The notes beneath the pieces were generated by a model. That model ran no database searches and was not told where the DNA came from. It saw only the letters and a list, made by a program, of their open reading frames with translations. Shown one piece after another: positions 1 to 64,000 of a stretch of DNA of 64,000 nt. The stretch spans positions 62,001 through 126,000 of the forward strand of contig JAITLO010000008.1 in the NCBI GenBank assembly GCA_031277855.1. The letters are read 5' to 3'. Origin of the DNA: Acidovorax sp. Its GTDB lineage: Bacteria > Pseudomonadota > Gammaproteobacteria > Burkholderiales > Burkholderiaceae_C. Every line of letters starts with the position of its first letter. The stretch's first letter is position 1. Both the position numbers and the translations under genes were made by a program.

Positions 1-547
1 GGCCGATGCGCTGCGCCGCCATCAGCTGACCCAGGTGGTGCTGGACCCGGTGATGGTAGCCACCAGCGGCGACCGCCTGATTGCCGCCGAGACCAAGGAT
101 GTGCTGGTGCGCGAGCTGTTTCCGCTGGCCACGGTGGTGACGCCAAATCTGGACGAAGCCAGCTTGCTGATTGGCCGGCCCATCGATGGCATTGATGGCC
201 TGGAAGACGCCGCCCGCGACCTGCTGGCGCTGGGCGCGCCGGCCGTGGTGGTCAAGGGCGGGCATCTACCTGGCGACTGGGTGGTGGACCTGCTGGCCCG
301 CAAGGACGGCCTGCGCCGCACGCTGGAGTCGCCACGCATTGCCACGCACAACGGCCATGGAACGGGCTGCACACTGTCCTCGGCCATTGCGGCCTATCTG
401 GCTCAGGGATTGCCGCTGGAAGATGCGGTGGCTGATGCGCGCAGCTATATCCTGGAGGCGATTCGCAGCGGTGCGGCTGTGCGTACCGGACATGGACACG
501 GCCCCCTCAACCACGGCCACGCTCCTTTGGCTCAGATCATTCGATAG
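1..547 (+). CDS. thiD: Hydroxymethylpyrimidine/phosphomethylpyrimidine kinase, 3' part (cut by window edge)
   Basis: The reading frame is open from base 2 to the TAG at 545-547, so the N-terminal part lies outside the window. ThiD phosphorylates HMP and HMP-phosphate in the cytoplasm during thiamine pyrophosphate synthesis. The visible part shows the ribokinase-fold signatures of the family: LDPVMVATSGDRL near the start, then VVTPNLDEA, a VVVKGGH strand and, near the C-terminus, the HNGHGTGCTLSSAIAAYLA block holding the anion-hole GTGC and the catalytic region. The C-terminal helix with GLPLEDAVADARSYI is also typical. Nothing downstream is clearly co-transcribed; the converging exbD gene ends at 808 and a shared terminator lies between them. 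The identification is confident; only the start is missing. Confidence 0.93.
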   Translation, partial: ADALRRHQLTQVVLDPVMVATSGDRLIAAETKDVLVRELFPLATVVTPNLDEASLLIGRPIDGIDGLEDAARDLLALGAPAVVVKGGHLPGDWVVDLLARKDGLRRTLESPRIATHNGHGTGCTLSSAIAAYLAQGLPLEDAVADARSYILEAIRSGAAVRTGHGHGPLNHGHAPLAQIIR

Positions 548-752
548 TTTGGGGCTGCGCCTCTTGTGGAGGCGGCCATACAGCGCTTCATGCGTTGTTG
601 CTTGCCTTTGCCGTACCAAAGTACTGTCTGCAGGCCAGCGCCGCGCCTGAAGCGCTGTCTGGCCGTTGGGGCTGGGCATCAAGGCCCACTGCATTGCGGA
701 GGCTCGCTCCGGCAGGCCGTAAATACCAGCAGACCTTTAATATCCTCTGCAT

Positions 753-794
753 AAAAAACACCCCGCAGGGCTTGGGCCTTGCGGGGTGTTTTTT
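753..794. terminator. Bidirectional intrinsic terminator between thiD and exbD
   Basis: A-run, then the arm acaccccgca, a short loop around ggcttgggc, the arm tgcggggtgt and a T-run. The near-perfect GC-rich stem with A and T tracts on both sides can stop thiD on the plus strand and tonB-exbB-exbD on the minus strand. The roughly 200 bases between thiD and this hairpin hold nothing I recognise. Confidence 0.85.
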
Positions 795-807
795 GTGGGG
801 TAGCAGC

Positions 808-1221
808 TTATTTGCTGGCGGGGTCGGTCACAAAGCCAATCTTGCGCACGCCGGCAGATTGGGCTGCGGCCATGGCCTGGGCCACGCGCTCGTAGCGCAC
901 TTCCTTGTCGCCGTGGATGTGCAGATCGGGCTGCGGGTCCTTGGCGGCTTCGGCCTGCAGGCGGGTCTTGAGCTCCTCGTCGGAGATGGCTTCCTTGTTC
1001 CAGTGGTACTGGCCATCGGCCGTGATGGACAGGCTGATGTTTTGTGGCTTGACCTGTTCTGGCTCGTTGTTGGCACGCGGCAGATCCACATTGACCGCGT
1101 GCTTCATGACCGGAATGGTGATGATGAAGACGATGAGCAGCACCAACATGACGTCCACCAGGGGCGTCATATTGATTTCATTCATCACGTCATCGCTGTC
1201 GTCTTGGGTGCCGAAGGACAT
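808..1221 (-). CDS. exbD: Biopolymer transport protein ExbD
   Basis: This 137-residue inner-membrane protein is the small subunit of the ExbB-ExbD proton channel that energises TonB. It has a short cytoplasmic N-terminus, one transmembrane helix at about residues 20-40 (PLVDVMLVLLIVFI) and a periplasmic domain. Asp23 in PLVDV sits where the proton-carrying aspartate of the family (Asp25 in E. coli) is expected. Length is normal. It is the last gene of tonB-exbB-exbD: its ATG is 3 bases past the exbB stop, and an AAAGG ribosome-binding site lies inside the end of exbB, suggesting coupled translation. A terminator follows. Confidence 0.96.
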   Translation of the reverse strand: MSFGTQDDSDDVMNEINMTPLVDVMLVLLIVFIITIPVMKHAVNVDLPRANNEPEQVKPQNISLSITADGQYHWNKEAISDEELKTRLQAEAAKDPQPDLHIHGDKEVRYERVAQAMAAAQSAGVRKIGFVTDPASK

Positions 1222-1224
1222 GGC

Positions 1225-1941
1225 TTAAGCGCCTTTCTTCAGGGGCGAGACATTGCCGCTTTGGTGGCTGTCCACGCGGGCGCCGGTGACAAAGTAGGCA
1301 TGCAGGTCGTGGGCAAAGCTGTTGAGGCCGTTGAGCACATTCTTGTTGCCACGTACCAGGGCGTTGTAGCCCAGCACGGCGGGGATGGCCACGGCCAGGC
1401 CGAAGGCGGTCATGATCAGGGCTTCGCCAATGGGGCCGGCCACCTTGTCGATGGATGCCTGGCCCGAGGTGCCAATCGCCACCAGCGCATGGTAGATGCC
1501 CCACACCGTGCCGAACAGACCCACAAAGGGAGCGGTGGAGCCCACCGAAGCCAGCACGGCCAGGCCGGACTGCAGGCGTGCGGTGAATTCGTCGATGCAG
1601 TAGCGCAGCGAGCGGGTCATCCAGTCGCTGATATCCAGTGCGTCATGCAGATGGGCGCTGGTCTTGCGGTGGTGGGCCTGGGCTTCACGGCCTTCCAGGG
1701 CCATGTAGCGGAAGGGGTTGGAAGGATCGGTGTCCAGCTTGTTCAGGCCGGAGCCAAAGTCCGCGCTGTGCCAGAAGTCCTTGGCCTGGCGGGCCTGCTT
1801 TTTGAACTTCACCAGGGCCAGAGCCTTGACGATGATGACCACCCAGGAGGCGATAGACATCAGCAGCAGCAGGATGGCCACGCTGCGTGTGACAAAGTCG
1901 CCTTGTGCCCAGACGTGGGCAATGCCGAATTGGGATTCCAT
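1225..1941 (-). CDS. exbB: MotA/TolQ/ExbB proton channel family protein (ExbB)
   Basis: This 238-residue channel subunit forms the pentamer around ExbD and couples the proton gradient to TonB. Three hydrophobic segments are visible: about residues 17-43 (VAILLLLMSIASWVVIIV), then after a long cytoplasmic loop LASVGSTAPFVGLFGTVWG, and then FGLAVAIPAVLGYNALV. The GSTAPFVGLFGTVWGI stretch is the classic ExbB/TolQ signature. An AGGAG site lies about 6 bases before the ATG. The gap to tonB is 21 bases, so tonB-exbB-exbD is one unit. Pairing with tonB and ExbD favours ExbB over TolQ. Confidence 0.95.
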   Translation of the reverse strand: MESQFGIAHVWAQGDFVTRSVAILLLLMSIASWVVIIVKALALVKFKKQARQAKDFWHSADFGSGLNKLDTDPSNPFRYMALEGREAQAHHRKTSAHLHDALDISDWMTRSLRYCIDEFTARLQSGLAVLASVGSTAPFVGLFGTVWGIYHALVAIGTSGQASIDKVAGPIGEALIMTAFGLAVAIPAVLGYNALVRGNKNVLNGLNSFAHDLHAYFVTGARVDSHQSGNVSPLKKGA

Positions 1942-1962
1942 GAAAACTCCTGAGGTGAATGC

Positions 1963-2676
1963 TTATTCGAGTACGAAATTGATGGGCACGATGTTCCACA
2001 TGCCTTCCGGGACGCCGTTGCGCTTGCCGGGAACGAATTTCCAGCGTTTGACGGCGTCGATGGCCGCCTTGTCCAGGCGGTCGTAGCCGCTGGATTTGTT
2101 GATTTCGATCTGCTGCGGCTGGCCCTGGTCGTCGATATAGACGCGCAGCACCACCTTGCCTTGCTCGTTCATGCGGCGGCTGATCGAGGGGTAGGAGGGG
2201 CGGGGGTTGTTCAGATAGGCCGCGTTGCTCGACGGCAGCTGAATCGCCGGAGGCGCTGGCGGAGCCGGGGGGGCGGGAGGCGCTGGCGGTGCTGCCGGGG
2301 CCTCCTTGACCGGAGCCGGCGTGCTGTCCAGCGTACCCGTGGGCGCGTTGGGGGCTGGTGTGGGGTCGGCAATCGCCTTGGGCAAGACCGGCTGCTTTTG
2401 CACCGGCTTGGGAGCAGGTGTGGGCTTAGGCGTTGGCTTGGGCGGTTGGGGTGTGGGGGGCGCAGGCGGCGGAGGTGCCGGTGGTTGAGGCTCGGGTGCC
2501 GGCGGAGCGATGAACTCCGCAATCACCACGGGCGGCTCAATCTGGACTGCTGGTGCCTGGCTCAAACCATGTTGCAAGGCCCATATACCCGCTGCGTGTG
2601 CTGCTGCCACCGCGCCGACGATGGTCGCCTTGCGACCAAAGCTTGCCGTGGGAGCAAATCGTTCAAGTGAAGACAT
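1963..2676 (-). CDS. tonB: Energy transducer TonB
   Basis: This 237-residue protein spans the periplasm and carries energy from ExbBD to outer-membrane receptors such as the siderophore and B12 receptors in this window. It has an N-terminal membrane anchor at about residues 17-35, a long proline-rich stretch at about 50-145 with many APPAP and PKPTPKP repeats, and a C-terminal TonB domain with YPSISRRMNEQGKVVLRVYI and the KRWKFVPG end motif. The start is the only methionine before the anchor, but there is no purine-rich ribosome-binding site: the bases just upstream are the T-tract of a hairpin (see 2686-2706). It heads tonB-exbB-exbD. Confidence 0.94.
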   Translation of the reverse strand: MSSLERFAPTASFGRKATIVGAVAAAHAAGIWALQHGLSQAPAVQIEPPVVIAEFIAPPAPEPQPPAPPPPAPPTPQPPKPTPKPTPAPKPVQKQPVLPKAIADPTPAPNAPTGTLDSTPAPVKEAPAAPPAPPAPPAPPAPPAIQLPSSNAAYLNNPRPSYPSISRRMNEQGKVVLRVYIDDQGQPQQIEINKSSGYDRLDKAAIDAVKRWKFVPGKRNGVPEGMWNIVPINFVLE

Positions 2677-2685
2677 AGGGGATTA

Positions 2686-2706
2686 AAAAGCCGGCCCTGG
2701 GCCGGC
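2686..2706 (-). terminator. Hairpin with T-tract immediately upstream of tonB
   Basis: On the minus strand the arms gccggcc and ggccggc close on a 3-base loop and run into TTTTTAATCCCCT just before the tonB ATG. It looks like the intrinsic terminator of the bfd transcript, and it occupies the tonB translation-initiation region. Confidence 0.65.
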
Positions 2707-2790
2707 AGATGCATCAGACCACCTGGGGTGGTCTGTCAAAGCAAGATGGCTCCATTGTGGCGATGCAAGCACCAAGAAGCCAGGGGTGTG

Positions 2791-2865
2791 TCAGCGTCGA
2801 AAAATCCACAAGGAACACCCCAGAACCAGAATCAGACTGCCCGTGATGCTTGCGAGGTAGGCCAT
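2791..2865 (-). CDS. Putative 24-residue single-pass membrane peptide overlapping the end of bfd
   Basis: A short frame reads MAYLASITGSLILVLG, then CSLWIFRR and TGA: 24 residues with one hydrophobic helix and a basic C-terminus, the usual design of a bacterial small membrane protein. A GGAGAG element lies about 6 bases before the ATG. It overlaps the last part of bfd in another frame, so it is likely co-transcribed and translationally coupled. I do not recognise it. Its position in an iron/TonB locus suggests a regulator or assembly aid for a membrane partner, which is inference only. Presence of a ribosome-binding site, a membrane helix and a clean stop support it; length alone would not. 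Confidence 0.45.
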   Translation of the reverse strand: MAYLASITGSLILVLGCSLWIFRR

Positions 2866-3101
2866 GCTTTGCTCTCCATGATGGATGTGGCAAGCTGAAC
2901 GGATTGGGCGGATTCGTTGTGAATGGCGGCATGCGTGCCTGTGGCACAGCATTTGTCCACCACATCACGGGCGCAGCTTTCGCAGCGTCCGCATTGGGTG
3001 GCCACGCCAAGTTCAAACTGGATCTCGTCGAACGACATGCCCGCATGCGCGTGGCGTGCGATTTCGCGGTCAGAAACCCGGCGGCATACACAAACGATCA
3101 T
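2832..3101 (-). CDS. bfd: Bacterioferritin-associated ferredoxin-like (2Fe-2S) protein
   Basis: This 89-residue cytoplasmic protein of the BFD-like family binds a [2Fe-2S] cluster and, in its best known members, passes electrons to bacterioferritin to release stored iron. The cluster ligands are visible as CVC at residues 4-6 and CGRC at 37-40; family members use this C-x-C...C-x2-C spacing. The segment VSDREIARHAHAG is typical. Extra cysteines at 43 and 51-52 are unusual. It stands alone behind its own promoter, upstream of tonB-exbB-exbD, from which it is separated by a terminator. Its presence next to TonB genes fits iron-starvation control, although no bacterioferritin gene is in the window. 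Confidence 0.9.
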   Translation of the reverse strand: MIVCVCRRVSDREIARHAHAGMSFDEIQFELGVATQCGRCESCARDVVDKCCATGTHAAIHNESAQSVQLATSIMESKAWPTSQASRAV

Positions 3102-3142
3102 GGCGTCAAGCAGTTGTGGCTGGCTGTTAAAAGATGGACTTG

Positions 3143-3172
3143 ATTATAAATAGGAATCCATCGCATTTGCAA
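3143..3172 (-). promoter_or_regulatory. Candidate sigma-70 promoter of bfd
   Basis: On the minus strand TTGCAA (3172-3167) is followed after 18 bases by a perfect TATAAT (3148-3143), about 40 bases before the bfd start. The spacer carries an AT-rich stretch with only weak resemblance to a Fur box. Confidence 0.5.
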
Positions 3173-3191
3173 TGTCTATCGCAGCCATAGC

Positions 3192-4361
3192 CTACAACTT
3201 GTGGGGTGGCCTGCTGGCAGGGCTCTGCCACAGGCAGTCCGGGCCGATGTCGGCCAGCGTTGCGCAGCCCATTTGTGCCATGCACAGCTCCAGCTCGGCG
3301 CGCAGCAAATGCAGCATATGGGCCACGCCCAGCATGCCGGCGGTGGCCAGGGCATGCAGCTGGGGGCGGCCCACCAGAACGGCCTGCGCCCCCAGAGCCA
3401 GGGCCTTGAATACATCGCTGCCCCAGCGCACGCCGCTGTCCAGCAGCAGCGGTACGTTCACGGCGTCGGCGATAGCGGGCAGCACCTCCAGTGGGCTGAC
3501 TGCACCATCGAGCACGCGGCCACCGTGGTTGGAGACGATGAGTGCATCCGCGCCCCCGGCCACGGCCTGGCGCGCGGTAGCGGGGGACAGCACGCCTTTG
3601 ACCAGCAGCGGCAGCCGGGTTTGGGCGCGCAGCCAGGTCAGGTCGTCCCAGCTGGGGGCCTGCAAGGCCAGCGGCGTGCCAAACAAGATGGGGCCCTGGG
3701 CCAGGTGGCTGGTGTGCTGGGGGGCGGGCATGCCGCGCAGATTAGCGGCCTCCACCCCATAGGGCAGGGGAAAGCCCGAGCGCTTGATGCTGGCGTCCAC
3801 CGTCCAGACGATGGCGGTGTAGCCCGCAGCCTCGGCCCGGCGCAGCAGGGCCAGCGTGTGTTCGCGCTGGGGCTGGAAGTACAGCTGGAACCAGCGTGGC
3901 CCGCCGCCATGGCCCATGTCCTGGGTGGCTTGCTGGCCGGCGGCGGCAATCTCTTCCAGCGTGTGGCTGGACAAGGTGCTCACCACCATGCCGGTCTGCA
4001 AGGCCATGGCCGCACGCATGGTGGCCAGCTCACCCTCGGGGTGGACCAGCCGGTGGTAGGCCACGGGTGCCAGCAAAATAGGGCTTTCCAGGGCATGGCC
4101 CAGCAGGGTGCTGCGGGTATGGGCATGGCGCAGATCGGCCAGGTGCCGGGGCAGCAGGCGCAGTGCATCAAAGGCAGCGCGGTTGTGCTGCAGCGTCAGA
4201 TTCTGGTCGCTGCCACCCTCGATATGGCACCAGGCATGGGCCTCCACATGGTGTATGGCTTGTTGGGCGTAGTCGGCCAGCGATTGGGTGTCGGCGGCAA
4301 TCTGTGTGCGCGCCGGCTGAATGGCTTGGCCCAGGGCGTTCAGGGATGGAGTGTTGGACAT
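3192..4361 (-). CDS. FMN-dependent alpha-hydroxy-acid oxidase/dehydrogenase family protein
   Basis: This 389-residue protein belongs to the L-lactate/glycolate/mandelate oxidase family, which oxidises 2-hydroxy acids to 2-oxo acids with FMN in a TIM barrel. Visible signatures are LLAPVAYHRLVHPEGE (FMN site), WFQLYF near 157-162, Lys255 in LLVKGVL, the catalytic His279 within SNHGGR (277-282), and DSGVRWGSDVFKAL with the phosphate-binding GAQAVLVGRP. The usual N-terminal double tyrosine before the Gly-Ala turn is replaced here by Trp-Cys-His (about 44-46), so the substrate may be atypical. It is the last gene after the receptor and PiuC gene, 15 bases downstream of the latter. The exact substrate cannot be told from sequence. 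Confidence 0.85.
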   Translation of the reverse strand: MSNTPSLNALGQAIQPARTQIAADTQSLADYAQQAIHHVEAHAWCHIEGGSDQNLTLQHNRAAFDALRLLPRHLADLRHAHTRSTLLGHALESPILLAPVAYHRLVHPEGELATMRAAMALQTGMVVSTLSSHTLEEIAAAGQQATQDMGHGGGPRWFQLYFQPQREHTLALLRRAEAAGYTAIVWTVDASIKRSGFPLPYGVEAANLRGMPAPQHTSHLAQGPILFGTPLALQAPSWDDLTWLRAQTRLPLLVKGVLSPATARQAVAGGADALIVSNHGGRVLDGAVSPLEVLPAIADAVNVPLLLDSGVRWGSDVFKALALGAQAVLVGRPQLHALATAGMLGVAHMLHLLRAELELCMAQMGCATLADIGPDCLWQSPASRPPHKL

Positions 4362-4376
4362 GGGTGAGGGTGCAGC

Positions 4377-5057
4377 TTAGGACTCAGACCACATGCGCAA
4401 CAGATTGTGGTAGGTGCCCGAGAGGGCGGAGATACGGTGGTAGTCCGGGTGGTCTATGGTGAGGTGCTGCACCGACTGGTCCAGCTCGAACAGCAGGCGG
4501 CGCTGCTCGGCCGATTTGACCAGGCTTTGCGTCCAGAAAAAGCTGGCATAGCGCACGCCCTGGGTAACGGGGTTGACGCGGTGCAAGCTGGTGCCGGGAT
4601 AGACGATGGCGTCCCCTGCTGCGAGCTTGACGCTTTGGGTGCCGAAGGTGTCCTCCACCATCAGCTCGCCGCCTTCGTACTCATCGGGCTCGCTGAAGAA
4701 CACCGTGGTGGACACATCGGTGCGCACCTTGATGGAGGTGCCGGGGATGGTGAAAAAAGCGTTGTCGATGTGGTTGCCATAGGTGCCACCGCCTTCGTAG
4801 CGGTTGAAGCGCGGCGGCAGCACCTTCAGCGGCAGCGCGGCCGACATGAACAGAGGGTTCCTGCCCAGCCTGTCCAGCAGCAGATTGCCCATGCTCTTGC
4901 CCACGGGGCTGTCCAGCGGCAGCTGCAAATTGCTTTTGACCTGCGCCGCCACATGGCCGGCCGTGACGCGGCCATCTTGCCAGGCTGCAGCCTCCAGTGC
5001 CTGGCGGCATTGTTGAACTTCTTCTTTGGTGAGCAGGGCGGGAATGCGGAGCAGCAT
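4377..5057 (-). CDS. piuC: Fe(II)/2-oxoglutarate-dependent hydroxylase, PKHD type (PiuC/YbiX family)
   Basis: This 226-residue cytoplasmic oxygenase family is found next to catecholate siderophore receptors (Fiu/PiuA). The iron site is visible as His96 and Asp98 in NHIDNAFF, and His159 in TSLHRVNPV; Arg169 in GVRYASFFW is placed to bind 2-oxoglutarate. Length is normal. It lies between the receptor gene and the hydroxy-acid oxidase, all on the minus strand, which is the arrangement I know from related iron loci. The physiological substrate of the family is not settled; a role in handling the siderophore or its breakdown products is inferred. Confidence 0.93.
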
Positions 5058-5100
5058 GGTGTAAATAAGTGTGATGCGCAGTTATGGAAGAAGTGTGCAG

Positions 5101-5138
5101 CAAAAAAGCCCCGACAGCGGTGTGTGCTGACGGGGCTT
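5101..5138 (-). terminator. Intrinsic terminator between the siderophore receptor and piuC
   Basis: Arms aagccccg and cggggctt with a partly paired loop; on the minus strand the stem is followed by a run of T. It would end or attenuate the receptor transcript before piuC. Confidence 0.7.
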
Positions 5139-5191
5139 GGTTTCTGCTGCTGCGCCAGATCAAGTGGCGCAGCAATGGGGCGCGTGGCGTA

Positions 5192-7489
5192 TCAATAAGT
5201 GAACTTGAGGGAAGCCACTGCAGAGCGACCCGCCGCCATGGTGGCGTAGTGGGGCGAACGCACGCCGCTGTAGTAAACCTTGTCGCCCAGGTTGTACAGA
5301 TTCAGCTGGAATGCCAGATTGCGGTTGAACTGGTAGGCCATCATGGCGTCGTAACGGGCATAGCCATTGGCGCCCTTGGTGACGATGCCGCCATCCACCT
5401 TGGAGACTGCATAGGCAGCGTTGACGCTGCTTTGTGCATAAATGCCCAGGCCCAGGGTCAGCTTGTTCATGGGCTTGTAGCTGGCCCACAAACTAAAGCT
5501 GTGCTTGGGCGTGTTCACAAAGGGTTGGCCGTTAGATGCGGAAGGCGTGCACACGGAAGGTGTTCCGCTGCAGGTCTGGCCAGCCTTTTTCTGCTCGCTA
5601 TCCATATAGGTATAGCCACCAAACACGCTCAGATTGCTCAGAATCTGGCCGGTAAAGCCCAGCTCAATTCCGTTGACCACCTTGTCGCCAGCCATATAGA
5701 CGAAGCCATCAGGGTCTGTAATACGTGCATTGGTGACTTCGTTGCGGAAGATGGCGGCTGTCAGGCCCAGCTTTTTGTCCAGCAAGTCCCATTTGGTGCC
5801 CAGCTCCATGGAGCGGGTCTTTTCGGGCTTGAGGGTGGATGCGACATCGGTGGTGATGCTCAGATCTTCGTTGCCATTGCCCAGCGTGGCTCCGCCGGGG
5901 CGCGACGAGGTGCCGAGGTTGGCGTAGATGCTGCCATTGGATGCGGGCTTGTAGACCAAGCCCAGCTGGTAGTTGAACAGCGTATCGGTGCGCGAGTAGT
6001 CGAAAGCAGTCGACTTGGCGTTGGTGATCGGGTTGGTGTAGGCAGGCGCAACGTTGGAGACTTTGTAGTGGTCCATGCGCAAGCCGGCGTTCAGCAGCCA
6101 TTGCTCGTTGAACTTCAGGGTATCGAAGCCATACAGGGCAATGGTGTCTACCTTGTTGGTTTGGACACGGCCTTTGTCCCAGGCGTAATTCCAGGGGGTG
6201 GAGGCGTTGGGCGCATTCAAAGGTGTGCACCACATATTCGCAGAGGTGCATTTGCTGGTCGCGTTATCCTGGATGGCGCCAGATTGCAGGTCCGCCTTTT
6301 CCTTGGCCAGCTCCAGGCCAAAGGCATAGCTGTGACTGATGGAGCCTGTTTGCTCCTTGCCAGTGAACTCGGTCACGTTTTGCAGCGTGGTTGTCACAGA
6401 ATCGCGGAAATTGCCGCGACGCCAGACGTAGCCATTGATTGCGTTGCCCTTGCTGTCGTCAGGCTGGGTCCAGACATAGTCTTGGCTGGACCGGCTGTAG
6501 CGCAGCGTATTGCGCAGCTTGTTGGTGTCGCTGAACTTGTGCTCGACGGAGGCGGTCAGCAGATCGCTCTTCTCTTTTTCATAATCCCGGTTGAACAGAC
6601 CGTACCAGTTCTTGCGGTTGTTGCCGTAGGTGGGGCGCACCGTGCTGCCGCCAGGCAGGCCAGCCATGGCGTTATTGCTGTACAGATAAGGCACGCCGCC
6701 GTCAGGGATGTTGTCGGTCTGCAGATGTTGCCAGGACAGCGTGACCTCGGTGGGCGTACCCATGCCAAAGGTCACGGTGGGGGCAATACCCCAGCGCTTG
6801 TTCTGGGGGCCGTTGCGGCCGGGCACATCGGCGTCGTGTGCCATGGCGTTCAGGCGGAAGCCCACGCCTTCGCTCAACACGCGGTTCAGATCCAGCGTGG
6901 CGCGCTTGTAGCTGTCGGTGCCCAGGCCCACATCGCCGGAGATGAAGTTCTCGTTCTTGGCCTTCTTGGTGGTGAGGTTGATAGAGCCACCCGCGCCGCC
7001 GCGGCCTGCATAGGCCGAGTCCGCGCCCTTGATGACCTCCACCGACTCCACGTTGAAGACCTCGCGTGTGCCGGCTGCGATGTCACGTACACCATCCACA
7101 AAGGTGCTGGTTTGGGCATCCATGCCGCGAATAAAGGGCTGGTCGCCAGAGGGGTTGCCGCCTTCGCCGTTGCCAAAAGTGATGCCAGGGGTGGAGCGCA
7201 GCGCGTCCTGCAGGCTGGTGGCGCCGGTTTGCTTGATGAGTTCTTCCGAAATCACCTGTACGGTTTTCGGGGTGTCAATCAAAGGGGCGGTGAACTTGCC
7301 TTGGGGCGAAACCTCGGGCTTGAAACCGCTGGCTTCTGCGCTGGATTGCACACGCACGGTGGGCAAGGTGGCTTCGGTCTGGGCCAGGGCGGCGGTGCCG
7401 ATGAGGCTGAGCCCCATGGCGAAAACAAATGGCTTCAGCTCGCTGTGCAGGCTGTGGCCATCTTCTACTGGTGTTGTATTGCGTTGCAT
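5192..7489 (-). CDS. TonB-dependent siderophore receptor (Fiu/PiuA catecholate type)
   Basis: This 765-residue outer-membrane receptor imports ferric siderophore using TonB energy. After an N-terminal region with a hydrophobic signal segment ending in AALAQ, the plug domain starts with TPKTVQVISEELIKQTG and contains LQDALRSTPGI, PFIRGMDAQTSTFVDGVRD and VEVIKGADSAYAGRGGAGG. A 22-strand barrel follows and the protein ends in an aromatic residue (KFTY). The MQRNTTP start gives a long signal sequence, and I see no strong ribosome-binding site, so the exact start is uncertain. A Fur-like box lies upstream. Adjacency to PiuC points to catecholate or monomeric catechol-iron uptake. Confidence 0.93.
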   Translation of the reverse strand: MQRNTTPVEDGHSLHSELKPFVFAMGLSLIGTAALAQTEATLPTVRVQSSAEASGFKPEVSPQGKFTAPLIDTPKTVQVISEELIKQTGATSLQDALRSTPGITFGNGEGGNPSGDQPFIRGMDAQTSTFVDGVRDIAAGTREVFNVESVEVIKGADSAYAGRGGAGGSINLTTKKAKNENFISGDVGLGTDSYKRATLDLNRVLSEGVGFRLNAMAHDADVPGRNGPQNKRWGIAPTVTFGMGTPTEVTLSWQHLQTDNIPDGGVPYLYSNNAMAGLPGGSTVRPTYGNNRKNWYGLFNRDYEKEKSDLLTASVEHKFSDTNKLRNTLRYSRSSQDYVWTQPDDSKGNAINGYVWRRGNFRDSVTTTLQNVTEFTGKEQTGSISHSYAFGLELAKEKADLQSGAIQDNATSKCTSANMWCTPLNAPNASTPWNYAWDKGRVQTNKVDTIALYGFDTLKFNEQWLLNAGLRMDHYKVSNVAPAYTNPITNAKSTAFDYSRTDTLFNYQLGLVYKPASNGSIYANLGTSSRPGGATLGNGNEDLSITTDVASTLKPEKTRSMELGTKWDLLDKKLGLTAAIFRNEVTNARITDPDGFVYMAGDKVVNGIELGFTGQILSNLSVFGGYTYMDSEQKKAGQTCSGTPSVCTPSASNGQPFVNTPKHSFSLWASYKPMNKLTLGLGIYAQSSVNAAYAVSKVDGGIVTKGANGYARYDAMMAYQFNRNLAFQLNLYNLGDKVYYSGVRSPHYATMAAGRSAVASLKFTY

Positions 7490-7539
7490 GGTTTTGGAGT
7501 AGATGGGTCAAAAACTGACTGGCGGATTTTAAATACTAG

Positions 7540-7553
7540 TGAGAATGGTTCTT
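7540..7553. promoter_or_regulatory. Candidate Fur box in the divergent receptor/PepSY control region
   Basis: TGAGAATGGTTCTT has the AGAA-n3-TTCT dyad typical of Fur sites in this group and lies about 50-65 bases upstream of the receptor start. A second, weaker AT-rich match (GATAAATGCAATTCATTC) is at 7568-7585. Iron-repressed expression of both directions is inferred. Confidence 0.5.
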
Positions 7554-7723
7554 GAACTTGTTTGCGAGATAAATGCAATTCATTCAGGGTTGTGGTGGCA
7601 TGCCAACAGCGCAGGCGTGTGAGTGAAGGCCCGCGTTCGTGGTCACGGGAGCTTCTGTATCTGCTGAGTAAAGTAAATAAAAGTGAGATTCATTTGAGTG
7701 CTCAACACTACAATGCCCGCTGG

Positions 7724-7862
7724 CCATTTCTCGGTGCCTGGCTGCTGCGGTGCGCAGTGCCGCAGCTACACACCGAAATGGAATGGCAACCCCAATCAGT
7801 TCTGAGAAGGGCGGCAGGTACGGCTGGGTAGCGCGCTAGGGCGCTGCAGCTGGAGGCCGCCC
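7724..7862 (+). ncRNA. Two-hairpin structured leader ahead of the PepSY operon
   Basis: Hairpin I (7724-7781) pairs ccatttc..cggtg with caccgaaatgg around an inner perfect stem gctgcgg/ccgcagc (7744-7750 with 7760-7766). Hairpin II (7809-7862) pairs gggcggc with gccgccc and holds an inner stem agcgc/gcgct (7830-7834 with 7841-7845). The second ends 25 bases before the PepSY start, next to its ribosome-binding site. No known riboswitch consensus is recognised. It may be a cis-regulatory RNA or simply strong secondary structure. Confidence 0.4.
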
Positions 7863-7887
7863 GGATTTCTCTTCCTCAAGGTTTGGT

Positions 7888-8529
7888 ATGAAAGCGGCTT
7901 CAACCAAGGCCCCGCAGCGGGCGTATTGGCTCAAGACATTGCATGAATGGCACTGGATCAGCTCCGCCATTTGCCTGATCGGCCTGCTGCTGTTTGCCGT
8001 GACCGGCATCACGCTCAATCACGCCGGGCAGATCGAAAGCAAGCCGGTGGTGGTGAGCCGCGAAGGCCAGTTGCCGCAGCCCCTGGTAGATGCCTTGGTC
8101 AATGCGCAGGCAAGGCAGACTGAAGATGCGCGCTTGCCGGAGCCGGTGCGCGCATGGGTGCAGTCCGAAATGCAGGTGCAGCTAGGCCGTAATGCCGCCG
8201 TGGAGTGGAATGCGGAAGAGGCCTATGTGCCCATGCCCAGGCCCGGGGGCGATGCCTGGCTGCGGCTGGACTTGCAAAGCGGTGGTGTGGAGTACGAATC
8301 CACGGACCGGGGCTGGATTTCCTACCTCAACGACTTGCACAAGGGCCGCAATACCGGCGTGGCCTGGAGCCTGTTCTTGGACGTTTTTGCAGTGGGCTGC
8401 CTGCTGTTTGCCGTGACCGGGCTATTGATTTTGAAGATGCATGCCCTGCGCCGGCCACTCACCTGGCCCATGGTAGGCCTGGGCTTGGTGATCCCTGCGT
8501 TGCTGGCGTTGTTGCTGGTGGGGCATTGA
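7888..8529 (+). CDS. PepSY-associated transmembrane protein
   Basis: This 213-residue inner-membrane protein of the PepSY_TM type is often found with TonB-dependent receptors and siderophore reductases. The N-terminal helix (about 25-46, SSAICLIGLLLFAVTGITLNH) is followed by a periplasmic domain of about 115 residues with the WISYLNDLHKG motif, then a helix (about 155-180, FLDVFAVGCLLFAVTGLLIL) and a C-terminal helix. The conserved histidines in LHEWHW, NHAG and DLHKG could bind haem, as in related membrane reductases. An AAGG site lies 7 bases before the ATG. It heads a five-gene operon (to 12965). Role inferred: membrane electron carrier for iron reduction. Confidence 0.85.
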   Translation: MKAASTKAPQRAYWLKTLHEWHWISSAICLIGLLLFAVTGITLNHAGQIESKPVVVSREGQLPQPLVDALVNAQARQTEDARLPEPVRAWVQSEMQVQLGRNAAVEWNAEEAYVPMPRPGGDAWLRLDLQSGGVEYESTDRGWISYLNDLHKGRNTGVAWSLFLDVFAVGCLLFAVTGLLILKMHALRRPLTWPMVGLGLVIPALLALLLVGH

Positions 8530-8535
8530 GATATG

Positions 8536-8666
8536 GACACCCCCCTGAGGCACTGCGCGCCTTCCCCCCGCTCTCGCTTCGCTGCGCTCGCGGGCAGGGG
8601 GACGCTGCCAGCGCGGCGGGGCGGCCCTTGCGCGGCAGCCCTGGCTTGGGTCGTGCCAGTTTTATG
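8536..8666 (+). repeat. Dispersed intergenic repeat, copy A
   Basis: GC-rich element starting CCCCCTGAGG and ending GCCAGTTTTAT, directly after the PepSY stop codon. It shares the blocks CGCGCCTTCCCCCC, GCGGGGCGGCCCTTGCG and CCTGG with the copies at 9252, 10222, 12969 and (inverted) 36309. It contains palindromic segments. Confidence 0.85.
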
Positions 8667-8732
8667 CCTCATGGGTGACGCAAGCGTGCGTGCTTGTCCA
8701 TCCCCTGTTTTTACCGAAGGAACTTGTTTTTT

Positions 8733-9251
8733 ATGGCCCAAAAGCTTTTTTCTTACTCCGCAGCGCTGAGCGCGGTGCTTGGTCTGCCTGCCATGGCGGG
8801 CGGCATGCAGGTGACTGTGACGGTGCCGCAGCTGCAGGTGGCTGAATACCACAAGCCCTATGTGGCGGTGTGGTTGGAGAAGGCCGATGGCGGCGTGGCC
8901 GCCAATTTGTCGGTTTGGTATGACCTGAAGATGAAGGATGCCGAGGGCACCAAGTGGCTCAAGGACATGCGCCAGTGGTGGCGCCGCACGGGCCGTGAGC
9001 TGAGCCTGCCCATTGATGGCGTGACCCAGCCGACCAAGCCTGTGGGTGCCCATGCGCTGACCTTCACCGAAGGCAAGAACCCGCTGCCCCAGCTGGCGCC
9101 TGGCAGCTACAAGCTGATGGTGGAGGCCGCACGTGAAGTGGGCGGCCGCGAGGTGGTGAGCATTCCTTTTGAATGGCCGGCCAAGCAGGCCACCAGCCTG
9201 TCTGCACAGGGCAAGACCGAGCTGGGCCTGATCAAACTGGATTTGAAATAA
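8733..9251 (+). CDS. DUF2271 domain protein, exported
   Basis: This 172-residue protein has an N-terminal signal peptide (MAQKLFSYSAALSAVLG, with cleavage near PAMA-GG) and a single domain matching the DUF2271 family in length and motifs (VAVWLEKADGG, LSVWYD, KWLKDMRQWWRR, PIDGVTQPTKPVG, PGSYKLMVEAAREVGGRE). It is probably periplasmic. The start was taken at 8733 because a GAAGGA site lies about 11 bases upstream and the signal peptide begins there; an upstream in-frame start would add 13 unlikely residues. Function is unknown; the family often sits beside PepSY proteins, DUF4198 proteins and ApbE in iron loci, as here. Confidence 0.85.
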   Translation: MAQKLFSYSAALSAVLGLPAMAGGMQVTVTVPQLQVAEYHKPYVAVWLEKADGGVAANLSVWYDLKMKDAEGTKWLKDMRQWWRRTGRELSLPIDGVTQPTKPVGAHALTFTEGKNPLPQLAPGSYKLMVEAAREVGGREVVSIPFEWPAKQATSLSAQGKTELGLIKLDLK

Positions 9252-9354
9252 GCCCCCCTGAGGCACTTCGTGCCTTCCCCCCAAGGGGGACGACGGCCTT
9301 TGCTGCGGGGCGGCCCTTGCTGGCCGTCTCTGGTCTGGGCCCTGCCAGTTTCAT
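9252..9354 (+). repeat. Dispersed intergenic repeat, copy B
   Basis: Starts right after the DUF2271 stop codon with CCCCCCTGAGGCACTTCG and ends GCCAGTTTCAT. It is the shortest copy: the middle is reduced to CCCCCCAAGGGGGACG, a small palindrome. Confidence 0.85.
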
Positions 9355-9420
9355 AGGCTGTGCGTATTGCTCAGCACCATGAATTACGAAATCTCCTCAA
9401 TCATTCGCAAGAAAGCACAC

Positions 9421-10221
9421 ATGATGTTCAACAAACGCACTGTTCTGGCCACGGCTTTGGCGCTGGCTGCTGTCTGCTCGCATGCCCATGACCTGTGGTT
9501 CAAGCCTTCGAGCACCGTGCTCTCCAAGGCCGACTGGGTGACGGTGGATGCCGCCGTCTCCAACGATGTGTTCTTCTTCAACCACCGCCCGCTGGGCTTG
9601 GAAGCCGTCAAGGTTTCGGCCCCCGATGGCGCCGATGTGGCCATGCAGAATGTGCTCAAGGGCGAGCTGCGCAGCGTCTTTGACTTCAAGGCCGAACAGC
9701 CCGGTACCTACCGCGTTGCCATGGTGGCTGCGGGCGTGATGGGGGGCTACAAGGACGCCAAGGGCCAGATGAAGCGCTTGCGCGGCTCGGTGGAGGACAT
9801 CCTCAAGCAGGTGCCGGCCGATGCCACCGAGGTGCGTGTCATCGAAACCCAGCGTCGCATGGAAGCCTTTGTCTCCGTGGGCAAGCCCAGCGCGCTGGCG
9901 GTGACCGGCAAGGGTCTGGAGCTCAAGCCCATCACCCATCCCAACGACCTGGTGAGCAGCGAGGAAGCCCGCTTTGTCTTCCTGCTGGATGGCAAGCCAG
10001 CAGCCAATCTGGAGGTGGAGCTGGTGGCAGATGGCATTCGCTACCGCGATGGTGTGGATGCCATGCAGCTCAAGACCGATGCCGAAGGCGTGCTCAAGGT
10101 CAAGTTCCCACGCCCTGGCCTGTTCTGGCTGAGCACCCAGGCCAAGGACCAGAAGACCAGCATTGCCAAGGCGACGGAGCGCAGCCTGAGCTATGTGGCG
10201 ACGCTGGAAGTGCTTCCCTGA
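9421..10221 (+). CDS. DUF4198 domain protein, exported
   Basis: This 266-residue protein has a signal peptide ending in CSHAHDLWFKPS. The mature N-terminus AHDLWFKPSSTVLSKADWVTV is characteristic of DUF4198 proteins, a periplasmic family related to metal-uptake accessory proteins. Two beta-rich halves follow, with GELRSVFDFKAEQPGTYRVAM and a C-terminal Ig-like region (DGKPAANLEVELVADG, DAEGVLKVKFPRPGLFWLS). The start at 9421 gives a normal signal peptide with AAGAAAG about 8 bases upstream; a second ATG follows directly at 9424. It is the third gene of the operon and is probably a periplasmic partner of the membrane redox proteins; precise role unknown. Confidence 0.85.
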   Translation: MMFNKRTVLATALALAAVCSHAHDLWFKPSSTVLSKADWVTVDAAVSNDVFFFNHRPLGLEAVKVSAPDGADVAMQNVLKGELRSVFDFKAEQPGTYRVAMVAAGVMGGYKDAKGQMKRLRGSVEDILKQVPADATEVRVIETQRRMEAFVSVGKPSALAVTGKGLELKPITHPNDLVSSEEARFVFLLDGKPAANLEVELVADGIRYRDGVDAMQLKTDAEGVLKVKFPRPGLFWLSTQAKDQKTSIAKATERSLSYVATLEVLP

Positions 10222-10376
10222 ACACCCCCTGAGACGCTGCGCGTCTTCCCACTCTCTGGCACTGCGTGCCGGAGGGAGACGGCACCAGCGCTGCGGGGCG
10301 GCGCGGCCGGCGTAGGCCCTTGCGCGGTGCCCTGGCTTGGAGCCGCGCCCGCTTCACGCGCTGTGCCAGTTTTATG
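10222..10376 (+). repeat. Dispersed intergenic repeat, copy C
   Basis: Longest copy, directly after the DUF4198 stop. It contains CACCCCCTGAGACGCTGCGCG at the left, GCTGCGGGGCGGCGCGGCCGG in the middle and GCCAGTTTTAT at the right. The inverted copy at 36309 shares its GGCGTAGGCCCTTGCGCGG-like segment. Confidence 0.8.
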
Positions 10377-10390
10377 CTTAGCGCCCTGGC

Positions 10391-10432
10391 TTCACTCCCT
10401 CGCCCCTTCGGGGAGAGGGTGGGGGTGAGGGG
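10391..10432. repeat. CCCTCGCCCC..GGGGTGAGGG palindromic repeat
   Basis: The imperfect inverted repeat around cgccccttcggggagaggg is a widespread intergenic palindrome in betaproteobacteria and relatives. It sits between DUF4198 and apbE, right behind repeat copy C. A looser relative is at 41466-41496. Confidence 0.6.
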
Positions 10433-10479
10433 AGCGCCGCAAGGCGCTGCTGACCTCCTTCCCAACATCTGAACTTGGC

Positions 10480-11571
10480 ATGACCGGATCCTCTACCCCC
10501 CGTGTTTCCTACGCATCCAGCCTGTGGAAGCTGCCGCAGGCTGCGCCGCTGCATGGTGGGGCGGGTGATTTTTCCCAGCCGGGCTGGGGGCGCGTGCAGC
10601 TGCAGCATGCGCAAGATGCGCGCAGCCAGCGCTTGGCGGGCAGCACCATGGGCACCACCTGGTCTTTGCGTTTGGCCAATCCTGATTTTTTGCCGTTGGA
10701 GCCGGTGCAGGCCCAGTTGCAGCAGGTACTGGATGAAGTCATTGCCCAGATGAGTAACTGGGAGGCGGATTCCTTCATCTCCCGCTACAACGCAGCGCCT
10801 GCGGGCAGCTTGCATGCGCTACCTGCGCAGTTCGCACGGGTGCTGGAGGCTGCCATGTTGTGGGCCCAGCGCTCAGGTGGTGCCATGGACCCCACCATGG
10901 GTGGCTTGGTGTCGCTGTGGGGCTTTGGTCCGCGTGCAGAGCCTTTGCGCTCGCACAGCGGCGTGTTGCCTAGCCAGGCGCAGGTGGATGCGCTGCAGGC
11001 CCAGGCTGGCTACCAGCGTCTGCCGTGGGCTACAGGCAGCACGCAGTTGCTGCAGCCTGGCGGCGTGCAGCTGGATTTTTGCGGCATTGCCAAGGGCTTT
11101 GCCGTGGATGCGGTGGTGGAGCTGCTGCAGGCCCAGGGCTGGAGTGGCGGTCTGTTTGAAATCGGTGGTGAGTTGCGCAGCTGGGGCCAGCGGCCCGATG
11201 GGCAACCCTGGCGTGTGCAACTGGCCAGCGGGCCCGAGGCCGCATCGCAGCCCGTGGTGGTGCAGGTGGGCGAGGGTGCGTTTGCCACCTCGGGCGATTG
11301 CTGGCACCGCTTTGCCAGCGGCGGTCAGCAGTATTCGCACACCCTGGATCCGCGCACCGGCTGGCCGGTGGCACATGATTTGGCCAGCGTCACCGTCTAC
11401 CACGCGGCCTGCATGTATGCCGATGCCTTGGCCACGGTGCTGACGGTGCTGGGCCCGGAGGAGGGCATGGCGTTTGCCAGGCAGCACGATATCGCTGCGG
11501 TCTTCACCTCGCATGGTGCCAACGCGCAGCCGCTGCGCACCCCAGCGTGGCATTCGCAATTTGGACATTGA
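10480..11571 (+). CDS. apbE: FAD:protein FMN transferase (ApbE family)
   Basis: This 363-residue flavin transferase attaches FMN from FAD to a Ser/Thr of target proteins using Mg2+. Signatures in order: GSTMGTTWSLRL (about 55-66), LDFCGIAKGFAVD (about 195-207), FEIGGELRSWG, ATSGDCWHRF, SHTLDPRTGWP and the metal-binding end YADALATVLTVLG. Compared with exported ApbE proteins, no signal peptide or lipobox is visible, so it may act in the cytoplasm. The N-terminal 50 residues are unusual and the ATG at 10480 lacks a clear ribosome-binding site, so the true start may lie further in. The stop is 2 bases before the next ATG. No flavinylation motif is obvious in the neighbouring proteins. Confidence 0.92.
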   Translation: MTGSSTPRVSYASSLWKLPQAAPLHGGAGDFSQPGWGRVQLQHAQDARSQRLAGSTMGTTWSLRLANPDFLPLEPVQAQLQQVLDEVIAQMSNWEADSFISRYNAAPAGSLHALPAQFARVLEAAMLWAQRSGGAMDPTMGGLVSLWGFGPRAEPLRSHSGVLPSQAQVDALQAQAGYQRLPWATGSTQLLQPGGVQLDFCGIAKGFAVDAVVELLQAQGWSGGLFEIGGELRSWGQRPDGQPWRVQLASGPEAASQPVVVQVGEGAFATSGDCWHRFASGGQQYSHTLDPRTGWPVAHDLASVTVYHAACMYADALATVLTVLGPEEGMAFARQHDIAAVFTSHGANAQPLRTPAWHSQFGH

Positions 11572-11573
11572 AT

Positions 11574-12965
11574 ATGGAATGGCTTGTTTCCCCCGCGCGC
11601 ATGGCGGGCGCGGCTTCGCTGCTGGCAGGTTATGCGGCACTGTGCGCAGGCGTGGCCTGGCAGGTGCGCGGCCGGCGGCGCCAGGAAGCGGCGGAGGCTC
11701 ATATGGGCGGCCAGGGCCCTGGGGTGCTGGTGGCCTATGCCAGCCAGACCGGCCAGGCCCAGGCCGTGGCCCGCGCCACGGCGCAGATGTTGGGGCAGGC
11801 AGGCTTTCAGGTACTGCTGCAGCCGGTGGAGCACATCACGGCCGCATTGCTGCAGAGCAGCCCGCGCAGCGTGTGGGTGCTGTCCACCACCGGCGAGGGC
11901 GATGCACCGGACCACGCGCTCTCTTTCATGCAGCAGGTTCTGCCCCATTCATGCGCTTTACAAAGGCATTCCATGCAGGTGCTGGCGCTGGGTGACAGGG
12001 AGTACGCCCAGTTCTGCAGCTTTGGCCAGCAGGTGCATGACTGGTTGCAGACCCAGGGCGCCAACGGCCCGCTGACCTGTGTGGACAATATGCACCCCGC
12101 CACCTTGCAAGCTTGGCAGGGGCAGATGGAGCAGCAGCTGCAGCAATGGGCCGCAGCCGCTGGTGTCGATGCCATGGCCCCGCAGGGCGACTGGCTGCTC
12201 CCCACCCCGCGCCAGCGCATGCGGTTGCAGCGGCGCCAGCTGCTCAACCCCGGCAGCAGCGCGGGTGGCCTGTATGTGCTGGACTGGGTGGCAGAGCAGG
12301 GCGCGCTGCCCGACTGGGAGGCCGGCGACCTGGTGTCACTGGCCGTGCCCGCAGACCCCGAGCGCCCACGTGATTACTCGATTGCATCGACTCCCGCCGA
12401 CGGCTGTCTGCAACTTCTGGTGCGCGAAAGTCTGCGTGTCGATGGCAGCCCGGGGCTGGCATCGGGCTGGCTGTGTACCGGCATGGCCGAGGGCGATGTA
12501 TTGGAGATGGCGGTGCGGGCCCATCCGGGCTTCCGGCTGGAATCCAATGCCGAGCGGCCGCTGATTTTGATTGGCAACGGCTCCGGCCTTGCGGGCTTGC
12601 GTGCCCACATCAAAGCCCGTGTGCAGCGTGGCCTGTATGCGCAATGGCTTGTTTATGGCGAACGCAGCCCCAGGCATGACGCCATCTGCGGGGAGGAACT
12701 GCAGGCGTGGCTGGAACAGGGAAAGCTGGAGCGCCTGGATCTGGCCTGGTCGCGCGAGGTGCCGCAACGCCGCTATGTGCAGGACGTATTGCTGCAGCAG
12801 GCCGAGCCGCTGCGGGACTGGGTGGCGCGCGGTGCGGCGATTTATGTGTGCGGCAGCATGCAGGGCATGGGCCAGGGCGTGCACCAGGCGCTGGAGCAGG
12901 TACTGGGAGCCGACGCATTGCAGGATTTGCAGCGCAGTGGGCGGTATCGACGGGATGTGTACTGA
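11574..12965 (+). CDS. Membrane-anchored flavodoxin/NADPH-reductase flavoprotein
   Basis: This 463-residue protein resembles the flavoprotein subunit of sulfite reductase and cytochrome P450 reductases. Order of parts: an N-terminal membrane helix (about 8-28), a flavodoxin domain starting VLVAYASQTGQAQAVA (about 47-62) with the STTGEGDAPDHA loop, a shortened FAD domain with RDYSIAS, and an NAD(P)H domain with LILIGNGSGLAGLRAHI, VYGERSPRHDA, YVCGSMQGMGQGV and the C-terminal YRRDVY. It would take electrons from NADPH through FAD and FMN to a membrane partner, plausibly the PepSY protein of the same operon. Its ATG lies 2 bases after the apbE stop, so translation is likely coupled. Confidence 0.88.
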   Translation: MEWLVSPARMAGAASLLAGYAALCAGVAWQVRGRRRQEAAEAHMGGQGPGVLVAYASQTGQAQAVARATAQMLGQAGFQVLLQPVEHITAALLQSSPRSVWVLSTTGEGDAPDHALSFMQQVLPHSCALQRHSMQVLALGDREYAQFCSFGQQVHDWLQTQGANGPLTCVDNMHPATLQAWQGQMEQQLQQWAAAAGVDAMAPQGDWLLPTPRQRMRLQRRQLLNPGSSAGGLYVLDWVAEQGALPDWEAGDLVSLAVPADPERPRDYSIASTPADGCLQLLVRESLRVDGSPGLASGWLCTGMAEGDVLEMAVRAHPGFRLESNAERPLILIGNGSGLAGLRAHIKARVQRGLYAQWLVYGERSPRHDAICGEELQAWLEQGKLERLDLAWSREVPQRRYVQDVLLQQAEPLRDWVARGAAIYVCGSMQGMGQGVHQALEQVLGADALQDLQRSGRYRRDVY

Positions 12966-12968
12966 TGG

Positions 12969-13100
12969 GACACCCCCTGAGTCGCCTGCGGCGCCTTCCC
13001 CCCGCTCTTTGCTCGCTGCGCTCGCGGGCAGGGGGACGCTGCCAGCGCGGCGGGGCGGCCCTTGCGCGGCAGCTCTGGTCTAGGCAGCGCCAGTTTGATG
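12969..13100 (+). repeat. Dispersed intergenic repeat, copy D
   Basis: Just after the flavoprotein stop codon. Begins ACACCCCCTGAGTCGCC and ends GCCAGTTTGATGG. Very close to copy A in its middle (GCGGGCAGGGGGACGCTGCC and the CGGCGGGGCGGCCCTTGCG part). Confidence 0.85.
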
Positions 13101-13152
13101 GGCTGTGCCTGCTGTTTGAGGTGTCGTCATGTCCGCATCAAGATTTTCAAAA

Positions 13153-13180
13153 CAAAAAAGCCGGCAATTGCCGGCTTTTG
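13153..13180 (-). terminator. Terminator of the SWIB gene
   Basis: Perfect stem aaagccggcaa/ttgccggcttt with A-run on the left and T on the right, usable from both directions. A second small hairpin, tttttgc-gaaa-gcaaaaa (13183-13200), abuts the SWIB stop codon. Confidence 0.85.
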
Positions 13181-13200
13181 TATTTTTGCGAAAGCAAAAA

Positions 13201-13500
13201 TTACTTGACGTGCTTACCGATCAGGCCGGCCATTTCGAACATCGAAACTTGGGGCTTGCCGAACACTTCCTTGAGCTTGGCGTCGGCGTTGATCATGCGC
13301 TTGTTAGCGGCGTCTTGCAGGTTGTTGGCCTTGATGTAGACCCACAGCTTGCTGATGATTTCCGTGCGAGGCAGGGGAGCAGAGCCGACCACAGCAGCCA
13401 GAGCGGCGCTGGGGGTCAGGGGTTTCATGAAGGCTGCGTTGGGGGTGCGCTTTTTTGCGGGAGCTGCGGGTGCAGCAGTTGCCTTCTTTGCAGTTGCCAT
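13201..13500 (-). CDS. SWIB/MDM2 domain protein
   Basis: This 99-residue protein has a lysine/alanine-rich N-terminal tail (MATAKKATAAPAAPAKKRT) and a SWIB domain from about residue 25 (FMKPLTPSAALAAVVG, then LPRTEIISKLWVYIK, NNLQDAANKRMINADAKLKEVFG, VSMFEMAGLIGKHV). SWIB domains are best known from eukaryotic chromatin remodelling; stand-alone bacterial versions with a histone-H1-like tail are known in chlamydiae and some betaproteobacteria. It is likely a nucleoid-associated protein. The start at 13500 is supported by an AAGGA site about 10 bases upstream; an earlier in-frame start would add 23 residues without support. Confidence 0.88.
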   Translation of the reverse strand: MATAKKATAAPAAPAKKRTPNAAFMKPLTPSAALAAVVGSAPLPRTEIISKLWVYIKANNLQDAANKRMINADAKLKEVFGKPQVSMFEMAGLIGKHVK

Positions 13501-13795
13501 GTTGCTTGTCCTTGAAGAGGAAGTGGTTCTTTTCACCTGTATGCGGTCTTGCATCACAGGCATCAGCAAATCCTACTGGGAAAAATTGCCCATTCCAAGC
13601 TGACTGGGCGGTTTTTTTGACTTGAATTGTTTTGCAACGTCACTTTTGTCCAGATTGCCACAATTTCGAGGCATTTTTCAGGCTGCAGGAAGGCAGCTTG
13701 GCCCTTGTCGGGTGCTCGTCAGCCGCTTTGTGCATCATGGTGTGGGAAGCGGGCATGCACTGCGCCTGCAGTTTTTCACTATCCGGGAGACCTTC

Positions 13796-14320
13796 ATGAT
13801 TGCATCCACCACCCCCGTCGGGGCATTTGCCACCTGTGATCTGTGCGATGTGTACAAAAACGACACCAGCGGGCAGTTCCGTGTGCTACCTCCCGTGTTT
13901 CAGGACTACGGAGGCAAGGCCAGCTTTGCCGGTCCGGCCGCGACGGTGCAGTGTTTTGAGGACAACAGCCTGGTGAAAGCCGCCGTGGAATCCCCGGGCC
14001 AGGGCCGGGTGCTGGTGGTGGACGGCGGCGGCTCGGTGCGCAAGGCCCTGGTCGGGGGAAACCTGGCGGCCGCTGCCGCACGCAATGGGTGGGCCGGTGT
14101 GCTGGTGCATGGCGCGGTGCGCGATGTGGCCGAGTTGCGTGCCACGGCGCTGGGGATTCGTGCGCTGGCGCTGATTCCCATGCCCACGGAAAAGCGCAAC
14201 CAGGGCCGGGCCGATCTGGAGGTGGTCATTGCCGGTGTGGTCGTGCGCCCCGGTGACTGGGTGTATGCCGATGCCGATGGCATTGTGGTGTCGGACCAGC
14301 CTGTGCACCCGGCTGCATAG
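13796..14320 (+). CDS. RraA family protein (demethylmenaquinone methyltransferase-like fold)
   Basis: This 174-residue protein starts CDLCDVYKNDT, as in members named regulator of ribonuclease activity A. Conserved blocks: LPPVFQDYGGKASFAGPAATV, VVDGGGSVRKALVGGNLA, GWAGVLVHGAVRDVAELR, and a C-terminal PGDWVYADADGIVV. Some relatives bind RNase E, others are 4-hydroxy-4-methyl-2-oxoglutarate/oxaloacetate aldolases that use Mg2+ held by the R-D pair in VRDVAEL. Length (about 160-175) fits the RraA branch. The start at 13796 has GGGAGA upstream. A terminator follows before kup, so it is probably monocistronic. Confidence 0.85.
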   Translation: MIASTTPVGAFATCDLCDVYKNDTSGQFRVLPPVFQDYGGKASFAGPAATVQCFEDNSLVKAAVESPGQGRVLVVDGGGSVRKALVGGNLAAAAARNGWAGVLVHGAVRDVAELRATALGIRALALIPMPTEKRNQGRADLEVVIAGVVVRPGDWVYADADGIVVSDQPVHPAA

Positions 14321-14363
14321 CGATCGTAAACACGCGCTCAGGCGCCGTGCCATACTGAAAACC

Positions 14364-14389
14364 GGCTGCGCTGTTTTGCAGCCTTTTTC
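14364..14389 (+). terminator. Terminator of the RraA-family gene
   Basis: Stem ggctgc/gcagcc with an 8-base loop followed by TTTTTCT, about 44 bases after the stop codon and just before the kup start. Confidence 0.75.
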
Positions 14390-14402
14390 TGAAAAGCATG
14401 CT

Positions 14403-16310
14403 ATGGCACAGAAGCACACGGCTCCCGGCGGCGCAGACCATTCCCCCCGCAGCAGCCAGAGCGCGCTGACGCTGGCCGCGCTGGGCGTGGTGTTTGGCGA
14501 TATAGGCACCAGCCCGCTGTATGCCTTCAAAGAGGCATTCAACGGCAGCCATGGGCTGGCGCCCACGCCCGAGCATGTGCTGGCCGCGCTCTCGGCCCTG
14601 TTGTGGGCGGTGATTGTGGTGGTAGCCATCAAATATGTGTGGGTGGTGCTCAGCTACGACAACGACGGTGAGGGCGGCGTGCTGGCGCTGACGGCGCTGG
14701 CCCACCGTGTGCTGGGCGACAGCTCACGCCGCTCGCGCCTGGTGGTGGGGGCCGGGGTGTTTGCTGCGGCGCTGTTCTATGGCGATGCCATCATCACCCC
14801 GGCGATTTCAGTGCTCTCGGCCGTCGAGGGCTTGAGCATTGCCACCCCCGAGTTCGAGCATTTCATTGTGCCCATCACCATAGGCATCTTGATCGGGCTG
14901 TTTTCCATACAGATGAAGGGCACGGGCAGCGTGGGGCGGCTGTTTGGCCCGGTCACCATCATCTGGTTTGTGTGCCTGGCCTGGGCGGGTGTGCACAGCA
15001 TGGTGCAAACGCCCGAGGTGTTGCAGGCCATCAACCCGCTGTATGCGCTGCGCTTTGCGCTGGAGCAGCCGGGCAAGGCCTTTTTCTTGCTCTCCGCCGT
15101 ATTCCTGGCCATGACCGGGGCCGAAGCCCTGTATGCCGATATGGGGCATTTCGGTAGCCGTGCCGTGCGCCTGGGCTGGTTTGGCCTGGTGTTCCCGGCG
15201 CTGATGGTCAACTACTTTGGCCAGGGAGCGCTGATCTTGCGTGACGCCGCAGCGGCCGAGAATCCGTTTTTCCTGCTGGCTTCACCCTCGCTGCTGCCCC
15301 TGGTGGTGCTGGCCACGGCAGCCACGGTGATCGCCTCCCAGGCCACTATTTCGGGTGCCTATTCCATGACGCTGCAGGCCAGTCGCCTGGGCTATTTGCC
15401 GCGCGTGCGCGTGCTGCACACCTCGGACCAGGAGCAGGGCCAGATCTATATTCCCAGCGTCAACTGGTTGATGCTGCTGGCCGTCATTGCCCTGGTGCTG
15501 GCCTTCAAATCCTCAGGGGCGCTGGCCGCAGCCTATGGCATTGCCGTCTCGGGCACCATGTTGATTACCACCATGCTGGTGGGCTTTGTGGTGTATTTGG
15601 GGCGCCGCCGTTATCGCGGCCTCACCCTGGTTGCGCTGGCAGGTTTTGCGCTGCTGGAGATCGGCTTTTTCACCTCCAACCTCACCAAGCTGGACCAGGG
15701 TGGCTGGTTCCCGCTGACCGTGGGCGCGCTGATTTTCATCGCCCTCACCACCTGGCGTGACGGCACACAGCTGCTGGCCGAGCACCGCAGCCGCCTGGAC
15801 ATTCCCATGAGCGAGCTGCTGCACACGCCCATGAGCGATGTGCCCATAGTCTCCGGCACGGCGGTGTATCTGACCTCCGACCCCAAGCTGGTACCCAGCG
15901 CGCTGTTTCACAACCTCAAGCATTTCAAGGTCATGCATGAGGAGACCGTGTTTCTGCATGTGGTCAATGAAAACAGCCCCTATGTGCAAGACAGCCAACG
16001 CCTGCAGCTGCAAAGACTGTGCAACGGGGTCTGGACGCTGGGCATGCATTTCGGCTTTCGCGAGCAGCCCAATATTCCGGCCGCGCTGCAGCTGATACAG
16101 CCCGATGCCGAGGGCGAAAAACCTCGGCTGGACCCCATGCGCACCAGCTTTTTCGTGGCCCGCATGCAGGTGGTGGACGGCCCGGGCGGGCTGTCGCCAT
16201 GGCGCTGCGCTTTGTTCGGCTGGATGATGCGCCAGTCGGCCAGCGCCTCGGGCTACTACAAGCTGCCCGCCAACCAGGTGGTGGAGCTGGGCACCCAGGT
16301 GGTGTTGTAG
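14403..16310 (+). CDS. kup: KUP-family potassium uptake protein
   Basis: This 635-residue inner-membrane K+/H+ symporter belongs to the KUP/HAK/KT family. The N-terminus contains the family hallmark LGVVFGDIGTSPLYAFKEAF, and about 12 transmembrane helices follow to about residue 430, including YGDAIITPAISVLSAVEG and AMTGAEALYADMGHFG. The hydrophilic C-terminal part (about 440-635) has the usual LFHNLKHFKVMHEETVFLHV segment. Length and order of parts are normal. The start at 14403 was chosen because it gives the standard N-terminus; no strong ribosome-binding site is visible between the preceding terminator and the ATG. Confidence 0.95.
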   Translation: MAQKHTAPGGADHSPRSSQSALTLAALGVVFGDIGTSPLYAFKEAFNGSHGLAPTPEHVLAALSALLWAVIVVVAIKYVWVVLSYDNDGEGGVLALTALAHRVLGDSSRRSRLVVGAGVFAAALFYGDAIITPAISVLSAVEGLSIATPEFEHFIVPITIGILIGLFSIQMKGTGSVGRLFGPVTIIWFVCLAWAGVHSMVQTPEVLQAINPLYALRFALEQPGKAFFLLSAVFLAMTGAEALYADMGHFGSRAVRLGWFGLVFPALMVNYFGQGALILRDAAAAENPFFLLASPSLLPLVVLATAATVIASQATISGAYSMTLQASRLGYLPRVRVLHTSDQEQGQIYIPSVNWLMLLAVIALVLAFKSSGALAAAYGIAVSGTMLITTMLVGFVVYLGRRRYRGLTLVALAGFALLEIGFFTSNLTKLDQGGWFPLTVGALIFIALTTWRDGTQLLAEHRSRLDIPMSELLHTPMSDVPIVSGTAVYLTSDPKLVPSALFHNLKHFKVMHEETVFLHVVNENSPYVQDSQRLQLQRLCNGVWTLGMHFGFREQPNIPAALQLIQPDAEGEKPRLDPMRTSFFVARMQVVDGPGGLSPWRCALFGWMMRQSASASGYYKLPANQVVELGTQVVL

Positions 16311-16354
16311 GCGCACGCAAGCGCTGGCGGTGCGTTCTCTCTGCAAACGAAAAA

Positions 16355-16379
16355 AAGCCCAGGCGCAGGGCCTGGGCTT
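16355..16379. terminator. Terminator between kup and the AhpD-like gene
   Basis: Near-perfect stem aagcccaggc/gcctgggctt; A-run on the left gives a T-tract for the minus-strand gene ending at 16398. Shared by the converging kup gene. Confidence 0.8.
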
Positions 16380-16397
16380 CGCTGTGGATGTGCGGGT

Positions 16398-16727
16398 TTA
16401 TTCCCCCAGGGCATCCAGCGCACGGGCGGAATACACCATGGCCGCACCCGCATTCAAGGCCACTGCCACGCCCAGGGCCTCGGCAATCTCTTCCTTGGTG
16501 GCACCGGCGGCCTTGGCTGCCTTGGTGTGCACGGCAATGCAGCCGTCGCAGCGTGTGGTCACGCCCACGGCCAGCGCAATCAACTCCCGGGTCTTGGCGT
16601 CCAGGTGGCCGGTTTTGCTGCCAGCACTGGCCAATGCCTTGTAGCCTTCCATGGTGCCGGGGCTCAGTTGGGCCAGTTCGCCCATGCGGCCCGCCAGTTC
16701 CTTGCGGTAGTTGTTCCAGTCCAGCAT
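16398..16727 (-). CDS. Carboxymuconolactone decarboxylase (AhpD-like) family protein
   Basis: This 109-residue alpha-helical protein has the CxxCxxxH redox motif of AhpD-type members (TRCDGCIAVHTKAA, about residues 57-70), followed by GATKEEIAEALGVAVALNAGAAMVYS. It probably acts as a thiol peroxidase-like or alkylhydroperoxidase-type enzyme in the cytoplasm; catabolic decarboxylases of the family lack the cysteine pair. An AGGAG site lies 8 bases before the chosen ATG (16727). It is divergent from an AraC-type regulator gene starting 94 bases away, which may control it. Substrate unknown. Confidence 0.88.
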   Translation of the reverse strand: MLDWNNYRKELAGRMGELAQLSPGTMEGYKALASAGSKTGHLDAKTRELIALAVGVTTRCDGCIAVHTKAAKAAGATKEEIAEALGVAVALNAGAAMVYSARALDALGE

Positions 16728-16820
16728 GTAGTGCTCCTTGTGAATGGGATGTTTGCATTGTGCTGCCTGGAATTGCATTATTCAATGTATAAACAGCTCA
16801 ATTTCTTTTGAATTCGTCTC

Positions 16821-17762
16821 ATGGATGCCCTGAGTCATTTGCTGCAGCTGGCCCGCGTGCAAGTGCGGCTGGACAAGCGCTGCCTCTTGGGCGGGGTGTT
16901 CGCGCTGACCCATGACGCCGCGCCGCAGGCTGCGTTCTTTCACCTGGTGTTGCGTGGCCGTTGCCAGCTGCAGCTGGATGGGTGCTTGCTGCCCTTGGAA
17001 GAGGGCGACTGGCTGCTGCTGCCCCAAGGCAACGCGCACGGCATGGTGCATGCTGCTACGCAGGGGTTGCCGCAGGCCAGAGCCCGCGCCCCCGTTTTGC
17101 TGCAACCGGGCACGGCCTTGGCATTGCACAGCAATGTGGGCGCGCAGGGCAGTGCTTCGGTAGAGCTGCTGTGCGGCAGCTACAGCTATGCTCGTGGTGC
17201 CGGGCAACTGCTGAGCCAATGGCTGCCGCCGCTGCTGCGGGTGAATCTGTTCCACAGGACCGATCCACCCGGCCTGCAGGCCTTGTTGGCATGGCTGTGT
17301 CGCGAAGCCCAAGGCCCAGCACAACCCGGTGCCCAGGCTGTCCTGGATGGTTTGGGCCAGGCCTTGCTGGCCCTGGCATTGCGCGCGGCCCCGCAGGCCG
17401 AGCTGCCCAGCGGCTTGCTGCCCTTGCTGGCCGATGTGCGGCTGGCACCCTCGCTGCACGCCTTGCTGGCAGACCCCGGTCAGCCCTGGACCATTGCCAC
17501 ACTGGCAGAAACCGTGGCCATGTCACGCGCCACATATGCGCGTCGCTTTCAGGCACTGGCGGGCTGCGGCGTGGCGGAATGCGTGCTGCGGGTGCGTACC
17601 TTGCAAGCCTGTGCCTGGCTGGCGGATGGCCAGCGCAGCGTGGCCGATGTGGCAACCGCCGTGGGCTATGGCTCGGAAGCCGCGTTTGCCACGGCTTTCA
17701 AGCGCGTACTGGGGCAGACGCCGGCCCGCTGGCGGCGGCTGCAGGGCAGCACGGCTCCCTGA
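16821..17762 (+). CDS. AraC-family transcriptional regulator with cupin-like N-terminus
   Basis: This 313-residue regulator has an N-terminal effector domain of the AraC-type cupin class (FHLVLRGRCQLQLDG, about 34-48, and LPLEEGDWLLLPQGNAHGM, about 51-69) and a C-terminal double helix-turn-helix (about 215-310: WTIATLAETVAMSRATYARRF and VADVATAVGYGSEAAFATAF). Family members next to oxidoreductase genes often respond to small molecules or redox stress. The divergent AhpD-like gene is the likely target. No specific operator stands out in the short 93-base control region. Confidence 0.88.
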   Translation: MDALSHLLQLARVQVRLDKRCLLGGVFALTHDAAPQAAFFHLVLRGRCQLQLDGCLLPLEEGDWLLLPQGNAHGMVHAATQGLPQARARAPVLLQPGTALALHSNVGAQGSASVELLCGSYSYARGAGQLLSQWLPPLLRVNLFHRTDPPGLQALLAWLCREAQGPAQPGAQAVLDGLGQALLALALRAAPQAELPSGLLPLLADVRLAPSLHALLADPGQPWTIATLAETVAMSRATYARRFQALAGCGVAECVLRVRTLQACAWLADGQRSVADVATAVGYGSEAAFATAFKRVLGQTPARWRRLQGSTAP

Positions 17763-17805
17763 GCGTATGTTCCAAGAGCTTTTGCTGCAGACAGGGTTGA
17801 GGGTT

Positions 17806-17821
17806 CTGTATAAAAATACAG
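17806..17821. promoter_or_regulatory. LexA (SOS) box upstream of the FAN1-helicase operon
   Basis: CTGTATAAAAATACAG is an uninterrupted dyad matching the CTG-n10-CAG LexA consensus, with the usual AT-rich centre and a following TA. It lies 25 bases before the GTG start of the FAN1-type gene. DNA-damage induction of both genes is a strong prediction. Confidence 0.85.
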
Positions 17822-17845
17822 TAAACGAAAAATCTTGCCACACCT

Positions 17846-19555
17846 GTGACCGCGCTGCCTGCCTCCATTCCACCGCACCGCTTTTACTATCTGCACAACT
17901 TCCAGCGTGCGCTGGACTGGTTGCAGCAGCGCTATGGCGACCTGCTGGATGCGCAAGAGCAGCAGTTTCTGCGCGAGTTTGCCCATTTGCCCCAGCCCGC
18001 GCAGGCGCTGCTGGTGCGCATGGTGATGCGCAAAGGGCCGTGGTTTCGTGCCAGCAAACTGCGGTATGACGAAATCGGTGATGTGCAGCAGGCGGCAGCC
18101 CCGCTGCTGGCGCTGGGCTGGCTCAGCACCGATGCCCCCATGGCGCTGGCCGAGCTGTTTGCCCTGCACACCAAGCCCGAGCTGCTGCAGATTTTGCAGC
18201 CCGCAGCACTGCCCGCCACGTTGCGCAAGGACGAGATGTTGGCCGCATTGGAGGGGGCGGCAGAGGTGCCGCAGCCCTATGCCAGCTGGCACCCCCAGGC
18301 CACGGAGCCGGTATGGCGCGTGATGGTGGGCGCGCTGTGCGAGCGGCTGCGGCTGATGTTTTTTGGCAATCTGCACCAGAGCTGGTCGGAGTTTGTGCTG
18401 GCCGATCTGGGCATTTTTCGCTACGAGGCCGTGGCGCTGGATGCCGCCTCGCGCGCTTTTCAGCAACGCGCCGATCTGGATGGCTATCTGGCCCTGGTAG
18501 CCCAGCGCCAGGCGCTGGATGAAGGCAGCGATGCCGCGGCTCTGCTGCAGTCACTGGCCGCTATGGAGCTGGCCAATCCCTGGCTGGCGCAGCGCCGGGC
18601 CAAGCTGCTGCTGCGCATAGGCCAGGCCTGTGAGCGCGTGCAGAACTGGTCGCTGGCGCTGCAGGCCTATGGCCTTAGCCGCTACCCCGGTGCGCGCCAC
18701 CGGCAGATTCGGGTGCTGGAGCGCATGGAATGCTTCGATCAGGCGCTAGCCCTTGCGCAGCAAGCGCAGGCTGCTCCTGAGAGTGAAGAAGAGCACCAGC
18801 GCTTGGCGCGCATGCTGCCAAGGCTGCTGCGCCATCTGGGGCAGGGCGGCAGTGCCCGGCGTGCAGCGCTGGCCCCTGCCGTGGCCGCGCTGCGCAGCGA
18901 TGTGGTGCTGGAGCTGCCCGAGCCGCTCGAGCCACCCATTGCGGTGGAATACGCGCTGCGCGCGCATTGGCACAGCGACGCTGCACCGGTGTTTTATGTG
19001 GAAAACGCCTTGGTCAACTCGCTGTTCGGCCTGCTGTGCTGGCCGGCTGTTTTTGCGCCACTGCCCGGGGCCTTCTTCCACCCTTTTCAAAGCGGCCCGG
19101 CTGACCTGGGAGCGCCCGATTTTGTACAGCGGCGCCAGGCCTTGTTCGATGCCTGCCTGGCCGAGCTGCAGGACGGACGTTACCGCGCCACCATCCTCCA
19201 GCGCTTTGCCGACAAGGCCGGCACCCAGTCGCCCTTTGTGTTCTGGGGCGTGCTGACGCAGGCGCTCTTGACGCTGGCGCTGGACTGCATACCCGCCGCC
19301 CATTTACAGCGGCTGTTTGCGCGCTTGCTGTGCGATGTGGCTGGCAACCGCAGCGGCCTGCCCGACCTGGTGCGCTTTTGGCCGCAGCGGGCGGAGTCGC
19401 AAGACCGCTACGAGCTGGTCGAGGTCAAAGCCCCTGGCGACAAGCTGCAAGACAACCAGATCCGCTGGCTGGCCTATTGCGCCGAGCAGGGCATACCGGT
19501 GCGCGTTTGCCATGTGCAGTGGCGCGAGCCCGCTGCTGCCGCCGAGACCGTATGA
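17846..19555 (+). CDS. FAN1-type nuclease with C-terminal VRR-NUC domain
   Basis: This 569-residue protein matches bacterial FAN1, a structure-specific nuclease that unhooks DNA interstrand crosslinks. The N-terminal part carries FYYLHNFQRALDWLQQRYGDLL and a winged-helix-like region (WFRASKLRYDEIGDVQQA); the middle has TPR-like helices; the C-terminal VRR-NUC domain (about 450-560) shows the nuclease residues in SGLPDLVRFWP, ELVEVKAPGDKLQDNQ and WLAYCAEQGIPVRVCHV. Length agrees with the Pseudomonas enzyme (about 560). The GTG start follows a LexA box by 25 bases. The stop overlaps the start of the helicase gene (ATGA), so the two are co-translated. Confident by motif and length. Confidence 0.92.
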   Translation: MTALPASIPPHRFYYLHNFQRALDWLQQRYGDLLDAQEQQFLREFAHLPQPAQALLVRMVMRKGPWFRASKLRYDEIGDVQQAAAPLLALGWLSTDAPMALAELFALHTKPELLQILQPAALPATLRKDEMLAALEGAAEVPQPYASWHPQATEPVWRVMVGALCERLRLMFFGNLHQSWSEFVLADLGIFRYEAVALDAASRAFQQRADLDGYLALVAQRQALDEGSDAAALLQSLAAMELANPWLAQRRAKLLLRIGQACERVQNWSLALQAYGLSRYPGARHRQIRVLERMECFDQALALAQQAQAAPESEEEHQRLARMLPRLLRHLGQGGSARRAALAPAVAALRSDVVLELPEPLEPPIAVEYALRAHWHSDAAPVFYVENALVNSLFGLLCWPAVFAPLPGAFFHPFQSGPADLGAPDFVQRRQALFDACLAELQDGRYRATILQRFADKAGTQSPFVFWGVLTQALLTLALDCIPAAHLQRLFARLLCDVAGNRSGLPDLVRFWPQRAESQDRYELVEVKAPGDKLQDNQIRWLAYCAEQGIPVRVCHVQWREPAAAAETV

Positions 19556-22050
19556 GCAAGCCGGCGTTCACCGTGGCTGTGCGGGCGCTGTGTGAATTCA
19601 CGGCCCGCAGCGGCGACCTGGACCTGCGCTTTACCCCCGCGCCCAGCGCACTCGAAGGCATGGAGGGCCATGCCCTGGTGCAGCAGCGGCGCCAGGCCCA
19701 GCTGGGGGCAAGTTACGAGGCCGAGCTGGCACTCAGCGGCAGCTATGAGGCGCTGCAACTGCGCGGCCGGGCCGATGGCTTTGATGCACAGCGGCAGCAG
19801 CTGGAAGAAATCAAAACCTACCGTGGCCCGCTGGACAGCGTGCGCTCCCACCACCGTGCGCTGCACTGGGCCCAGGCCAAGGTCTACGGCCATTTGCTGT
19901 GCCGGGCGCGGGGCCTGGCGCGGCTCCAGGTGGCGCTGGTGTATGTGGAGATAGCCAGCCAGCAAGAAACGCTGCTGGTGCAAGACTGCAGCGCTGCCGA
20001 GTTGCAAGACTTTTTTGAAGCCCAGTGCCGGCGCTACCTGGACTGGGCCCGCAGCGAGGCGGCCCACCAACAGCAGCGCAACGCCGCACTGGCGGCCCTG
20101 CGCTTTCCGATGCCGGCATTTCGCGCTGGGCAGCGGCAGCTGGCGGTGGCCGTGTACCGCAGCGCCCACCACCAGCCCCCAGGCAACTGCCTGATGGCCC
20201 AGGCACCCACAGGCATTGGCAAAACCCTGGGCACCATCTTTCCCATGCTCAAGGCCATGGCGCAGCCGGAGGCGGCCGAACCAGCGGCGGTGGAGTCACC
20301 AAACCATAGCGCCCAGCGCAATGGTGGTGCGCTTGACAAGCTGTTTTTCCTCACAGCCAAGGGCACGGGCCATGGACTGGCCCTGCATGCGCTGGGCCAG
20401 ATACGGGCCGCACTGGTGCAGCAAACACCTGCCGCGTCGCTGCGCGTGCTGGAGATGCGTGCACGCGACAAGGCTTGCGAGCACCCGGACAAAGCCTGCC
20501 ATGGCGACTCCTGCCCACTGGCACGCGGTTTTTTTGACCGGCTGGGCGCAGCTCGGGCAATGGCCGCAGCCCAGACTCAGCCCTGGGATGCCCAGCAGCT
20601 GCGGCAGCTGGCGCTGCGGCACGGCATCTGCCCCTATTACCTGTCACAGGAGCTGGCCCGCTGGGCCGATGTGGTGGTGGCCGACTACCACTATTACTAC
20701 GACAGCGCAGCCATGCTCTACGCGCTGACGCAGCAGCAGGGCTGGCGCGTGGGCGTGCTGGTGGACGAGGCCCACAACCTGCTGGAGCGCGCCCGCAGCA
20801 TGTACAGCGCGTCGTTGTCGCAATGGGAGTTGGCCGCGGCCCGCAAGGTGAGCCAGGGCGCGGTCAAGAAAGCGCTGGATGCTTTGCAGCGCCAGTGGAA
20901 TGCGCTCAACCGGGCGCAAGGTGGTGCGCAGGCCGAACCCGGTCCACCAGGGCAGGGCGGCGTGGCGGATATGCAGGTGCTGCCGCTGTTTGCCGCCCTG
21001 TCCACGCCATCCGCCTTGCCCGTGCGCGGCAGCGACTACCAGAGCTATGCCGCCATCCCGCCCGCGCTGCTGGCCGCGGTGCAACGCGCCGTGGGCGCCA
21101 TCGCCGATCTGCAGGCCGAGCAGCCGCTGCCACCAGGCGATGCGCTGCTGGCTTTTTACTGGGAGCTGCTGCATTTCCAGGCCCTGGCCGAGCAGTTTGG
21201 CCCGCATGCACTGTTCGATCTTCAACTGGCCGCAGCACCGCCGCGCAGCGGCAGCGGGGCGCTGCGCACACCGGCATCCACGCTGTGCATACGCAATGTT
21301 GTGCCCGCACCGCACCTGGCGGCGCGCCATGCGGCGGCCCGGGCTACGGTGCTGTTCTCGGGCACGCTGAGTCCGCCGGCCTTTTACCGCGATTTGCTGG
21401 GCCTGCCGGCCGACACCGCCTGGTTGGAAGTGGAGGCACCTTTTGCCGCCCACCAGTTGCAGGTGCGCATTGCCAGCCATATCTCCACCCGCTGGCGTGA
21501 CCGTGAAGCCTCGCTGGCGCCCATGGCCGATGTGATTGCCCGGCAGTACGCACACCAGCCGGGCAACTATCTGTGCTTTGTCAGCAGCTTTGACTATCTG
21601 CAGCGCGTGGCCGCCACGCTGCAGCGCTTGCACCCGCACATTCCGCTGTGGCAGCAGCAGCGCGGCATGGACGAGGCCGGGCGCAGCGCGTTTCTGGAGC
21701 GCTTTGCCGAAGGCGGCCGGGGCGTGGGCCTGGCCGTGCTGGGTGGGGCTTTTTCCGAAGGGGTGGATTTACCTGGCAGCCGCTTGATTGGGGCCTTTGT
21801 GGCCACGCTTGGCCTGCCCCAGCTCAACCCCGTCAACCAGGCCATGCAGGGCGCCATCGAAGCGGTGATGGGCCACGGCCTGGGGCATGACTACACCTAT
21901 CTCTACCCCGGCCTGCGCAAAGTGGTACAGGCCGCGGGCCGCGTAATCCGTAGCGAAACAGACCGCGGCGTGGTGGTGCTGATGGACGACCGTTTTCAGC
22001 GTACCGAAGTCAGGGCATTGCTGCCCGGGTGGTGGCGGGTGGATGACTGA
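19552..22050 (+). CDS. XPD/DinG-like iron-sulfur helicase with N-terminal PD-(D/E)XK nuclease domain
   Basis: This 832-residue protein combines two domains. The N-terminal part has a Cas4/RecB-like nuclease signature: Asp75 in GRADG, then Glu86 and Lys88 in EEIKTYRG, followed by a [11 protein letters not shown] helix. The helicase part has Walker A APTGIGKT (about 218-225), four cysteines in two clusters (about 309, 316, 321 and 359) placed as in the XPD/DinG 4Fe-4S domain, the DEAH box VDEAHNL (about 404) and motif [18 protein letters not shown] near the C-terminus. It likely unwinds and trims branched DNA with the upstream FAN1-type nuclease. The start at 19552 overlaps the FAN1 stop by 4 bases. 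Confidence 0.9.
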
Positions 22051-22103
22051 GCTGGGAGCGGGGTAGAGCGGGCCATGGCCTAAAAACGCCGGCCCCTGCC
22101 ATC

Positions 22104-22865
22104 TCAACCCGCCAGCGCCTGCTTGAAGAAACGTTGTATGGAGCGGTGAATCAGCTCGGCATCGTTGTCCAGCGTGGCCACATGGTAGGACTCGTGCAGC
22201 AGCACCTGCTCGCGCAGGCTGCTGTGGATGCCGCCCAGAATGTGCGTGGCATTGCGTGCGGGCACGACATGGTCGTCGGGCGAGACCAGTACCTGCGTAG
22301 GCGCCGTGATGCGCGGCAGCAGATCGCGTGTCACGGACATCAGGGCGTAGATTTGCTTGACCGTGGGCACAGGTACTTCGGCATAGGCAAGTTCTGTCAC
22401 GCCCGGTTTTTTGATGTCGCTGCCCACCCCCGGCACCGTGGCTGGCGCGCCATGGTCAAAGGCCAGTGCGGCCAGATCGGGGTTGTTGAAAGCCACGCAG
22501 GCATTGATGGGCGCAATCGCCTTGAAGCGCTCTGGATAGCGGCCCGCCATATACAGCGTCAGCGTGCCACCCATGGAAAGGCCTGCCATGAAGACATGCT
22601 TGCAACGGGCCTCCAGCTGCTGCAGGCCGGCCTCCACCGAGTCGATCCAGTCCTGGGCCGTGGTCTGTGCCATGGCCGCTGGCGTTTCGCCATGGCCTTT
22701 GAGCTTGACGCCCAGCACGGTCCAGCCTTCCGCCTGGTTCAGATATTCACCCAGCGGCCGCATGCACGAGGCCGTGCCGGTAAAGCCGTGGGAGAGCAAA
22801 ACGCCCACTTCATTGCCTTCGAAGAAAAAGGGCTTGCCGCCTTCGGTGATGGGGGTGTGGGTCAT
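22104..22865 (-). CDS. Alpha/beta hydrolase, carboxylesterase (Est30-like)
   Basis: This 253-residue cytoplasmic serine hydrolase is of the monoacylglycerol-lipase/carboxylesterase type. The oxyanion region is LLSHGFTGTASCMRPLGEYL, the nucleophile elbow is GLSMGG (Ser about 97), the acid lies in LVSPDDHVVP and the histidine in ESYHVATLD. The lid-bearing middle part is short, as in Est30. An AGGAGA site lies 7 bases before the ATG. It is monocistronic and converges with the helicase gene. Natural substrate unknown. Confidence 0.9.
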   Translation of the reverse strand: MTHTPITEGGKPFFFEGNEVGVLLSHGFTGTASCMRPLGEYLNQAEGWTVLGVKLKGHGETPAAMAQTTAQDWIDSVEAGLQQLEARCKHVFMAGLSMGGTLTLYMAGRYPERFKAIAPINACVAFNNPDLAALAFDHGAPATVPGVGSDIKKPGVTELAYAEVPVPTVKQIYALMSVTRDLLPRITAPTQVLVSPDDHVVPARNATHILGGIHSSLREQVLLHESYHVATLDNDAELIHRSIQRFFKQALAG

Positions 22866-23007
22866 GGGTGTCTCCTGTGAGGCCTTGCAATAGTGCGCAG
22901 TCAGCCGAGTGTGTCATGGGATCGCTGGGGCGCAGTTGTGCGGAAACAGGCTGCAGTCCCCTGGACCGGGGGGCTGTTGCCTACAGTAGAATGCCGGCCC
23001 AGCAATG

Positions 23008-23162
23008 AGCTCCTTCTAAAGAAGGATGAAAAAGGGAACACGTTGTAAATACGTGGCTGTCCTCGCAACTGTGAGCACCGAGCTGCTGCCATAACCACTG
23101 CTGAAAAGCGGGAAGGGGCATTGAGCGTCAAAGACGGTGTAAGCCAGGAGACCTGCCAGCGC
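23008..23162 (+). ncRNA. Cobalamin riboswitch
   Basis: The conserved core is clear: AAAGGGAACAC, then GGCTGTCCTCGCAACTGTGAGC, an ACCACTG element, GCGGGAAGG, and the B12 box AAGCCAGGAGACCTGCCA at 23141-23158. A small hairpin (TCCTTC/GAAGGA, 23011-23026) precedes the core. It lies about 230 bases upstream of btuB and should lower btu operon expression when adenosylcobalamin is plentiful. Confidence 0.96.
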
Positions 23163-23309
23163 GAGTCGTTACTGTGCCATTGAGCGAGGGCTCTGAATGG
23201 ACGGGTCAACCGTGCAGTAGCGTAAACAAACCCTATTTGTTTATGTTTGCCGCACCACGATGAGCCGATATTCACGGTCAAATCTCGCCAGATATATATT
23301 GCACTCGAG

Positions 23310-23343
23310 AAAGGTGCCATCCAATGTGATGGTGCCTTTTTTG
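23310..23343 (+). terminator. Riboswitch-associated terminator before btuB
   Basis: Stem aaggtgccatc/gatggtgcctt with a 6-base loop, then a T-run. It lies between the cobalamin riboswitch and the btuB start, the place expected for a transcription-attenuation switch. Confidence 0.85.
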
Positions 23344-23389
23344 TTGCCTGCACTTTCTGGTGGCGGCAAGCCCTATGACTTGCTACCCC

Positions 23390-25414
23390 ATGAAAAAACG
23401 AATATCAGGCGCTGCTGCACTTGGCGTATTTCCCGCATTTCTTTCCATAACGGCGCTGGCACAAGCGTCAAGGAATATTGAAAGCCCCCAAGCCTCTCTG
23501 GCAGAGACAGTGGTCGAAGCATCCAAGTTGGAAAAAGATGTATTCACTCTGACTCAGGCTGCAACCATTATCGATGAAGAGGAGATTGAGCGTGGAGCAT
23601 ACACAGATCTTACCGAGGTGCTGCGTAGCGTGCCCGGTATTGAGTTCAAGCAGGTAGGCGGACCGGGTCAATACAACTACATAAAAATGCGCGGCTTTGG
23701 CTCGGCCAATATTCTGGTAGTGGTGGACGGCGTCACCATGAACTTACCAAGTTCGGGCGATGTCGGGAATCTGCTGAGTCAATTCGATCCTGCGTCCATC
23801 GCTCGCATTGAAGTGCTTCGCGGACCTCAGACAGTGTTGTATGGGTCGAACGCCACGGCCGGCGTGATATCGATTACGACCAAGCGCGGATCGTTGGAGC
23901 CCAGGCGCAGTATTGCCGTGGAGGCAGGTTCGCTGAATTGGAAAAAAGCCAAAGCGTCTTTGCAGCAATCTTTTGATGTGGCTGATGGGGTTTTGAGTAC
24001 CTCGCTTTATGCATCACATACAGACAGCGATGGATTGCTGAAATACGAAGGCACACGCGATACGACGTTGCAAGCATCTGCGGACTATCGCGGAAGATCC
24101 ATAGACGCCGGTATTGCGCTGAGCCGCAGCAATAATCGATTCAACTATGCGCATCTCAAGGAGGTCACGACAGGCCCGAACGGAAAACCGGCCTATTGGG
24201 GCATGCAACTACCTGATCCCAATGCATACAACAAGCGCCGTACGGAAACGGCCAGCGCCTACTTGGAGCACCGTCTCTCCGAGCGCTTGAGCCAGCGCCT
24301 GAGTTTTGGCTGGACGCAGACACAGCGCACCACGGTCAGTGTCAACGATGGGTTGCTAGGGTATGTGACTGCTCCCTGGGACCATTTCTCGCTTGACTAC
24401 AAGAATTACTTCAATCGCGGCGAGCAAGTTCCTTTCTATGACAACACCCGTGAGGGAAGCGCAGACTACAAAGACCAGAGCAAGCAGCTGAACTACAGCC
24501 TCCGATATGCGGGGCAGGGCTTCAAGGTTCTGGGCGGAGCCGAGGTCTATGACGCCCGGGCCTCGCAGTGGGGCATGTTTGGCAAGCTCGATGGCCAGGA
24601 CAAGCGCAAGTCGCTCTATGCCAATGGTGAATATCAGGTGGGTAAAGCGGGGCCGACGCTGGCGGCAGGTGTCCGCCATGACAAATACGATGTGTGGGGC
24701 AGCAAGACAACAGGCAGCCTGGGCATTAACCAGCGCATAGGCAGCGCCACGGTTTACAGCAACTACGCAACCAGCTATGCGGCGCCTACGCTGTCACAGC
24801 TCTACAACCCCACATATGGCAACACCAATTTAAAGCCAGAGAGCGGGCGAACTGCCGAGCTGGGTATTCGGCAAGCCTTGCCAGATATGGGTATGAACTG
24901 GGAAGCCAGCATCTGGCATGGCAAGGTCAAAGACGCCATTCTTTATGACGGTACCCTGGTCAACCCACGTACCAGCAGCGGCTTTGGGCTGTATGCCAAT
25001 GGCGATAGTCTGCGCACCCAGGGCATGGAGCTGAGCGGGGCTGTGCGCATCAATACACAGTGGCAACTCAAAGCCAATTACACCTATACCGACTCTCAGA
25101 CCAAGAAAAAAGGCAAGGATTACGCCCAGACCGTGCAGGTCGCACGCCACAAGGGAAATATTGGCCTGGGTTATAGCAATGGCCCATTGAGCGTGGATTT
25201 TTCGGCGTTCCTGACAGGGCGGCGCTATGACTGGACCGGGGTGGATTGGATTCCCGGTTATGCCCGCTTTGATATCTCCGCACGCTATGCAGTGAACAAG
25301 CAACTCAGCATTTTCACGCGCCTGGAAAACATCTTTGATAGAGAGGTCCGTGAGGGGCTCGGCTACAAGCCCATGGGCTTCTACGGCGTGGTGGGCGCGG
25401 AATACCGCTTCTAG
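23390..25414 (+). CDS. btuB: TonB-dependent vitamin B12 receptor BtuB
   Basis: This 674-residue outer-membrane cobalamin receptor starts with a signal peptide (MKKRISGAAALGVFPAFLSI, ending TALAQA). The plug has the TonB box-like ETVVEASK, IIDEEEIERG, LTEVLRSVPGIEF, YIKMRGFGSANILVVVDGV and RIEVLRGPQTVLYGSNATAGV. A barrel follows, ending GVVGAEYRF with the C-terminal aromatic. The choice of substrate rests on the upstream cobalamin riboswitch and downstream btuF-btuC-btuD. The ATG at 23390 gives the best signal peptide; an in-frame ATG 15 bases earlier is possible and no strong ribosome-binding site is seen. Base composition is somewhat more AT-rich at the 5' end than neighbours. Confidence 0.93.
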   Translation: MKKRISGAAALGVFPAFLSITALAQASRNIESPQASLAETVVEASKLEKDVFTLTQAATIIDEEEIERGAYTDLTEVLRSVPGIEFKQVGGPGQYNYIKMRGFGSANILVVVDGVTMNLPSSGDVGNLLSQFDPASIARIEVLRGPQTVLYGSNATAGVISITTKRGSLEPRRSIAVEAGSLNWKKAKASLQQSFDVADGVLSTSLYASHTDSDGLLKYEGTRDTTLQASADYRGRSIDAGIALSRSNNRFNYAHLKEVTTGPNGKPAYWGMQLPDPNAYNKRRTETASAYLEHRLSERLSQRLSFGWTQTQRTTVSVNDGLLGYVTAPWDHFSLDYKNYFNRGEQVPFYDNTREGSADYKDQSKQLNYSLRYAGQGFKVLGGAEVYDARASQWGMFGKLDGQDKRKSLYANGEYQVGKAGPTLAAGVRHDKYDVWGSKTTGSLGINQRIGSATVYSNYATSYAAPTLSQLYNPTYGNTNLKPESGRTAELGIRQALPDMGMNWEASIWHGKVKDAILYDGTLVNPRTSSGFGLYANGDSLRTQGMELSGAVRINTQWQLKANYTYTDSQTKKKGKDYAQTVQVARHKGNIGLGYSNGPLSVDFSAFLTGRRYDWTGVDWIPGYARFDISARYAVNKQLSIFTRLENIFDREVREGLGYKPMGFYGVVGAEYRF

Positions 25415-25505
25415 GTTACCCCTTGGTGCGCTGCCCTGCTGAGTCAGCGCGCTCCTCCTTGTGATCGTAAAAAGCTCTGAGAAGCTACAACATAGAAAGA
25501 CCCCG

Positions 25506-26078
25506 ATGAATACAGTCGCTACGCACCAACAGCCCGTGGAAACCGATGAGCCCAGTTTTGGCCGTGTCCAGTCCTGGGCATTGCCTACCGATGAAGACAG
25601 TCTGTGGATGCTGTCCAAGGACGTGTTTCAGAAATACTGGAGCGACATTGTCTTTGGCTCCTGCATTCCTGGTGCCGTGTGGGAAATCCGGGCGCCGAAT
25701 GCGCCCACAAAGGTCAGTGTGCTGGATGGCTATCTGACCGTCGACTTTGGCGCCTGGCATTTCCACCTCTGCATAGGCCATTTCAATGGGGCCTCCGAGG
25801 AGGAGGCTTTTCAGCGCCGTACGGGCCGCGCCGAGTTGTACCGCGCGCTGAACAAGCAGGGCAAGCCAAAGTCCTGGGGGCTGCGCCTTTTCAACAATGC
25901 CGGCCAGCAGCAAATGACGGTCTTTTTGCCCAACCCTTTTCTGACCCCAGAACAGAAAATTGCCGACGCGCCCGACTGGTCGCGCCTGGCCATGTGGGAT
26001 TGGCTGCGTGAAACCTATCTCGGCTTGCCCAGCGATCCCTTCGATCGCAGCGGGCAAGGCTTTTCATGCTCAGCCTGA
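25506..26078 (+). CDS. Unknown protein in the B12 operon, with HFHLCIGH motif
   Basis: This 190-residue soluble protein has no signal peptide or membrane segment. I do not recognise a characterised family. Visible features: a segment SLWMLSKDVFQKYWSDIVFG, a beta-rich middle with TVDFGAWHFHLCIGHFNG (three histidines and a cysteine in H-x-H-x-C-x2-H spacing, about 82-90), then RTGRAELYRALNK, WGLRLFNNAG, and a C-terminal WLRETYLGLPSDPFDRSGQGF. The motif could bind a metal or cobalamin. It lies 91 bases after btuB and overlaps the start of btuF by 13 bases, so it belongs to the B12-regulated operon. A role in cobalamin handling after uptake is inferred. Confidence 0.8.
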   Translation: MNTVATHQQPVETDEPSFGRVQSWALPTDEDSLWMLSKDVFQKYWSDIVFGSCIPGAVWEIRAPNAPTKVSVLDGYLTVDFGAWHFHLCIGHFNGASEEEAFQRRTGRAELYRALNKQGKPKSWGLRLFNNAGQQQMTVFLPNPFLTPEQKIADAPDWSRLAMWDWLRETYLGLPSDPFDRSGQGFSCSA

Positions 26079-26920
26079 AGATGCTTGCCCGGCGTGCCTG
26101 CGCGGGGCTGGCATGTCTTTGCGCCAGCGCGTTGCATGCACAGCCCGTGGAGGTACAGCCGGCGCGCCAGACACCGGTGCGCATTGTTTCCTTGAATCTG
26201 TGCACCGACCAGCTGCTTTTGCAACTGGTCCCGCCCGAGCGCATTGCGGCACTTTCCTATCTGAGCCAGGACAAGCGCAGCTCCGCCTTGCATGCCCAGG
26301 CAGCACAGCTTCCCACGGTGCGCGGCAATGCGGAAGAGGTCCTGGCGCTGCATCCGGACCTGGTTCTGGTGGGAACCTATACGACACGCCACACCAATGC
26401 CATGTTGCGCAAGTTTGGCATCAAGGTTGTGGCCATTCCCGGGGCCAACAGTTTTGAGGATGTGCGCAAGGAGATCCGCGAAGTGGCCGAGGCGGTCAAT
26501 GAAACGCTGCGCGGCGAGCAATTGATTGCGCACTTCGACCATCGACTGGCACAGCTGCTGGCCTCGGTCAGCGACGAAAAGAAAGTTGCCATGCGCTATA
26601 GCGCTGGTGGCTACACCGCCGGCAGCCACACCTTGTACGACGCCATATTCGAGGCCGCAGGGCTGGAAAACGGTGCCAGACAAGCCAAAGTCAAAGGCTA
26701 TGGACGAATGCCCATGGAGCGCCTTATCGCGCAGCGGCCCGCCATCATCCTCGGCAGCGACTACAAGCCTGAGACCCCCACACAAGGCAACCGCATGCTG
26801 ACGCATCCGGCCATCAAAGGGCTGCACGCCAAAGATGTGGTGCTTGAGTCACGGGACATCGTGTGTGGCGGGCTTTGGAATCTGGATGCGGCGATCCAGC
26901 TGCGTGCAGCAAGCCAATAA
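26066..26920 (+). CDS. btuF: Periplasmic cobalamin-binding protein BtuF
   Basis: This 284-residue class III ABC binding protein has a signal peptide (LARRACAGLACLCASALHA) followed by RIVSLNLCTDQLLLQLVPPERIAALS, the usual opening of BtuF-like proteins. The second conserved part is EVLALHPDLVLVGTYT with IKVVAIPGANSFEDVR. C-terminal lobe: YTAGSHTLYDAIFEAAGLEN and MERLIAQRPAIIL. It hands cobalamin from the periplasm to BtuCD. The start overlaps the preceding gene by 13 bases. Iron-siderophore binding is the main alternative, but the riboswitch context favours B12. Confidence 0.9.
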   Translation: MLSLKMLARRACAGLACLCASALHAQPVEVQPARQTPVRIVSLNLCTDQLLLQLVPPERIAALSYLSQDKRSSALHAQAAQLPTVRGNAEEVLALHPDLVLVGTYTTRHTNAMLRKFGIKVVAIPGANSFEDVRKEIREVAEAVNETLRGEQLIAHFDHRLAQLLASVSDEKKVAMRYSAGGYTAGSHTLYDAIFEAAGLENGARQAKVKGYGRMPMERLIAQRPAIILGSDYKPETPTQGNRMLTHPAIKGLHAKDVVLESRDIVCGGLWNLDAAIQLRAASQ

Positions 26921-26933
26921 GTGATTGTCAGCT

Positions 26934-28094
26934 ATGAATATGCAAAAACCGGCGCCTGCTTTGACACATGCTGTGGACAGCGCCCCCATGGGCAGCTTTG
27001 CGCTGCCACGACCGCGCGCCAGCAGGCCTTCACCAGGAGCGGCAGCGGAGGTCAACGCGGAACCCTTGGTGCACTCCTTCGGAGAGGCCCCCGCTGCACG
27101 ACCGACATGGCCGGTGCTGCTCATACTGTTCCTGGCAATGCTGGCGCTGGCCGCCGGCTCACTGTTTGTGGGCTATGTGGATATGGGGCCGGCCAGGCTG
27201 CTGCAAGGTGCTTGGACGGGTGATTTGGTGCCGTCACGCATCCTGGTGGATATCCGGCTGCCGCGCACGGTTTTGTGTCTCGCAGTTGGTGCAACCCTGG
27301 GGCTGACAGGGGCCGCCATGCAGGGGCTACTCAGAAACCCTCTCGCTGAACCCGGCTTGCTGGGCATCTCCAGCGGCGCGGCCTTGGGGGCGGTGGCGGC
27401 CCTTTATACGGGGGTGGCCAATGCGTTTTACCTGGCATTGCCTCTGGCGGGGTTTGCCGGCACGGCCGCGGCATGTGTCTTTGTCTTTTTGCTGGCGGGG
27501 CATCACAGCTCCAGAACCACGCTGATCCTGGGAGGGGTGGCGGTTTCCGCTTTGTGCGGGGCGCTGATTTCGCTCATATTGAACTGGTCCACCAATCCCA
27601 TGGCGATGAGTGAAATCGTCTTTTGGATGATGGGCTCCCTGGCTGACCGCAGCAATAACGATGTGATTCTTGCCCTGCCATTCATGCTGGCGGGCTGCGC
27701 CCTGTTGCTGACCTGCGGCACGGCGCTGCAGGCGCTGGCTCTGGGTGAGGAAACAGCCCATTCCATGGGCATAGATCTGCGCCAGCTGCGCATCAAGATC
27801 ATGATCGGCTGTGCGCTTGCCGTGGGGGCCGCAGTGTCGGTCTCGGGCAGCATCGGTTTTATCGGCCTGGTGGCCCCGCACCTGATGCGGCGCACGGCCG
27901 GTGGTGATCCCGCCAGGCTGCTGCCGCTGTCGGCACTGGCCGGAGCCACGCTGCTGCTGCTGGCCGATCTGGGCGTTCGGCTTCTCTACAACAGCGGCCA
28001 GGAGCTCAAGCTCGGTGTTTTGACCTCGCTTGTTGGTGCTCCGTTCTTCATTGCCCTGATTCTGCGCAGCAGAAAAAACGCCCATGACCAATAA
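26934..28094 (+). CDS. btuC: FecCD-family ABC permease (BtuC)
   Basis: This 386-residue inner-membrane permease has a long hydrophilic N-terminus (about 60 residues) and then about ten helices. Family motifs are visible: LPRTVLCLAVGATLGLTGAAMQGLLRNPLAEPGLLGISSG is present in part as RLPRTVL and GAAMQGLLRNPLAEP, then ILGGVAVSALCGALISLI, FWMMGSLADRS, and near the end VSGSIGFIGLVAPHLMRR. It transports cobalamin with BtuD and BtuF. The start at 26934 (ATG) was chosen 13 bases after the btuF stop; another ATG follows 6 bases later. The btuD start overlaps its end by 11 bases. Confidence 0.92.
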   Translation: MNMQKPAPALTHAVDSAPMGSFALPRPRASRPSPGAAAEVNAEPLVHSFGEAPAARPTWPVLLILFLAMLALAAGSLFVGYVDMGPARLLQGAWTGDLVPSRILVDIRLPRTVLCLAVGATLGLTGAAMQGLLRNPLAEPGLLGISSGAALGAVAALYTGVANAFYLALPLAGFAGTAAACVFVFLLAGHHSSRTTLILGGVAVSALCGALISLILNWSTNPMAMSEIVFWMMGSLADRSNNDVILALPFMLAGCALLLTCGTALQALALGEETAHSMGIDLRQLRIKIMIGCALAVGAAVSVSGSIGFIGLVAPHLMRRTAGGDPARLLPLSALAGATLLLLADLGVRLLYNSGQELKLGVLTSLVGAPFFIALILRSRKNAHDQ

Positions 28095-28875
28095 CCCGTA
28101 TCAAGGCCAACAGCTGCGGTGCGCAGACATTCATCTGGAGCTGCATGGCAGCCGCATTCTGAACGGTGTGGACTTTGCACTCTCCCCCAGAGAACTCGTG
28201 GGCATTCTGGGCAGCAATGGCGCAGGCAAATCCAGCCTGCTCAAATCCATTGTGGGCATTCACAAGCCAAGCTCCGGCCAGATCCGACTTGGCGATCGGG
28301 GTCTGGCCACGTTGGCGCCGCGCCACCAAGCGCAGTCCATTGCCTATCTGGCACAGGGCCAGCAGGCGCACTGGCCACAAACCGTGGAAAAAGTGGTCAT
28401 GCTCGGAAGAATTCCCCATGTGCGGCACCCTGCTCAAGATGCGCGTATCGCAGGCATGGTGATGGAGCAAGTGGGCATCACACACCTGCGCCAACGCAAT
28501 GTGCAGACACTTTCGGGTGGTGAGCGCGCCAGAACCTTGCTGGCGCGTGCCTTGGCCGTGCAAGCCCCGGTGCTCCTAGCAGATGAGCCGTTGGCGGCCC
28601 TGGATCCCGCCCACCAACTGCGCATCATGCAACTGCTGCAGGAGCAAGCGTGCCAGGGGCTGGCCGTCGCGGTGGTGTTGCATGACTTGGCGCTGGCCAT
28701 GCGCTTTTGCTCACGGATTGTTGTGCTGCATGAGGGAAAAAAGATAGCCGATGGTGAGCCTCATATCGCCTGCTCTGACCAGAACTTGGCCCAGGCCTTT
28801 GGTATCGATGTTGCGCGTGCCAGTTGGGGCGGTGGTTCATTTGCTGTGCCATGGTCAACGCGAGAGAGCGTCTGA
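28084..28875 (+). CDS. btuD: ABC transporter ATP-binding protein (BtuD)
   Basis: This 263-residue ATPase powers the BtuCF importer. Walker A is GSNGAGKSSL (about 44-53), the signature LSGGERARTLLARAL (about 142-156), Walker B VLLADEPLAALDP, and the switch histidine lies in VVLHDLALAMRF. Composition and length match the siderophore/B12/haemin subclass. It overlaps btuC by 11 bases and is the last gene of the btu operon. No clear terminator follows in the 80 bases before the converging small gene. Confidence 0.92.
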   Translation: MTNNPYQGQQLRCADIHLELHGSRILNGVDFALSPRELVGILGSNGAGKSSLLKSIVGIHKPSSGQIRLGDRGLATLAPRHQAQSIAYLAQGQQAHWPQTVEKVVMLGRIPHVRHPAQDARIAGMVMEQVGITHLRQRNVQTLSGGERARTLLARALAVQAPVLLADEPLAALDPAHQLRIMQLLQEQACQGLAVAVVLHDLALAMRFCSRIVVLHEGKKIADGEPHIACSDQNLAQAFGIDVARASWGGGSFAVPWSTRESV

Positions 28876-28955
28876 AGCAGCGCAGCGAATCAAGCTTTGG
28901 CACCAGCCCGCACTACCCCGGTAATGGCCTTGCTTGCCGGTAAACCCCTGAGACC

Positions 28956-29192
28956 CTAGTTCTGCAGCAGAGCCACAAAGACAGGCAGAGCGCTATCTGG
29001 CTCTGTGTCGTCGGCTCCGAGCGCTCCCCATTGCGGGTTGTACCAGTCGCCGTGGACCACGCGCTCCGCAATCGCTCTCAGCGTGGCTGCTGGGTTGGTG
29101 GCGCAGCCAAAGGGCAGGCGGCCATGTGTTGCCGATACCAGGCTGAATCGCAGCTGCCGCGCTTGCGCGTCATGCCAGCAATAAAACAGCAT
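28956..29192 (-). CDS. Small hypothetical protein
   Basis: A 78-residue frame without a recognised family. It begins MLFYCWHDAQARQLRFSL and contains HGRLPFGCATNPAATLRAIAERV and DGWYNP-like and WGALGADD segments; the acidic C-terminus ends LLQN. No membrane segment or signal peptide. It lies 14 bases after another small minus-strand frame and may form a pair with it. No convincing ribosome-binding site is visible before the ATG, so the call rests on amino-acid texture and position in a gap with no better frame. Confidence 0.5.
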   Translation of the reverse strand: MLFYCWHDAQARQLRFSLVSATHGRLPFGCATNPAATLRAIAERVVHGDWYNPQWGALGADDTEPDSALPVFVALLQN

Positions 29193-29206
29193 GGGTGGCT
29201 GGGCCG

Positions 29207-29407
29207 TCAGCTGCTGCGTCGCGCTGCCATGATCTGGGTGATGAAATGGACCAGGCCTGCGGTGCTGATGTCCTGGGGTGCATCATCGTGTGGGGAGAAG
29301 CTCCACATATTGGCCTGTGCTTCGTGCAGGATGTCGGCCGCGTCGATGGCGACCACATCGTCACGCGCCATGGACAGCCAGCGGTCTAAGGTGAGGGAAC
29401 TTGGCAT
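29207..29407 (-). CDS. Small hypothetical protein
   Basis: A 66-residue frame starting MPSSLTLDRWLSMARDDVV, with AIDAADILHEAQANMWSF and a C-terminal helix GLVHFITQIMAARR. No recognised family. It precedes the 78-residue frame on the same strand by 14 bases, in a different reading frame; the two may be a small operon, or the pair could be one gene split by a frameshift, which I cannot decide. The composition looks coding (acidic, balanced) rather than like a GC-rich shadow. Confidence 0.5.
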   Translation of the reverse strand: MPSSLTLDRWLSMARDDVVAIDAADILHEAQANMWSFSPHDDAPQDISTAGLVHFITQIMAARRSS

Positions 29408-29486
29408 GGGGTTTTTCTAGGCCTGTACAGGCCGGGCTGGGAACAGGTGCTGCGGTGGAGCAGGGGGAGTCAAAGGGGTGAGTGCT

Positions 29487-29999
29487 TCACATGGCTGCAG
29501 CCATGGCGACCAGCTTGGCCACGGTGTTCATATTTCGGGCCGTGCCCTGTTCGGCCGCCGGGATTTTGAGCCTGGAGCGGCCCATGTCCGGACCATAGGC
29601 CACGTAGATTTCGCGTGCGCCCAGTTGCAGTTGTTCGTCGGCCTGGCCACGGATTTGCTCCAGGGTGTCGGCGGGCGGCGGTGCATCCAGAAAAATGGCC
29701 ACCGTGCGGTTTCCTGGGGCTTGGGGGAAAGGGTTGGCCGCCAGCACTTCGGCCATTTCCTGAGCCGTGCGCACGAGCACGCCCACCGGCTTGCCAGCGT
29801 ATAGGGCCAAGCGCCGGGCCAGCGCGGCCTGGATTTGGGGCGCGGTCTGGTCGGTGCGAAACACCACATTGCCGCTGGCGATATAGGTTTGCACCTGCGC
29901 AAAGCCTTGGTCCTCGCACATGGCTTTCAACTCCGCCATGGGCAACTTGCCGCTGCCGCCCACATTGACGGCGCGCAGCAGGGCGATGTAGGTGGACAT
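29487..29999 (-). CDS. DUF1697 family protein
   Basis: This 170-residue protein opens with YIALLRAVNVGGSGKLPMAELKAMCEDQGF, the typical start of DUF1697 (seen here as ALLRAVNVGG and KLPMAELK), followed by VQTYIASGNVVF and a ferredoxin-like repeat with VLVRTAQEMAEVLAANPF. The C-terminal part RNMNTVAKLVAMA is also characteristic. Function of the family is unknown. It lies 11 bases downstream of the acetyltransferase gene, so the two are probably one transcript. Confidence 0.9.
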   Translation of the reverse strand: MSTYIALLRAVNVGGSGKLPMAELKAMCEDQGFAQVQTYIASGNVVFRTDQTAPQIQAALARRLALYAGKPVGVLVRTAQEMAEVLAANPFPQAPGNRTVAIFLDAPPPADTLEQIRGQADEQLQLGAREIYVAYGPDMGRSRLKIPAAEQGTARNMNTVAKLVAMAAAM

Positions 30000-30010
30000 G
30001 GTGTTTTCCG

Positions 30011-30652
30011 TCAAGGTGTCTCGGCTGCGGCGCGTTCCAGCGCGTCGATATCGCAGGCGCACAGCAAAGGCTGCAGTCGCTGGAACTTTTCGGTAGGCCA
30101 GTCGTAGATATTAAGCGCCAGCAGCCGCGCAATCACGTCGTCGGCAAAGCGGTGCTTGATGTGCTGGGCCGGGTTGCCGCCCACCACGCTATAGGGCGCT
30201 ACGTCGCGGGTGACCACGGCGTTGGCTGCCACCACGGCACCTTCGCCAATGCGCACGCCCGGCATGATCATGGCGCGCATGCCAATCCAGGCGCCGTCAC
30301 CTATGGTGGTGGGGCCTTTGCCTTGGTAGGCATTGCTGATGTTGTCGGCAAAGGGGTAGAGGCTGAACCAGTCGGCCCGGTGGGTGTGGTTGCCCCCCAT
30401 CAAAATCACCGCCTCGGCGCCTATGCACACGTAGTCGCCAATGTAGAGCGGGTCAATCTCCCACTGCGGTTGCCAGTGCTGCAGGCTGTAGGCGTCGCCA
30501 TACAGATAGCGCACCACCGACTGCTCAAAGCCGCCATCCCAGGCATCGCTGTAATAGCTGTGCTGGCCTTTGATGTGGATATAGGGGTTGCGCACGGTCT
30601 GGTGCAGCATTTCCACGCGGGACCAGTGCTTGGGTGGTGGCGGGGTAGACAT
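30011..30652 (-). CDS. CatB/Vat-type O-acetyltransferase (left-handed beta-helix)
   Basis: This 213-residue enzyme is of the xenobiotic acetyltransferase group, trimeric acetyl-CoA enzymes that include chloramphenicol (CatB) and streptogramin A (Vat) acetyltransferases. Visible: [17 protein letters not shown]-like opening, the hexapeptide-repeat stretch [24 protein letters not shown] with the catalytic-type His, and [43 protein letters not shown]. The C-terminus [13 protein letters not shown] is standard. Many chromosomal members do not confer resistance, so I do not assign a drug. A terminator of ttrA lies upstream; the DUF1697 gene follows. Confidence 0.88.
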
Positions 30653-30677
30653 CGGTGTTTATCTTTCCAAAAAACAA

Positions 30678-30699
30678 ACCCCGCCGAGGGCGGGGTTGT
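30678..30699 (-). terminator. Terminator of the ttrBCA operon
   Basis: Stem aaccccgcc/ggcggggtt with a 3-base loop, followed on the minus strand by TTGTTTTTTGG. It lies 45 bases after the ttrA stop codon. Confidence 0.85.
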
Positions 30700-30743
30700 G
30701 GGGCGCGCTGGCGGTAATGCTAGCGCAGCAAAGCAGCACGCTC

Positions 30744-33700
30744 TTAGACCTTGCGCACCTTCACCGGCAGGCCCTGGCGCACCACGGCGCCGGACACCCA
30801 GTCTATCCAGGTGTTGTCCTTGGCCGGGCGGGTGGGGTCGGTAAAGCCCAGGCGGTTGAGGTTGACGCCGTTGCCGTGTTGCGGGTTGGCATGGGTGGGC
30901 TTGCCGTCCACGGTGTGGGCCACTGCGCCCAGCTGCTTGTGACCGTAGCCGTACTCGATGGCAATGGCGCCGGGGGCAATGCCCTCGCGCACCAGGGCCA
31001 CGCCCTGCAGCTTGGCGCCGGGGGTGGAAACCTCGATATGGTCGCCATTGGCAATGCCCAGCTTGGCCGCATCCACCTTGTGCAGGCTGATGGGGTTGTG
31101 CGGGTGCACCTGGCGCAGGCGCGAAGCGGCAATCGACATGCTGCTCATCAGGTTGGACTTGTAGCTGCTCATGGTCAGCGGCCATTCCTGCTCGGGATAG
31201 AGCTTGCGCATATCGCTGCCGTCGGCAAAGCGGGTGGGGTACCAGGTGGGGCAGCCGCTGTAGCGCTCGCCGGTCATGGAGTGGCGCATCTTGGACAGGC
31301 CTTCGTGCCAGATTTGCACCGGGAACTTGTAGGCCGCCTTGATGTGCTCTTCCTTCCAGGCATCTTCCACGCGGTCAAAGCGTCCGCCACGGCTCATGAC
31401 CATGGCCACGCGGCGCACTTCCTCGGGCTTGACGCGGGCTTCGAGCGCCGGCATCCATTTGGACAGGCCGGTGATGGCGATGTCGTCATCGCTGGCTTCG
31501 GGCACGGGCTTGCCGGCCTGGTAGGCGATGTTGCACATGCCGCGCAGGTAGAAGTCTTCGGAGCTTTCCAGATCCAGAAGTTCGCCTTCCTTGGTGCTCA
31601 TGGCGTTCTTGCCAAAACCGGGCAGCTGCAACTGCTTGGCCACGGCAAACACAAAGCTCTCAAAGCTCACGGGCTTGCCCTCGGCCGTCTTGGCCGTGGC
31701 GGATTCCACCACGGGCCAGCGCACGGTGCTGCTCTTGGCCACCACGTCGGCCCAGGGGGCGCCAATGCCCCAGCTTTCGTAGGTGACGGTGTCGGGCACG
31801 ATGTAGTCGGCCAGGGCCGAGGTCTCGTTGATAAAAGGGTCGACCGAGACAAACAGCGGCAGCTTCTTGGGGTCTTTGATGGCGTCCACCAGCGCGTTCT
31901 CGAAGCCGCAGATGGCGTACACCGGGTTGCTCATGTGGTTGATCCAGGCCTTGACCGGATAGGGGTAGCCCAGCATGCCGGCGGCCAGCATCTCGCTGGA
32001 CAGCCCGCCAGGCGCGGGGTACCAGGGGGCCTTGGCGGGGTAGGGGTTCTCGCCGGCCTCTTTTTTGCGCTTGAACTCGCTGGTCTTCTCGTAAGGGAAG
32101 CGGGTGCGCGACAGGGCCACGCCCGTGGGCTTCACCGCGCCTTCGAACTGGGCGAAGTTGTAGCGCGGGCCGGGGCCAAAGGGGCCGAAGGGGCCTGCGT
32201 CCAGCACCCAGCCGCCCTTGACGTTGAGGTTGCCGATCAGATTGTTCAGCATGGCAATGGCGTAGGCCGTGTAAAAGCCCGAGCCGCTCATGGTGCCGCC
32301 GTGGGAGTTGGCCACGGCCTGCTTGCCATGGCTGGTGAACTCCTTGGCCAGGGCTTCAATCTCGCCCACGGGCACGCCGCACAGAGCGGAGTATTCCTCC
32401 AGCGTCTGCTTATGGGCTTCGGCACGCAGCTTCACAAACGAGGAGCACACGGCAATGGGGGCCGGGTCTTCGCTGGCATCGGCCGCCTTGATGGGGGTGA
32501 AGGCACGCTCCACCACCAGCTCGGCCGCCTGGTCCACGGTGTGGGGCGCCAGGCGGCCATCGGGCAGCTGCACCACGTACACATCTTCGGCGGGTGTTTT
32601 CTCGTCCACCGGCTCGGGCATGGGCAGGCCGATGTCGGCGCCGCGCAAAAACTGGCCGTAGCGCGGGTGCTTGGGCTCGTTGATGAGCAAGTGGGTGGCA
32701 TTGCTCCAGCTGGCTTCGCCAGCGGCGGCCATGGCGGCGGGGCCGGGTTGGGTCAGGAACTGCTTGTCATAGCGCTCGTTGTCGATGATCCAGCGGATCA
32801 GGCCCATGGCCAGGGCCAGGTCGGTGGCGGGCTTGATGGGCAGCCAGCGGTTGTTGTCACCGGCGGCCAGGCTGGACGAGGTGGGCAGCACGGGCGAGAC
32901 CACCACGTACTGGTAGGTCTGCTCGGGGCGGGTACGGGCCTCGGACAGCTCGCGGCCCATGCGCTGGAAGGGGTTGCCGGCCTGGGCGGGTGCAGTGCCA
33001 ATGAACAGGCCGAAGCGGGAGTTCTTCCAGTCCGGCTTGCCGTGGGGCATGCCGGGGATGTTGCCCAGGGCAGCCGCCGTGCCCACGCGGTAGGTCTGGC
33101 CGCAGTAGGCGCCGTGGTTGGCCACGTTCACCGTGCCAAAAGACTGCTTGGCAAAGCGGTTGATCAGGGGCGTGCGGCCTTCGTTGGAGGCATCGGTCAC
33201 CAGCAGCTGGTTGGCCTTGGGGCCGTATTCGGGGTTGTCGGCATCGATCAGCGTGGTCACGTCGCGGATGGCGGCCAGGCCTTCCACATGGCCTTCGCCA
33301 AACAGGTCGCCGCCTTCGCAGATTTCCTTGACCAGCTCTTCCAGCGTGATGCTCTTCCACTGGCCGGAGCCACGCGGGCCCACGCGCTTGAGCGGGCTCA
33401 GCACACGGTGCGGGGCTTTTTGGTGCTCGAACATGGCCGAGCCGCGTGCGCAGCTGGTGGCGCGGCCTTCCAGGCCGTTGTCGCCGCCCAGCATGGCATA
33501 GACCTCGCGCACTGGCGTGTCCATGGGCGCATGGCGGGTGGTGGCCAGCGGGTGGTAGGGGTTGCCGGCCACGCGCAGGATCTGGTTGTGCTCGGTGTCC
33601 ACACGCACGCGGATGCCGCACTGCGTCCAGCAGCCCAGGCAGGAAGAGGGGCTGACCACCTGGCCGGGCTGGGTGCTGAGCTGGCCGGTGACGGGGTCGA

Positions 33701-33920
33701 TACGGAACTCGGGCGTCAGCGAGTTGCCGCGCGTGGCGCTCTTGGTGGCGGTGCCGGAGGTGCCGGCCACCAGGCCTTTGGCGCCGCGCGCCAGGGTTTC
33801 ACCATAGCCGGCGGCAAAGGCGGCCAGGCCACCGGCCACGGCGCCACCGCGCAGCAGCAGGCGGCGGCGTGCCACATCGGCGTCTTGGGAAGAGTTGTCG
33901 GGGGTTTTCTTGTCAGTCAT
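30744..33920 (-). CDS. ttrA: Tetrathionate reductase catalytic subunit A
   Basis: This 1058-residue periplasmic molybdopterin enzyme reduces tetrathionate to thiosulfate in anaerobic respiration. A Tat signal is visible (RRRLLLRGG at about 18-26). The 4Fe-4S motif is CLGCWTQCG (about 93-101), completed by SCARG about 65 residues later. The segment ANHGAYCGQTYRVG contains the likely molybdenum-ligand cysteine of the Ttr branch. The C-terminal cofactor-binding domain includes HPHNPISLHKVDAAKLG. Length agrees with TtrA (about 1020-1060). The start at 33920 has AAAGGG upstream and precedes the Tat signal by 17 residues. It is the last gene of ttrB-ttrC-ttrA; a related thiosulfate or polysulfide reductase is less likely at this size. 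Confidence 0.9.
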   Translation of the reverse strand: MTDKKTPDNSSQDADVARRRLLLRGGAVAGGLAAFAAGYGETLARGAKGLVAGTSGTATKSATRGNSLTPEFRIDPVTGQLSTQPGQVVSPSSCLGCWTQCGIRVRVDTEHNQILRVAGNPYHPLATTRHAPMDTPVREVYAMLGGDNGLEGRATSCARGSAMFEHQKAPHRVLSPLKRVGPRGSGQWKSITLEELVKEICEGGDLFGEGHVEGLAAIRDVTTLIDADNPEYGPKANQLLVTDASNEGRTPLINRFAKQSFGTVNVANHGAYCGQTYRVGTAAALGNIPGMPHGKPDWKNSRFGLFIGTAPAQAGNPFQRMGRELSEARTRPEQTYQYVVVSPVLPTSSSLAAGDNNRWLPIKPATDLALAMGLIRWIIDNERYDKQFLTQPGPAAMAAAGEASWSNATHLLINEPKHPRYGQFLRGADIGLPMPEPVDEKTPAEDVYVVQLPDGRLAPHTVDQAAELVVERAFTPIKAADASEDPAPIAVCSSFVKLRAEAHKQTLEEYSALCGVPVGEIEALAKEFTSHGKQAVANSHGGTMSGSGFYTAYAIAMLNNLIGNLNVKGGWVLDAGPFGPFGPGPRYNFAQFEGAVKPTGVALSRTRFPYEKTSEFKRKKEAGENPYPAKAPWYPAPGGLSSEMLAAGMLGYPYPVKAWINHMSNPVYAICGFENALVDAIKDPKKLPLFVSVDPFINETSALADYIVPDTVTYESWGIGAPWADVVAKSSTVRWPVVESATAKTAEGKPVSFESFVFAVAKQLQLPGFGKNAMSTKEGELLDLESSEDFYLRGMCNIAYQAGKPVPEASDDDIAITGLSKWMPALEARVKPEEVRRVAMVMSRGGRFDRVEDAWKEEHIKAAYKFPVQIWHEGLSKMRHSMTGERYSGCPTWYPTRFADGSDMRKLYPEQEWPLTMSSYKSNLMSSMSIAASRLRQVHPHNPISLHKVDAAKLGIANGDHIEVSTPGAKLQGVALVREGIAPGAIAIEYGYGHKQLGAVAHTVDGKPTHANPQHGNGVNLNRLGFTDPTRPAKDNTWIDWVSGAVVRQGLPVKVRKV

Positions 33921-33945
33921 GTGCAGCCCTTTCTGGGCAGGCACT

Positions 33946-34016
33946 GGCAGCTATTTTTTGAATTTGATAGCTGCCAATGCGCTTGGGTATTGCGTGAAAA
34001 GCCGATTTGCTTGGTA
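33946..34016. repeat. Comamonadaceae-type palindromic repeat in the ttrC-ttrA gap
   Basis: The perfect 9-bp arms ggcagctat/atagctgcc (33946-33975) are followed by AATGCGCTTGGGTATTGCG. This resembles a short palindromic repeat I associate with Acidovorax, Polaromonas and Comamonas genomes. A related segment is carried inside purL at 38292-38326. Confidence 0.6.
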
Positions 34017-34032
34017 TTTCTAGAGCCAACAC

Positions 34033-35073
34033 TCAGGCGTTGGCCGTGGTGCGGCGGGCCGGGAACAGCTCCAGCGCCCAGTTCGCCATGGCCACCAGGG
34101 CCACGCACAGGCCGGCCACGCCCAGCATGCCCAGCAGGCCATCGCCGCCCAGAGGCATGTGGTAGAGGTAGAGGCCGGCGCCGAACTTGGGCACGCCTTG
34201 CACGCCCATGAACAAGGCCCAGCGGAAGGCCCAGGCGGCAGCCGCCAGCCCCAGGCCCAGCACCAGGGTGAAGCCCTTGGCACCCAGACGGTGCTTGCCG
34301 CGCAGCAGCGCACCCACCACCACGGCGCCGAACAGGGCCGAGCCCAGCATGGTCATGCGCCAGACTGGGAAGTCATTCCACAGGCGCAGCGCGGCGTCGA
34401 ACGACGGGTTGCCACCGGCCAGACCTGTTGCGGCCCAGATCAGTGCGGCAGCGACCAGGGCCGCAGCCAGCAGCAGGCCCACGTTGCGCAGCGCTTGCAG
34501 GGCGGCGGCGTCGGGGCGGTGTGCGGCAGGCAAAAAGCGCTCCAGCACAAAGGTGCAGCCCACGGTGGCCAGCCAGCCCGTCAGCGCCAGATTCACCGGC
34601 ACCCACAGCGTGTTCCACAGCGGACGCGAGCGGATCACCATCATCTCCGCACCGGTGTAGATGGTGATGGTCAGTGCCGACAGCACCAGCAGCGGGGCGA
34701 TGGCGCGCATCCAGCCGGGCTTGCCCAGCCACCAGCTGGCGATCAATCCCAGGCTGAGCATCAGAAACACCGGCAGCAGCACGGCGCCCACCGACATCCA
34801 CGACCAGGAGGTGAAGTAGGCATAGAAATGCCAGAAGCGTGCGGGCTGGTGCAGGTCGGCCAGCAGCGAGACCGGCGCGGCAATCACGCTCACCGTGAGC
34901 GTCAGCAGCACGGCGGGCAACAGGCGCTGGCGCAGGCTGCCGGGCGCACCAAAGGCGCAGGCACTGGCCAGCAGCGCGGCACCGGTGGCCACGCCGACCA
35001 GGAAGAAGTACTGCACGGCCCAGGGCAGCCAGGCGACTTCGTAGGCAGGGGTCAGGAGTTCAATGATTTGCAT
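34033..35073 (-). CDS. ttrC: Tetrathionate reductase membrane subunit C (NrfD family)
   Basis: This 346-residue inner-membrane quinol-oxidising subunit has eight to nine hydrophobic helices, beginning VAWLPWAVQYFFLVGVATGAAL in part as QYFFLVGVATGAALL, with HQPARFWHFYAYFTSWSWMSVG in the second loop and YTGAEMMVIRSRPLWN typical of NrfD/TtrC. It passes quinol electrons to the iron-sulfur subunit TtrB. The start at 35073 was chosen because AAGAAGGAG lies about 7 bases upstream. It lies 13 bases after ttrB; the gap to ttrA is about 110 bases and holds a palindromic repeat. Confidence 0.9.
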   Translation of the reverse strand: MQIIELLTPAYEVAWLPWAVQYFFLVGVATGAALLASACAFGAPGSLRQRLLPAVLLTLTVSVIAAPVSLLADLHQPARFWHFYAYFTSWSWMSVGAVLLPVFLMLSLGLIASWWLGKPGWMRAIAPLLVLSALTITIYTGAEMMVIRSRPLWNTLWVPVNLALTGWLATVGCTFVLERFLPAAHRPDAAALQALRNVGLLLAAALVAAALIWAATGLAGGNPSFDAALRLWNDFPVWRMTMLGSALFGAVVVGALLRGKHRLGAKGFTLVLGLGLAAAAWAFRWALFMGVQGVPKFGAGLYLYHMPLGGDGLLGMLGVAGLCVALVAMANWALELFPARRTTANA

Positions 35074-35086
35074 GAGGGGCTCCTTC

Positions 35087-35884
35087 TTAGTGTTCTGCAA
35101 TCAAGCGCACGCTGGCCTGGCCATCGACGCCATGGACAAATTCATCGGGCAGGCCGATATAGAACACGCGCGGCTCGGTCTTCATTTCGGGCTTGAGCAC
35201 CTTGATCTCGTCCTGGTGCGCGGCCATGCGCTGGTTGATTTCGCTGTGCTGGTCGTTGAGGTCACCAATCACTCGGGCGCCGCCCACGCAGCTTTCCACG
35301 CAGGCCGGCAGCAGACCGACTTCGAGGCGGTGCTCGCAGAAGGTGCATTTGTCGGCGGTCTGGGTCTCGTGATTGATAAAGCGTGCGTCATAAGGGCAGG
35401 CCTGGACGCAGTAGCCGCAGCCCACACAGCGCTCGTTGTCCACCAGCACGATGCCGTCGGTGCGCTGGAAGGTGGCCTGCACCGGGCACACGGGCACGCA
35501 GGGCGGCTCGTCGCAGTGGTTGCACAGCCGCGGCAGGCTGACCATGGCCGGCGCGCTGTCCGCCTGGTCCACCTCGTACTGCAGCACCGTGGTGCGGAAC
35601 TGGCCAATGGGCGGCATGTTCTCGACCGAGCAGCTCACCGTGCAGGCCTGGCAGCCAATGCACTTGCGCATGTCGACCAGCATGCCAAAACGCTTGCCCT
35701 CCATGCCGGGGCGGCGTGTGGGTTGAAAGCCTGGGGCACCCGGCATGCCGGCCTGGGCGGAGCCTGCCAGGCCGAAAGTGGTGGCCAGTGCCACCAGCTC
35801 TTGCAGAAACGTCCGCTTGGTCTGCCCTGGGTTCTGCGTCAGGGGGAATGGGGTTTTATCTGCCATGGTTTGAAAATCCATCAT
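35087..35884 (-). CDS. ttrB: Tetrathionate reductase iron-sulfur subunit B
   Basis: This 265-residue protein carries four ferredoxin-type cysteine clusters in order: CIGCQACTVSC (about 75), CNHCDEPPCVPVCP, CVGCGYCVQACP and CTFCEHR...CVESC, enough for four 4Fe-4S clusters that link TtrC to TtrA on the periplasmic face. The N-terminus has a KRTFLQ-type signal followed by a hydrophobic stretch (LVALATTFGLAGSAQA), a lysine-arginine variant of a Tat signal. Start uncertain among three near ATGs (35884, 35881, 35866). First gene of ttrB-ttrC-ttrA, behind an FNR-like box. No TtrRS two-component genes are nearby in this window. Confidence 0.9.
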   Translation of the reverse strand: MMDFQTMADKTPFPLTQNPGQTKRTFLQELVALATTFGLAGSAQAGMPGAPGFQPTRRPGMEGKRFGMLVDMRKCIGCQACTVSCSVENMPPIGQFRTTVLQYEVDQADSAPAMVSLPRLCNHCDEPPCVPVCPVQATFQRTDGIVLVDNERCVGCGYCVQACPYDARFINHETQTADKCTFCEHRLEVGLLPACVESCVGGARVIGDLNDQHSEINQRMAAHQDEIKVLKPEMKTEPRVFYIGLPDEFVHGVDGQASVRLIAEH

Positions 35885-35924
35885 CGTGTGAGTGGAATTT
35901 TCAGATTCATGTCAGTTAATGGGT

Positions 35925-35938
35925 TTGATATGCGTCAA
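35925..35938 (-). promoter_or_regulatory. FNR-like box upstream of ttrB
   Basis: On the minus strand TTGACGCATATCAA matches the anaerobic FNR/CRP-family consensus TTGAT-n4-ATCAA with one mismatch. It lies about 41-54 bases before the ttrB start, a position fit for activation. The 36000 region beyond it is strikingly AT-rich. Confidence 0.65.
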
Positions 35939-35940
35939 GC

Positions 35941-36110
35941 GATGTAAGTTATTGATACTTATGGAAAATATAAAAAACCTTTTATTTTTAAAATCAAGTA
36001 TTAAGAAAGTATTAATTACATGTTTTGAAGGTATTTAATCCCAGTCAAACCATGCGGTATCGTTATTCTAAAAATGAATAGCGAATATAGCGGAGAAATG
36101 GAATAGCCAC
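35941..36110. other. AT-rich intergenic stretch between ttrB and map
   Basis: About 170 bases much richer in A and T than the surroundings (for example TATAAAAAACCTTTTATTTTT and AGTATTAATTACATG). I see no gene in it. It probably holds upstream promoter elements or sites for nucleoid proteins serving ttrBCA; the region from 36144 to 36308 also has no gene. Confidence 0.55.
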
Positions 36111-36143
36111 AAAAAAGCCGCTGTACCGAAGTGGTGTAGCGGC
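36111..36143 (-). terminator. Probable terminator downstream of map
   Basis: Imperfect stem gccgctgtacc/ggtgtagcggc with a T-run following on the minus strand. It is about 290 bases after the map stop, beyond repeat copy E, but no nearer terminator is apparent. Confidence 0.55.
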
Positions 36144-36308
36144 GGGGTGGGGTCTGGGGGAGCAGGGGGAGGGTGCAGAAGCTGGGAGCTCCCGCTGCGG
36201 CTGGCACCTTGTCTTTGCATGGTGGGTGCATGCGCGGTGTGCCAACGGGGAGGGTTGGGATGGCACGCAACCCCAATCAGGCTCCTCAGCCTCAATCAGG
36301 CCCTGGTA

Positions 36309-36425
36309 CATAAAACTGGCGCAGCCTAGTCCAGAGACACCGCGCAAGGGCCTATGCCGGCCGCGCCGCCCCGCCGCGCTGGTGTCGTCCCCCTCGGGGG
36401 GAAGGCGCGCAGCGCCTCAGGGGGG
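36309..36425 (-). repeat. Dispersed intergenic repeat, copy E (inverted)
   Basis: Minus-strand copy of the family at 8536, 9252, 10222 and 12969. It again abuts the end of a gene in sense orientation: it starts 3 bases after the map stop codon with CCCCCTGAGGCGCTGCGCGC and ends GCCAGTTTTATG. Confidence 0.85.
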
Positions 36426-36428
36426 ATT

Positions 36429-37241
36429 TCAAGTGCGGATGGCGCTGATGAAGTCCGGCGGCGTGGGCGAGCCTTCGGACCAGGTCAGCACGTCGTAACC
36501 GGTCTTGGTGACGGCCAGCATCAGCTCCCATTGCGCGGTCAGGCTGCGGTCCTTGGTGACCACGGTCCAGCCATCGGGCATGGATTTGATGTCGCGCTTG
36601 CCCAGATTGAGCATGGGCTCGATGGTGAAGACCATGCCTTCTTCCAGCACCGTGCCGGTGCCGGGGCGGCCGTAGTGCAGCACCTGGGGTTCGTCGTGGA
36701 AGACCTGGCCAATGCCGTGGCCGCAGTATTCGCGCACCACCGACAGGTTGTGGCCTTCGGCAAAGCTCTGGATGGCGTGGCCGATGTCGCCCAGCGTGGC
36801 GCCGGGTTTGACCTGCTGGATGCCCTTCCACATGGCATCGAAGGTGAGCTGGCACAGGCGCTTGGCAGCGATAGAGCCTTCACCCACGATGAACATGCGG
36901 CTGTTGTCACCAAACCAGCCGTCTTCGGTGATCACGGTGACGTCCACGTTGACGATATCGCCTTTTTTCAGCGGCTTGTCGTTGGGGATGCCGTGGCAGA
37001 CCACATGGTTGACCGAGGTGCAGACATAGGCCGGGTAGGGCGTCATGCCTGGTGGCTGATAGCCCAGGCAGGCCGTTTTGGTGCCTTGCTGGGCCATGCG
37101 CTCGGCGCACAGGTCATCGATTTGCTGGGTGGTGATGCCGGGTTGGATATGGGGGGTGATGTAGTCCAGCACATCCGAAGCAAAGCGGCCTGCGATGCGC
37201 ATGCGCTCGATGTCTTCGGGGGTCTTCAAGGTGATGCTCAT
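36429..37241 (-). CDS. map: Type I methionine aminopeptidase
   Basis: This 270-residue cytoplasmic metallopeptidase removes the initiator methionine from new proteins. It starts with the usual MSITLKTPEDIERMRIAGR, and the dinuclear metal residues are visible: Asp in IVNVDVTV and GDNSRMF, His in HGIGQVFHDEP, Glu in FTIEPMLN and a final Glu in AQWELM. CGHGIG and VNHVVCHGIPN are signature segments. Length is normal. The start at 37241 follows the family alignment; a conventional ribosome-binding site is not obvious. A dispersed repeat (copy E) follows the stop codon. Confidence 0.95.
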   Translation of the reverse strand: MSITLKTPEDIERMRIAGRFASDVLDYITPHIQPGITTQQIDDLCAERMAQQGTKTACLGYQPPGMTPYPAYVCTSVNHVVCHGIPNDKPLKKGDIVNVDVTVITEDGWFGDNSRMFIVGEGSIAAKRLCQLTFDAMWKGIQQVKPGATLGDIGHAIQSFAEGHNLSVVREYCGHGIGQVFHDEPQVLHYGRPGTGTVLEEGMVFTIEPMLNLGKRDIKSMPDGWTVVTKDRSLTAQWELMLAVTKTGYDVLTWSEGSPTPPDFISAIRT

Positions 37242-37418
37242 GAGGGGAATTATCCCATCGCAGGCTTGAACCTGCAGGGGCAAGGGGCGGGAGCGCTTCG
37301 GGTAAGCGCTAGGCACGGTAAAATCTGAGGCTCACCGATTCAGCGCTCTGGCCCAGCCCGCATCCGCAGGGCCGGGCCATGGCGCTTTTCACCAGCCTTC
37401 ACATAAACAGGCCGCCAC

Positions 37419-40400
37419 GTGACCTTGCATTTGACACAGTTTGAGGGTGGAAACGCCCTGAGCTCGTTCCGCGCCCAACAGCTTTTGACCGACCTGGTCG
37501 CCATCCACCCCAAGATCTGCGGCATTGCTGCGCGGTTTGTCCACCTGGTGGCCACCGAAGGGGTTCCTGTGCCCGCATTGCAAGAGCGCCTGTCGGCGCT
37601 CTTGACCTATGGTGACCCCTATGAAGGGAGCAGCGAAGGCCAGGCCTTTGTCGTCACGCCCCGCATGGGCACTATCTCGCCCTGGGCCTCCAAGGCCACG
37701 GACATTGCACGCAACTGCGGCCTGGCCGTGTTCCGCGTGGAGCGCATCACCGAGTACCGCGTGCAGCTGAAGTCCGGCCTGCTGGGTGGGGCTACCGAAT
37801 TGAGCGCCGAACAGACTGCGCAAATCGCCGCGCTGCTGCACGACCGCATGACCGAGTCGGTGTTCGCCACCCGTGCCGAAGCCGAGACGCTGTTCTCCAC
37901 CCTGCAAGCCCAGCCCATGGAGTTTGTGGACGTGCTGGGTGGTGGTCGCGCCGCGCTGGAAACCGCCAACAAGCAATGGGGCCTGGCCCTGGCCGAAGAC
38001 GAGATCGAGTACCTCGAAAACGCCTTCAAGGGCCTCAAGCGCAACCCCACGGACGTGGAGCTGATGATGTTCGCCCAGGCGAACTCCGAGCACTGCCGCC
38101 ACAAAATCTTCAACGCCCACTTCACCATCGACGGTGTGGCGCAAGACAAATCGCTGTTCGGCATGATCCGCAACACCGAGGCCGTTTCGCCACAGCACAC
38201 CGTGGTGGCGTATTCGGACAATGCCTCCATCATGGAAGGCCACCAGGTCGAGCGCTTTACGGCCAAATTCGACGGTAGTGCTGACCAATCCAGCGCTCCC
38301 AGCTATCAAAAGCAAAGCGCTACCAGCCATGTGCTGATGAAGGTGGAAACGCACAACCACCCCACGGCGATTTCTCCATTCCCCGGTGCATCCACCGGCG
38401 CCGGCGGTGAAATCCGCGACGAAGGTGCCACCGGCCGTGGCTCCAAGCCCAAGGCCGGTCTGACGGGTTTCACCGTCTCCAAGCTCTGGGGCAGCGAAGT
38501 GGGCAAGCCCGAGCACATTGCCAGCCCGCTGCAAATCATGATCGAGGGCCCCCTGGGTGGCGCGGCCTTCAACAACGAGTTTGGCCGTCCCAATCTGACC
38601 GGCTACTTCCGCGAGTACGAGCAGCAAGTCGGTGACATCACCCGTGGCTACCACAAGCCCATCATGATTGCCGGTGGCCTGGGCGTGATCGATGCCCAGC
38701 AAACCAAGAAGATTCTGTTCCCCGCAGGCACGCTGCTGATCCAGCTGGGTGGACCGGGCATGCGCATCGGCATGGGCGGCGGCGCAGCCAGCTCCATGGC
38801 CAGCGGCACGAATGCGGCCGAGCTGGACTTTGACTCGGTGCAGCGCGGCAACCCCGAGATCGAGCGCCGTGCGCAAGAGGTCATCAACCACTGCTGGCAG
38901 CAGGGTGATAAGAACCCGATTCTGGCCATCCACGACGTGGGTGCCGGCGGCCTGTCCAACGCCTTCCCCGAGCTGACCAATGATGCCGGCCGTGGTGCCC
39001 GCTTTGACCTGCGCGCCGTGAAGCTGGAGGAATCCGGCCTGGCGCCCAAGGAAATCTGGTCCAACGAATCGCAAGAGCGCTATGTGCTGGCGATCGCTCC
39101 CGAATCCCTGGCGGAGTTCACCGCTTTCTGCGAGCGTGAGCGCTGCCCGTTTGCCGTCATCGGCACGGCCACCGAAGAGCGCCAGCTGGTGCTGGACGAC
39201 ACCGCTGTGGAGTCCGGCGACCAAAAGCTGCCGGTGAACATGCCCATGGACGTGCTCCTGGGCAAGCCGCCCAAGATGGTCAAGGACGTGAAGACGGTGG
39301 AGCGTGCGCTGCCCGCTATCGACCTGACCGGCGTGCCACTGGAAAAGGCAGCCATTGAAGTCTTGGCCCACCCCACGGTGGCTTCCAAGCGCTTTCTGAT
39401 CACCATCGGCGACCGCGCCGTGGGTGGCCTGACCCACCGCGACCAGATGGTGGGCCCCTGGCAGGTGCCGGTGGCCGACGTGGCCGTGACCCTGGCCGAC
39501 TATCGTGGCTTCAAGGGCGAAGCCATGGCCATGGGCGAGCGCACGCCGCTGGCCGCCATCAATGCCCCCGCCTCGGGCCGCATGGCCGTGGCCGAGGCCA
39601 TCACGAATATGCTGGCTGCGCCCATAGCGCTGTCCAAGGTCAAGATGTCGGCCAACTGGATGGCCGCTTGCGGCGAGCCCGGTGAAGACGCCGACCTGTA
39701 CGCCACCGTCAAGGCCGTGGGCATGGAGCTGTGCCCGGCTTTGAACATCTCCATTCCCGTGGGCAAGGATTCGCTGTCCATGCGCACCCAGTGGAGCGAG
39801 GGTGGTGCGGTCAAAAAGGTCACATCCCCCGTCAGTCTGATCATCACCGGCTTTGCCTCCATTGACGATGTGCGCAGCACGCTGACACCCCAGCTCGATG
39901 CCGAGGAAGAAGACAGCTCGCTGCTGCTGATCGACCTGTCGCGCGGCAAGATGCGCATGGGCGGCTCCATCCTGGGCCAGGTGCTGAACCAATCCGGCAA
40001 TGAAACCCCGGACCTGGATGATGCCAAGGACTTGATCGCCCTGGTCGACGCCGTGAACGCCTTGCGCGCCAAGGGCCAGATCCTGGCCTACCACGACAAG
40101 GGCGACGGCGGCCTGCTGGCCACGGTGGCCGAAATGGCTTTTGCCGGCCATGTGGGCGTGGCCCTGAATGTGGACATGCTGATCACCGAGGGTGATGGCA
40201 TCAGCGACAGCCGCATGGACAGCGGCGAAGGCAAGAACTGGGGCGGCCAGGTCAGCGGCCGCCGCGAAGACCTGACGCTGCGCGCGCTGTTCAACGAAGA
40301 GCTGGGCGCCGTGCTGCAGATCAAGACGGCCGACCGCGCCGCCGTGCTGCAGACCCTGCGCGAGCATGGCCTGGCCACTTGCAGCCACATCATCGGCAAG

Positions 40401-41429
40401 ACCCGCCCCGCATCCTCGCCCGTGGACATGGGCAAGGGCGAGCTGCAGGTCTGGCGTGATGCGAAAAAGGTGTTTGGCGCCACATTGAGCGATCTGCACC
40501 AGGTCTGGGACGCCGTGAGCTGGAAGATTGCCCAGCAGCGCGACAACCCCGCCTGTGCCGACAGCGAGCACGCCGCCGCCGGCGTGGCCAACGACCCCGG
40601 CATGCATGTGCAGCTGACGTTCGACCCGCAAGAGAACGTGGCCGCGCCTTTCCTCAATCTGCAGGCCAAGCCCCGCGTGGCCGTGCTGCGTGAGCAGGGC
40701 GTGAACTCCCACGTCGAAATGGCCTATGCCTTTACCGAGGCAGGCTTTGAGGCCGTGGACGTGCACATGACCGACTTGCAAACCGGCCGTGCCCAGCTCA
40801 AGGACTTTGCTGGCGTGGTGGCTTGCGGCGGCTTCAGCTATGGCGACACCCTGGGTGCCGGCATTGGCTGGGCGCGCTCCATTACCTTTAACGATCGCCT
40901 CTCGGCCGAGTTCCAGCAGTTCTTTGGCCGCAGCGATACCTTCGGCCTGGGCGTGTGCAACGGCTGCCAGAGGTTTGCCGAGCTGGCCGACATCATCCCC
41001 GGCGCACAGGACTGGCCGCGCTTTACGCAAAACCAGAGCAACCGCTTTGAGGCGCGTCTGTCCATGGTGGAAGTGCTGGATTCGCCCAGCATCTTCCTGC
41101 AAGGCATGGCTGGCTCGCGCCTGCCCATCGCCGTGGCGCACGGCGAGGGCTATGCCAATTTCAAGTTCCGCGGTAATGCAGGCCAGGTGATTGGCTCCAT
41201 GCGCTATGTGGACAATCTGGGCCAGGTCACCGAGCAGTACCCTTTCAACCCCAACGGCTCGGCCGGTGGTTTGACGGCGGTGACAACGGCCGACGGCCGC
41301 TTCACGGCCATGATGCCCCACCCCGAGCGCGTGTTCCGCAATGTGCAAATGAGCTGGACCTCTGGCGACAAGTCTGAATTCAGCCCCTGGATGCGCGTGT
41401 GGCGCAATGCACGCAAGTGGTTGGGTTGA
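37419..41429 (+). CDS. purL: Phosphoribosylformylglycinamidine synthase, single-chain type
   Basis: This 1336-residue enzyme converts FGAR, glutamine and ATP to FGAM in purine synthesis. Order of parts: N-terminal PurS-like domain, linker, two AIR-synthase-like halves with [39 protein letters not shown] and [11 protein letters not shown], and a C-terminal glutaminase domain with [12 protein letters not shown], the nucleophile Cys in LGVCNGCQ and MMPHPERV. Length is slightly above the E. coli protein (1295). The start is a GTG chosen by the family N-terminus [15 protein letters not shown]. Residues about 292-303 (just before the KVETHNHP motif) are encoded by a short palindromic-repeat-like insert in frame. 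Confidence 0.97.
38292..38326 (+). repeat. Repeat-derived insert inside purL
   Basis: AGCGCTCCCAGCTATCAAAA then GCAAAGCGCTACCAG resembles the short Comamonadaceae palindromic repeat (AGCTAT core with AGCGCT blocks), cf. 33946-33975. Here it is read in frame as a serine/alanine-rich linker in PurL. Whether this is a true repeat insertion needs family alignment. Confidence 0.5.
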
Positions 41430-41465
41430 TTTCTTTTTCTTGAGCTCTCGCGTCCCTGGCTTGAT

Positions 41466-41496
41466 TCCCCCTCCTGTGGTGGGAGAGGGGGAGGGG
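41466..41496. repeat. Short CCCCCTC..GAGGGGG palindrome after purL
   Basis: Inverted repeat ccccctc/gaggggg with an 11-base loop, related in style to the palindrome at 10391-10432. It lies in the purL-ompW gap ahead of the terminator. Confidence 0.45.
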
Positions 41497-41525
41497 CCCG
41501 CGCAAGGGCCTTGGCCTTGCAACCA

Positions 41526-41564
41526 GAAAAAAGCCCCGCAGTGGCAACGCTGCGGGGCTTTTTC
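41526..41564 (+). terminator. Intrinsic terminator after purL
   Basis: Perfect stem aaaaagccccgcag/ctgcggggcttttt with a 7-base loop and flanking A and T tracts, about 100 bases after the purL stop codon. Confidence 0.9.
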
Positions 41565-41641
41565 TATGCAGCGCAGTGCACGCGCCAAAGCGCAAAGCAT
41601 TCTTCTCTCTCGCAGCAGGATTTAAGTTGGTGCTGGCTATG

Positions 41642-41706
41642 CCGCAAGGCCTTGTCTTGCGGGCTTATGTGCGGGCAATGCTGTGTGTTGCCGCGGGGCA
41701 ACACAA
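41642..41706 (+). other. Two hairpins in the ompW upstream region
   Basis: ccgcaag/cttgcgg (around 41643-41663) and tgtgttgcc/ggcaacaca (around 41684-41706) are perfect short stems about 120-190 bases before ompW. They could mark a structured 5' leader or a regulator site; nothing else is recognised in this 265-base stretch apart from the AAAGGA ribosome-binding site of ompW. Confidence 0.35.
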
Positions 41707-41829
41707 CGCGCTGGATCTGGAGCGCGCCAGGAAAAAGCTTGAGCTAGGGCAAATCCCAGGGCCTGTGGCTTTGTTTCAATCAAGTCCAAGGGGAAACCAC
41801 CCCGATTCAGCAACCCAAAGGAAACCAAG

Positions 41830-42453
41830 ATGAAGAAAACCCTGCTGGCTATTGCCGCTCTGACTGCCCTGACCTCCGGCGCTGCAATGGCGCAGCAGCA
41901 AGATGGCAAGTGGATGGTGCGTGTGCGCGCTGTGCATATCGAAAGCGATAACGGTGGTTCGACCAATCTGCCCGGTGTTGGCAGCCTGGGTCTGTCGGCA
42001 AGCAACAAGACCATCCCTGAGCTGGACATCTCCTACTTCTTCACGCCCAACTTTGCGGCTGAGCTGATTCTGACTTACCCCCAAAAGCACGATGTGCGTT
42101 CTAGCGCACTGGGTGGCAAGATCGGCACCGTGAAGCAACTGCCTCCCACGCTGCTGGCCCAATACCACTTCACCAACCTGGGCGCCTTCAAGCCCTATGT
42201 GGGCGCTGGTATCAACTACACCCGCTTCTCGAATGTGAACCTGCTGGATGGTGGTGCTGATGTGAAGCGCAACAGCTGGGGCGGTGCTCTGCAAGTGGGC
42301 TTTGACTATGCCCTGGACAAGAACTGGTCCATCAACTTTGACGTGAAGAAGGTCTACATGAAGACCGACGTGAGCGTGAACGGCGTGGGCAAGGTCGGCG
42401 ATCTGAAGATCGACCCAGTGCTGATTGGTGTGGGTGTGGGCTATCGCTTCTAA
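41830..42453 (+). CDS. ompW: OmpW family outer-membrane protein
   Basis: This 207-residue protein has a signal peptide (MKKTLLAIAALTALTSGAAMA) and an eight-stranded barrel with family motifs WMVRVRAVHIESDNGG, PELDISYFFTPNFAAELI, YHFTNLGAFKPYVGAGINY and a C-terminal GVGVGYRF ending in phenylalanine. OmpW forms a narrow hydrophobic channel and is often oxygen- or stress-regulated. An AAAGGA site lies before the ATG. It is a single gene between two terminators. Confidence 0.94.
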   Translation: MKKTLLAIAALTALTSGAAMAQQQDGKWMVRVRAVHIESDNGGSTNLPGVGSLGLSASNKTIPELDISYFFTPNFAAELILTYPQKHDVRSSALGGKIGTVKQLPPTLLAQYHFTNLGAFKPYVGAGINYTRFSNVNLLDGGADVKRNSWGGALQVGFDYALDKNWSINFDVKKVYMKTDVSVNGVGKVGDLKIDPVLIGVGVGYRF

Positions 42454-42473
42454 GCGCTGCGCTTCTTTCGCAC

Positions 42474-42502
42474 AAAACCGCTGCCTTGGCAGCGGTTTTT
42501 TT
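42474..42502 (+). terminator. Intrinsic terminator after ompW
   Basis: Perfect stem aaaaccgctgcc/cagcggtttt (loop ttgg region) followed by a T-run, 21 bases after the ompW stop. Confidence 0.92.
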
Positions 42503-42776
42503 GTGTCTGTAGTACAGCCCTGGACGGTGAGACTGCCTTGTGGGTGTTTTGACGGCAGAGCATGGCCTATCGCCCTCAGTGCAGCGCGGCGTCTGAGCAA
42601 TGCCGGGATGGGGCAGCTTGAGGCGTAGTGGTTTGGAGGGAGCGCTTCTTTGACGGCGATGAAGCGAGCAGGGGCTTGGCTGGAGGACTACCGGATGCGG
42701 GTCTGCTGGTGTTGCAGATAGCGAGCTGCGCCGAAGATGGATCAGAAGACACACCCAGCAGCTTGGCTGCAAGCAT
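42503..42776. other. Intergenic stretch without recognised features
   Basis: About 270 bases between the ompW terminator and the terminator of the converging membrane-protein gene. No frame with coding texture, RNA motif or repeat stands out to me. Confidence 0.5.
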
Positions 42777-42802
42777 GAAAAAAGCACGCCGAGGCGTGCT
42801 TT
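42777..42802 (-). terminator. Terminator of the Bax-inhibitor-1 family gene
   Basis: Stem aaagcacgcc/ggcgtgcttt closing on a short loop, with a T-run on the minus strand, about 45 bases after the stop codon of the gene at 42846. Confidence 0.85.
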
Positions 42803-42845
42803 GTGGTTGTTGCCAGAAGGCCTGCAAAAGCCTTCTACAGCGTGC

Positions 42846-43538
42846 TTAGTCGCGTTCGCCGCCCATGATGCCCAGCAGGGCCAGCAGGCTTTGGAACACG
42901 TTGAACACATCCAGGTACAGGGCCAGTGTGGCGCTGATGTAGTTGGTTTCGCCGCCGTCCAGGATCTGCTTGATGTCATACAGCATGTAGGCAGAGAAGA
43001 TGCCGATGGCCAGCATGGAGATCGCCATCATGCCGGCGGTGGAGCCGATGAAGACGTTGATGACGGAGCCCACCAGCAGCACCATGGCGCCGACGAAGAG
43101 CCATTTGCCCATGCCCGAGATGTCGCGCTTGATCACGGTGGCCAGCGAGGCCATCACGAAGAACACGCCAGCTGTGCCGGCAAAGGCGGTCATGATCAGC
43201 TCGGAGCCGTTCTTGAAGCCCAGCACCATGGCGATCAGACGCGAGAGCATCAGGCCCATGAAGAAGGTGAAGGCCAGCAGCACGGGCACGCCGGCGGCGG
43301 AGTTCTTGGTCTTTTCGATGGCGAACATAAAGCCGAAGGCGCCGGCCATGAACACAATCAGACCCAGGCCGCCAGACAGCGAGCGGGTGATGCCGGTGGA
43401 CACGCCGATCCAGGCGCCCAGCACGGTGGGCAGCATGCTCAGCGCCAGCAGCCAGTAGGTGTTGCGCAGCACCTTGTGGCGCTGCTGCTGCGAGAGGGCA
43501 GCGCCAGCAGTGTCCCAAGTGGTGACGTTGTCATTCAT
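42846..43538 (-). CDS. Bax inhibitor-1/YccA family membrane protein
   Basis: This 230-residue protein has about seven transmembrane helices and belongs to the BI-1/YccA family (TMBIM-like), inner-membrane proteins that in E. coli modulate the FtsH protease or act as leak channels. Visible segments: VLRNTYWLLALSMLPTVLGAWIG, GGLGLIVFMAGAFGFMFA, the pair GTAGVFFVMASLATVI and the C-terminal LYDIKQILDGGETNYISATLALYLDVFNVF with the two conserved aspartates of the pH-sensing centre. An AGGAG site lies before the chosen ATG (43538). Monocistronic. Confidence 0.92.
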   Translation of the reverse strand: MNDNVTTWDTAGAALSQQQRHKVLRNTYWLLALSMLPTVLGAWIGVSTGITRSLSGGLGLIVFMAGAFGFMFAIEKTKNSAAGVPVLLAFTFFMGLMLSRLIAMVLGFKNGSELIMTAFAGTAGVFFVMASLATVIKRDISGMGKWLFVGAMVLLVGSVINVFIGSTAGMMAISMLAIGIFSAYMLYDIKQILDGGETNYISATLALYLDVFNVFQSLLALLGIMGGERD

Positions 43539-43756
43539 GGATAGGTTTCTCCTGTGGATGGATGCCGGATGGCAGTCCGAAATAAAAATGGGGATGGGGG
43601 AGCAAAGCACAAGAGCCCAGCAATGCAGGGGGCGTCTTGCAGTTCACCTGGGCTGTTTTAGGTTGTAATGTTTTGCGCCCAGGGTCGCTTTTGGTCCAAG
43701 TTTGCGCATTATGCTGGGCAGTTCTTATTCAGCGCAAATCACTGCCTATCCCTATT

Positions 43757-44164
43757 ATGAAGACCAAGCCCGAACTCGAACTCTCCGACGTCAAAAAGAT
43801 CGCCGCCGCCGCCGAGGCCGAGGCACTCAAGCACCATTGGCCGGTGACGATTGCCATCGTGGACGACGGCGGTCATCTGCTGTGGCTGCAGCGCCTGGAT
43901 GGCGCAGCGCCCATGTCCTCCCATGTGGCTCCCGCCAAGGCGCGTGCAGCCGCTGTGGGCCGCAAGGACACCAAGGCATTTGAAGACATGATCAACAACG
44001 GCCGCACGGCTTTCCTGAGCGCACCTTTTGTGGACGGCTTGCTCGAAGGCGGCGTGGCCATTGTCAAGGACGGCCAATGCCTGGGCGCTGTGGGCGTGTC
44101 GGGTGTGAAGGCCAGCGAAGACGCGCAAGTGGCCAGCGCCGGCATTGCCGCGCTGGGCCTGTGA
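43757..44164 (+). CDS. GlcG/HbpS family (DUF336) protein
   Basis: This 135-residue cytoplasmic protein is of the heme-binding-protein-like DUF336 family. Its motifs are AEAEALKHHWPVTIAIVDDGGHLLWLQRLDGA (in part), AKARAAAVGRKDTKAFE, and the C-terminal GGVAIVKDGQCLGAVGVSGV. Family members are associated with glycolate, propanediol or haem metabolism, but the general role is uncertain. The start at 43757 was chosen by family length; longer in-frame starts would add unrelated residues. No co-directional neighbour is close, so it stands alone with a bidirectional terminator behind it. Confidence 0.9.
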   Translation: MKTKPELELSDVKKIAAAAEAEALKHHWPVTIAIVDDGGHLLWLQRLDGAAPMSSHVAPAKARAAAVGRKDTKAFEDMINNGRTAFLSAPFVDGLLEGGVAIVKDGQCLGAVGVSGVKASEDAQVASAGIAALGL

Positions 44165-44244
44165 GTTCTGGCATCGTCACAAGCTGACGGCAAATTTCAG
44201 TCATTTCGGCTGCTCACGCAGACGGGTTGTGCTGGAGTTGCAAT

Positions 44245-44274
44245 GAAAAAAGGAGCGCCATGGCGCTCCTTTTG
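44245..44274. terminator. Bidirectional terminator between the DUF336 gene and the binding-protein gene
   Basis: Stem aaaaggagcgcc/ggcgctcctttt with a 2-3 base loop and A and T tracts on both sides; shared by two converging genes. Confidence 0.88.
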
Positions 44275-44292
44275 CGTTGAGGCCTCCTGGAA

Positions 44293-45204
44293 TCAGCTTG
44301 GGTCTTTGTCCTGGTAAGCCTCCAGGGGCTTGTCGTTGGGGTGCTCAAACAAGGCCTTGAGCATGGGGCTGAGGGGCAGGTTCAGCGGCATGTTCTTGGG
44401 TGGGATAGGCTGCATAAACCACTTTTCATAGAGCTTGGCCATCTCACCACTGCGCATCAGCTCGGTGATGGCGCCATCCACGGCCTTTTTGAACGGTGCA
44501 TCACCGTGGCGGAACAGCAGGGCGATGGGCTCGGCCCCCAGTACCTCACCCACGATCTTGTAGCCCGTGGGGTTTTTGGAGTTGGCGATCACGCCGGCCA
44601 GCAGGTTGGCGTCCAGCACAAAGGCCTGGGCGCGGCCGGATTCCAGCATCAAAAAGCTCTCGAAATGGTCTTTGCCCAGTTGCACGTCGAACTTGCTGCC
44701 ATGGTCGCGGCTGTATTTGCGCAGCAGTTGCACGGCCGTGGTGCCGGCCGAAGCCGCCAGCACCTGGTTGTCCAGATCCTTGAAGGATTGCACGGCTGAG
44801 TCGGCTCGCACGGCGGCGCGTACCTCGCTGACATAGGTGGTCACGGCGAACGCCACCTGTTTTTGCCGCGCCAGGTTGTTGGTGGTGGGGCCGCAGCCAA
44901 TGTCCACGGTGCCGTTTTGCACCAGGGGCAAGGTGTTCTGCGCCGTCAGCGCCATGTACTCGCGCTGGGCCTGGGGCGCAATTTTGTCCAGCACCTTCTC
45001 GCACAGCTCCACGTGGTAGCCCACGTATTTCTGCATGGAGCCCAGGGCATAGGCCATGGGGGCCGAGCTTTCGCGCACGCCCAGCACGACTTTGCCGCTG
45101 CTTTTGATTTTTTCGAAGGTGGGGGAGGCGCCAGTCTGTGCTGCGGAGGGAAGGCACAGGGCCAGCAGGCTGGCGGTGGCGAGGGCGGAGAGCATCTGGC
45201 GCAT
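44293..45204 (-). CDS. ABC transporter substrate-binding protein, polar amino acid type
   Basis: This 303-residue periplasmic binding protein of the glutamate/aspartate (GltI-like) group starts with a signal peptide (MRQMLSALATASLLALCLPS, AAQ). The mature part begins with TFEKIKSSGKVVLGVRESSAPMAYAL in part, and includes VGYHVELCEKVLDKI, TLPLVQNGTVDIGCGPTTNN and the hinge region GTTAVQLLRKYSRDHG. The arginine in GVRES is placed to bind the substrate carboxylate. The start at 45204 was chosen for an AAGGAA site 9 bases upstream. No permease or ATPase genes lie beside it, so it is an orphan binding protein in this window. Confidence 0.9.
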   Translation of the reverse strand: MRQMLSALATASLLALCLPSAAQTGASPTFEKIKSSGKVVLGVRESSAPMAYALGSMQKYVGYHVELCEKVLDKIAPQAQREYMALTAQNTLPLVQNGTVDIGCGPTTNNLARQKQVAFAVTTYVSEVRAAVRADSAVQSFKDLDNQVLAASAGTTAVQLLRKYSRDHGSKFDVQLGKDHFESFLMLESGRAQAFVLDANLLAGVIANSKNPTGYKIVGEVLGAEPIALLFRHGDAPFKKAVDGAITELMRSGEMAKLYEKWFMQPIPPKNMPLNLPLSPMLKALFEHPNDKPLEAYQDKDPS

Positions 45205-45587
45205 CGTGGGGATTCCTTGGGACAAAAAAGTAACAAGGTGTCCAGCATTTCATGGGCCGGACCTGGCGTGCATTGGGCTTAACGCGAAGTGCTGTGCCTG
45301 TCGCACGAGGTTGTGAGGGTTTTCACGAGGGCTTGAGTTTGTTACCGGTAGAGACGCCATACATGCCCTCCGTATGCTGGCAAGGCGTTTTTTGCTCCTT
45401 TCTTTGATGTGGGCAAAGCGCATGGGGGCCATGCAGAGGTGAAAACAACTTGAGAATCGCCGCCGTCTTGCACAGCGCTGGGTTTGCTGCCGGCGCTGTG
45501 CCATCAAAAAGCGAGGAAAAGAATGACGATGTATGCAACACCCCGCTGTGGGTCCATGAAAAAGTGCAGCCACCAGGAGGTTACGGA
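45205..45587. other. Control region between divergent binding-protein and chemoreceptor genes
   Basis: About 380 bases without a convincing gene. I looked for a flagellar sigma-28 promoter before the chemoreceptor and found only weak matches. The ribosome-binding site CAGGAGG of the chemoreceptor is at about 45574-45580. Confidence 0.5.
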
Positions 45588-47165
45588 ATGAAGCTGAGTT
45601 TCAAACTTCCCATGGCTTTTGCCCTGGCCATGCTGGTGCTGTTCGGTACCGCGCTGTGGGGCATGGGCCAGCTTGCGCAGGCCCTGCGCATCTACCAGAC
45701 CTCGGTGGCCGAGCATGTGGAGCAGGAGCGCCTGGTCAGCCAGTTGCTCTCTGGCTTCAGGCTGCAGACCCAGGAGTGGAAAAACGTGTTGCTGCGTGGG
45801 CAGGATGCAAAGCGCAGAGAGCAATACTGGAACGCCTTTGTGAAGCAGGACGCCCATGTCCAGCAAATGGCCGAAGCCCTGGTGGCGCGCCTGCCTGAGG
45901 GTGAAAGCCATGAGCTGGTCCAGCGCTTTGCCCAGGCCCACCATCGCATGAGCCAGGCCTATCACAGTGGCTACCAGGCCTTTATGGCGTCCGGCATGAA
46001 TGCCGAGGCGGGCGACCGTTCCGTGGCCGGTATCGATCGCGAACCCACCCAGTTGCTGGATGAGGTGGCTGTGCTGATACAGCGCAGCAGCGCTGCGGTG
46101 GCCGAAGATGCCAGCACAACGGCCACGCGTGCCGAGTGGATCAGCCTGGTGGTGATGGCTCTGGTGTGCCTGCTGGGCATAGGCGTGGGCCTGTTGTTCA
46201 GCCGTGCCGTGGTGCGCCCGCTGGATGCGGCCGTGCAGGTGGCGCGAGCCGTGGCGGGTGGCAATTTGACAGCGGCCCAGCCCAATACCCGGCGCGACGA
46301 GGTGGCTCAACTGCTCAATGCGTTGCATACCATGCAGCAGGCGCTGTCCCAGGTGGTGCAGGGCGTGCGCCAGAACGCCCACAGCGTGGCCACGGCCAGT
46401 ACCCAGATAGCCCATGGCAACAACGACCTCTCGGCCCGTACCGAACAGCAGGCCAGCGCGCTGGAGGAAACCGCTGCCTCCATGGAGGAGCTATCGTCCA
46501 CCGTACAGCAAAACGCGGCCCATGCCCGCCAGGCCAGCCAACTGGCCCACAACGCCTCCACCGTGGCGGCGCAAGGGGGCTCGGTTGTGGGCCAGGTGGT
46601 GGCCACCATGCACGATATCCAAAGTGCCAGCCAGCGCATTGCCGACATCATTGGTGTGATCGACTCCATCGCTTTTCAGACCAATATCCTGGCCTTGAAT
46701 GCGGCGGTGGAGGCCGCCCGGGCCGGGGAGCAGGGCAGAGGCTTTGCCGTGGTGGCTGGCGAGGTGCGGGCCCTGGCCCAGCGCTCGGCCACGGCTGCGC
46801 GCGAGATCAAGGAGCTGATTACCGCCAATGTGAGCAGCGTGGCCCAGGGCTCGGCACAGGTGGACCAGGCTGGAGCCACCATGGACCAGGTGGTGGCCGC
46901 CATTGCCAGCGTCAGCCAGATTGTGGGTGACATCAGCGCCGCCAGCAGCGAGCAGGCCAGCGGTGTGGCCCAGGTGGGCGATGCCATCATGCAGATGGAC
47001 CAGGTCACGCAGCAGAACGCGGCCCTGGTGGAGGAAAGCGCGGCCGCTGCCGACAGCCTGCGCACCCAGGCCCAGCAGCTGGTGCAGGCCGTGTCCGTGT
47101 TCCAGTTGGCGGGCGATGTGCAGGATGTGGAGCCTGTTGCGCGCCTGGCCTGGGCGCGGGCCTGA
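45588..47165 (+). CDS. Methyl-accepting chemotaxis protein
   Basis: This 525-residue inner-membrane chemoreceptor has a first transmembrane helix at about 9-30 ([19 protein letters not shown]), a periplasmic four-helix bundle-like sensor (about 35-190), a second helix (about 190-212, [20 protein letters not shown]), a HAMP domain ([20 protein letters not shown]) and a signalling domain with the hairpin-tip signature [32 protein letters not shown]. Methylation-helix segments ([18 protein letters not shown]) are visible. It lacks a C-terminal NWETF pentapeptide. An AGGAGG site supports the start. Its stop codon directly abuts that of the converging esterase gene. The orphan amino-acid-type binding protein is divergent and could be a partner, but this is speculative. 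Confidence 0.93.
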
Positions 47166-48158
47166 TCAGGCGGCCGTGCGCAACAGTTCGGCCCAGGCCG
47201 TGCAGGCGCTCTCGACCTGCTGGCGTGCGGCCGGGCTGGCCGCCACCAGGCGCGCAAAACCATGGACCATGCCGGGCGCGCGCTGCAACTGCACCGGCGC
47301 GCCCAGGGCCTGGGCTTGCAGCGCAAAGGCCTCGCCCTCATCGCGCAAGATGTCGTGGCTGGCGGTGACCACCAGCGTAGGCGGCAACTGGGCGATTTCG
47401 GTCTCGCAGCGGCTGGGGTGTATCCATGCAGCCGCCTTGCCCTGTACCCGGCCCAGGGCCTGCCAGTACAGCTGCATGGCCGCTGGCGTCAGCCCGTAGC
47501 CGCTGGCAAAGCTGCGCATGCTCTCCGTGTCCTGGCCGGGCAGCAGCGGGGGGTATAGCAGCAGCAGGCCGTCAATCTGCGCAGCCCCGGCATCACCGGG
47601 CAGCCCTTGTAGCTGGCGTATGGCAGCGGCCAGTGCCAGGTGGGCGCCTGCGCTGTCGCCGCCCAGCAGCACCTTGCCCTGGGGCAAGGGCTGCAGGCCC
47701 TGCATATCGCGCAGCCATTGGAGTACGGCGAGCACATCGTCCAGTGGCGCGGGAAAAGGGTTTTCCGGAGTGCGGCGGTAGTGCACGCTCAGCACACAGT
47801 GGCCGGTGCACAGGGCCAGGCGCTCGCACAAATCGTCATGGGTGTTCAGATCGCCCACCATCCAGCCGCCGCCATGCAGCCAGACCAGGGTGTGCTGCGT
47901 TTTGCCGCTGCTTTTTTGGTAGCTCCGCACACAGATTTCGCGCCCTGCAGCGGGCACAAAAAAGCTGTGCTGGGCAATGCCTTGCAAGGGCGTGCGCACC
48001 AGCCTGGCCTGCAGCTCGCTGAGCAGGCGGCGGCGCTGGGCATAGGACAGCTGGGGCGCAGGCGTGGCGGCATCCAGCTGGGCAAAGCGCTGCAGCGTGC
48101 GCGCGAGCGCGGGGTCTACGGGTGGGAGTGCGATGGGGGCGGCCATAGAGGCCATCAT
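47166..48158 (-). CDS. Alpha/beta hydrolase of the hormone-sensitive lipase family
   Basis: This 330-residue esterase has the HSL-family oxyanion motif HGGGWMVGD, the nucleophile in GGDSAGAHLALA (Ser about 150), the acid in TASHDILRDEGE and the histidine in GMVHGFARL. It probably hydrolyses short-chain esters in the cytoplasm. Start uncertain among several close methionines (48158, 48155, 48146). The gene ends base-to-base with the chemoreceptor (TGA|TCA), leaving no intergenic space. Confidence 0.88.
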   Translation of the reverse strand: MMASMAAPIALPPVDPALARTLQRFAQLDAATPAPQLSYAQRRRLLSELQARLVRTPLQGIAQHSFFVPAAGREICVRSYQKSSGKTQHTLVWLHGGGWMVGDLNTHDDLCERLALCTGHCVLSVHYRRTPENPFPAPLDDVLAVLQWLRDMQGLQPLPQGKVLLGGDSAGAHLALAAAIRQLQGLPGDAGAAQIDGLLLLYPPLLPGQDTESMRSFASGYGLTPAAMQLYWQALGRVQGKAAAWIHPSRCETEIAQLPPTLVVTASHDILRDEGEAFALQAQALGAPVQLQRAPGMVHGFARLVAASPAARQQVESACTAWAELLRTAA

Positions 48159-48230
48159 AAATTTGCCGGCCCCGGCTGCGCATTCCATGGAATTTGTCCG
48201 GGCTTTTGCCCGGCAGCGTGATGTGCCTGC

Positions 48231-49121
48231 TTAGCTGTGCCGTGCGGCTTCGTTCCAGAACGCCCGTGCCACGGGGGAGAGACGGTTGGAGTTCTGGCAG
48301 GCCAGTGCGATATAGCGCTGGGTGGTGGGCGTCATGGGCTTGTAGACGATGCCGGGAATGGCATCCGGGAGTGCCAACCTGGCCAGGATGGACACCCCAT
48401 GCCCATCGGCCACATATTGCAAAATGGATGTGATCTGGTGCAGCTCGTGGGCAATGCGGGGCTTGAGGTCATGCTTGAGCAGCAAGCGGTAGATCAGCGG
48501 CTTGGAGCCTGCCCGGGTGAGCAAGAACGGGTATTCCATCAGCTCGCTCAGTTGCACCATGCTTTGCTGTGCCAGAGGGTGGCCTTCGGGCAGCACGGCC
48601 ACGAGTTCGTCCATGGCCAGGGTCTGGGTTTCCAGCTCGAGCTTGGGCAGTGGGACCACGGCCAGTTCGATGCGGTGCTCCATCAGGTCCAGGCTGACCT
48701 GGTCCTCGGGCTTTTCGATGATGTGTACATCGACGCCGGGGTGTTTGGCGCGAAAGGCCTTGAGTATCGGTGGCAAGGCCTTGAGGGTGCCGCTGGCACC
48801 GAACGAGCCTATGTGCAGCTGCCCGGTCTTGAGCTCGGCGTCCGAGCGGGCGATGGACTTCATCAGCTGCATGGAGGCAAACACCTCCTTGGCCAGCGGA
48901 AGAATGCGTTCGCCGGCATAGGTCAGCGGTGCGCCGGGCGCGCTGCGGTCTATCAGCTGGGCCCCGAGTGCAGACTCCAGGGCACGCAGCGCATGGCTGG
49001 TGGCAGAGGGCGAGAGGCCCAGCTTGGCACCCGCGCTGGAGATGCCGTCCGCCTGCACCAGCGCCAGCAGCAGCTCTAGCTGCTTGAGTGTGGGGAAATC
49101 ATGCTTGCCGCCCAGATTCAC
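48231..49121 (-). CDS. LysR-family regulator of the 3-mercaptopropionate cluster
   Basis: This 296-residue regulator has an N-terminal winged helix-turn-helix (about 8-68: LKQLELLLALVQADGISSAGAKLG, SPSATSHALRALESALG) and a periplasmic-binding-like effector domain (about 95-290). It lies downstream of act-acd-mdo on the same strand, 176 bases after mdo, so it may be expressed separately. Related mercaptopropionate loci in Variovorax also contain a lysR gene. A 12-bp imperfect inverted repeat (ccaaccgc/gcggttgg, 49177-49215) lies in its upstream gap and could be a binding site. Confidence 0.85.
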   Translation of the reverse strand: MNLGGKHDFPTLKQLELLLALVQADGISSAGAKLGLSPSATSHALRALESALGAQLIDRSAPGAPLTYAGERILPLAKEVFASMQLMKSIARSDAELKTGQLHIGSFGASGTLKALPPILKAFRAKHPGVDVHIIEKPEDQVSLDLMEHRIELAVVPLPKLELETQTLAMDELVAVLPEGHPLAQQSMVQLSELMEYPFLLTRAGSKPLIYRLLLKHDLKPRIAHELHQITSILQYVADGHGVSILARLALPDAIPGIVYKPMTPTTQRYIALACQNSNRLSPVARAFWNEAARHS

Positions 49122-49297
49122 AGTGTCCTGTCCCTTTCGCGCTCACCGCTTCGGCACTTGCCGCAGCGTATGGCGTTTGTCTCCAACCGCTCCCATGGCT
49201 GGATGGGGCGGTTGGATGGTACAAGATACTGTTGGCGCAAAGCACTGCAAAAAAGCGATGGGGCCGTGCTTTGGCCAGCACGAGAGATGCGAGGAAC

Positions 49298-49879
49298 TCA
49301 GGCCGCCTTCAATTCGGCTTCATTGGAGTAGCCGGAGATAAAGGGCTTGCGCTCGCCCGTGTCTTCCACGAACACATGGCGCGAGATGCGGCCTATGTTG
49401 CCCCCGTAGACATGGATGCTGATGGAGACGCGGTCGTCATAGAAATTGGAGACGCGGTGGATGTCGCCTATGGTGGGCGAGACGCAGTCCACATCGCCGG
49501 GGTTGAGCTGCTCCGTCCCCAGTGAGCGCATGCTGCGGCCATCGTCTGCGGGCTCGAACAATTCGCCGACTTCGCAGCCACGCATCATGCCGATCAGAGC
49601 CCATACCGTGTGGTTGTGTATGGGCGTCTTCTGGCCGGGGCCCCAGACAAAGCTCACCACCGAGAAGCGATCCTGGGGATCGGCATGCAGCAGGTACTGC
49701 TGGTAGTACTGCGGGTCGGGCTTGGCATAGCGCTCGGGCAGCCAGTCGTCTTGCGCAATCAGCTGCTTGAGCACGGCGCCGCCTTGCTGGAGGATGGTGG
49801 GCTCGTCACCCTGGTGCTGATCGATCACCCGGGTGAAGTCGGCGACGAATTGCTGGAATTTTTCTGGCATGGCCATCAT
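49298..49879 (-). CDS. mdo: Thiol dioxygenase, probable 3-mercaptopropionate dioxygenase
   Basis: This 193-residue cupin of the cysteine dioxygenase type uses Fe(II) held by His88 and His90 (PIHNHTVWALIG) and His141 (DIHRVSN). Oxygen converts a thiol to a sulfinate. The residue corresponding to the substrate-binding arginine of cysteine dioxygenase appears to be glutamine (in YYQQYLLHAD, about 58-67), which in the known family marks 3-mercaptopropionate dioxygenase. SISIHVYGG gives the His-Tyr pair of the catalytic network. An AAAGGAG site precedes the ATG. It follows acd by 36 bases in act-acd-mdo, consistent with making 3-sulfinopropionate for the next step. Confidence 0.85.
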   Translation of the reverse strand: MMAMPEKFQQFVADFTRVIDQHQGDEPTILQQGGAVLKQLIAQDDWLPERYAKPDPQYYQQYLLHADPQDRFSVVSFVWGPGQKTPIHNHTVWALIGMMRGCEVGELFEPADDGRSMRSLGTEQLNPGDVDCVSPTIGDIHRVSNFYDDRVSISIHVYGGNIGRISRHVFVEDTGERKPFISGYSNEAELKAA

Positions 49880-49915
49880 GGTGTGTCTCCTTTGTTGTTG
49901 TCGGTGCGCTAGGTC

Positions 49916-51112
49916 TCAGGCCTTGCTCTGCGCGACGTAGCCATCGCGAGTTTGCGGCAATTTCATATTGAGCAGCTTGGATGCCACCTGGGTGCGCAGG
50001 ATTTGCGCCGTACCCCCGGCAATGGTGAACATGCGTGCATCGCGCACATGGCGTTCCATGGGATTGTGGCGGCCGTAGCCCGAGGAACCGTAGAACTGCA
50101 AGGCGTCGTTGGTGACCTTGTTGGCGGTTTCGGCCGCCATGATCTTGGCGCGTGCAGCCTTGTCAATATCGGGGAAATGCTCACCGCTGGCGGCGGCATG
50201 GCGCAGCATCAAACGGGCAGCTTCCAGCTGGGTCGACATATCGGCCAGCATCCACTGCAGACCCTGGAATTCGGCAATCGGGCGGCCGAATTGCTGGCGT
50301 GTCTTCAGATAGGCCATGCCTTCCTCAAAGGCGCCTTGCGCAATCCCCAGGGCCACGGTGCCGGCGCCCACGCGCTGCGCGTTGTATGCATTCATCAGCG
50401 AGGCAAAGCCGCGCTGGAGCCCCCCCGGAGGAACGACCAGCATGGACTTGTGCACCCGCAGATTGCGGAACTCCAGATGGGTTTCGGGAATGCCGCGCAC
50501 CCCCATGGCATACAGGCGTCGGCCCACCACGAGCTGGTCGGCCGGGGTGCGGTCGCGCACGCAGATAAAGGCGCCCACGCCCTGGTCCACACCGTCGTCG
50601 AACACGCGCGCAAAGATCAGGTGCAGATTGGAAACGCCGCCGCCTGTGATCCAGTACTTCTCGCCGTTGAGGATGTACTCGTCGCCCTTGCGATCGGCAC
50701 GGGTGGTCATTTCGCTGGCTGCGCTGCCGGCATTGGGCTCGGAGATGCAGATGGCGGGTTTGTCGCCGCCCAGCACCAGCTCTGCAGCGATCTTCAGCTG
50801 CTCGGGCGTGCCATAGGTGGCGATGGCGCCGATGGCGCCCATATTGGCTTCCACGGTGATGCGGCCCATGGTGGCGCAGGCCTTGGCCATTTCCTCGACC
50901 ACGATGACGGCATCCAGATAGCTCAGGCCCTGGCCGCCGGCGCGCTTGGGCAGCGTCATGCCCATAAAGCCGGCATCACGCAGCTTGGCGATGTTGTCCC
51001 AGGGGTATTGCTCGGTGAGGTCGGTGTCGGCAGCCGTGGGGGCGAATGCCGTTTGCGCGAGTTCGCGTGCACGTGCCTGCAGGTCGAATTGTGCTTTGGT
51101 GAGTTCGTACAT
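49916..51112 (-). CDS. acd: Acyl-CoA dehydrogenase homologue, probable 3-sulfinopropionyl-CoA desulfinase
   Basis: This 398-residue flavoprotein has the acyl-CoA dehydrogenase fold: ICISEPNAGSAASEMTTRA, LNGEKYWITGG, GRPIAEFQGLQWMLADM and a C-terminal GSSGYGRHNPMERHVRDAR. Both positions that carry the catalytic glutamate in dehydrogenases are changed: the YEGT site reads AGGT (IAGGTAQI), and the isovaleryl-type site reads Gln246 (NAYNAQRV). Arg84 (ATMGRIT) is also present. Gln246 and Arg84 are the residues I know from the desulfinase of Advenella. The predicted reaction gives propionyl-CoA and sulfite from 3-sulfinopropionyl-CoA. Start at 51112 with GGAGA upstream. Neighbours mdo and act support the role. 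Confidence 0.88.
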   Translation of the reverse strand: MYELTKAQFDLQARARELAQTAFAPTAADTDLTEQYPWDNIAKLRDAGFMGMTLPKRAGGQGLSYLDAVIVVEEMAKACATMGRITVEANMGAIGAIATYGTPEQLKIAAELVLGGDKPAICISEPNAGSAASEMTTRADRKGDEYILNGEKYWITGGGVSNLHLIFARVFDDGVDQGVGAFICVRDRTPADQLVVGRRLYAMGVRGIPETHLEFRNLRVHKSMLVVPPGGLQRGFASLMNAYNAQRVGAGTVALGIAQGAFEEGMAYLKTRQQFGRPIAEFQGLQWMLADMSTQLEAARLMLRHAAASGEHFPDIDKAARAKIMAAETANKVTNDALQFYGSSGYGRHNPMERHVRDARMFTIAGGTAQILRTQVASKLLNMKLPQTRDGYVAQSKA

Positions 51113-51162
51113 CAATGTCTCCGGGAAAGGGTGGGGTGGTGTGAATGGAATGGGCGGGGCGC

Positions 51163-52356
51163 TCAGTGCTCGCCCAGCCAGTCGTCTAAAACGCTTTGGG
51201 CGTGTTCGTTCAGGCGTGGGGGCGGACGGCGATAGCTGGGTGGGGTGGCAGACATCTTCAGCGGGTTGGCCAGCAGCCTGATTTCCCCGCCTTGAGCCCA
51301 TTCGCAGGGCATGCGCAGCTCGGCACCGCGGGCGATGACATGGGGGTCGTTGAATACGTCTTCCAGGTCGTTGACCGGCCCGCAGGGCACGCCCGCCTGC
51401 TCCAGTGCTTGCAGCCAGTGGCTGCGGGGGCGGGTGCGCAGCAGCTCGGAGATCTGCGGGCACAACACCTCGCGGTGGGCGATGCGCTGCACATTCGTGG
51501 CGAAGCGCTGGTCGTCGGCCAGTGCTTCGGTATCTGCCACCTGGCAAAACCTGCGGAACTGTGCGTCGTTGCCCACGGCCAGAATCATCGGGGCGTCGGC
51601 AGTGGGGAACACCTGGTAGGGCACGATGTTGGGGTGGCCATTGCCCAGCCGGGTGGGCAATTGGCGCTCGGCCAGGTAGTTGGTGCCGGCGTTGACCAAC
51701 CAGGCAATCTGCGAGTCCAGCAGCGAGATGTCGATGTGCTGGCCTTCACCGGTCTTGTCGCGGTGCTGGAGCGCGGCCAGCATGCCCACGGTGGCGTACA
51801 TGCCGGTCATGACATCGGCGATGCCCACGCCCACTTTCATGGGCTCTCCATCGGGAACGCCGGTGAGGCTCATGATGCCGCCCATGCCCTGAATGAGAAA
51901 GTCATAGCCGGGCCGGCTGGCGTAGGGGCCGGTATGGCCAAAGCCGGTGATGGAGCAATAAATGAGGCGCGGGTATTGCGCGCGCAGCTGTGCGTAGGAC
52001 AGACCGTATTTGGCCAGCCCGCCGGCCTTGTAGTTCTCCACCAGCACATCGGCCTTGGCAAGCAACTGGTGGATCAGCTGGCGGCCATCCTCGCTGGCAA
52101 TGTCGATGGCGATCGAGCGCTTGTTGCGATTGGCCGCCAGGTAGTAGGCGCTCTCGCGGGTGGGCGTGCCTTGCGTGTCTGCAATATAGGGCGGGCCCCA
52201 TTTGCGGGTGTCATCGCCTTCTTCGGGGCGCTCCACCTTGATGACATCGGCGCCCAGATCGCCCAGCAGCTGCGTGGCACTGGGGCCTGCCAGAATGCGG
52301 GAAAGATCCAGCACCCGTATGCCGGTGAGTGCCCCCTTGTTTGTCTGCGCTTGCAT
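51163..52356 (-). CDS. act: Class III CoA-transferase, probable succinyl-CoA:3-sulfinopropionate CoA-transferase
   Basis: This 397-residue CaiB/BaiF enzyme moves CoA between carboxylic acids. Family motifs: VLDLSRILAGPSATQLLGDLGADVIKVERPEEGDDTR in part, NRNKRSIAIDI, the nucleophile-type aspartate in GYDFLIQGMGGIMSLTG, and GEGQHIDISLLDSQIAWL. It is the first gene of act-acd-mdo; acd starts 51 bases later. In Variovorax the equivalent enzyme activates 3-sulfinopropionate, which suits this context. An AAGGA site precedes the ATG at 52356; a GTG 18 bases earlier is an alternative. Confidence 0.82.
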   Translation of the reverse strand: MQAQTNKGALTGIRVLDLSRILAGPSATQLLGDLGADVIKVERPEEGDDTRKWGPPYIADTQGTPTRESAYYLAANRNKRSIAIDIASEDGRQLIHQLLAKADVLVENYKAGGLAKYGLSYAQLRAQYPRLIYCSITGFGHTGPYASRPGYDFLIQGMGGIMSLTGVPDGEPMKVGVGIADVMTGMYATVGMLAALQHRDKTGEGQHIDISLLDSQIAWLVNAGTNYLAERQLPTRLGNGHPNIVPYQVFPTADAPMILAVGNDAQFRRFCQVADTEALADDQRFATNVQRIAHREVLCPQISELLRTRPRSHWLQALEQAGVPCGPVNDLEDVFNDPHVIARGAELRMPCEWAQGGEIRLLANPLKMSATPPSYRRPPPRLNEHAQSVLDDWLGEH

Positions 52357-52457
52357 CTGATCGCCGTCCTTCACACTTCAATATCGATGGAGGGAGGCGC
52401 AAGTCCATAGGCATGGACAGCGTCCTCCCCATCGTTTGCAGTATGTGGAGGGCGCAC

Positions 52458-52487
52458 TTCATGCTCAATTGAGTTTTTTTTCAAGGC
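52458..52487. promoter_or_regulatory. Shared 30-base motif, copy 1 (upstream of act)
   Basis: TTCATGCTCAATTGAG followed by a T-run and CAAGGC. It is identical at 27 of 30 positions to 61870-61899. The CTCAATTGAG core is a perfect palindrome in this copy. It lies about 100 bases upstream of act and might be an operator or promoter element common to both catabolic clusters. Confidence 0.5.
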
Positions 52488-52542
52488 CCAGGCCGGTGCA
52501 AGGGCAAGCGCAAGGCAGGGGAAGCCGATGCGGGACTGGTGC

Positions 52543-52810
52543 AGAACGTGTTCCAAGTCTCTACGCAGTTGCGTTGGAACGCAATCGGGATGAGTTCGAG
52601 TCGATGGGGCGCAGCTTGCACCTGTGTGCAAGCAAGAGACAGCGCGAAGAAATCGCCCGATTTCGCTCCAACCCTTCGGGCCAGTGGCTTTGCGGGCGGT
52701 CTACTGTGTTGCGAATCCTCGCAATAGCACGGCTATTGCTGCGGTGTCGCGCCTTGTATCCCATCCCGCAAAGACACTGGTGCGCCGCGAGGAGACTTTG
52801 AACACGTTCT
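52543..52810. repeat. Hairpin-rich element with 24-bp imperfect terminal inverted repeats
   Basis: Ends AGAACGTGTTCCAAGTCTCT (52543 on) and the reverse complement of 52787-52810 agree at 21 of 24 positions. Inside are perfect stems: ttgcgtt/aacgcaa (about 52569), gcttgcac/gtgcaagc (about 52613), ttgcga/tcgcaa (about 52709) and gcaatagc/gctattgc (52721-52739). It has no coding frame of note. It may be a MITE-like remnant or a structured RNA; its right end reaches the lysR stop codon. Confidence 0.45.
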
Positions 52811-53739
52811 CAAGCTGCAGCGCGGGAACGCGGCGGAAGCGTCTGCGCAAATGCGCGTGCCTCATCCAGGATCCACAGGCGAAAAGCCTCCAGTGGCGCG
52901 CTGTGGCGCATGTTGTTGGGGTAGACGAGGTAGTACAAATCCTCGGCGGGGATGGACAGCGGGTGTGCCCGCACCACGCCGTTGTCCCAGACGTTTTTGG
53001 GTACGAAAAACTCCGGCACCAGCGCAATGCCCAATCCCGATTCTGCGGCGCGGATCATCATGGAGTGCTGCTCGAACCCGACGCTGCGCTCGGGCACGGT
53101 GTCCGGTGGCAGCTGGGCTGCGGCAAACCACTTCTTCCATGACTCCTGGCGTGTGGTGGAGAACAGCAGGGGGAATTTCAGCAAATCGGCGGCTTCTTTG
53201 ATGCTGTCGCCTATCAAGTCCTTGCGCGCGATCACCACCATTTCCTCGCCGAACAGCACCTCGGAAGTGGCCCAGGGCCAGATGGGTTTGCCATGGTGAA
53301 TGGCCGCCTCGAAGTGCTCCTCGTTGAAGGAAAACGGGTTGGAGCGCACACCCATGTTCACACGGATATGGGGGTGCTTTGCATAAAAGCTGGGCAGGCG
53401 CGGGATCAGCCACTCCAGTGAAAACGTGGGCAGCACGGCCAGCTCCAGGCTGCCTTCTCCGCTGCCGTGCACCGAGATGGCGCGTGTGTCCCGCTCAATG
53501 GCGCGCAGCGAGGCCCGAATCTGTTCGCCATACAGGCGCCCGGCCTTGGTCAGCACCACCCGCTGTTTGACGCGCACAAACAGGCGAATGTTGAGATTGG
53601 ATTCAAGGCCGTTGATTTGCCGCGAAACCGCACTCTCGGTCAGAAAAAGCTCGCGCGCTGCCAGCGTAAAGCTTTCATGTCGTGCCGCTGCTTCAAAGGC
53701 AATCAATGCGGCCATGGGAGGAATGCGGTTGCGCAGCAT
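52810..53739 (-). CDS. LysR-family regulator (GcvA-like)
   Basis: This 309-residue regulator has an N-terminal HTH (RIPPMAALIAFEAAARHESFTLAARELFLTESAVSRQINGLE in part as FEAAARHESFTLAARELFL and SAVSRQINGLE) and an effector domain with SLELAVLPTFSLEWLIPRLPSF typical of the GcvA subgroup. It is divergent from the aminotransferase gene at 53951 and shares a 211-base control region with a 15-bp palindrome, so it probably regulates the catabolic cluster to its right. The ATG has no clear ribosome-binding site; the HTH starts normally after it. Confidence 0.88.
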   Translation of the reverse strand: MLRNRIPPMAALIAFEAAARHESFTLAARELFLTESAVSRQINGLESNLNIRLFVRVKQRVVLTKAGRLYGEQIRASLRAIERDTRAISVHGSGEGSLELAVLPTFSLEWLIPRLPSFYAKHPHIRVNMGVRSNPFSFNEEHFEAAIHHGKPIWPWATSEVLFGEEMVVIARKDLIGDSIKEAADLLKFPLLFSTTRQESWKKWFAAAQLPPDTVPERSVGFEQHSMMIRAAESGLGIALVPEFFVPKNVWDNGVVRAHPLSIPAEDLYYLVYPNNMRHSAPLEAFRLWILDEARAFAQTLPPRSRAAA

Positions 53740-53764
53740 GTTAGTTCATAAAAGTCATTACATC

Positions 53765-53779
53765 GCAATTTTAAATTGC
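53765..53779. promoter_or_regulatory. LysR-type operator candidate
   Basis: GCAATTTTAAATTGC is a perfect 15-bp palindrome containing the T-n11-A arrangement of LysR boxes. It lies 26 bases upstream of the lysR start and about 170 bases before the aminotransferase gene. Confidence 0.6.
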
Positions 53780-53950
53780 TTTACGCACAGCAGGTGCGGG
53801 GCAAGAATGCCCTGAAACCAGATGCGAATTCCAAGCTCTTGCTTTTCCAGCGAAGGCTGATGAATGAGTTTTTGGCAAGACCTACGTAGTAAGCACAACG
53901 GGTTTTCCCGATGTTGCGAGCCAAACCACCTTCTCCATAGCGCTGCTGCC

Positions 53951-55183
53951 ATGTACCGTTTTTCTTCCGTCTACCAGAGCCCCAAAGGCTCTCCCATACG
54001 TGCGCTTTACAAGCACCTGAGCGAGCCCGGAATGATCTCTTTTGCGGGGGGCTATCCCGACCCGCAGCTGTTCGATGTGCAAGGGCTGGGTGCCGCTTCC
54101 GAACGCGCTTTTGCCAACAGCAAGGCCTGTCTGGAATACGGCCCCACGGAGGGAACCTCGGGCTTGAAGGAGGCCTTGGTGCAGCTGATGCAGCAAAGAG
54201 GCGTGCACACCAGGCCCGAGAACCTCATCGTGACCACCGGCTCCCAGCAGGCCTTTGACCTGGTGCTGCGCGTGCTGGTGGAAAAGGGTGACAGCGTCTT
54301 CGTCGAGCAGCCCACGTACTCCACCAACATCCAGGCCGTGCAGGCGCACCAGGCCCAGCTGACGGCGGTGCCTGTGACCGCCGAGGGCATGGATGTGCAA
54401 GCCCTCGCGCACATGCTGGAAAGCGCCAGCGCACAAGGCAAAACGCCCAAGCTGCTCTACACCATTCCCAACTTCAGCAATCCCTCGGGGGCGACGCTGA
54501 GCCTGGAGCGGCGCATGCGCTTGCTGCAGCTGGCGGTGCAATACCAGGTGGTGCTGGTCGAGGACGACCCCTACGGCGGTCTGCGCTTTGCGGGTGAGGC
54601 TGTGCCTTCGCTGATGGCGCTGGCCAGCCAGGTCCCCGGCGCCCAGAACTGGGTGGTGCACATGTCCAGCCTGTCCAAGATCGTGGCGCCCGGTCTGCGC
54701 GTGGGCTGGGCGGTGGCGCCGGAGGAAATCCTCAAGCGTTGCTCGGTCGCCAAGCAAAGTGCGGACGTGGGCAGCTCGCCCTGGATACAGGGCATTGCGG
54801 CGGAATACCTGGCCAGTGGCCGGCTCGACACCCATCTGGCCCATATCTGCGCTGCCTACGGCGCCAAATGCCGCGCGCTGGCCCAGGGCCTGCGCCAGGA
54901 GCTGGGCGATGCCATCCGCTTTCACGAGCCCTCGGGCGGAATGTTTGTGTGGGCACGCTTGACGGGCGACATCACCGCTGCCGAGCTGCTGACGCATGCC
55001 ATTGCGCGCGGTGTGATGTTTGTGCCGGGTGCCGGCTTTCAGGCCGATGGCACGGATGACTTCACCCTGCGCCTGTCCTTTGCTTCGCCAACCCTGGAAG
55101 AGGTGGCCCAAGGCTGCAAACGCCTGGGCGAGGCCATGGCTGCAGCGCGGGCCGCAAAAAACAAACAGGCGCAACCTGCCTGA
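53951..55183 (+). CDS. Fold-type I PLP aminotransferase (2-aminoadipate/aromatic type)
   Basis: This 410-residue enzyme of the class I/II aminotransferases resembles the catalytic half of MocR proteins and LysN-like 2-aminoadipate aminotransferases but lacks a DNA-binding domain. Motifs: MISFAGGYPDPQLFD, YGPTEGTSGLKEALVQLM, VTTGSQQAFDLVLRVLV, PNFSNPSGATLS, VEDDPYGGLRF, and the PLP lysine in SSLSKIVAPGLRVGW. It would convert an amino acid to its 2-oxo acid. Start at 53951 from family alignment; ribosome-binding site weak. First gene of the plus-strand cluster, 51 bases before the TPP enzyme. Confidence 0.9.
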   Translation: MYRFSSVYQSPKGSPIRALYKHLSEPGMISFAGGYPDPQLFDVQGLGAASERAFANSKACLEYGPTEGTSGLKEALVQLMQQRGVHTRPENLIVTTGSQQAFDLVLRVLVEKGDSVFVEQPTYSTNIQAVQAHQAQLTAVPVTAEGMDVQALAHMLESASAQGKTPKLLYTIPNFSNPSGATLSLERRMRLLQLAVQYQVVLVEDDPYGGLRFAGEAVPSLMALASQVPGAQNWVVHMSSLSKIVAPGLRVGWAVAPEEILKRCSVAKQSADVGSSPWIQGIAAEYLASGRLDTHLAHICAAYGAKCRALAQGLRQELGDAIRFHEPSGGMFVWARLTGDITAAELLTHAIARGVMFVPGAGFQADGTDDFTLRLSFASPTLEEVAQGCKRLGEAMAAARAAKNKQAQPA

Positions 55184-55233
55184 CAGTCTGGTTGAACAAC
55201 ACACAGCATAAAGAAAATCAAGGAGACAAAAAC

Positions 55234-56775
55234 ATGAACGGAGCCAAGAGCCTGGTGAAGACATTGTTGGCCGCAGGTATTGACACCTGCTTTGCCAACC
55301 CCGGAACCAGTGAAATGCATTTTGTGGCCGCACTCGATCAGGTGCCCGGCATGCAATGCGTGCTGGGTCTGCAGGAAAATGTGGTCACGGGCATGGCCGA
55401 CGGCTATTACCGACTGGCCGGCAAGCCCGCTTGCACCTTGCTGCACTGCGCGCCGGGATTGGCCAACGGCATGGGCAATCTGCACAATGCGCGCCGCGCG
55501 CGCAGCGGCATTGTCAACATCGTGGGTGACCAGGCCGTCTACCACCGTCCTTTCGATGCACCCTTGACGGGGGACACCGCCGGCATGGCGCAAACCGTCT
55601 CTGCCTGGGTGCATACCAGTACCAGCACCCCGGACCTGGGCCGCGACGCGGTGGAGGCGGTGCGTGCCGCCTCCACCTACCCCGGACAGATCGCCACCTT
55701 GATTCTGCCGGCCGATGTGTCTTGGCAGGAGGGCGGTGTGGTGGGCCAGCCCTTGCAGGTACCGCAGCCCCCGGCCATTGATGGCGGGGCGGTGGAGCGT
55801 GCGGCCCGCACGTTGCGGGACAATACCGATGTGCTGATTTTGCTGGCCGGCCCGGCCGTGCTGGCTCAGGGGCAGGCGCTGGCCTGGCGGGTCGCCCAGG
55901 CCACGGGTGCCAGCGTGATGGCCAGCTATGTCACCTCCCATGTGGCGCGTGGCCGTGGCCATATGCAGCTGGAGCGTGTGCCCTACAACATGGAGGCCGC
56001 CATCAAGGCCCTGGAGCGCTTTCGCCACATCATCCTGGTGAACGCCACGCCACCGGTGGGCTTTTTTGGCTACCCCGGCATGCCCTCGGCCCAGCACCGC
56101 AGCGATGCCGTTTTCCATACCCTGTCACGCCCCGATCAAAACCCGGTCGAAGCCTTGCAGGCCTTGGTCAAGGCCTTGGGTGCGCCCGAGGTGCGCATGC
56201 CCGATCCGGGCCCGCGCCCCGAGGTCGTGCGCGGCGCTCCCACACCCGAAGGCCTGGCGCAGACGCTGGCGGCCTTGATGCCCGAAAACGCCATCATCTC
56301 CGATGAGAGCATCTCCTATGGGCGTGGCTTTTACAAGTTCACGCATGCCGCGCCGGCGCATGACTGGCTGCACCTGGCAGGGGGCGCCATCGGTGACGGC
56401 ATGCCCGTGGCCACCGGCGCTGCACTGGGGGCGAAAAAGCAGCGTCGCGTGATCAATCTGCAGGCCGATGGCTCGGCCATGTATTCGCTGCAGTCGCTTT
56501 GGACACAGGCGCGCGAACAGCTGCCGGTGACCACCATCATCCTCAACAACAGCAAATACAACATTCTCATCGGCGAGTACGCCAACGTGGGGGCCACGCC
56601 GGGTGAAACGGCGATGAGCATGCTGGACCTGGGCAACCCCGCGCTGGATTGGGTGCGCATGGCCAATGGCATGGGGGTGGATGCAGCCCGTGCGACCACG
56701 CTGGAAGCCTGCGCCGAGCTGATGACGCGCAGCTTCGACAAGCAGGCGCCCTTCCTCATCGAATTGATGATCTGA
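55234..56775 (+). CDS. Thiamine-diphosphate enzyme, acetolactate-synthase/2-oxo-acid decarboxylase-like
   Basis: This 513-residue enzyme has the three-domain TPP fold: an N-terminal PYR domain with catalytic Glu in GLQENVVTGMADGYYR, a middle domain (about 185-330) and a C-terminal PP domain with the TPP motif ADGSAMYSLQSLWTQ...ILNN. It lacks an FAD-binding requirement visible at sequence level. The size and the HCAPGLANGMGNLHNARRA segment are closer to benzoylformate/oxo-acid decarboxylases than to true acetolactate synthase. Following an aminotransferase and preceding an aldehyde dehydrogenase, decarboxylation of a 2-oxo acid to an aldehyde is inferred. An AAGGAGA site precedes the ATG at 55234. 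Confidence 0.88.
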   Translation: MNGAKSLVKTLLAAGIDTCFANPGTSEMHFVAALDQVPGMQCVLGLQENVVTGMADGYYRLAGKPACTLLHCAPGLANGMGNLHNARRARSGIVNIVGDQAVYHRPFDAPLTGDTAGMAQTVSAWVHTSTSTPDLGRDAVEAVRAASTYPGQIATLILPADVSWQEGGVVGQPLQVPQPPAIDGGAVERAARTLRDNTDVLILLAGPAVLAQGQALAWRVAQATGASVMASYVTSHVARGRGHMQLERVPYNMEAAIKALERFRHIILVNATPPVGFFGYPGMPSAQHRSDAVFHTLSRPDQNPVEALQALVKALGAPEVRMPDPGPRPEVVRGAPTPEGLAQTLAALMPENAIISDESISYGRGFYKFTHAAPAHDWLHLAGGAIGDGMPVATGAALGAKKQRRVINLQADGSAMYSLQSLWTQAREQLPVTTIILNNSKYNILIGEYANVGATPGETAMSMLDLGNPALDWVRMANGMGVDAARATTLEACAELMTRSFDKQAPFLIELMI

Positions 56776-56895
56776 GCCCGTGGCGGGGCAGCCCGCCACC
56801 CGCTTTCAGCTTGGTGTGCCGGAGCAGTGCCCGCACTCCCGTTTTCGTCATACAGCCTCCCTGCGCGTCCGCGCGCCGGGGGCAATGGTGTCCCC

Positions 56896-58335
56896 ATGAC
56901 TTATCCCGATACGCAACTTTTTATCGATGGCCTGTGGCGGCCTGCATCCGGTGGCGCGACGCTGCCGGTTTTGAATCCGGCAACCGGTGCGGAGATCGGC
57001 CGTGTCGCTTGCGCCAGCCGTGCAGACCTGGATGTCGCCCTGGTAGCAGCGCAGCGCGGCTTCGCCGTGTGGCGCGACATGCTGCCGGTGGCCCGCGGCA
57101 AGATCATGCGCCAGGCAGCGGCATTGCTGCGTGAACGTGCCGCTGACATTGCCCAGGTTCTGACACAGGAGCAGGGCAAGCCCCTGGCAGAGGCCAAGGC
57201 AGAGACCTTGGCGGCAGCAGACAGCATTGAATGGTTTGCGGACGAAGGCCTTCGCGTCTACGGGCGCGTCATTCCCTCGCGGCGCGACCAGGCCATACGG
57301 CAAACCGTGGTGCGCGATCCGCTGGGGCCGGTGGCCGCGTTCACACCCTGGAATTTCCCCATCAACCAGCTGGTGCTCAAGCTGGGCCCGGCACTGGCTG
57401 CGGGCTGCTCGGTGATCGCCAAGGCCGCAGAAGAAACACCGGCCGCACCTGCGGCCCTGGTGGCCGCCTTTGCCGATGCGGGATTGCCCCCGGGTGTGCT
57501 GGGGCTGGTGTATGGCAATCCCGGCGAGATCTCGAGCTACCTCATCGCCCACCCCGTGGTGCGCAAGCTCACATTCACAGGTTCTACCGCCGTGGGCAAG
57601 CAACTGGCTGCCCTGGCAGGCGCGCACATGAAGCGCGTGACCATGGAGCTGGGTGGCCATGCGCCGGTGATTGTGTGCGAGGACGCCGACCTGGACCTGG
57701 CGGTGCAGTCTGCGGGCTTTGCCAAGTTCCGCAACGCGGGGCAGGTCTGCATTTCCCCCACACGCTTTCTGGTGCACGAGAGCGTGGTGCAACCGTTTTC
57801 CGAGGCGCTGGCCCGCCATGCGGCCGGCGTGAAGGTGGGCAACGGCCTGGATGCGGGCACGGAGATGGGGCCGCTGGCCAACCCCCGGCGGCTGGCGGCC
57901 ATGGCCGAGCTGGTGGATGACGCCTTGCAGCAAGGTGCGCAGTTGCTGGCCGGTGGCAAGCGCATGGGCGAGAGCGGGAATTTCTGGGCACCCACGGTGC
58001 TGGCGCAGGTTCCGCAGAGTGCCAAGGTCTTCAACGAAGAGCCCTTCGGGCCCATTGCGGCGATTCGCTCCTTCCGTGATCTGGACGACGCCATCACCGA
58101 GGCCAATCGCCTGCCGTTCGGGCTGGCCGGTTATGGCTTCACCACCTCGCTCAAGCACGCGGATCTGCTGTCGCGCAAGGTGGAAGTGGGAATGATGTGG
58201 CTGAACATGCCTGCCTCCACCAGCCCCGAGCTGCCCTTTGGTGGGCTCAAGGACTCCGGCTATGGCGCGGAAGGCGGCCCGGAGGCCCTGGAGGCCTATT
58301 TGAACGTGCGCTCTGTCGTCGTTCGCAACCAGTGA
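56896..58335 (+). CDS. NAD(P)-dependent aldehyde dehydrogenase, succinate-semialdehyde dehydrogenase-like
   Basis: This 479-residue enzyme is of the GabD-like aldehyde dehydrogenases. Motifs: [26 protein letters not shown] in part, [12 protein letters not shown], the base Glu in [11 protein letters not shown], the nucleophile Cys in [12 protein letters not shown], and EEPFGPIA. It oxidises an aldehyde to a carboxylic acid with NAD(P)+. In this operon the aldehyde would come from the TPP enzyme 120 bases upstream, so succinate semialdehyde need not be the substrate. The start at 56896 matches the family N-terminus [11 protein letters not shown]; the M20 gene follows 10 bases after its stop. 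Confidence 0.92.
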
Positions 58336-58345
58336 GGAGGCAGGC

Positions 58346-59575
58346 ATGCTGAATATGTTGTCTCACGCCCCCCAACCGGAAAGCCCCGATATTTCGCCTT
58401 ATCTGGGAAAGCTGGTCGCGTTTCGCCGCGATCTACATGCACACCCTGAGCTGAAGTTTGAGGAGCACCGCACGGCCGACAGGATTGCGGCCTATCTGGA
58501 GGCGCTGGGTGTGCCTGTGCACCGAGGGCTGGCCCAGACCGGTATTGTGGCCACCATCCAGGGGCGCAAACCCGCTGCCGGTGCCGCTGTGCGTTCCATA
58601 GGCATACGTGCCGACATGGACGCCTTGCCTGTGCAGGAGCTGAACAGCTTTGCGCACAAAAGCAGCCATGAAGGCCGCATGCATGCCTGCGGCCATGACG
58701 GCCACACGGCCATGCTGCTGGGGGCAGCGACCCTGCTGGCCAAGCAGGCAGACTTCGAAGGCACGGTACACCTGATTTTTCAGCCCGGTGAAGAGGGCGG
58801 TGCAGGTGCGCGGGTGATGATGGAAGAGGGGCTTTTCACCCAATTCCCCTGCGATGCGGTGTTTGCCCTGCACAACTGGCCCTCGCTGCCCTCGGGCTCC
58901 ATGGGGGTGCGGGTGGGGGCCATCATGGCCTCGGCCAACCGCTTCGAGATTCGCGTGCACGGGCGTGGCGGGCATGCGGCCATGCCCCACACCACCATAG
59001 ACCCCATCCCTGTGGCCTGTGCCATTGTCGGCCAGCTGCAGACCCTGGTCTCGCGTGCCACGGACCCGCTCGACAGCGTGGCACTCACGGTCGGCAAGAT
59101 GGAGTCCGGCACGGTGGAGAACATCATTCCGGACGATGCTGCCATCTATGGCACCTGCCGCACATTGTCTCCCCAGACGCTGAAGCGCATGCTGGACGGG
59201 GTCGAGCGCATTGCGACGCATGTGGCTGCCGCGCATGGCGCCACGGCCACGGTGCTGTGGAAGCCGGGCTACCCCAGCACCTGCAACACCCGGGACGAAG
59301 CCCGCTTTATGGGCGATGTGATGCGCGAGATGGTGGGCGACGCTTATGCAGACACCGATGTGCAGCCCGCCATGACGGCAGAGGACTTCGGCTTCATGCT
59401 CGAGCAGGTACCGGGCGCCTATGGCTTTATAGGCAACGGTGCCCACGGTCAGCCCGGTGTCAATCTGCACAGCCCGAACTACGACTTCAACGACGACAAC
59501 ATTGCATTGGGCGCCCGCTTCTGGGACCGCCTGGTGCGCCGCTGGTTTGCCACCACCCACAAGGAGACAGAATGA
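58346..59575 (+). CDS. M20-family amidohydrolase (hippurate hydrolase-like)
   Basis: This 409-residue metallopeptidase removes an acyl group from N-acyl amino acids. Metal-binding and catalytic motifs: DLHAHPEL, IRADMDALPV, MHACGHDGHTAML, FQPGEEGGAGARVMMEEG, and GRGGHAAMPHTTIDPI of the dimerisation domain. A GAGGAGGC site lies before the ATG. Its stop overlaps the start of the next gene (ATGA). In the cluster it could liberate the amino acid that the aminotransferase then uses; the acyl group and amino acid are unknown. Confidence 0.92.
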   Translation: MLNMLSHAPQPESPDISPYLGKLVAFRRDLHAHPELKFEEHRTADRIAAYLEALGVPVHRGLAQTGIVATIQGRKPAAGAAVRSIGIRADMDALPVQELNSFAHKSSHEGRMHACGHDGHTAMLLGAATLLAKQADFEGTVHLIFQPGEEGGAGARVMMEEGLFTQFPCDAVFALHNWPSLPSGSMGVRVGAIMASANRFEIRVHGRGGHAAMPHTTIDPIPVACAIVGQLQTLVSRATDPLDSVALTVGKMESGTVENIIPDDAAIYGTCRTLSPQTLKRMLDGVERIATHVAAAHGATATVLWKPGYPSTCNTRDEARFMGDVMREMVGDAYADTDVQPAMTAEDFGFMLEQVPGAYGFIGNGAHGQPGVNLHSPNYDFNDDNIALGARFWDRLVRRWFATTHKETE

Positions 59576-60561
59576 AAAACCACTTCAACCCACAGCGTCG
59601 CCAGACATTGAGCCTGCTGGCATCGGCCGCAGTCTGTGGTCTTGCCGGAAAAGCGTTTGCCGCAGGCAACTGGCCACAAAAGCCGCTGCGCCTCATCGTT
59701 CCCTATTCGGCCGGCGGTGTCTCCGACATCGTGGCGCGCTTGGTGGCCCAGCGGCTGGGCACGGCACTGGGGCAATCCATTGTGGTGGACAACCGCCCCG
59801 GCGCTGCCGGCACCATGGGCATGAATGCCATGGTCAAAGAGGGGGGCGATGGCCACACCTTCGCCTTCACGCCCATCAGCCCGATCACGCTGAGCCCGCA
59901 TCTGATGAAGGTCGGCTTCGACCCCATGAAGGACATTGTTCCGGTGGCACCGGTCATGTACTCGCCGGTCTATGTCTGCGCCACGGAGGCCTTCAAGGGC
60001 AAAACGCTGGCGGATGCTTTTGCGCAAGCCAAGTCGGGCAGTGTGACCATGGCCTGCCTGGGCTTTGGCTCGGTCGGCCACATCATCATCGAGCAGCTGC
60101 GCCGCCAGACAGGCAGCAACCTGGTTCCCATTCCCTACAAGGGCGACTCGCAACTGCTCCCGGATGCGGTGGGCGCGCAGTTCGACATTCTGTTGATCAA
60201 CCCCTCGGAACCGGTGAATGCGCTGGTGCAACGCGGCAAGCTGCGCATCATCGCCGTGGGTTCGCCGCAGCGTCTGCCTGCCGTCCCCGACGTGCCAACC
60301 CTGGCCGAGCTGGGCCATCCCGATGCCAATATGACTTCGCTGTTCGGCTTTGTGGCGCCGACCAACATGGCCCCCGAGGTGGTGAAGCGCCTGAACACCG
60401 AGATCAACCGCTTGCTGCAGCAGCCCGAGCTGCGGGACCGGGTGCAGAAACTGGACAACATTGCCCTTTCCCAAACTCCAGCGCAGTTCGCGGCAGACGT
60501 GCAATCGGCCTACGAGAAGAACGGAAAAATCATCAAGCAGGCCAATATCAAGGCGGAGTGA
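59572..60561 (+). CDS. Bug/TctC-family substrate-binding protein 1
   Basis: This 329-residue periplasmic binding protein of the tripartite tricarboxylate transporter family starts with a twin-arginine-type signal (RRQTLSLLASAAVCGLAGKA). Then come LRLIVPYSAGGVSDIVARLVAQ, VVDNRPGAAGTMGMNAM, and GHIIIEQLRRQTGSNLVPIPYKGDSQLLPDAVG in part. It captures a carboxylate substrate. No TctA/TctB membrane genes are in the window. ATG overlaps the M20 stop by 4 bases, so it is translated with the cluster. Confidence 0.93.
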   Translation: MKNHFNPQRRQTLSLLASAAVCGLAGKAFAAGNWPQKPLRLIVPYSAGGVSDIVARLVAQRLGTALGQSIVVDNRPGAAGTMGMNAMVKEGGDGHTFAFTPISPITLSPHLMKVGFDPMKDIVPVAPVMYSPVYVCATEAFKGKTLADAFAQAKSGSVTMACLGFGSVGHIIIEQLRRQTGSNLVPIPYKGDSQLLPDAVGAQFDILLINPSEPVNALVQRGKLRIIAVGSPQRLPAVPDVPTLAELGHPDANMTSLFGFVAPTNMAPEVVKRLNTEINRLLQQPELRDRVQKLDNIALSQTPAQFAADVQSAYEKNGKIIKQANIKAE

Positions 60562-60613
60562 GTGGGCCGCAAAGGTTGGAGCTTGCGGAAAGTCTCAGCG
60601 CAGTCGCTGATGG

Positions 60614-60630
60614 AAAAGCCACCTGGCTTT
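60614..60630 (+). other. Small hairpin between the two Bug genes
   Basis: aaagcc/ggcttt with a 4-base loop, without a good T-run. The rest of this 200-base gap shows only the ribosome-binding site of the next gene. Confidence 0.35.
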
Positions 60631-60763
60631 CAACAACGGGAATGTCCCAGAAAGAACGGTCAAAGAAATAAAGAAAACGAATTTGTCAGATTCGATGTTC
60701 AGCTGAATTTCAACGCACAAAAAAAGCCCACGCCAAAAGAGCAGGGGCACAAGGAGGCAGACA

Positions 60764-61726
60764 ATGAAAAATCGCAGACACTACATCGCACTCACACTCA
60801 GCACCTTATGGATGGCCATGCCCATGGCATCCCAGGCGCAGAGCACGCCTTTGCGGATCATCGTTCCTTATTCCGCAGGGGGCAGCGCCGATGTCATCGC
60901 ACGCATGCTCACCGATGGCATCAAGGAACACACGGGGCGCATGGCCATCGTCGAGAACAAGCCCGGCGCAGGGGGCCGTATTGCACTGTCGGCACTGAAA
61001 AGCACCCAGGGAGACGGGGCTGCCGTGGTGTTCGCCTTCAATGGCGTGCTGGTGAACTCCATCGTTTTTCAAAACGCCAAGGACTTCAAGTTCAAAGAGG
61101 ACTTTGTGGGGCTGGCACAGGTCGGCACCATGCCGGCAGCCCTGGCCGTGCCTTATGCGCACAAGGCCCACAACGCCAAGGAGTTCATCGCCATTCGCAA
61201 GCAGGAAGGTGATTTCGTCTACGGCAATATGGGGCCGGGCTCTCTGACCCATCTGGCCGGCTTGCGATTCGCGGCCGCAACCCAGCTCAAACCCAATCCC
61301 ATCGGCTACCAGGGAGGTGCTCCGATGGCGAATGATTTGATGGGCGGCCAGGTGGATGCGGGGGTGGACACGGCCAGCGACTTTGTCGAGCGGCACAAAG
61401 GCAAGAAGCTCAAAGTGCTGGGTGTCTTCGGCAGCAAGCGATTCCCGCTGCTGCCCGATGTGCCCACCATGGCAGAGCAGGGCATTGCCAATGTGGAGGC
61501 CGAACTCTGGCTGGGGTTTCTGGGCTCCAGCAAGGCCAGTGCCGCATTCAATACGCGCTTTCAGGATGCCATTCAAAAGACGCTGGCCAACCCTGCCGTC
61601 AGAGACAAAATCTCCAAGATCATGGAGGTGGAATACAAGGGCATGGCCGATTTTGCCCCTGTGATGGCTGCCGACTTTGCGACCTGGACGCCGCTGATTG
61701 TCGACTCCGGCCTGGTGCAGAACTGA
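60764..61726 (+). CDS. Bug/TctC-family substrate-binding protein 2
   Basis: This 320-residue binding protein has a signal peptide (NRRHYIALTLSTLWMAMPMA, SQAQ) and the family features LRIIVPYSAGGSADVIARMLTDG, VENKPGAGGRIALSALK and the second-lobe NPIGYQGGAPMANDLMGGQVDAG. It is a paralogue of the preceding gene but diverged, so it may bind a different ligand. An AAGGAGG site lies 6 bases before the ATG. The 200-base gap to the first Bug gene may hold a separate promoter. Confidence 0.93.
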   Translation: MKNRRHYIALTLSTLWMAMPMASQAQSTPLRIIVPYSAGGSADVIARMLTDGIKEHTGRMAIVENKPGAGGRIALSALKSTQGDGAAVVFAFNGVLVNSIVFQNAKDFKFKEDFVGLAQVGTMPAALAVPYAHKAHNAKEFIAIRKQEGDFVYGNMGPGSLTHLAGLRFAAATQLKPNPIGYQGGAPMANDLMGGQVDAGVDTASDFVERHKGKKLKVLGVFGSKRFPLLPDVPTMAEQGIANVEAELWLGFLGSSKASAAFNTRFQDAIQKTLANPAVRDKISKIMEVEYKGMADFAPVMAADFATWTPLIVDSGLVQN

Positions 61727-62140
61727 GTCTGCAAGCGCAGCAGTGGAGGGTGGCTGCCTTGGGCCGCCATCCTGCTTCACCCAGTTTTTCCCCAGTTTTT
61801 CCACCCGGTGGGCCGCGTCTGGACACCGGGTGGATTTCCATGTCTGCAGAGGCTGCCGCAGCGTGGAAATTCATGCCCAGTTGAGCTTTTTTTCAAGGCT
61901 GCAAGGCTAATCTGACAGCCAAGGGCTAGCGCTCCAGGCCAAGCGCCATGGCCGCGCCATGACCGAGAGGTGCAGTGTGGTCAGCTCAGGTTTGAGCAGC
62001 CTGATACCGTTTCACCATCTATTTTTACGATGCTGAGAAGCTGAAATTTTCGTTTTACTCAAAAAATTTCGATACCTATGATGGGCTATGCCTCGAAAGA
62101 AGGCCGCTCAAACCATGAAGCGAAATGCAAAGGAGACAAC
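61727..62140 (+). promoter_or_regulatory. Control region before the CoA-transferase genes
   Basis: About 410 bases without a gene. It holds a tandem CCCAGTTTTT pair (about 61780-61800), an 11-bp perfect stem tccacccggtg/caccgggtgga (61800-61834) and copy 2 of the shared 30-base motif (61870-61899), then an AT-rich part and the AAAGGAG site of the next gene. Confidence 0.5.
61870..61899. promoter_or_regulatory. Shared 30-base motif, copy 2 (upstream of CoA-transferase genes)
   Basis: TTCATGCCCAGTTGAGC followed by a T-run and CAAGGC, matching 52458-52487 at 27 of 30 positions. It lies about 240 bases before the CoA-transferase start. Confidence 0.5.
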
Positions 62141-62953
62141 ATGCCACAGACAATGGCAGCGATGAGCGTGGATGAGATTGCCGCGCAAATCAGCGATGGT
62201 TGCCGGCTTGCCATGCCGGTGGATTACGCGGGGGTGCCCATGGCCATCGTGCCCGCGTTGCTGCGCCGCGCGCCGCGCAATCTGGATTTGGTGGGCGTGC
62301 CCACGGCCGGCCTGTCGTTCGACATTCTGATCGGCGCCGGACTGGTGCACAGCCTGGAAACCAGTGCCGTGAGCCTGGGAGAGGCGGGCGGTGCGCCCTG
62401 CTTTATGCGGGCCATTGCCAACCGGGCTATTCAGATGAAGGACAGCACCTGCCCGGCCATTCATGCCGGGCTGATGGCGGCCCAAAAGGGCTCGCCCTTC
62501 ACCACGCTGCGCGGACTGATTGGCACGGATGTGCTGATGCACCGCTCGGACTGGCGTGTGATGCAAAACCTGTTTTCGGTGGAGCCCGATCCGGTGGTGG
62601 CGATTCCCGCATTGCACCCCGATGTCTCGGTGTTCCACGCGCCCATGGCCGACCGGGAGGGCAATGTCTGGATCGGTCGCCGGCGCGAGCTGGCAGCCAT
62701 GGCCTATGCCAGCCGCAAGAACTTTGTGACGGTGGAGCGCATCGTGGAGCACCGCCTGCTGGACGACGAGGTCACGGCCGCGGGCGTGCTGCCCGCCATC
62801 TATGTGGACGGCATTGCCGTGGCAGAGAAGGGGGCCTGGCCCTATGGCCTCTGGGGGGAGTACGCACCCGACACGGCCGCGCTGCAGCGCTATGCGCAGC
62901 AGGCCAAGACCGAAGAAGGGTTTCAGCAATGGATAGCGGAGGTGTACGCATGA
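62141..62953 (+). CDS. CoA-transferase subunit A (glutaconate CoA-transferase-like, class I)
   Basis: This 270-residue alpha subunit of a class I CoA-transferase begins with a short helix and MPVDYAGVPMAIVPALLRRAPRNLDLVGVPTAG in part, and shows CFMRAIANRAIQMKDST, FTTLRGLIGTDVL and VFHAPMADREGNVWIG, typical of the A subunit in the glutaconate/3-oxoadipate group. It works as a heteromer with the next gene, whose ATG overlaps its stop by 4 bases. Start at 62141 from an AAAGGAG site. Substrate unknown; the CaiB-type enzyme after it suggests more than one CoA transfer in the pathway. Confidence 0.9.
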   Translation: MPQTMAAMSVDEIAAQISDGCRLAMPVDYAGVPMAIVPALLRRAPRNLDLVGVPTAGLSFDILIGAGLVHSLETSAVSLGEAGGAPCFMRAIANRAIQMKDSTCPAIHAGLMAAQKGSPFTTLRGLIGTDVLMHRSDWRVMQNLFSVEPDPVVAIPALHPDVSVFHAPMADREGNVWIGRRRELAAMAYASRKNFVTVERIVEHRLLDDEVTAAGVLPAIYVDGIAVAEKGAWPYGLWGEYAPDTAALQRYAQQAKTEEGFQQWIAEVYA

Positions 62954-63705
62954 GCGCCGTGACTTTGCGTGAGCGGCTGATCGTCACGATCGCCTCGCTG
63001 CTCGATGGGGCACGCCATGTGGCCGTGGGTGCTTCTTCGCCGATTCCGGCGGCCGCTGCCATGCTGCTGCGTGCGCAAAAGGAAGCGTTGAACGCGCCTG
63101 CCGTGCGCTTGTCGATTCTGGGCTCGGTCAAGCACAACCTGTTCACCAATGGCTCTGCAGAGCTGTTCGATTGCGCAGGACAGGGGCGAATCGATGCCTT
63201 TTTTCTGGGTGGCGGGCAAATCGATGGCCAGGGCAATATCAACCTGGTGGGCATTGGCGAGTACCCGAACACCCGCGTGCGCTGGCCGGGCTCGTTTGGC
63301 TCTGCCTATCTGTACTTCACCGTGCCCAAGGTGATTCTGTTCCGTGAGGAGCATTCGCCGCGGGTGTTGGTGGACAAGGTCGACTTCATCAGCGCACCCG
63401 GCACCAGCGACCCCAGCGTTTACCGCAAAGGCGGGCCATACGCCCTGCTCACCGGCCTGGGGCTGTTCATGTTCGATCCGCAGCTGGCGCGCTTCCGCCT
63501 GGTGCATATGCACCCCGGCCATACGCTGGACGAGATCCAGGCCGCAACGGGCTTTGCCTTTGATGTGGACCCGCAACTGAGCGTGACCCCGTCTCCCGAT
63601 GCCGCCACGCTGGCGCTGCTCAGGGGCCGGGTACTCCACGAGCTCCAAGAAACCTACCCCGATTTTGCCAAGCAGCTGACCCAGGAGATGGCCCATGCTG
63701 AATAA
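62950..63705 (+). CDS. CoA-transferase subunit B (class I)
   Basis: This 251-residue beta subunit contains VAVGASSPIPAAAAMLLRA, GSAELFDCAGQGRIDAFFLGGGQIDGQGN in part, VGIGEYPNTRVRWPGSFGSAYL and VDKVDFISAPGTSDPSVYRKGGP. In class I enzymes the thioester-forming glutamate sits in the B subunit near an E(S/N)G-like motif; the typical motif is not obvious here, which fits the glutaconate-like branch with the residue elsewhere. It overlaps the A subunit by 4 bases and the next gene by 11 bases, all one operon. Confidence 0.88.
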   Translation: MSAVTLRERLIVTIASLLDGARHVAVGASSPIPAAAAMLLRAQKEALNAPAVRLSILGSVKHNLFTNGSAELFDCAGQGRIDAFFLGGGQIDGQGNINLVGIGEYPNTRVRWPGSFGSAYLYFTVPKVILFREEHSPRVLVDKVDFISAPGTSDPSVYRKGGPYALLTGLGLFMFDPQLARFRLVHMHPGHTLDEIQAATGFAFDVDPQLSVTPSPDAATLALLRGRVLHELQETYPDFAKQLTQEMAHAE

Positions 63706-64000
63706 AACAATGAGTGCTGGCGCGTTGGCCGGCGTGCGTGTGATTGATGCCAGCCGTGTGCTGGGCGGGCCTTTCTGTGGCCAGATTCTGGGCGATCATG
63801 GCGCCGATGTGATCAAGGTGGAACCCCCCATGGGCGATGAAACGCGTGGCTGGGGCCCTCCTTTTGTGGGCGATGCGGCGAGTTATTTCATCGGCGTGAA
63901 CCGCAACAAGCGGGACGTGCCCATCGATATGACGCAGGAGCTCGGCCAGGAGCTGCTGCTGCGACTGCTGGAAGATGCCGATGTCTTCATCGAGAACTTC
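63695..64000 (+). CDS. CaiB/BaiF CoA-transferase, 5' part (cut by window edge)
   Basis: The visible 102 residues include GVRVIDASRVLGGPFCGQILGDHGADVIKVEPPMGDETRGWGPPF in part, then VNRNKRDVPIDMT and the DADVFIENF segment, all standard for the N-terminal domain of class III CoA-transferases. The gene continues beyond the window. The ATG at 63695 has an AGGAG site 8 bases upstream and overlaps the B-subunit gene by 11 bases; an alternative ATG is at 63710. It is the second CaiB-type gene of the window, distinct from act. Confidence 0.92.
   Translation, partial: MLNKTMSAGALAGVRVIDASRVLGGPFCGQILGDHGADVIKVEPPMGDETRGWGPPFVGDAASYFIGVNRNKRDVPIDMTQELGQELLLRLLEDADVFIENF

Follow-up and report, generated by a model that had tools for sequence, protein, structure and literature searches.

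In a 64,000-nucleotide stretch of Acidovorax sp. DNA (the window), the genes act, acd, mdo, and lysR1 are part of a conserved island of 18 genes, which spans ~21 kb (C44:110231-131132) and has these four genes at one end (Table 1). Very probably, the four genes encode a known route for the breakdown of 3-mercaptopropionate and its likely regulator, and most of the remainder of this inherited island probably feeds 3-mercaptopropionate into that route. Mdo would use O2 to oxidize 3-mercaptopropionate to 3-sulfinopropionate, Act would convert 3-sulfinopropionate to 3-sulfinopropionyl-CoA, and Acd would split the CoA ester into propionyl-CoA and sulfite. LysR1 probably regulates the adjacent core genes. 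Most of the other island genes probably import, reduce, or release substrates that yield 3-mercaptopropionate. The initial annotation described the four genes as a cluster that converts 3-mercaptopropionate to propionyl-CoA and sulfite. This route is supported by the score of Acd, the residues of Mdo, and the Advenella-like gene order, and the core is real, but the island extends well past the cluster, which lies at its edge. The mdo-act-acd core is an already known kind of route; the new part is the island context. A literature search found no published description of the 18-gene island, which is a weak test, as the primary desulfinase papers were outside its coverage.

Table 1. Features of the island, by position in the window.
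Feature	Position	Strand	Description
lysR1	48231..49121	-	LysR-type regulator, 296 aa, GTG start
mdo	49298..49879	-	Gln-type thiol dioxygenase, 193 aa; predicted 3-mercaptopropionate dioxygenase
acd	49916..51112	-	predicted 3-sulfinopropionyl-CoA desulfinase, acyl-CoA dehydrogenase fold, 398 aa
act	51163..52356	-	family III (CaiB/BaiF) CoA-transferase, 397 aa; predicted 3-sulfinopropionate CoA-transferase
MITE-like repeat	52543..52810		268 bp; inverted ends, 21/25 bases
lysR2	52810..53739	-	GcvA-like LysR, 246 bits to PRK11139 (cut-off 288); beside aminotransferase operon
aminotransferase (AT)	53951..55183	+	start inferred; longest ORF from 53864
ThDP enzyme	55192..56775	+	predicted 2-oxo-acid decarboxylase
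aldehyde dehydrogenase	56896..58335	+	semialdehyde type; start inferred; longest ORF from 56827
M20 amidohydrolase	58346..59575	+	TIGR01891, 353 bits (cut-off 154); PF01546
TctC-type solute-binding protein a	59575..60561	+	start inferred; named by eye; island-conserved
TctC-type solute-binding protein b	60764..61726	+	named by eye; island-conserved
catI	62141..62953	+	alpha subunit, glutaconate-CoA-transferase-like pair; start inferred; PF01144
catJ	62947..63705	+	beta subunit, same pair; PF01144
act2	63695..64000	+	second family III CoA-transferase; crosses window end (C44:125695-126885)
lysR3, gor, gst, tctCc	beyond act2 to C44:131132		outside the window

The four minus-strand open reading frames of the core lie where the initial annotation placed them, with gaps of 50 bp (act-acd), 36 bp (acd-mdo), and 176 bp (mdo-lysR1). 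GGAGA is found immediately 5' of acd, and AGGAGA immediately 5' of mdo. LysR1 contains the HTH_1 and LysR_substrate domains of Pfam. Among 80 named loci with Acd (flanks of up to 10 kb, some shorter), homologs of act, mdo, and lysR1 are present in 32, 13, and 17, respectively (at least 50% identity for act and mdo, and at least 45% for lysR1), so the grouping of these genes is not due to chance. Act is indeed a CaiB-type CoA-transferase (PF02515, CoA-transferase family III, 446 bits), and its best match in PDB is 4ed9. No NCBIfam model reaches its cut-off for Act, so the substrate that we predict comes from linkage and gene order. In the loci from Burkholderia sp. OK233 and Trinickia terrae, we found act2 only, and no act at 50% identity or above.

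Sequence comparisons support the proposal that Acd is a 3-sulfinopropionyl-CoA desulfinase. It passes the equivalog model NF042439 (3-sulfinopropanoyl-CoA desulfinase; 655.8 bits, cut-off 600), and it is 80% identical (316/394) to AcdDPN7 (5af7/5ahs), with a score of 709 bits versus 226 for the next PDB sequence. As expected from the initial annotation, the alignment to 5af7 shows neither of the usual catalytic glutamates. At the second Glu site (the isovaleryl-CoA dehydrogenase type), Acd has Gln246, and it shares Arg84 with 5af7, which we take to be a functional residue. At the other site, Gly366 replaces Glu, and the YEG motif of acyl-CoA dehydrogenases has become AGG. The AGG motif was described for 5AHS (PMC8360864). 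In 83 of 83 sequences, including the window's Acd, Arg84 and Gln246 are kept and Glu is absent from both catalytic positions. As a control, we examined 7 of the 20 further matches in the genome, and all 7 of these paralogs have Glu at one of the two sites (4 at 366 and 3 at 246). The possibility that the catalytic Glu has moved elsewhere was ruled out: the alignment to 5af7 and the paralog control show none at the two known positions. Although Acd retains the fold and domains of a dehydrogenase, it is extremely unlikely to be a conventional acyl-CoA dehydrogenase that uses an atypical base, given the two unfilled Glu sites, the equivalog score, and the identity to a solved desulfinase. Acyl-CoA dehydrogenase was said to be the default annotation for such proteins, but this is outdated, as NCBIfam now includes a desulfinase model.

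The sequence of Mdo supports its prediction as a 3-mercaptopropionate dioxygenase (3MDO). Mdo is the sole match to CDO_I in its genome. Its matches in PDB (4qma, 4wvz, 3uss/4tlf, and 6xb9) score 216-235 bits. In the alignment to the Pseudomonas 3MDO, Gln62 is at the position of Arg60, and so replaces the cysteine-binding Arg as had been claimed; Mdo also has His89/91/142, Ser155-His157-Tyr159, and Arg168. The role of Arg168 in 3MDO is given in the available text of PMC8050391, which also indicates that 6xb9, although deposited as cysteine dioxygenase type I, is the Azotobacter 3MDO. Mdo resembles the Pseudomonas and Azotobacter enzymes (4tlf and 6xb9) in its Gln-type active site and in Arg168, but at position 95 it has Ala where the Pseudomonas enzyme has Gly. 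Ala95 is present in all 14 of the acd-linked Mdo proteins (at least 60% identity), and the best-matching chain, 4qma (235 bits), was deposited as cysteine dioxygenase type I. These observations might suggest that the main substrate of Mdo is a different thiol (cysteine or mercaptosuccinate, for example). We consider this very unlikely: 4qma shares the Gln, Mdo has both Gln62 and Arg168, mdo is linked to the desulfinase gene, and Mdo scores 217 bits against the Pseudomonas 3MDO and 216 against 6xb9, versus 46 against mercaptosuccinate dioxygenase and at most 38.4 against cysteine dioxygenase type 1.

As to the fate of propionyl-CoA, 2-methylcitrate synthase and PrpF are above their cut-offs. 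PrpB is not (284 bits, cut-off 354), so the methylcitrate cycle is only partly confirmed. For sulfite, a search for sulfite oxidase (PF00174) gave one match over the cut-off, and no gene was assigned as a sulfite oxidase. We considered the tetrathionate-reductase-like genes at 30744-35884 as the sulfite oxidase SoeABC and set them aside: their best matches are TtrABC models, and they are not conserved with the island.

All 18 island genes are present, in a single order, in three other genomes (G433, G447, and G449), which share 0 of the 15 flanking genes. The islands of these three genomes include lysR2. Across 53 genomes of the genus (Comamonas), acd is found in 4 and mdo-like genes in 14, and homologs of AT (at least 61% identity) are found in precisely the 4 genomes with acd. 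The MITE-like repeat lies between act and lysR2, where the order of the island departs from that of its relatives. Copies of this repeat are found in G433 (94% and 93% identity), and full copies (86-89%) are found in Comamonas composti. The catI-catJ-act2 trio is present in 7 of the 80 acd loci, all of them among the 13 that contain mdo; catJ is found alone in one locus (L038) without mdo. In place of the further island genes, 5 of 13 other mdo loci combine a PatB C-S lyase gene with a transporter gene; the Paraburkholderia locus L013 is of this type.

The proteins encoded beyond the core were compared to PDB and to family models. AT matches 1x0m, 3aov, 1wst, and 2egy (2-aminoadipate aminotransferase) at 247-262 bits. 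The ThDP enzyme contains TPP_enzyme_N and TPP_enzyme_C domains and, at 699 bits, exceeds the cut-off of 363 for NF005760 ("acetolactate synthase large subunit"). Its 46 PDB matches at E <= 1e-33 all carry the name benzoylformate decarboxylase, and many of these are variants of one enzyme; it fails the benzoylformate decarboxylase equivalog NF005485 (195 bits, cut-off 493). If its catalytic positions are those of benzoylformate decarboxylase, as we assume, then the Glu (of LQE) and a His (of LLH) are aligned, while Ser26 corresponds to Thr, in an alignment that excludes the region of His281. The aldehyde dehydrogenase matches PF00171 (510.8 bits), and its best NCBIfam model is SSADH (454 bits, under the cut-off of 646). 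CatI matches 6coj (71 bits), 5mzw (62 bits), and 1poi (51 bits), and CatJ matches 5n03 (76 bits) and 1poi (64 bits). Gor passes the cut-off of one glutathione reductase model (559.7 versus 480) and misses that of TIGR01424 (580.9 versus 606). The closest model for GST is GSH-dependent disulfide oxidoreductase, under its cut-off.

We infer that the other island genes, and the PatB loci, are alternative feeders that free 3-mercaptopropionate from sulfur amino acids. In this island, the source is possibly homocysteine. A more specific and tentative proposal, which we rate as unlikely but worth stating, is that the island encodes every step that leads from homocysteine, homocystine, or an N-acyl form to the end products, propionyl-CoA and sulfite. 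The M20 enzyme would free the amino group, and GST and Gor would reduce disulfides. AT would form 4-mercapto-2-oxobutyrate, the ThDP enzyme would decarboxylate this to 3-mercaptopropanal, and the aldehyde dehydrogenase would form 3-mercaptopropionate for Mdo, Act, and Acd. In the sister loci, PatB would serve the same purpose by acting on conjugates like S-(2-carboxyethyl)cysteine.

The modules of the island are separable, which weakens the feeder inference. In Bordetella trematum, the block lysR2-AT-ThDP-aldehyde dehydrogenase and acd are on separate contigs, and in C. composti, more than 50 kb separates acd from the AT and ThDP genes. Homologs of the ThDP enzyme (at least 74% identity) occur in 12 genomes of the genus that lack acd, solitary ThDP genes are known within the genus, and one genome (G285) has a 56%-identical aminotransferase with neither acd nor other island genes in the 19 kb that we fetched. 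Also, of 29 acd-bearing genomes that we searched, 7 have no match to the ThDP enzyme at E <= 1e-100, and just 10 distinct genomes have a match of 70% identity or above. So the AT-ThDP-aldehyde dehydrogenase-M20 operon might be an unrelated amino acid pathway that travels alongside the core, which would act as described above. We find this doubtful, though quite possible, because the genes are collinear in the three other islands and AT is restricted, within the genus, to genomes with acd. Furthermore, acd has both the AT and the ThDP gene in its vicinity in Burkholderia sp. OK233 and Trinickia terrae, and the ThDP gene in Lampropedia, and the ThDP gene is within 16 kb of acd in 7 of the 10 genomes with matches of at least 70%. 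(We dropped an apparent linkage in Cupriavidus neocaledonicus: the contigs of its ThDP gene and of acd differ in length, 103,694 versus 156,838.)

If the homocysteine proposal is correct, then 3-mercaptopropionate would be a shared node of sulfur amino acid breakdown with swappable feeders. A 2016 study reportedly concerned the biosynthesis of 3-mercaptopropionate in Methanocaldococcus jannaschii. According to the available text of a 2026 paper on Pseudomonas protegens (PMC12947264), biosynthetic enzymes for 3-mercaptopropionate have so far not been reported, and its suggested precursors are dimethylsulfoniopropionate, methionine, and homocysteine. If the companions of mdo and acd are feeders, they would be testable candidates for the formation of 3-mercaptopropionate in bacteria, and they would link a route studied for industry (to polythioester precursors) to the natural turnover of sulfur amino acids.

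The thiodipropionate cluster of Variovorax paradoxus TBEA6 (VPARA_05440-05600) shares mdo, act, and acdA with the island. The same range of locus tags includes a ThDP gene annotated as IlvX, whose likeness to ours is by annotation only, and a semialdehyde dehydrogenase. These two proteins were more abundant during growth on thiodipropionate or 3-sulfinopropionate than on gluconate (PMC6370202). This, and the scores of Gor and GST, would fit an island for 3,3'-dithiodipropionate or 3,3'-thiodipropionate, in which GST and Gor would serve as disulfide-reducing enzymes and CatIJ and Act2 would work on CoA esters. However, the aminotransferase, decarboxylase, and M20 genes would then have no use, and deleting ilvX from TBEA6 left growth on thiodipropionate unchanged. 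TBEA6 also differs in having enoyl-CoA hydratases, a crotonase, and acyl-CoA dehydrogenases, whereas the 18 island genes include no enoyl-CoA hydratase that we could recognize. Overall, an island for these dipropionates seems improbable, and we prefer the broader feeder model.

The dithiodipropionate cluster of Advenella mimigardefordensis DPN7 is described in the available text of PMC5373536 as lysR-act-acd-mdo-ahpD-tctC-tctC beside prp genes. Deleting both the nearby LysR and an Xre regulator impaired growth on dithiodipropionate and, according to the strain table, prevented growth on propionate as well; since this was a double deletion, the effect cannot be attributed to LysR alone. The order act-acd-mdo, the nearby LysR and TctC genes, and the 80% identity of Acd are shared with the window. 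In contrast, the window's lysR1 follows mdo, and the prp genes are on another contig. Relative to the genes listed in the figure legend of PMC5373536, the window's island adds the aminotransferase, the ThDP enzyme, the aldehyde dehydrogenase, the M20 amidohydrolase, GST, Gor, CatIJ, and Act2.

On the minus strand of the window, gaps of 50, 36 and 176 bp separate act, acd, mdo and lysR1; the coordinates and gene calls of the initial annotation for these four genes were right when we re-read the sequence. Acd is identical to the solved desulfinase AcdDPN7 from Advenella (PDB 5af7) at 316 of 394 aligned residues, and it scores 709 bits against 5af7, versus 226 bits for the runner-up in the PDB. 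It also passes the cut-off of the NCBIfam desulfinase equivalog (655.8 bits; cut-off 600). Acd has Arg84 and Gln246, and the YEG motif of dehydrogenases is replaced by AGG, which is given for the desulfinase in an excerpt of PMC8360864. That this protein lacks both catalytic glutamates, as first proposed, holds in alignments with AcdDPN7 and with same-genome acyl-CoA dehydrogenase paralogues: Acd has Gln246 and Gly366, so neither position is Glu, and all seven paralogues compared (of 20 further matches) have Glu at one of the two. Arg84, Gln246 and Gly366 are present in all 83 Acd sequences that we compared (the window's, the best 80 of 575 from a scan of genome contigs, and 2 from a search of the order; all at least 55% identical). 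These are the best 80 of 575, so there are more relatives. Two Acd proteins filed under distant phyla, at L029 (Streptomyces coffeae) and L037 (a planctomycete bin), are 76% and 70% identical to a betaproteobacterial protein, which could reflect either transfer or contamination. (L numbers are acd loci fetched with their flanks; G numbers are genomes.)

Mdo had been described as a Gln-type thiol dioxygenase, and alignment confirms Gln62; the SHY triad, Arg168 and three His are there as well. Work on the Azotobacter enzyme assigns Arg168 to binding the carboxylate of a substrate analogue and treats the Gln as the mark of the Gln type (excerpt of PMC8050391). The top PDB chain for Mdo is 4qma, deposited as cysteine dioxygenase type I; known 3-mercaptopropionate dioxygenases (3MDOs) rank after it, at 216-217 bits. 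Position 95, which we take to be the place of the cross-linking Cys in cysteine dioxygenase, is Ala in 14 of 14 acd-linked proteins of at least 60% identity (the window's and 13 others, from loci among the best 80 of 575; a match in L043 with 25% identity and without the Gln was excluded) and Gly in the Pseudomonas 3MDO. Act is a family III CoA-transferase that matches no specific model, so we infer its substrate from the place of its gene. Of the best 80 (of 575) acd loci, 17 have a lysR1 homologue of at least 45% identity within the flanks that we fetched.

Our proposed core route has Mdo adding O2 to the thiol, Act transferring CoA and Acd removing sulfite, as excerpts of PMC5373536 and PMC6370202 describe for Advenella and Variovorax. 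The window's genome (4.77 Mb) encodes 2-methylcitrate synthase and PrpF above cut-off, so propionyl-CoA can enter the methylcitrate route; its PrpB candidate is below cut-off.

Among solved structures, the closest relatives of the island aminotransferase include 2-aminoadipate and multiple-substrate aminotransferases, and those of the ThDP enzyme are benzoylformate decarboxylases; the aldehyde dehydrogenase gene is next in line. Together, these three enzymes might convert an amino acid to an acid one carbon shorter; with homocysteine as the input, the product would be 3-mercaptopropionate. Compared with gluconate, thiodipropionate and 3-sulfinopropionate gave higher amounts of an enzyme annotated as IlvX and of a semialdehyde dehydrogenase in Variovorax paradoxus TBEA6, growth on thiodipropionate was unaffected by deletion of ilvX, and the authors note that IlvX abundance may reflect its position in the cluster (all from an excerpt of PMC6370202). 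These data would fit a role upstream of 3-mercaptopropionate.

In seven other genomes, we searched 38 to 90 kb around acd for 33 genes of the window and its continuation, accepting matches with at least 35% identity across 40% of the gene. G433, G447 and G449 (Diaphorobacter caeni) each have the full set of 18, act to lysR2, in a single order: act, acd, mdo, lysR1, tctC, gst and gor; then, in the opposite orientation, lysR3, act2, catJ, catI, two tctC, M20, ALDH, ThDP and aminotransferase; and lysR2 last. The comparison took in 11 flanking genes from one side of the block and 4 from the other; none of these 15 was matched in the three genomes. The window's genome has the same 18 genes, with the act-acd-mdo-lysR1 unit at the opposite end of the block. 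At the junction where the order differs lies a 268-bp MITE-like repeat with inverted ends (21/25 bases; AGAACGTGTTC...). It occurs in fetched loci from three genomes of the genus (the window's own, G433 and Comamonas composti), and copies are also found at other places in the relatives' islands. Of the 18 genes, Lampropedia aestuarii carries 12. In C. composti, 10 are clustered and a further 5 lie on that contig at a distance of more than 50 kb. We count 10 in Burkholderia sp. OK233 (leaving out a 39% match to the aldehyde dehydrogenase) and 10 in Trinickia terrae, and both sets contain the aminotransferase and ThDP genes. In the region around acd in these two, we found no act of at least 50% identity; both have a 38% match to one of the 15 flanking genes, an ABC ATPase.

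Locations of features in the window and in related acd loci
Feature	Locus	Coordinates	Strand
Window	G000:C44	62001-126000	
ttrA, ttrC, ttrB (tetrathionate-reductase-like)	window	30744-35884	minus
Mdo position 95	window	about 49600	minus
268-bp repeat	window	52543-52810	
268-bp repeat	L095	8717-8984	
268-bp repeat	L095	15308-15575	
268-bp repeat	L018 (C. composti DSM 21721)	15431-15698	
268-bp repeat	L018 (C. composti DSM 21721)	19452-19720	
BisC-type reductase gene	L019	15572-17878	
BisC-type reductase gene	L021	16756-19092	
BisC-type reductase gene	L030	14729-12459	

Elsewhere in the window, the ttr-like genes fall below the cut-offs of the Ttr models (1329 bits for the ttrA-like gene; TtrA cut-off 1750), and their Fe-S subunit scores above the cut-off for DsrO (232 versus 200).

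Across the genus, acd is over cut-off in 4 of 53 genomes, including the window's own, and the island aminotransferase has homologues in the same four (at least 61% identity; every other match is at or below 50%). ThDP homologues of at least 74% identity are in 16 of the 53; in 11 acd-free cases fetched (of 12), no aminotransferase of at least 50% identity lay beside the ThDP gene. Genes similar to mdo are in 14 of the 53, so the majority are in acd-free genomes. In a sample of the order, 3 of 399 genomes have acd; this rare and patchy occurrence of the core is consistent with horizontal transfer. We searched 29 acd-bearing genomes with the ThDP enzyme, and 22 gave a match at E <= 1e-100. In 10 distinct genomes the identity is at least 70%, and in seven of those the gene is within 16 kb of acd. 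Two cases speak against a strict link: a 56% match to the aminotransferase occurs in G285, which lacks acd, and in the draft genome of Bordetella trematum, lysR2-aminotransferase-ThDP-ALDH is on a different contig from acd.

Among the best 80 (of 575) named acd loci, 13 have mdo within the fetched flank, and the catI-catJ-act2 trio is in seven, all among those 13. (The probability of this overlap is 5.4e-7 if loci are independent, which they are not.) L038, without mdo, has catJ and not the rest of the trio. Six loci (L011, L013, L014, L015, L019 and L024) have genes for a PatB-type C-S lyase (at least 60% identity) and a serine/threonine-type transporter near act-acd; mdo was seen in all except L011, which ends at a contig end. 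Thus five of the six are among the 13 mdo loci, and none is shared with the seven trio loci. L010, also one of the 13, has neither set. Only the L015 proteins were scored against NCBIfam: PatB at 416 (cut-off 340) and the transporter at 391, below its cut-off of 526. PatB matches of 23-31% in L026, L029 and L099 were not counted, and in the window's genome the best PatB score is 121, below the cut-off of 340. The PatB/transporter loci suggest release of 3-mercaptopropionate from a cysteine S-conjugate.

Three mdo-acd loci also encode a BisC-type molybdopterin S/N-oxide reductase; the sole one scored, from L019, has 942 bits (cut-off 1018). Near act in many relatives (L009, L010, L013-L016, L018, L019, L024, L035 and L096) is a thioesterase-like gene (at least 55% identity; PaaI-like by eye, about 150 aa); the window and the next 36 kb fetched gave no match to it.

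At the 52 loci L037-L088 (mainly alpha- and gammaproteobacterial assemblies), no mdo of at least 50% identity is in the fetched flanks, some of which are short, and in 43 no act of at least 50% is either. All ten Acd proteins scored from this group pass the desulfinase cut-off, and three of these ten loci have act. A gene for an acetolactate synthase-like ThDP enzyme is near acd in 20 of the best 80 (of 575) loci, directly downstream in 18; the three scored are below cut-off.

In the literature covered, which did not extend to the primary desulfinase papers, we did not find descriptions of the 18-gene island, its altered order in the window, or the non-overlapping partner sets of mdo. The core, mdo-act-acd, is of an already known kind.
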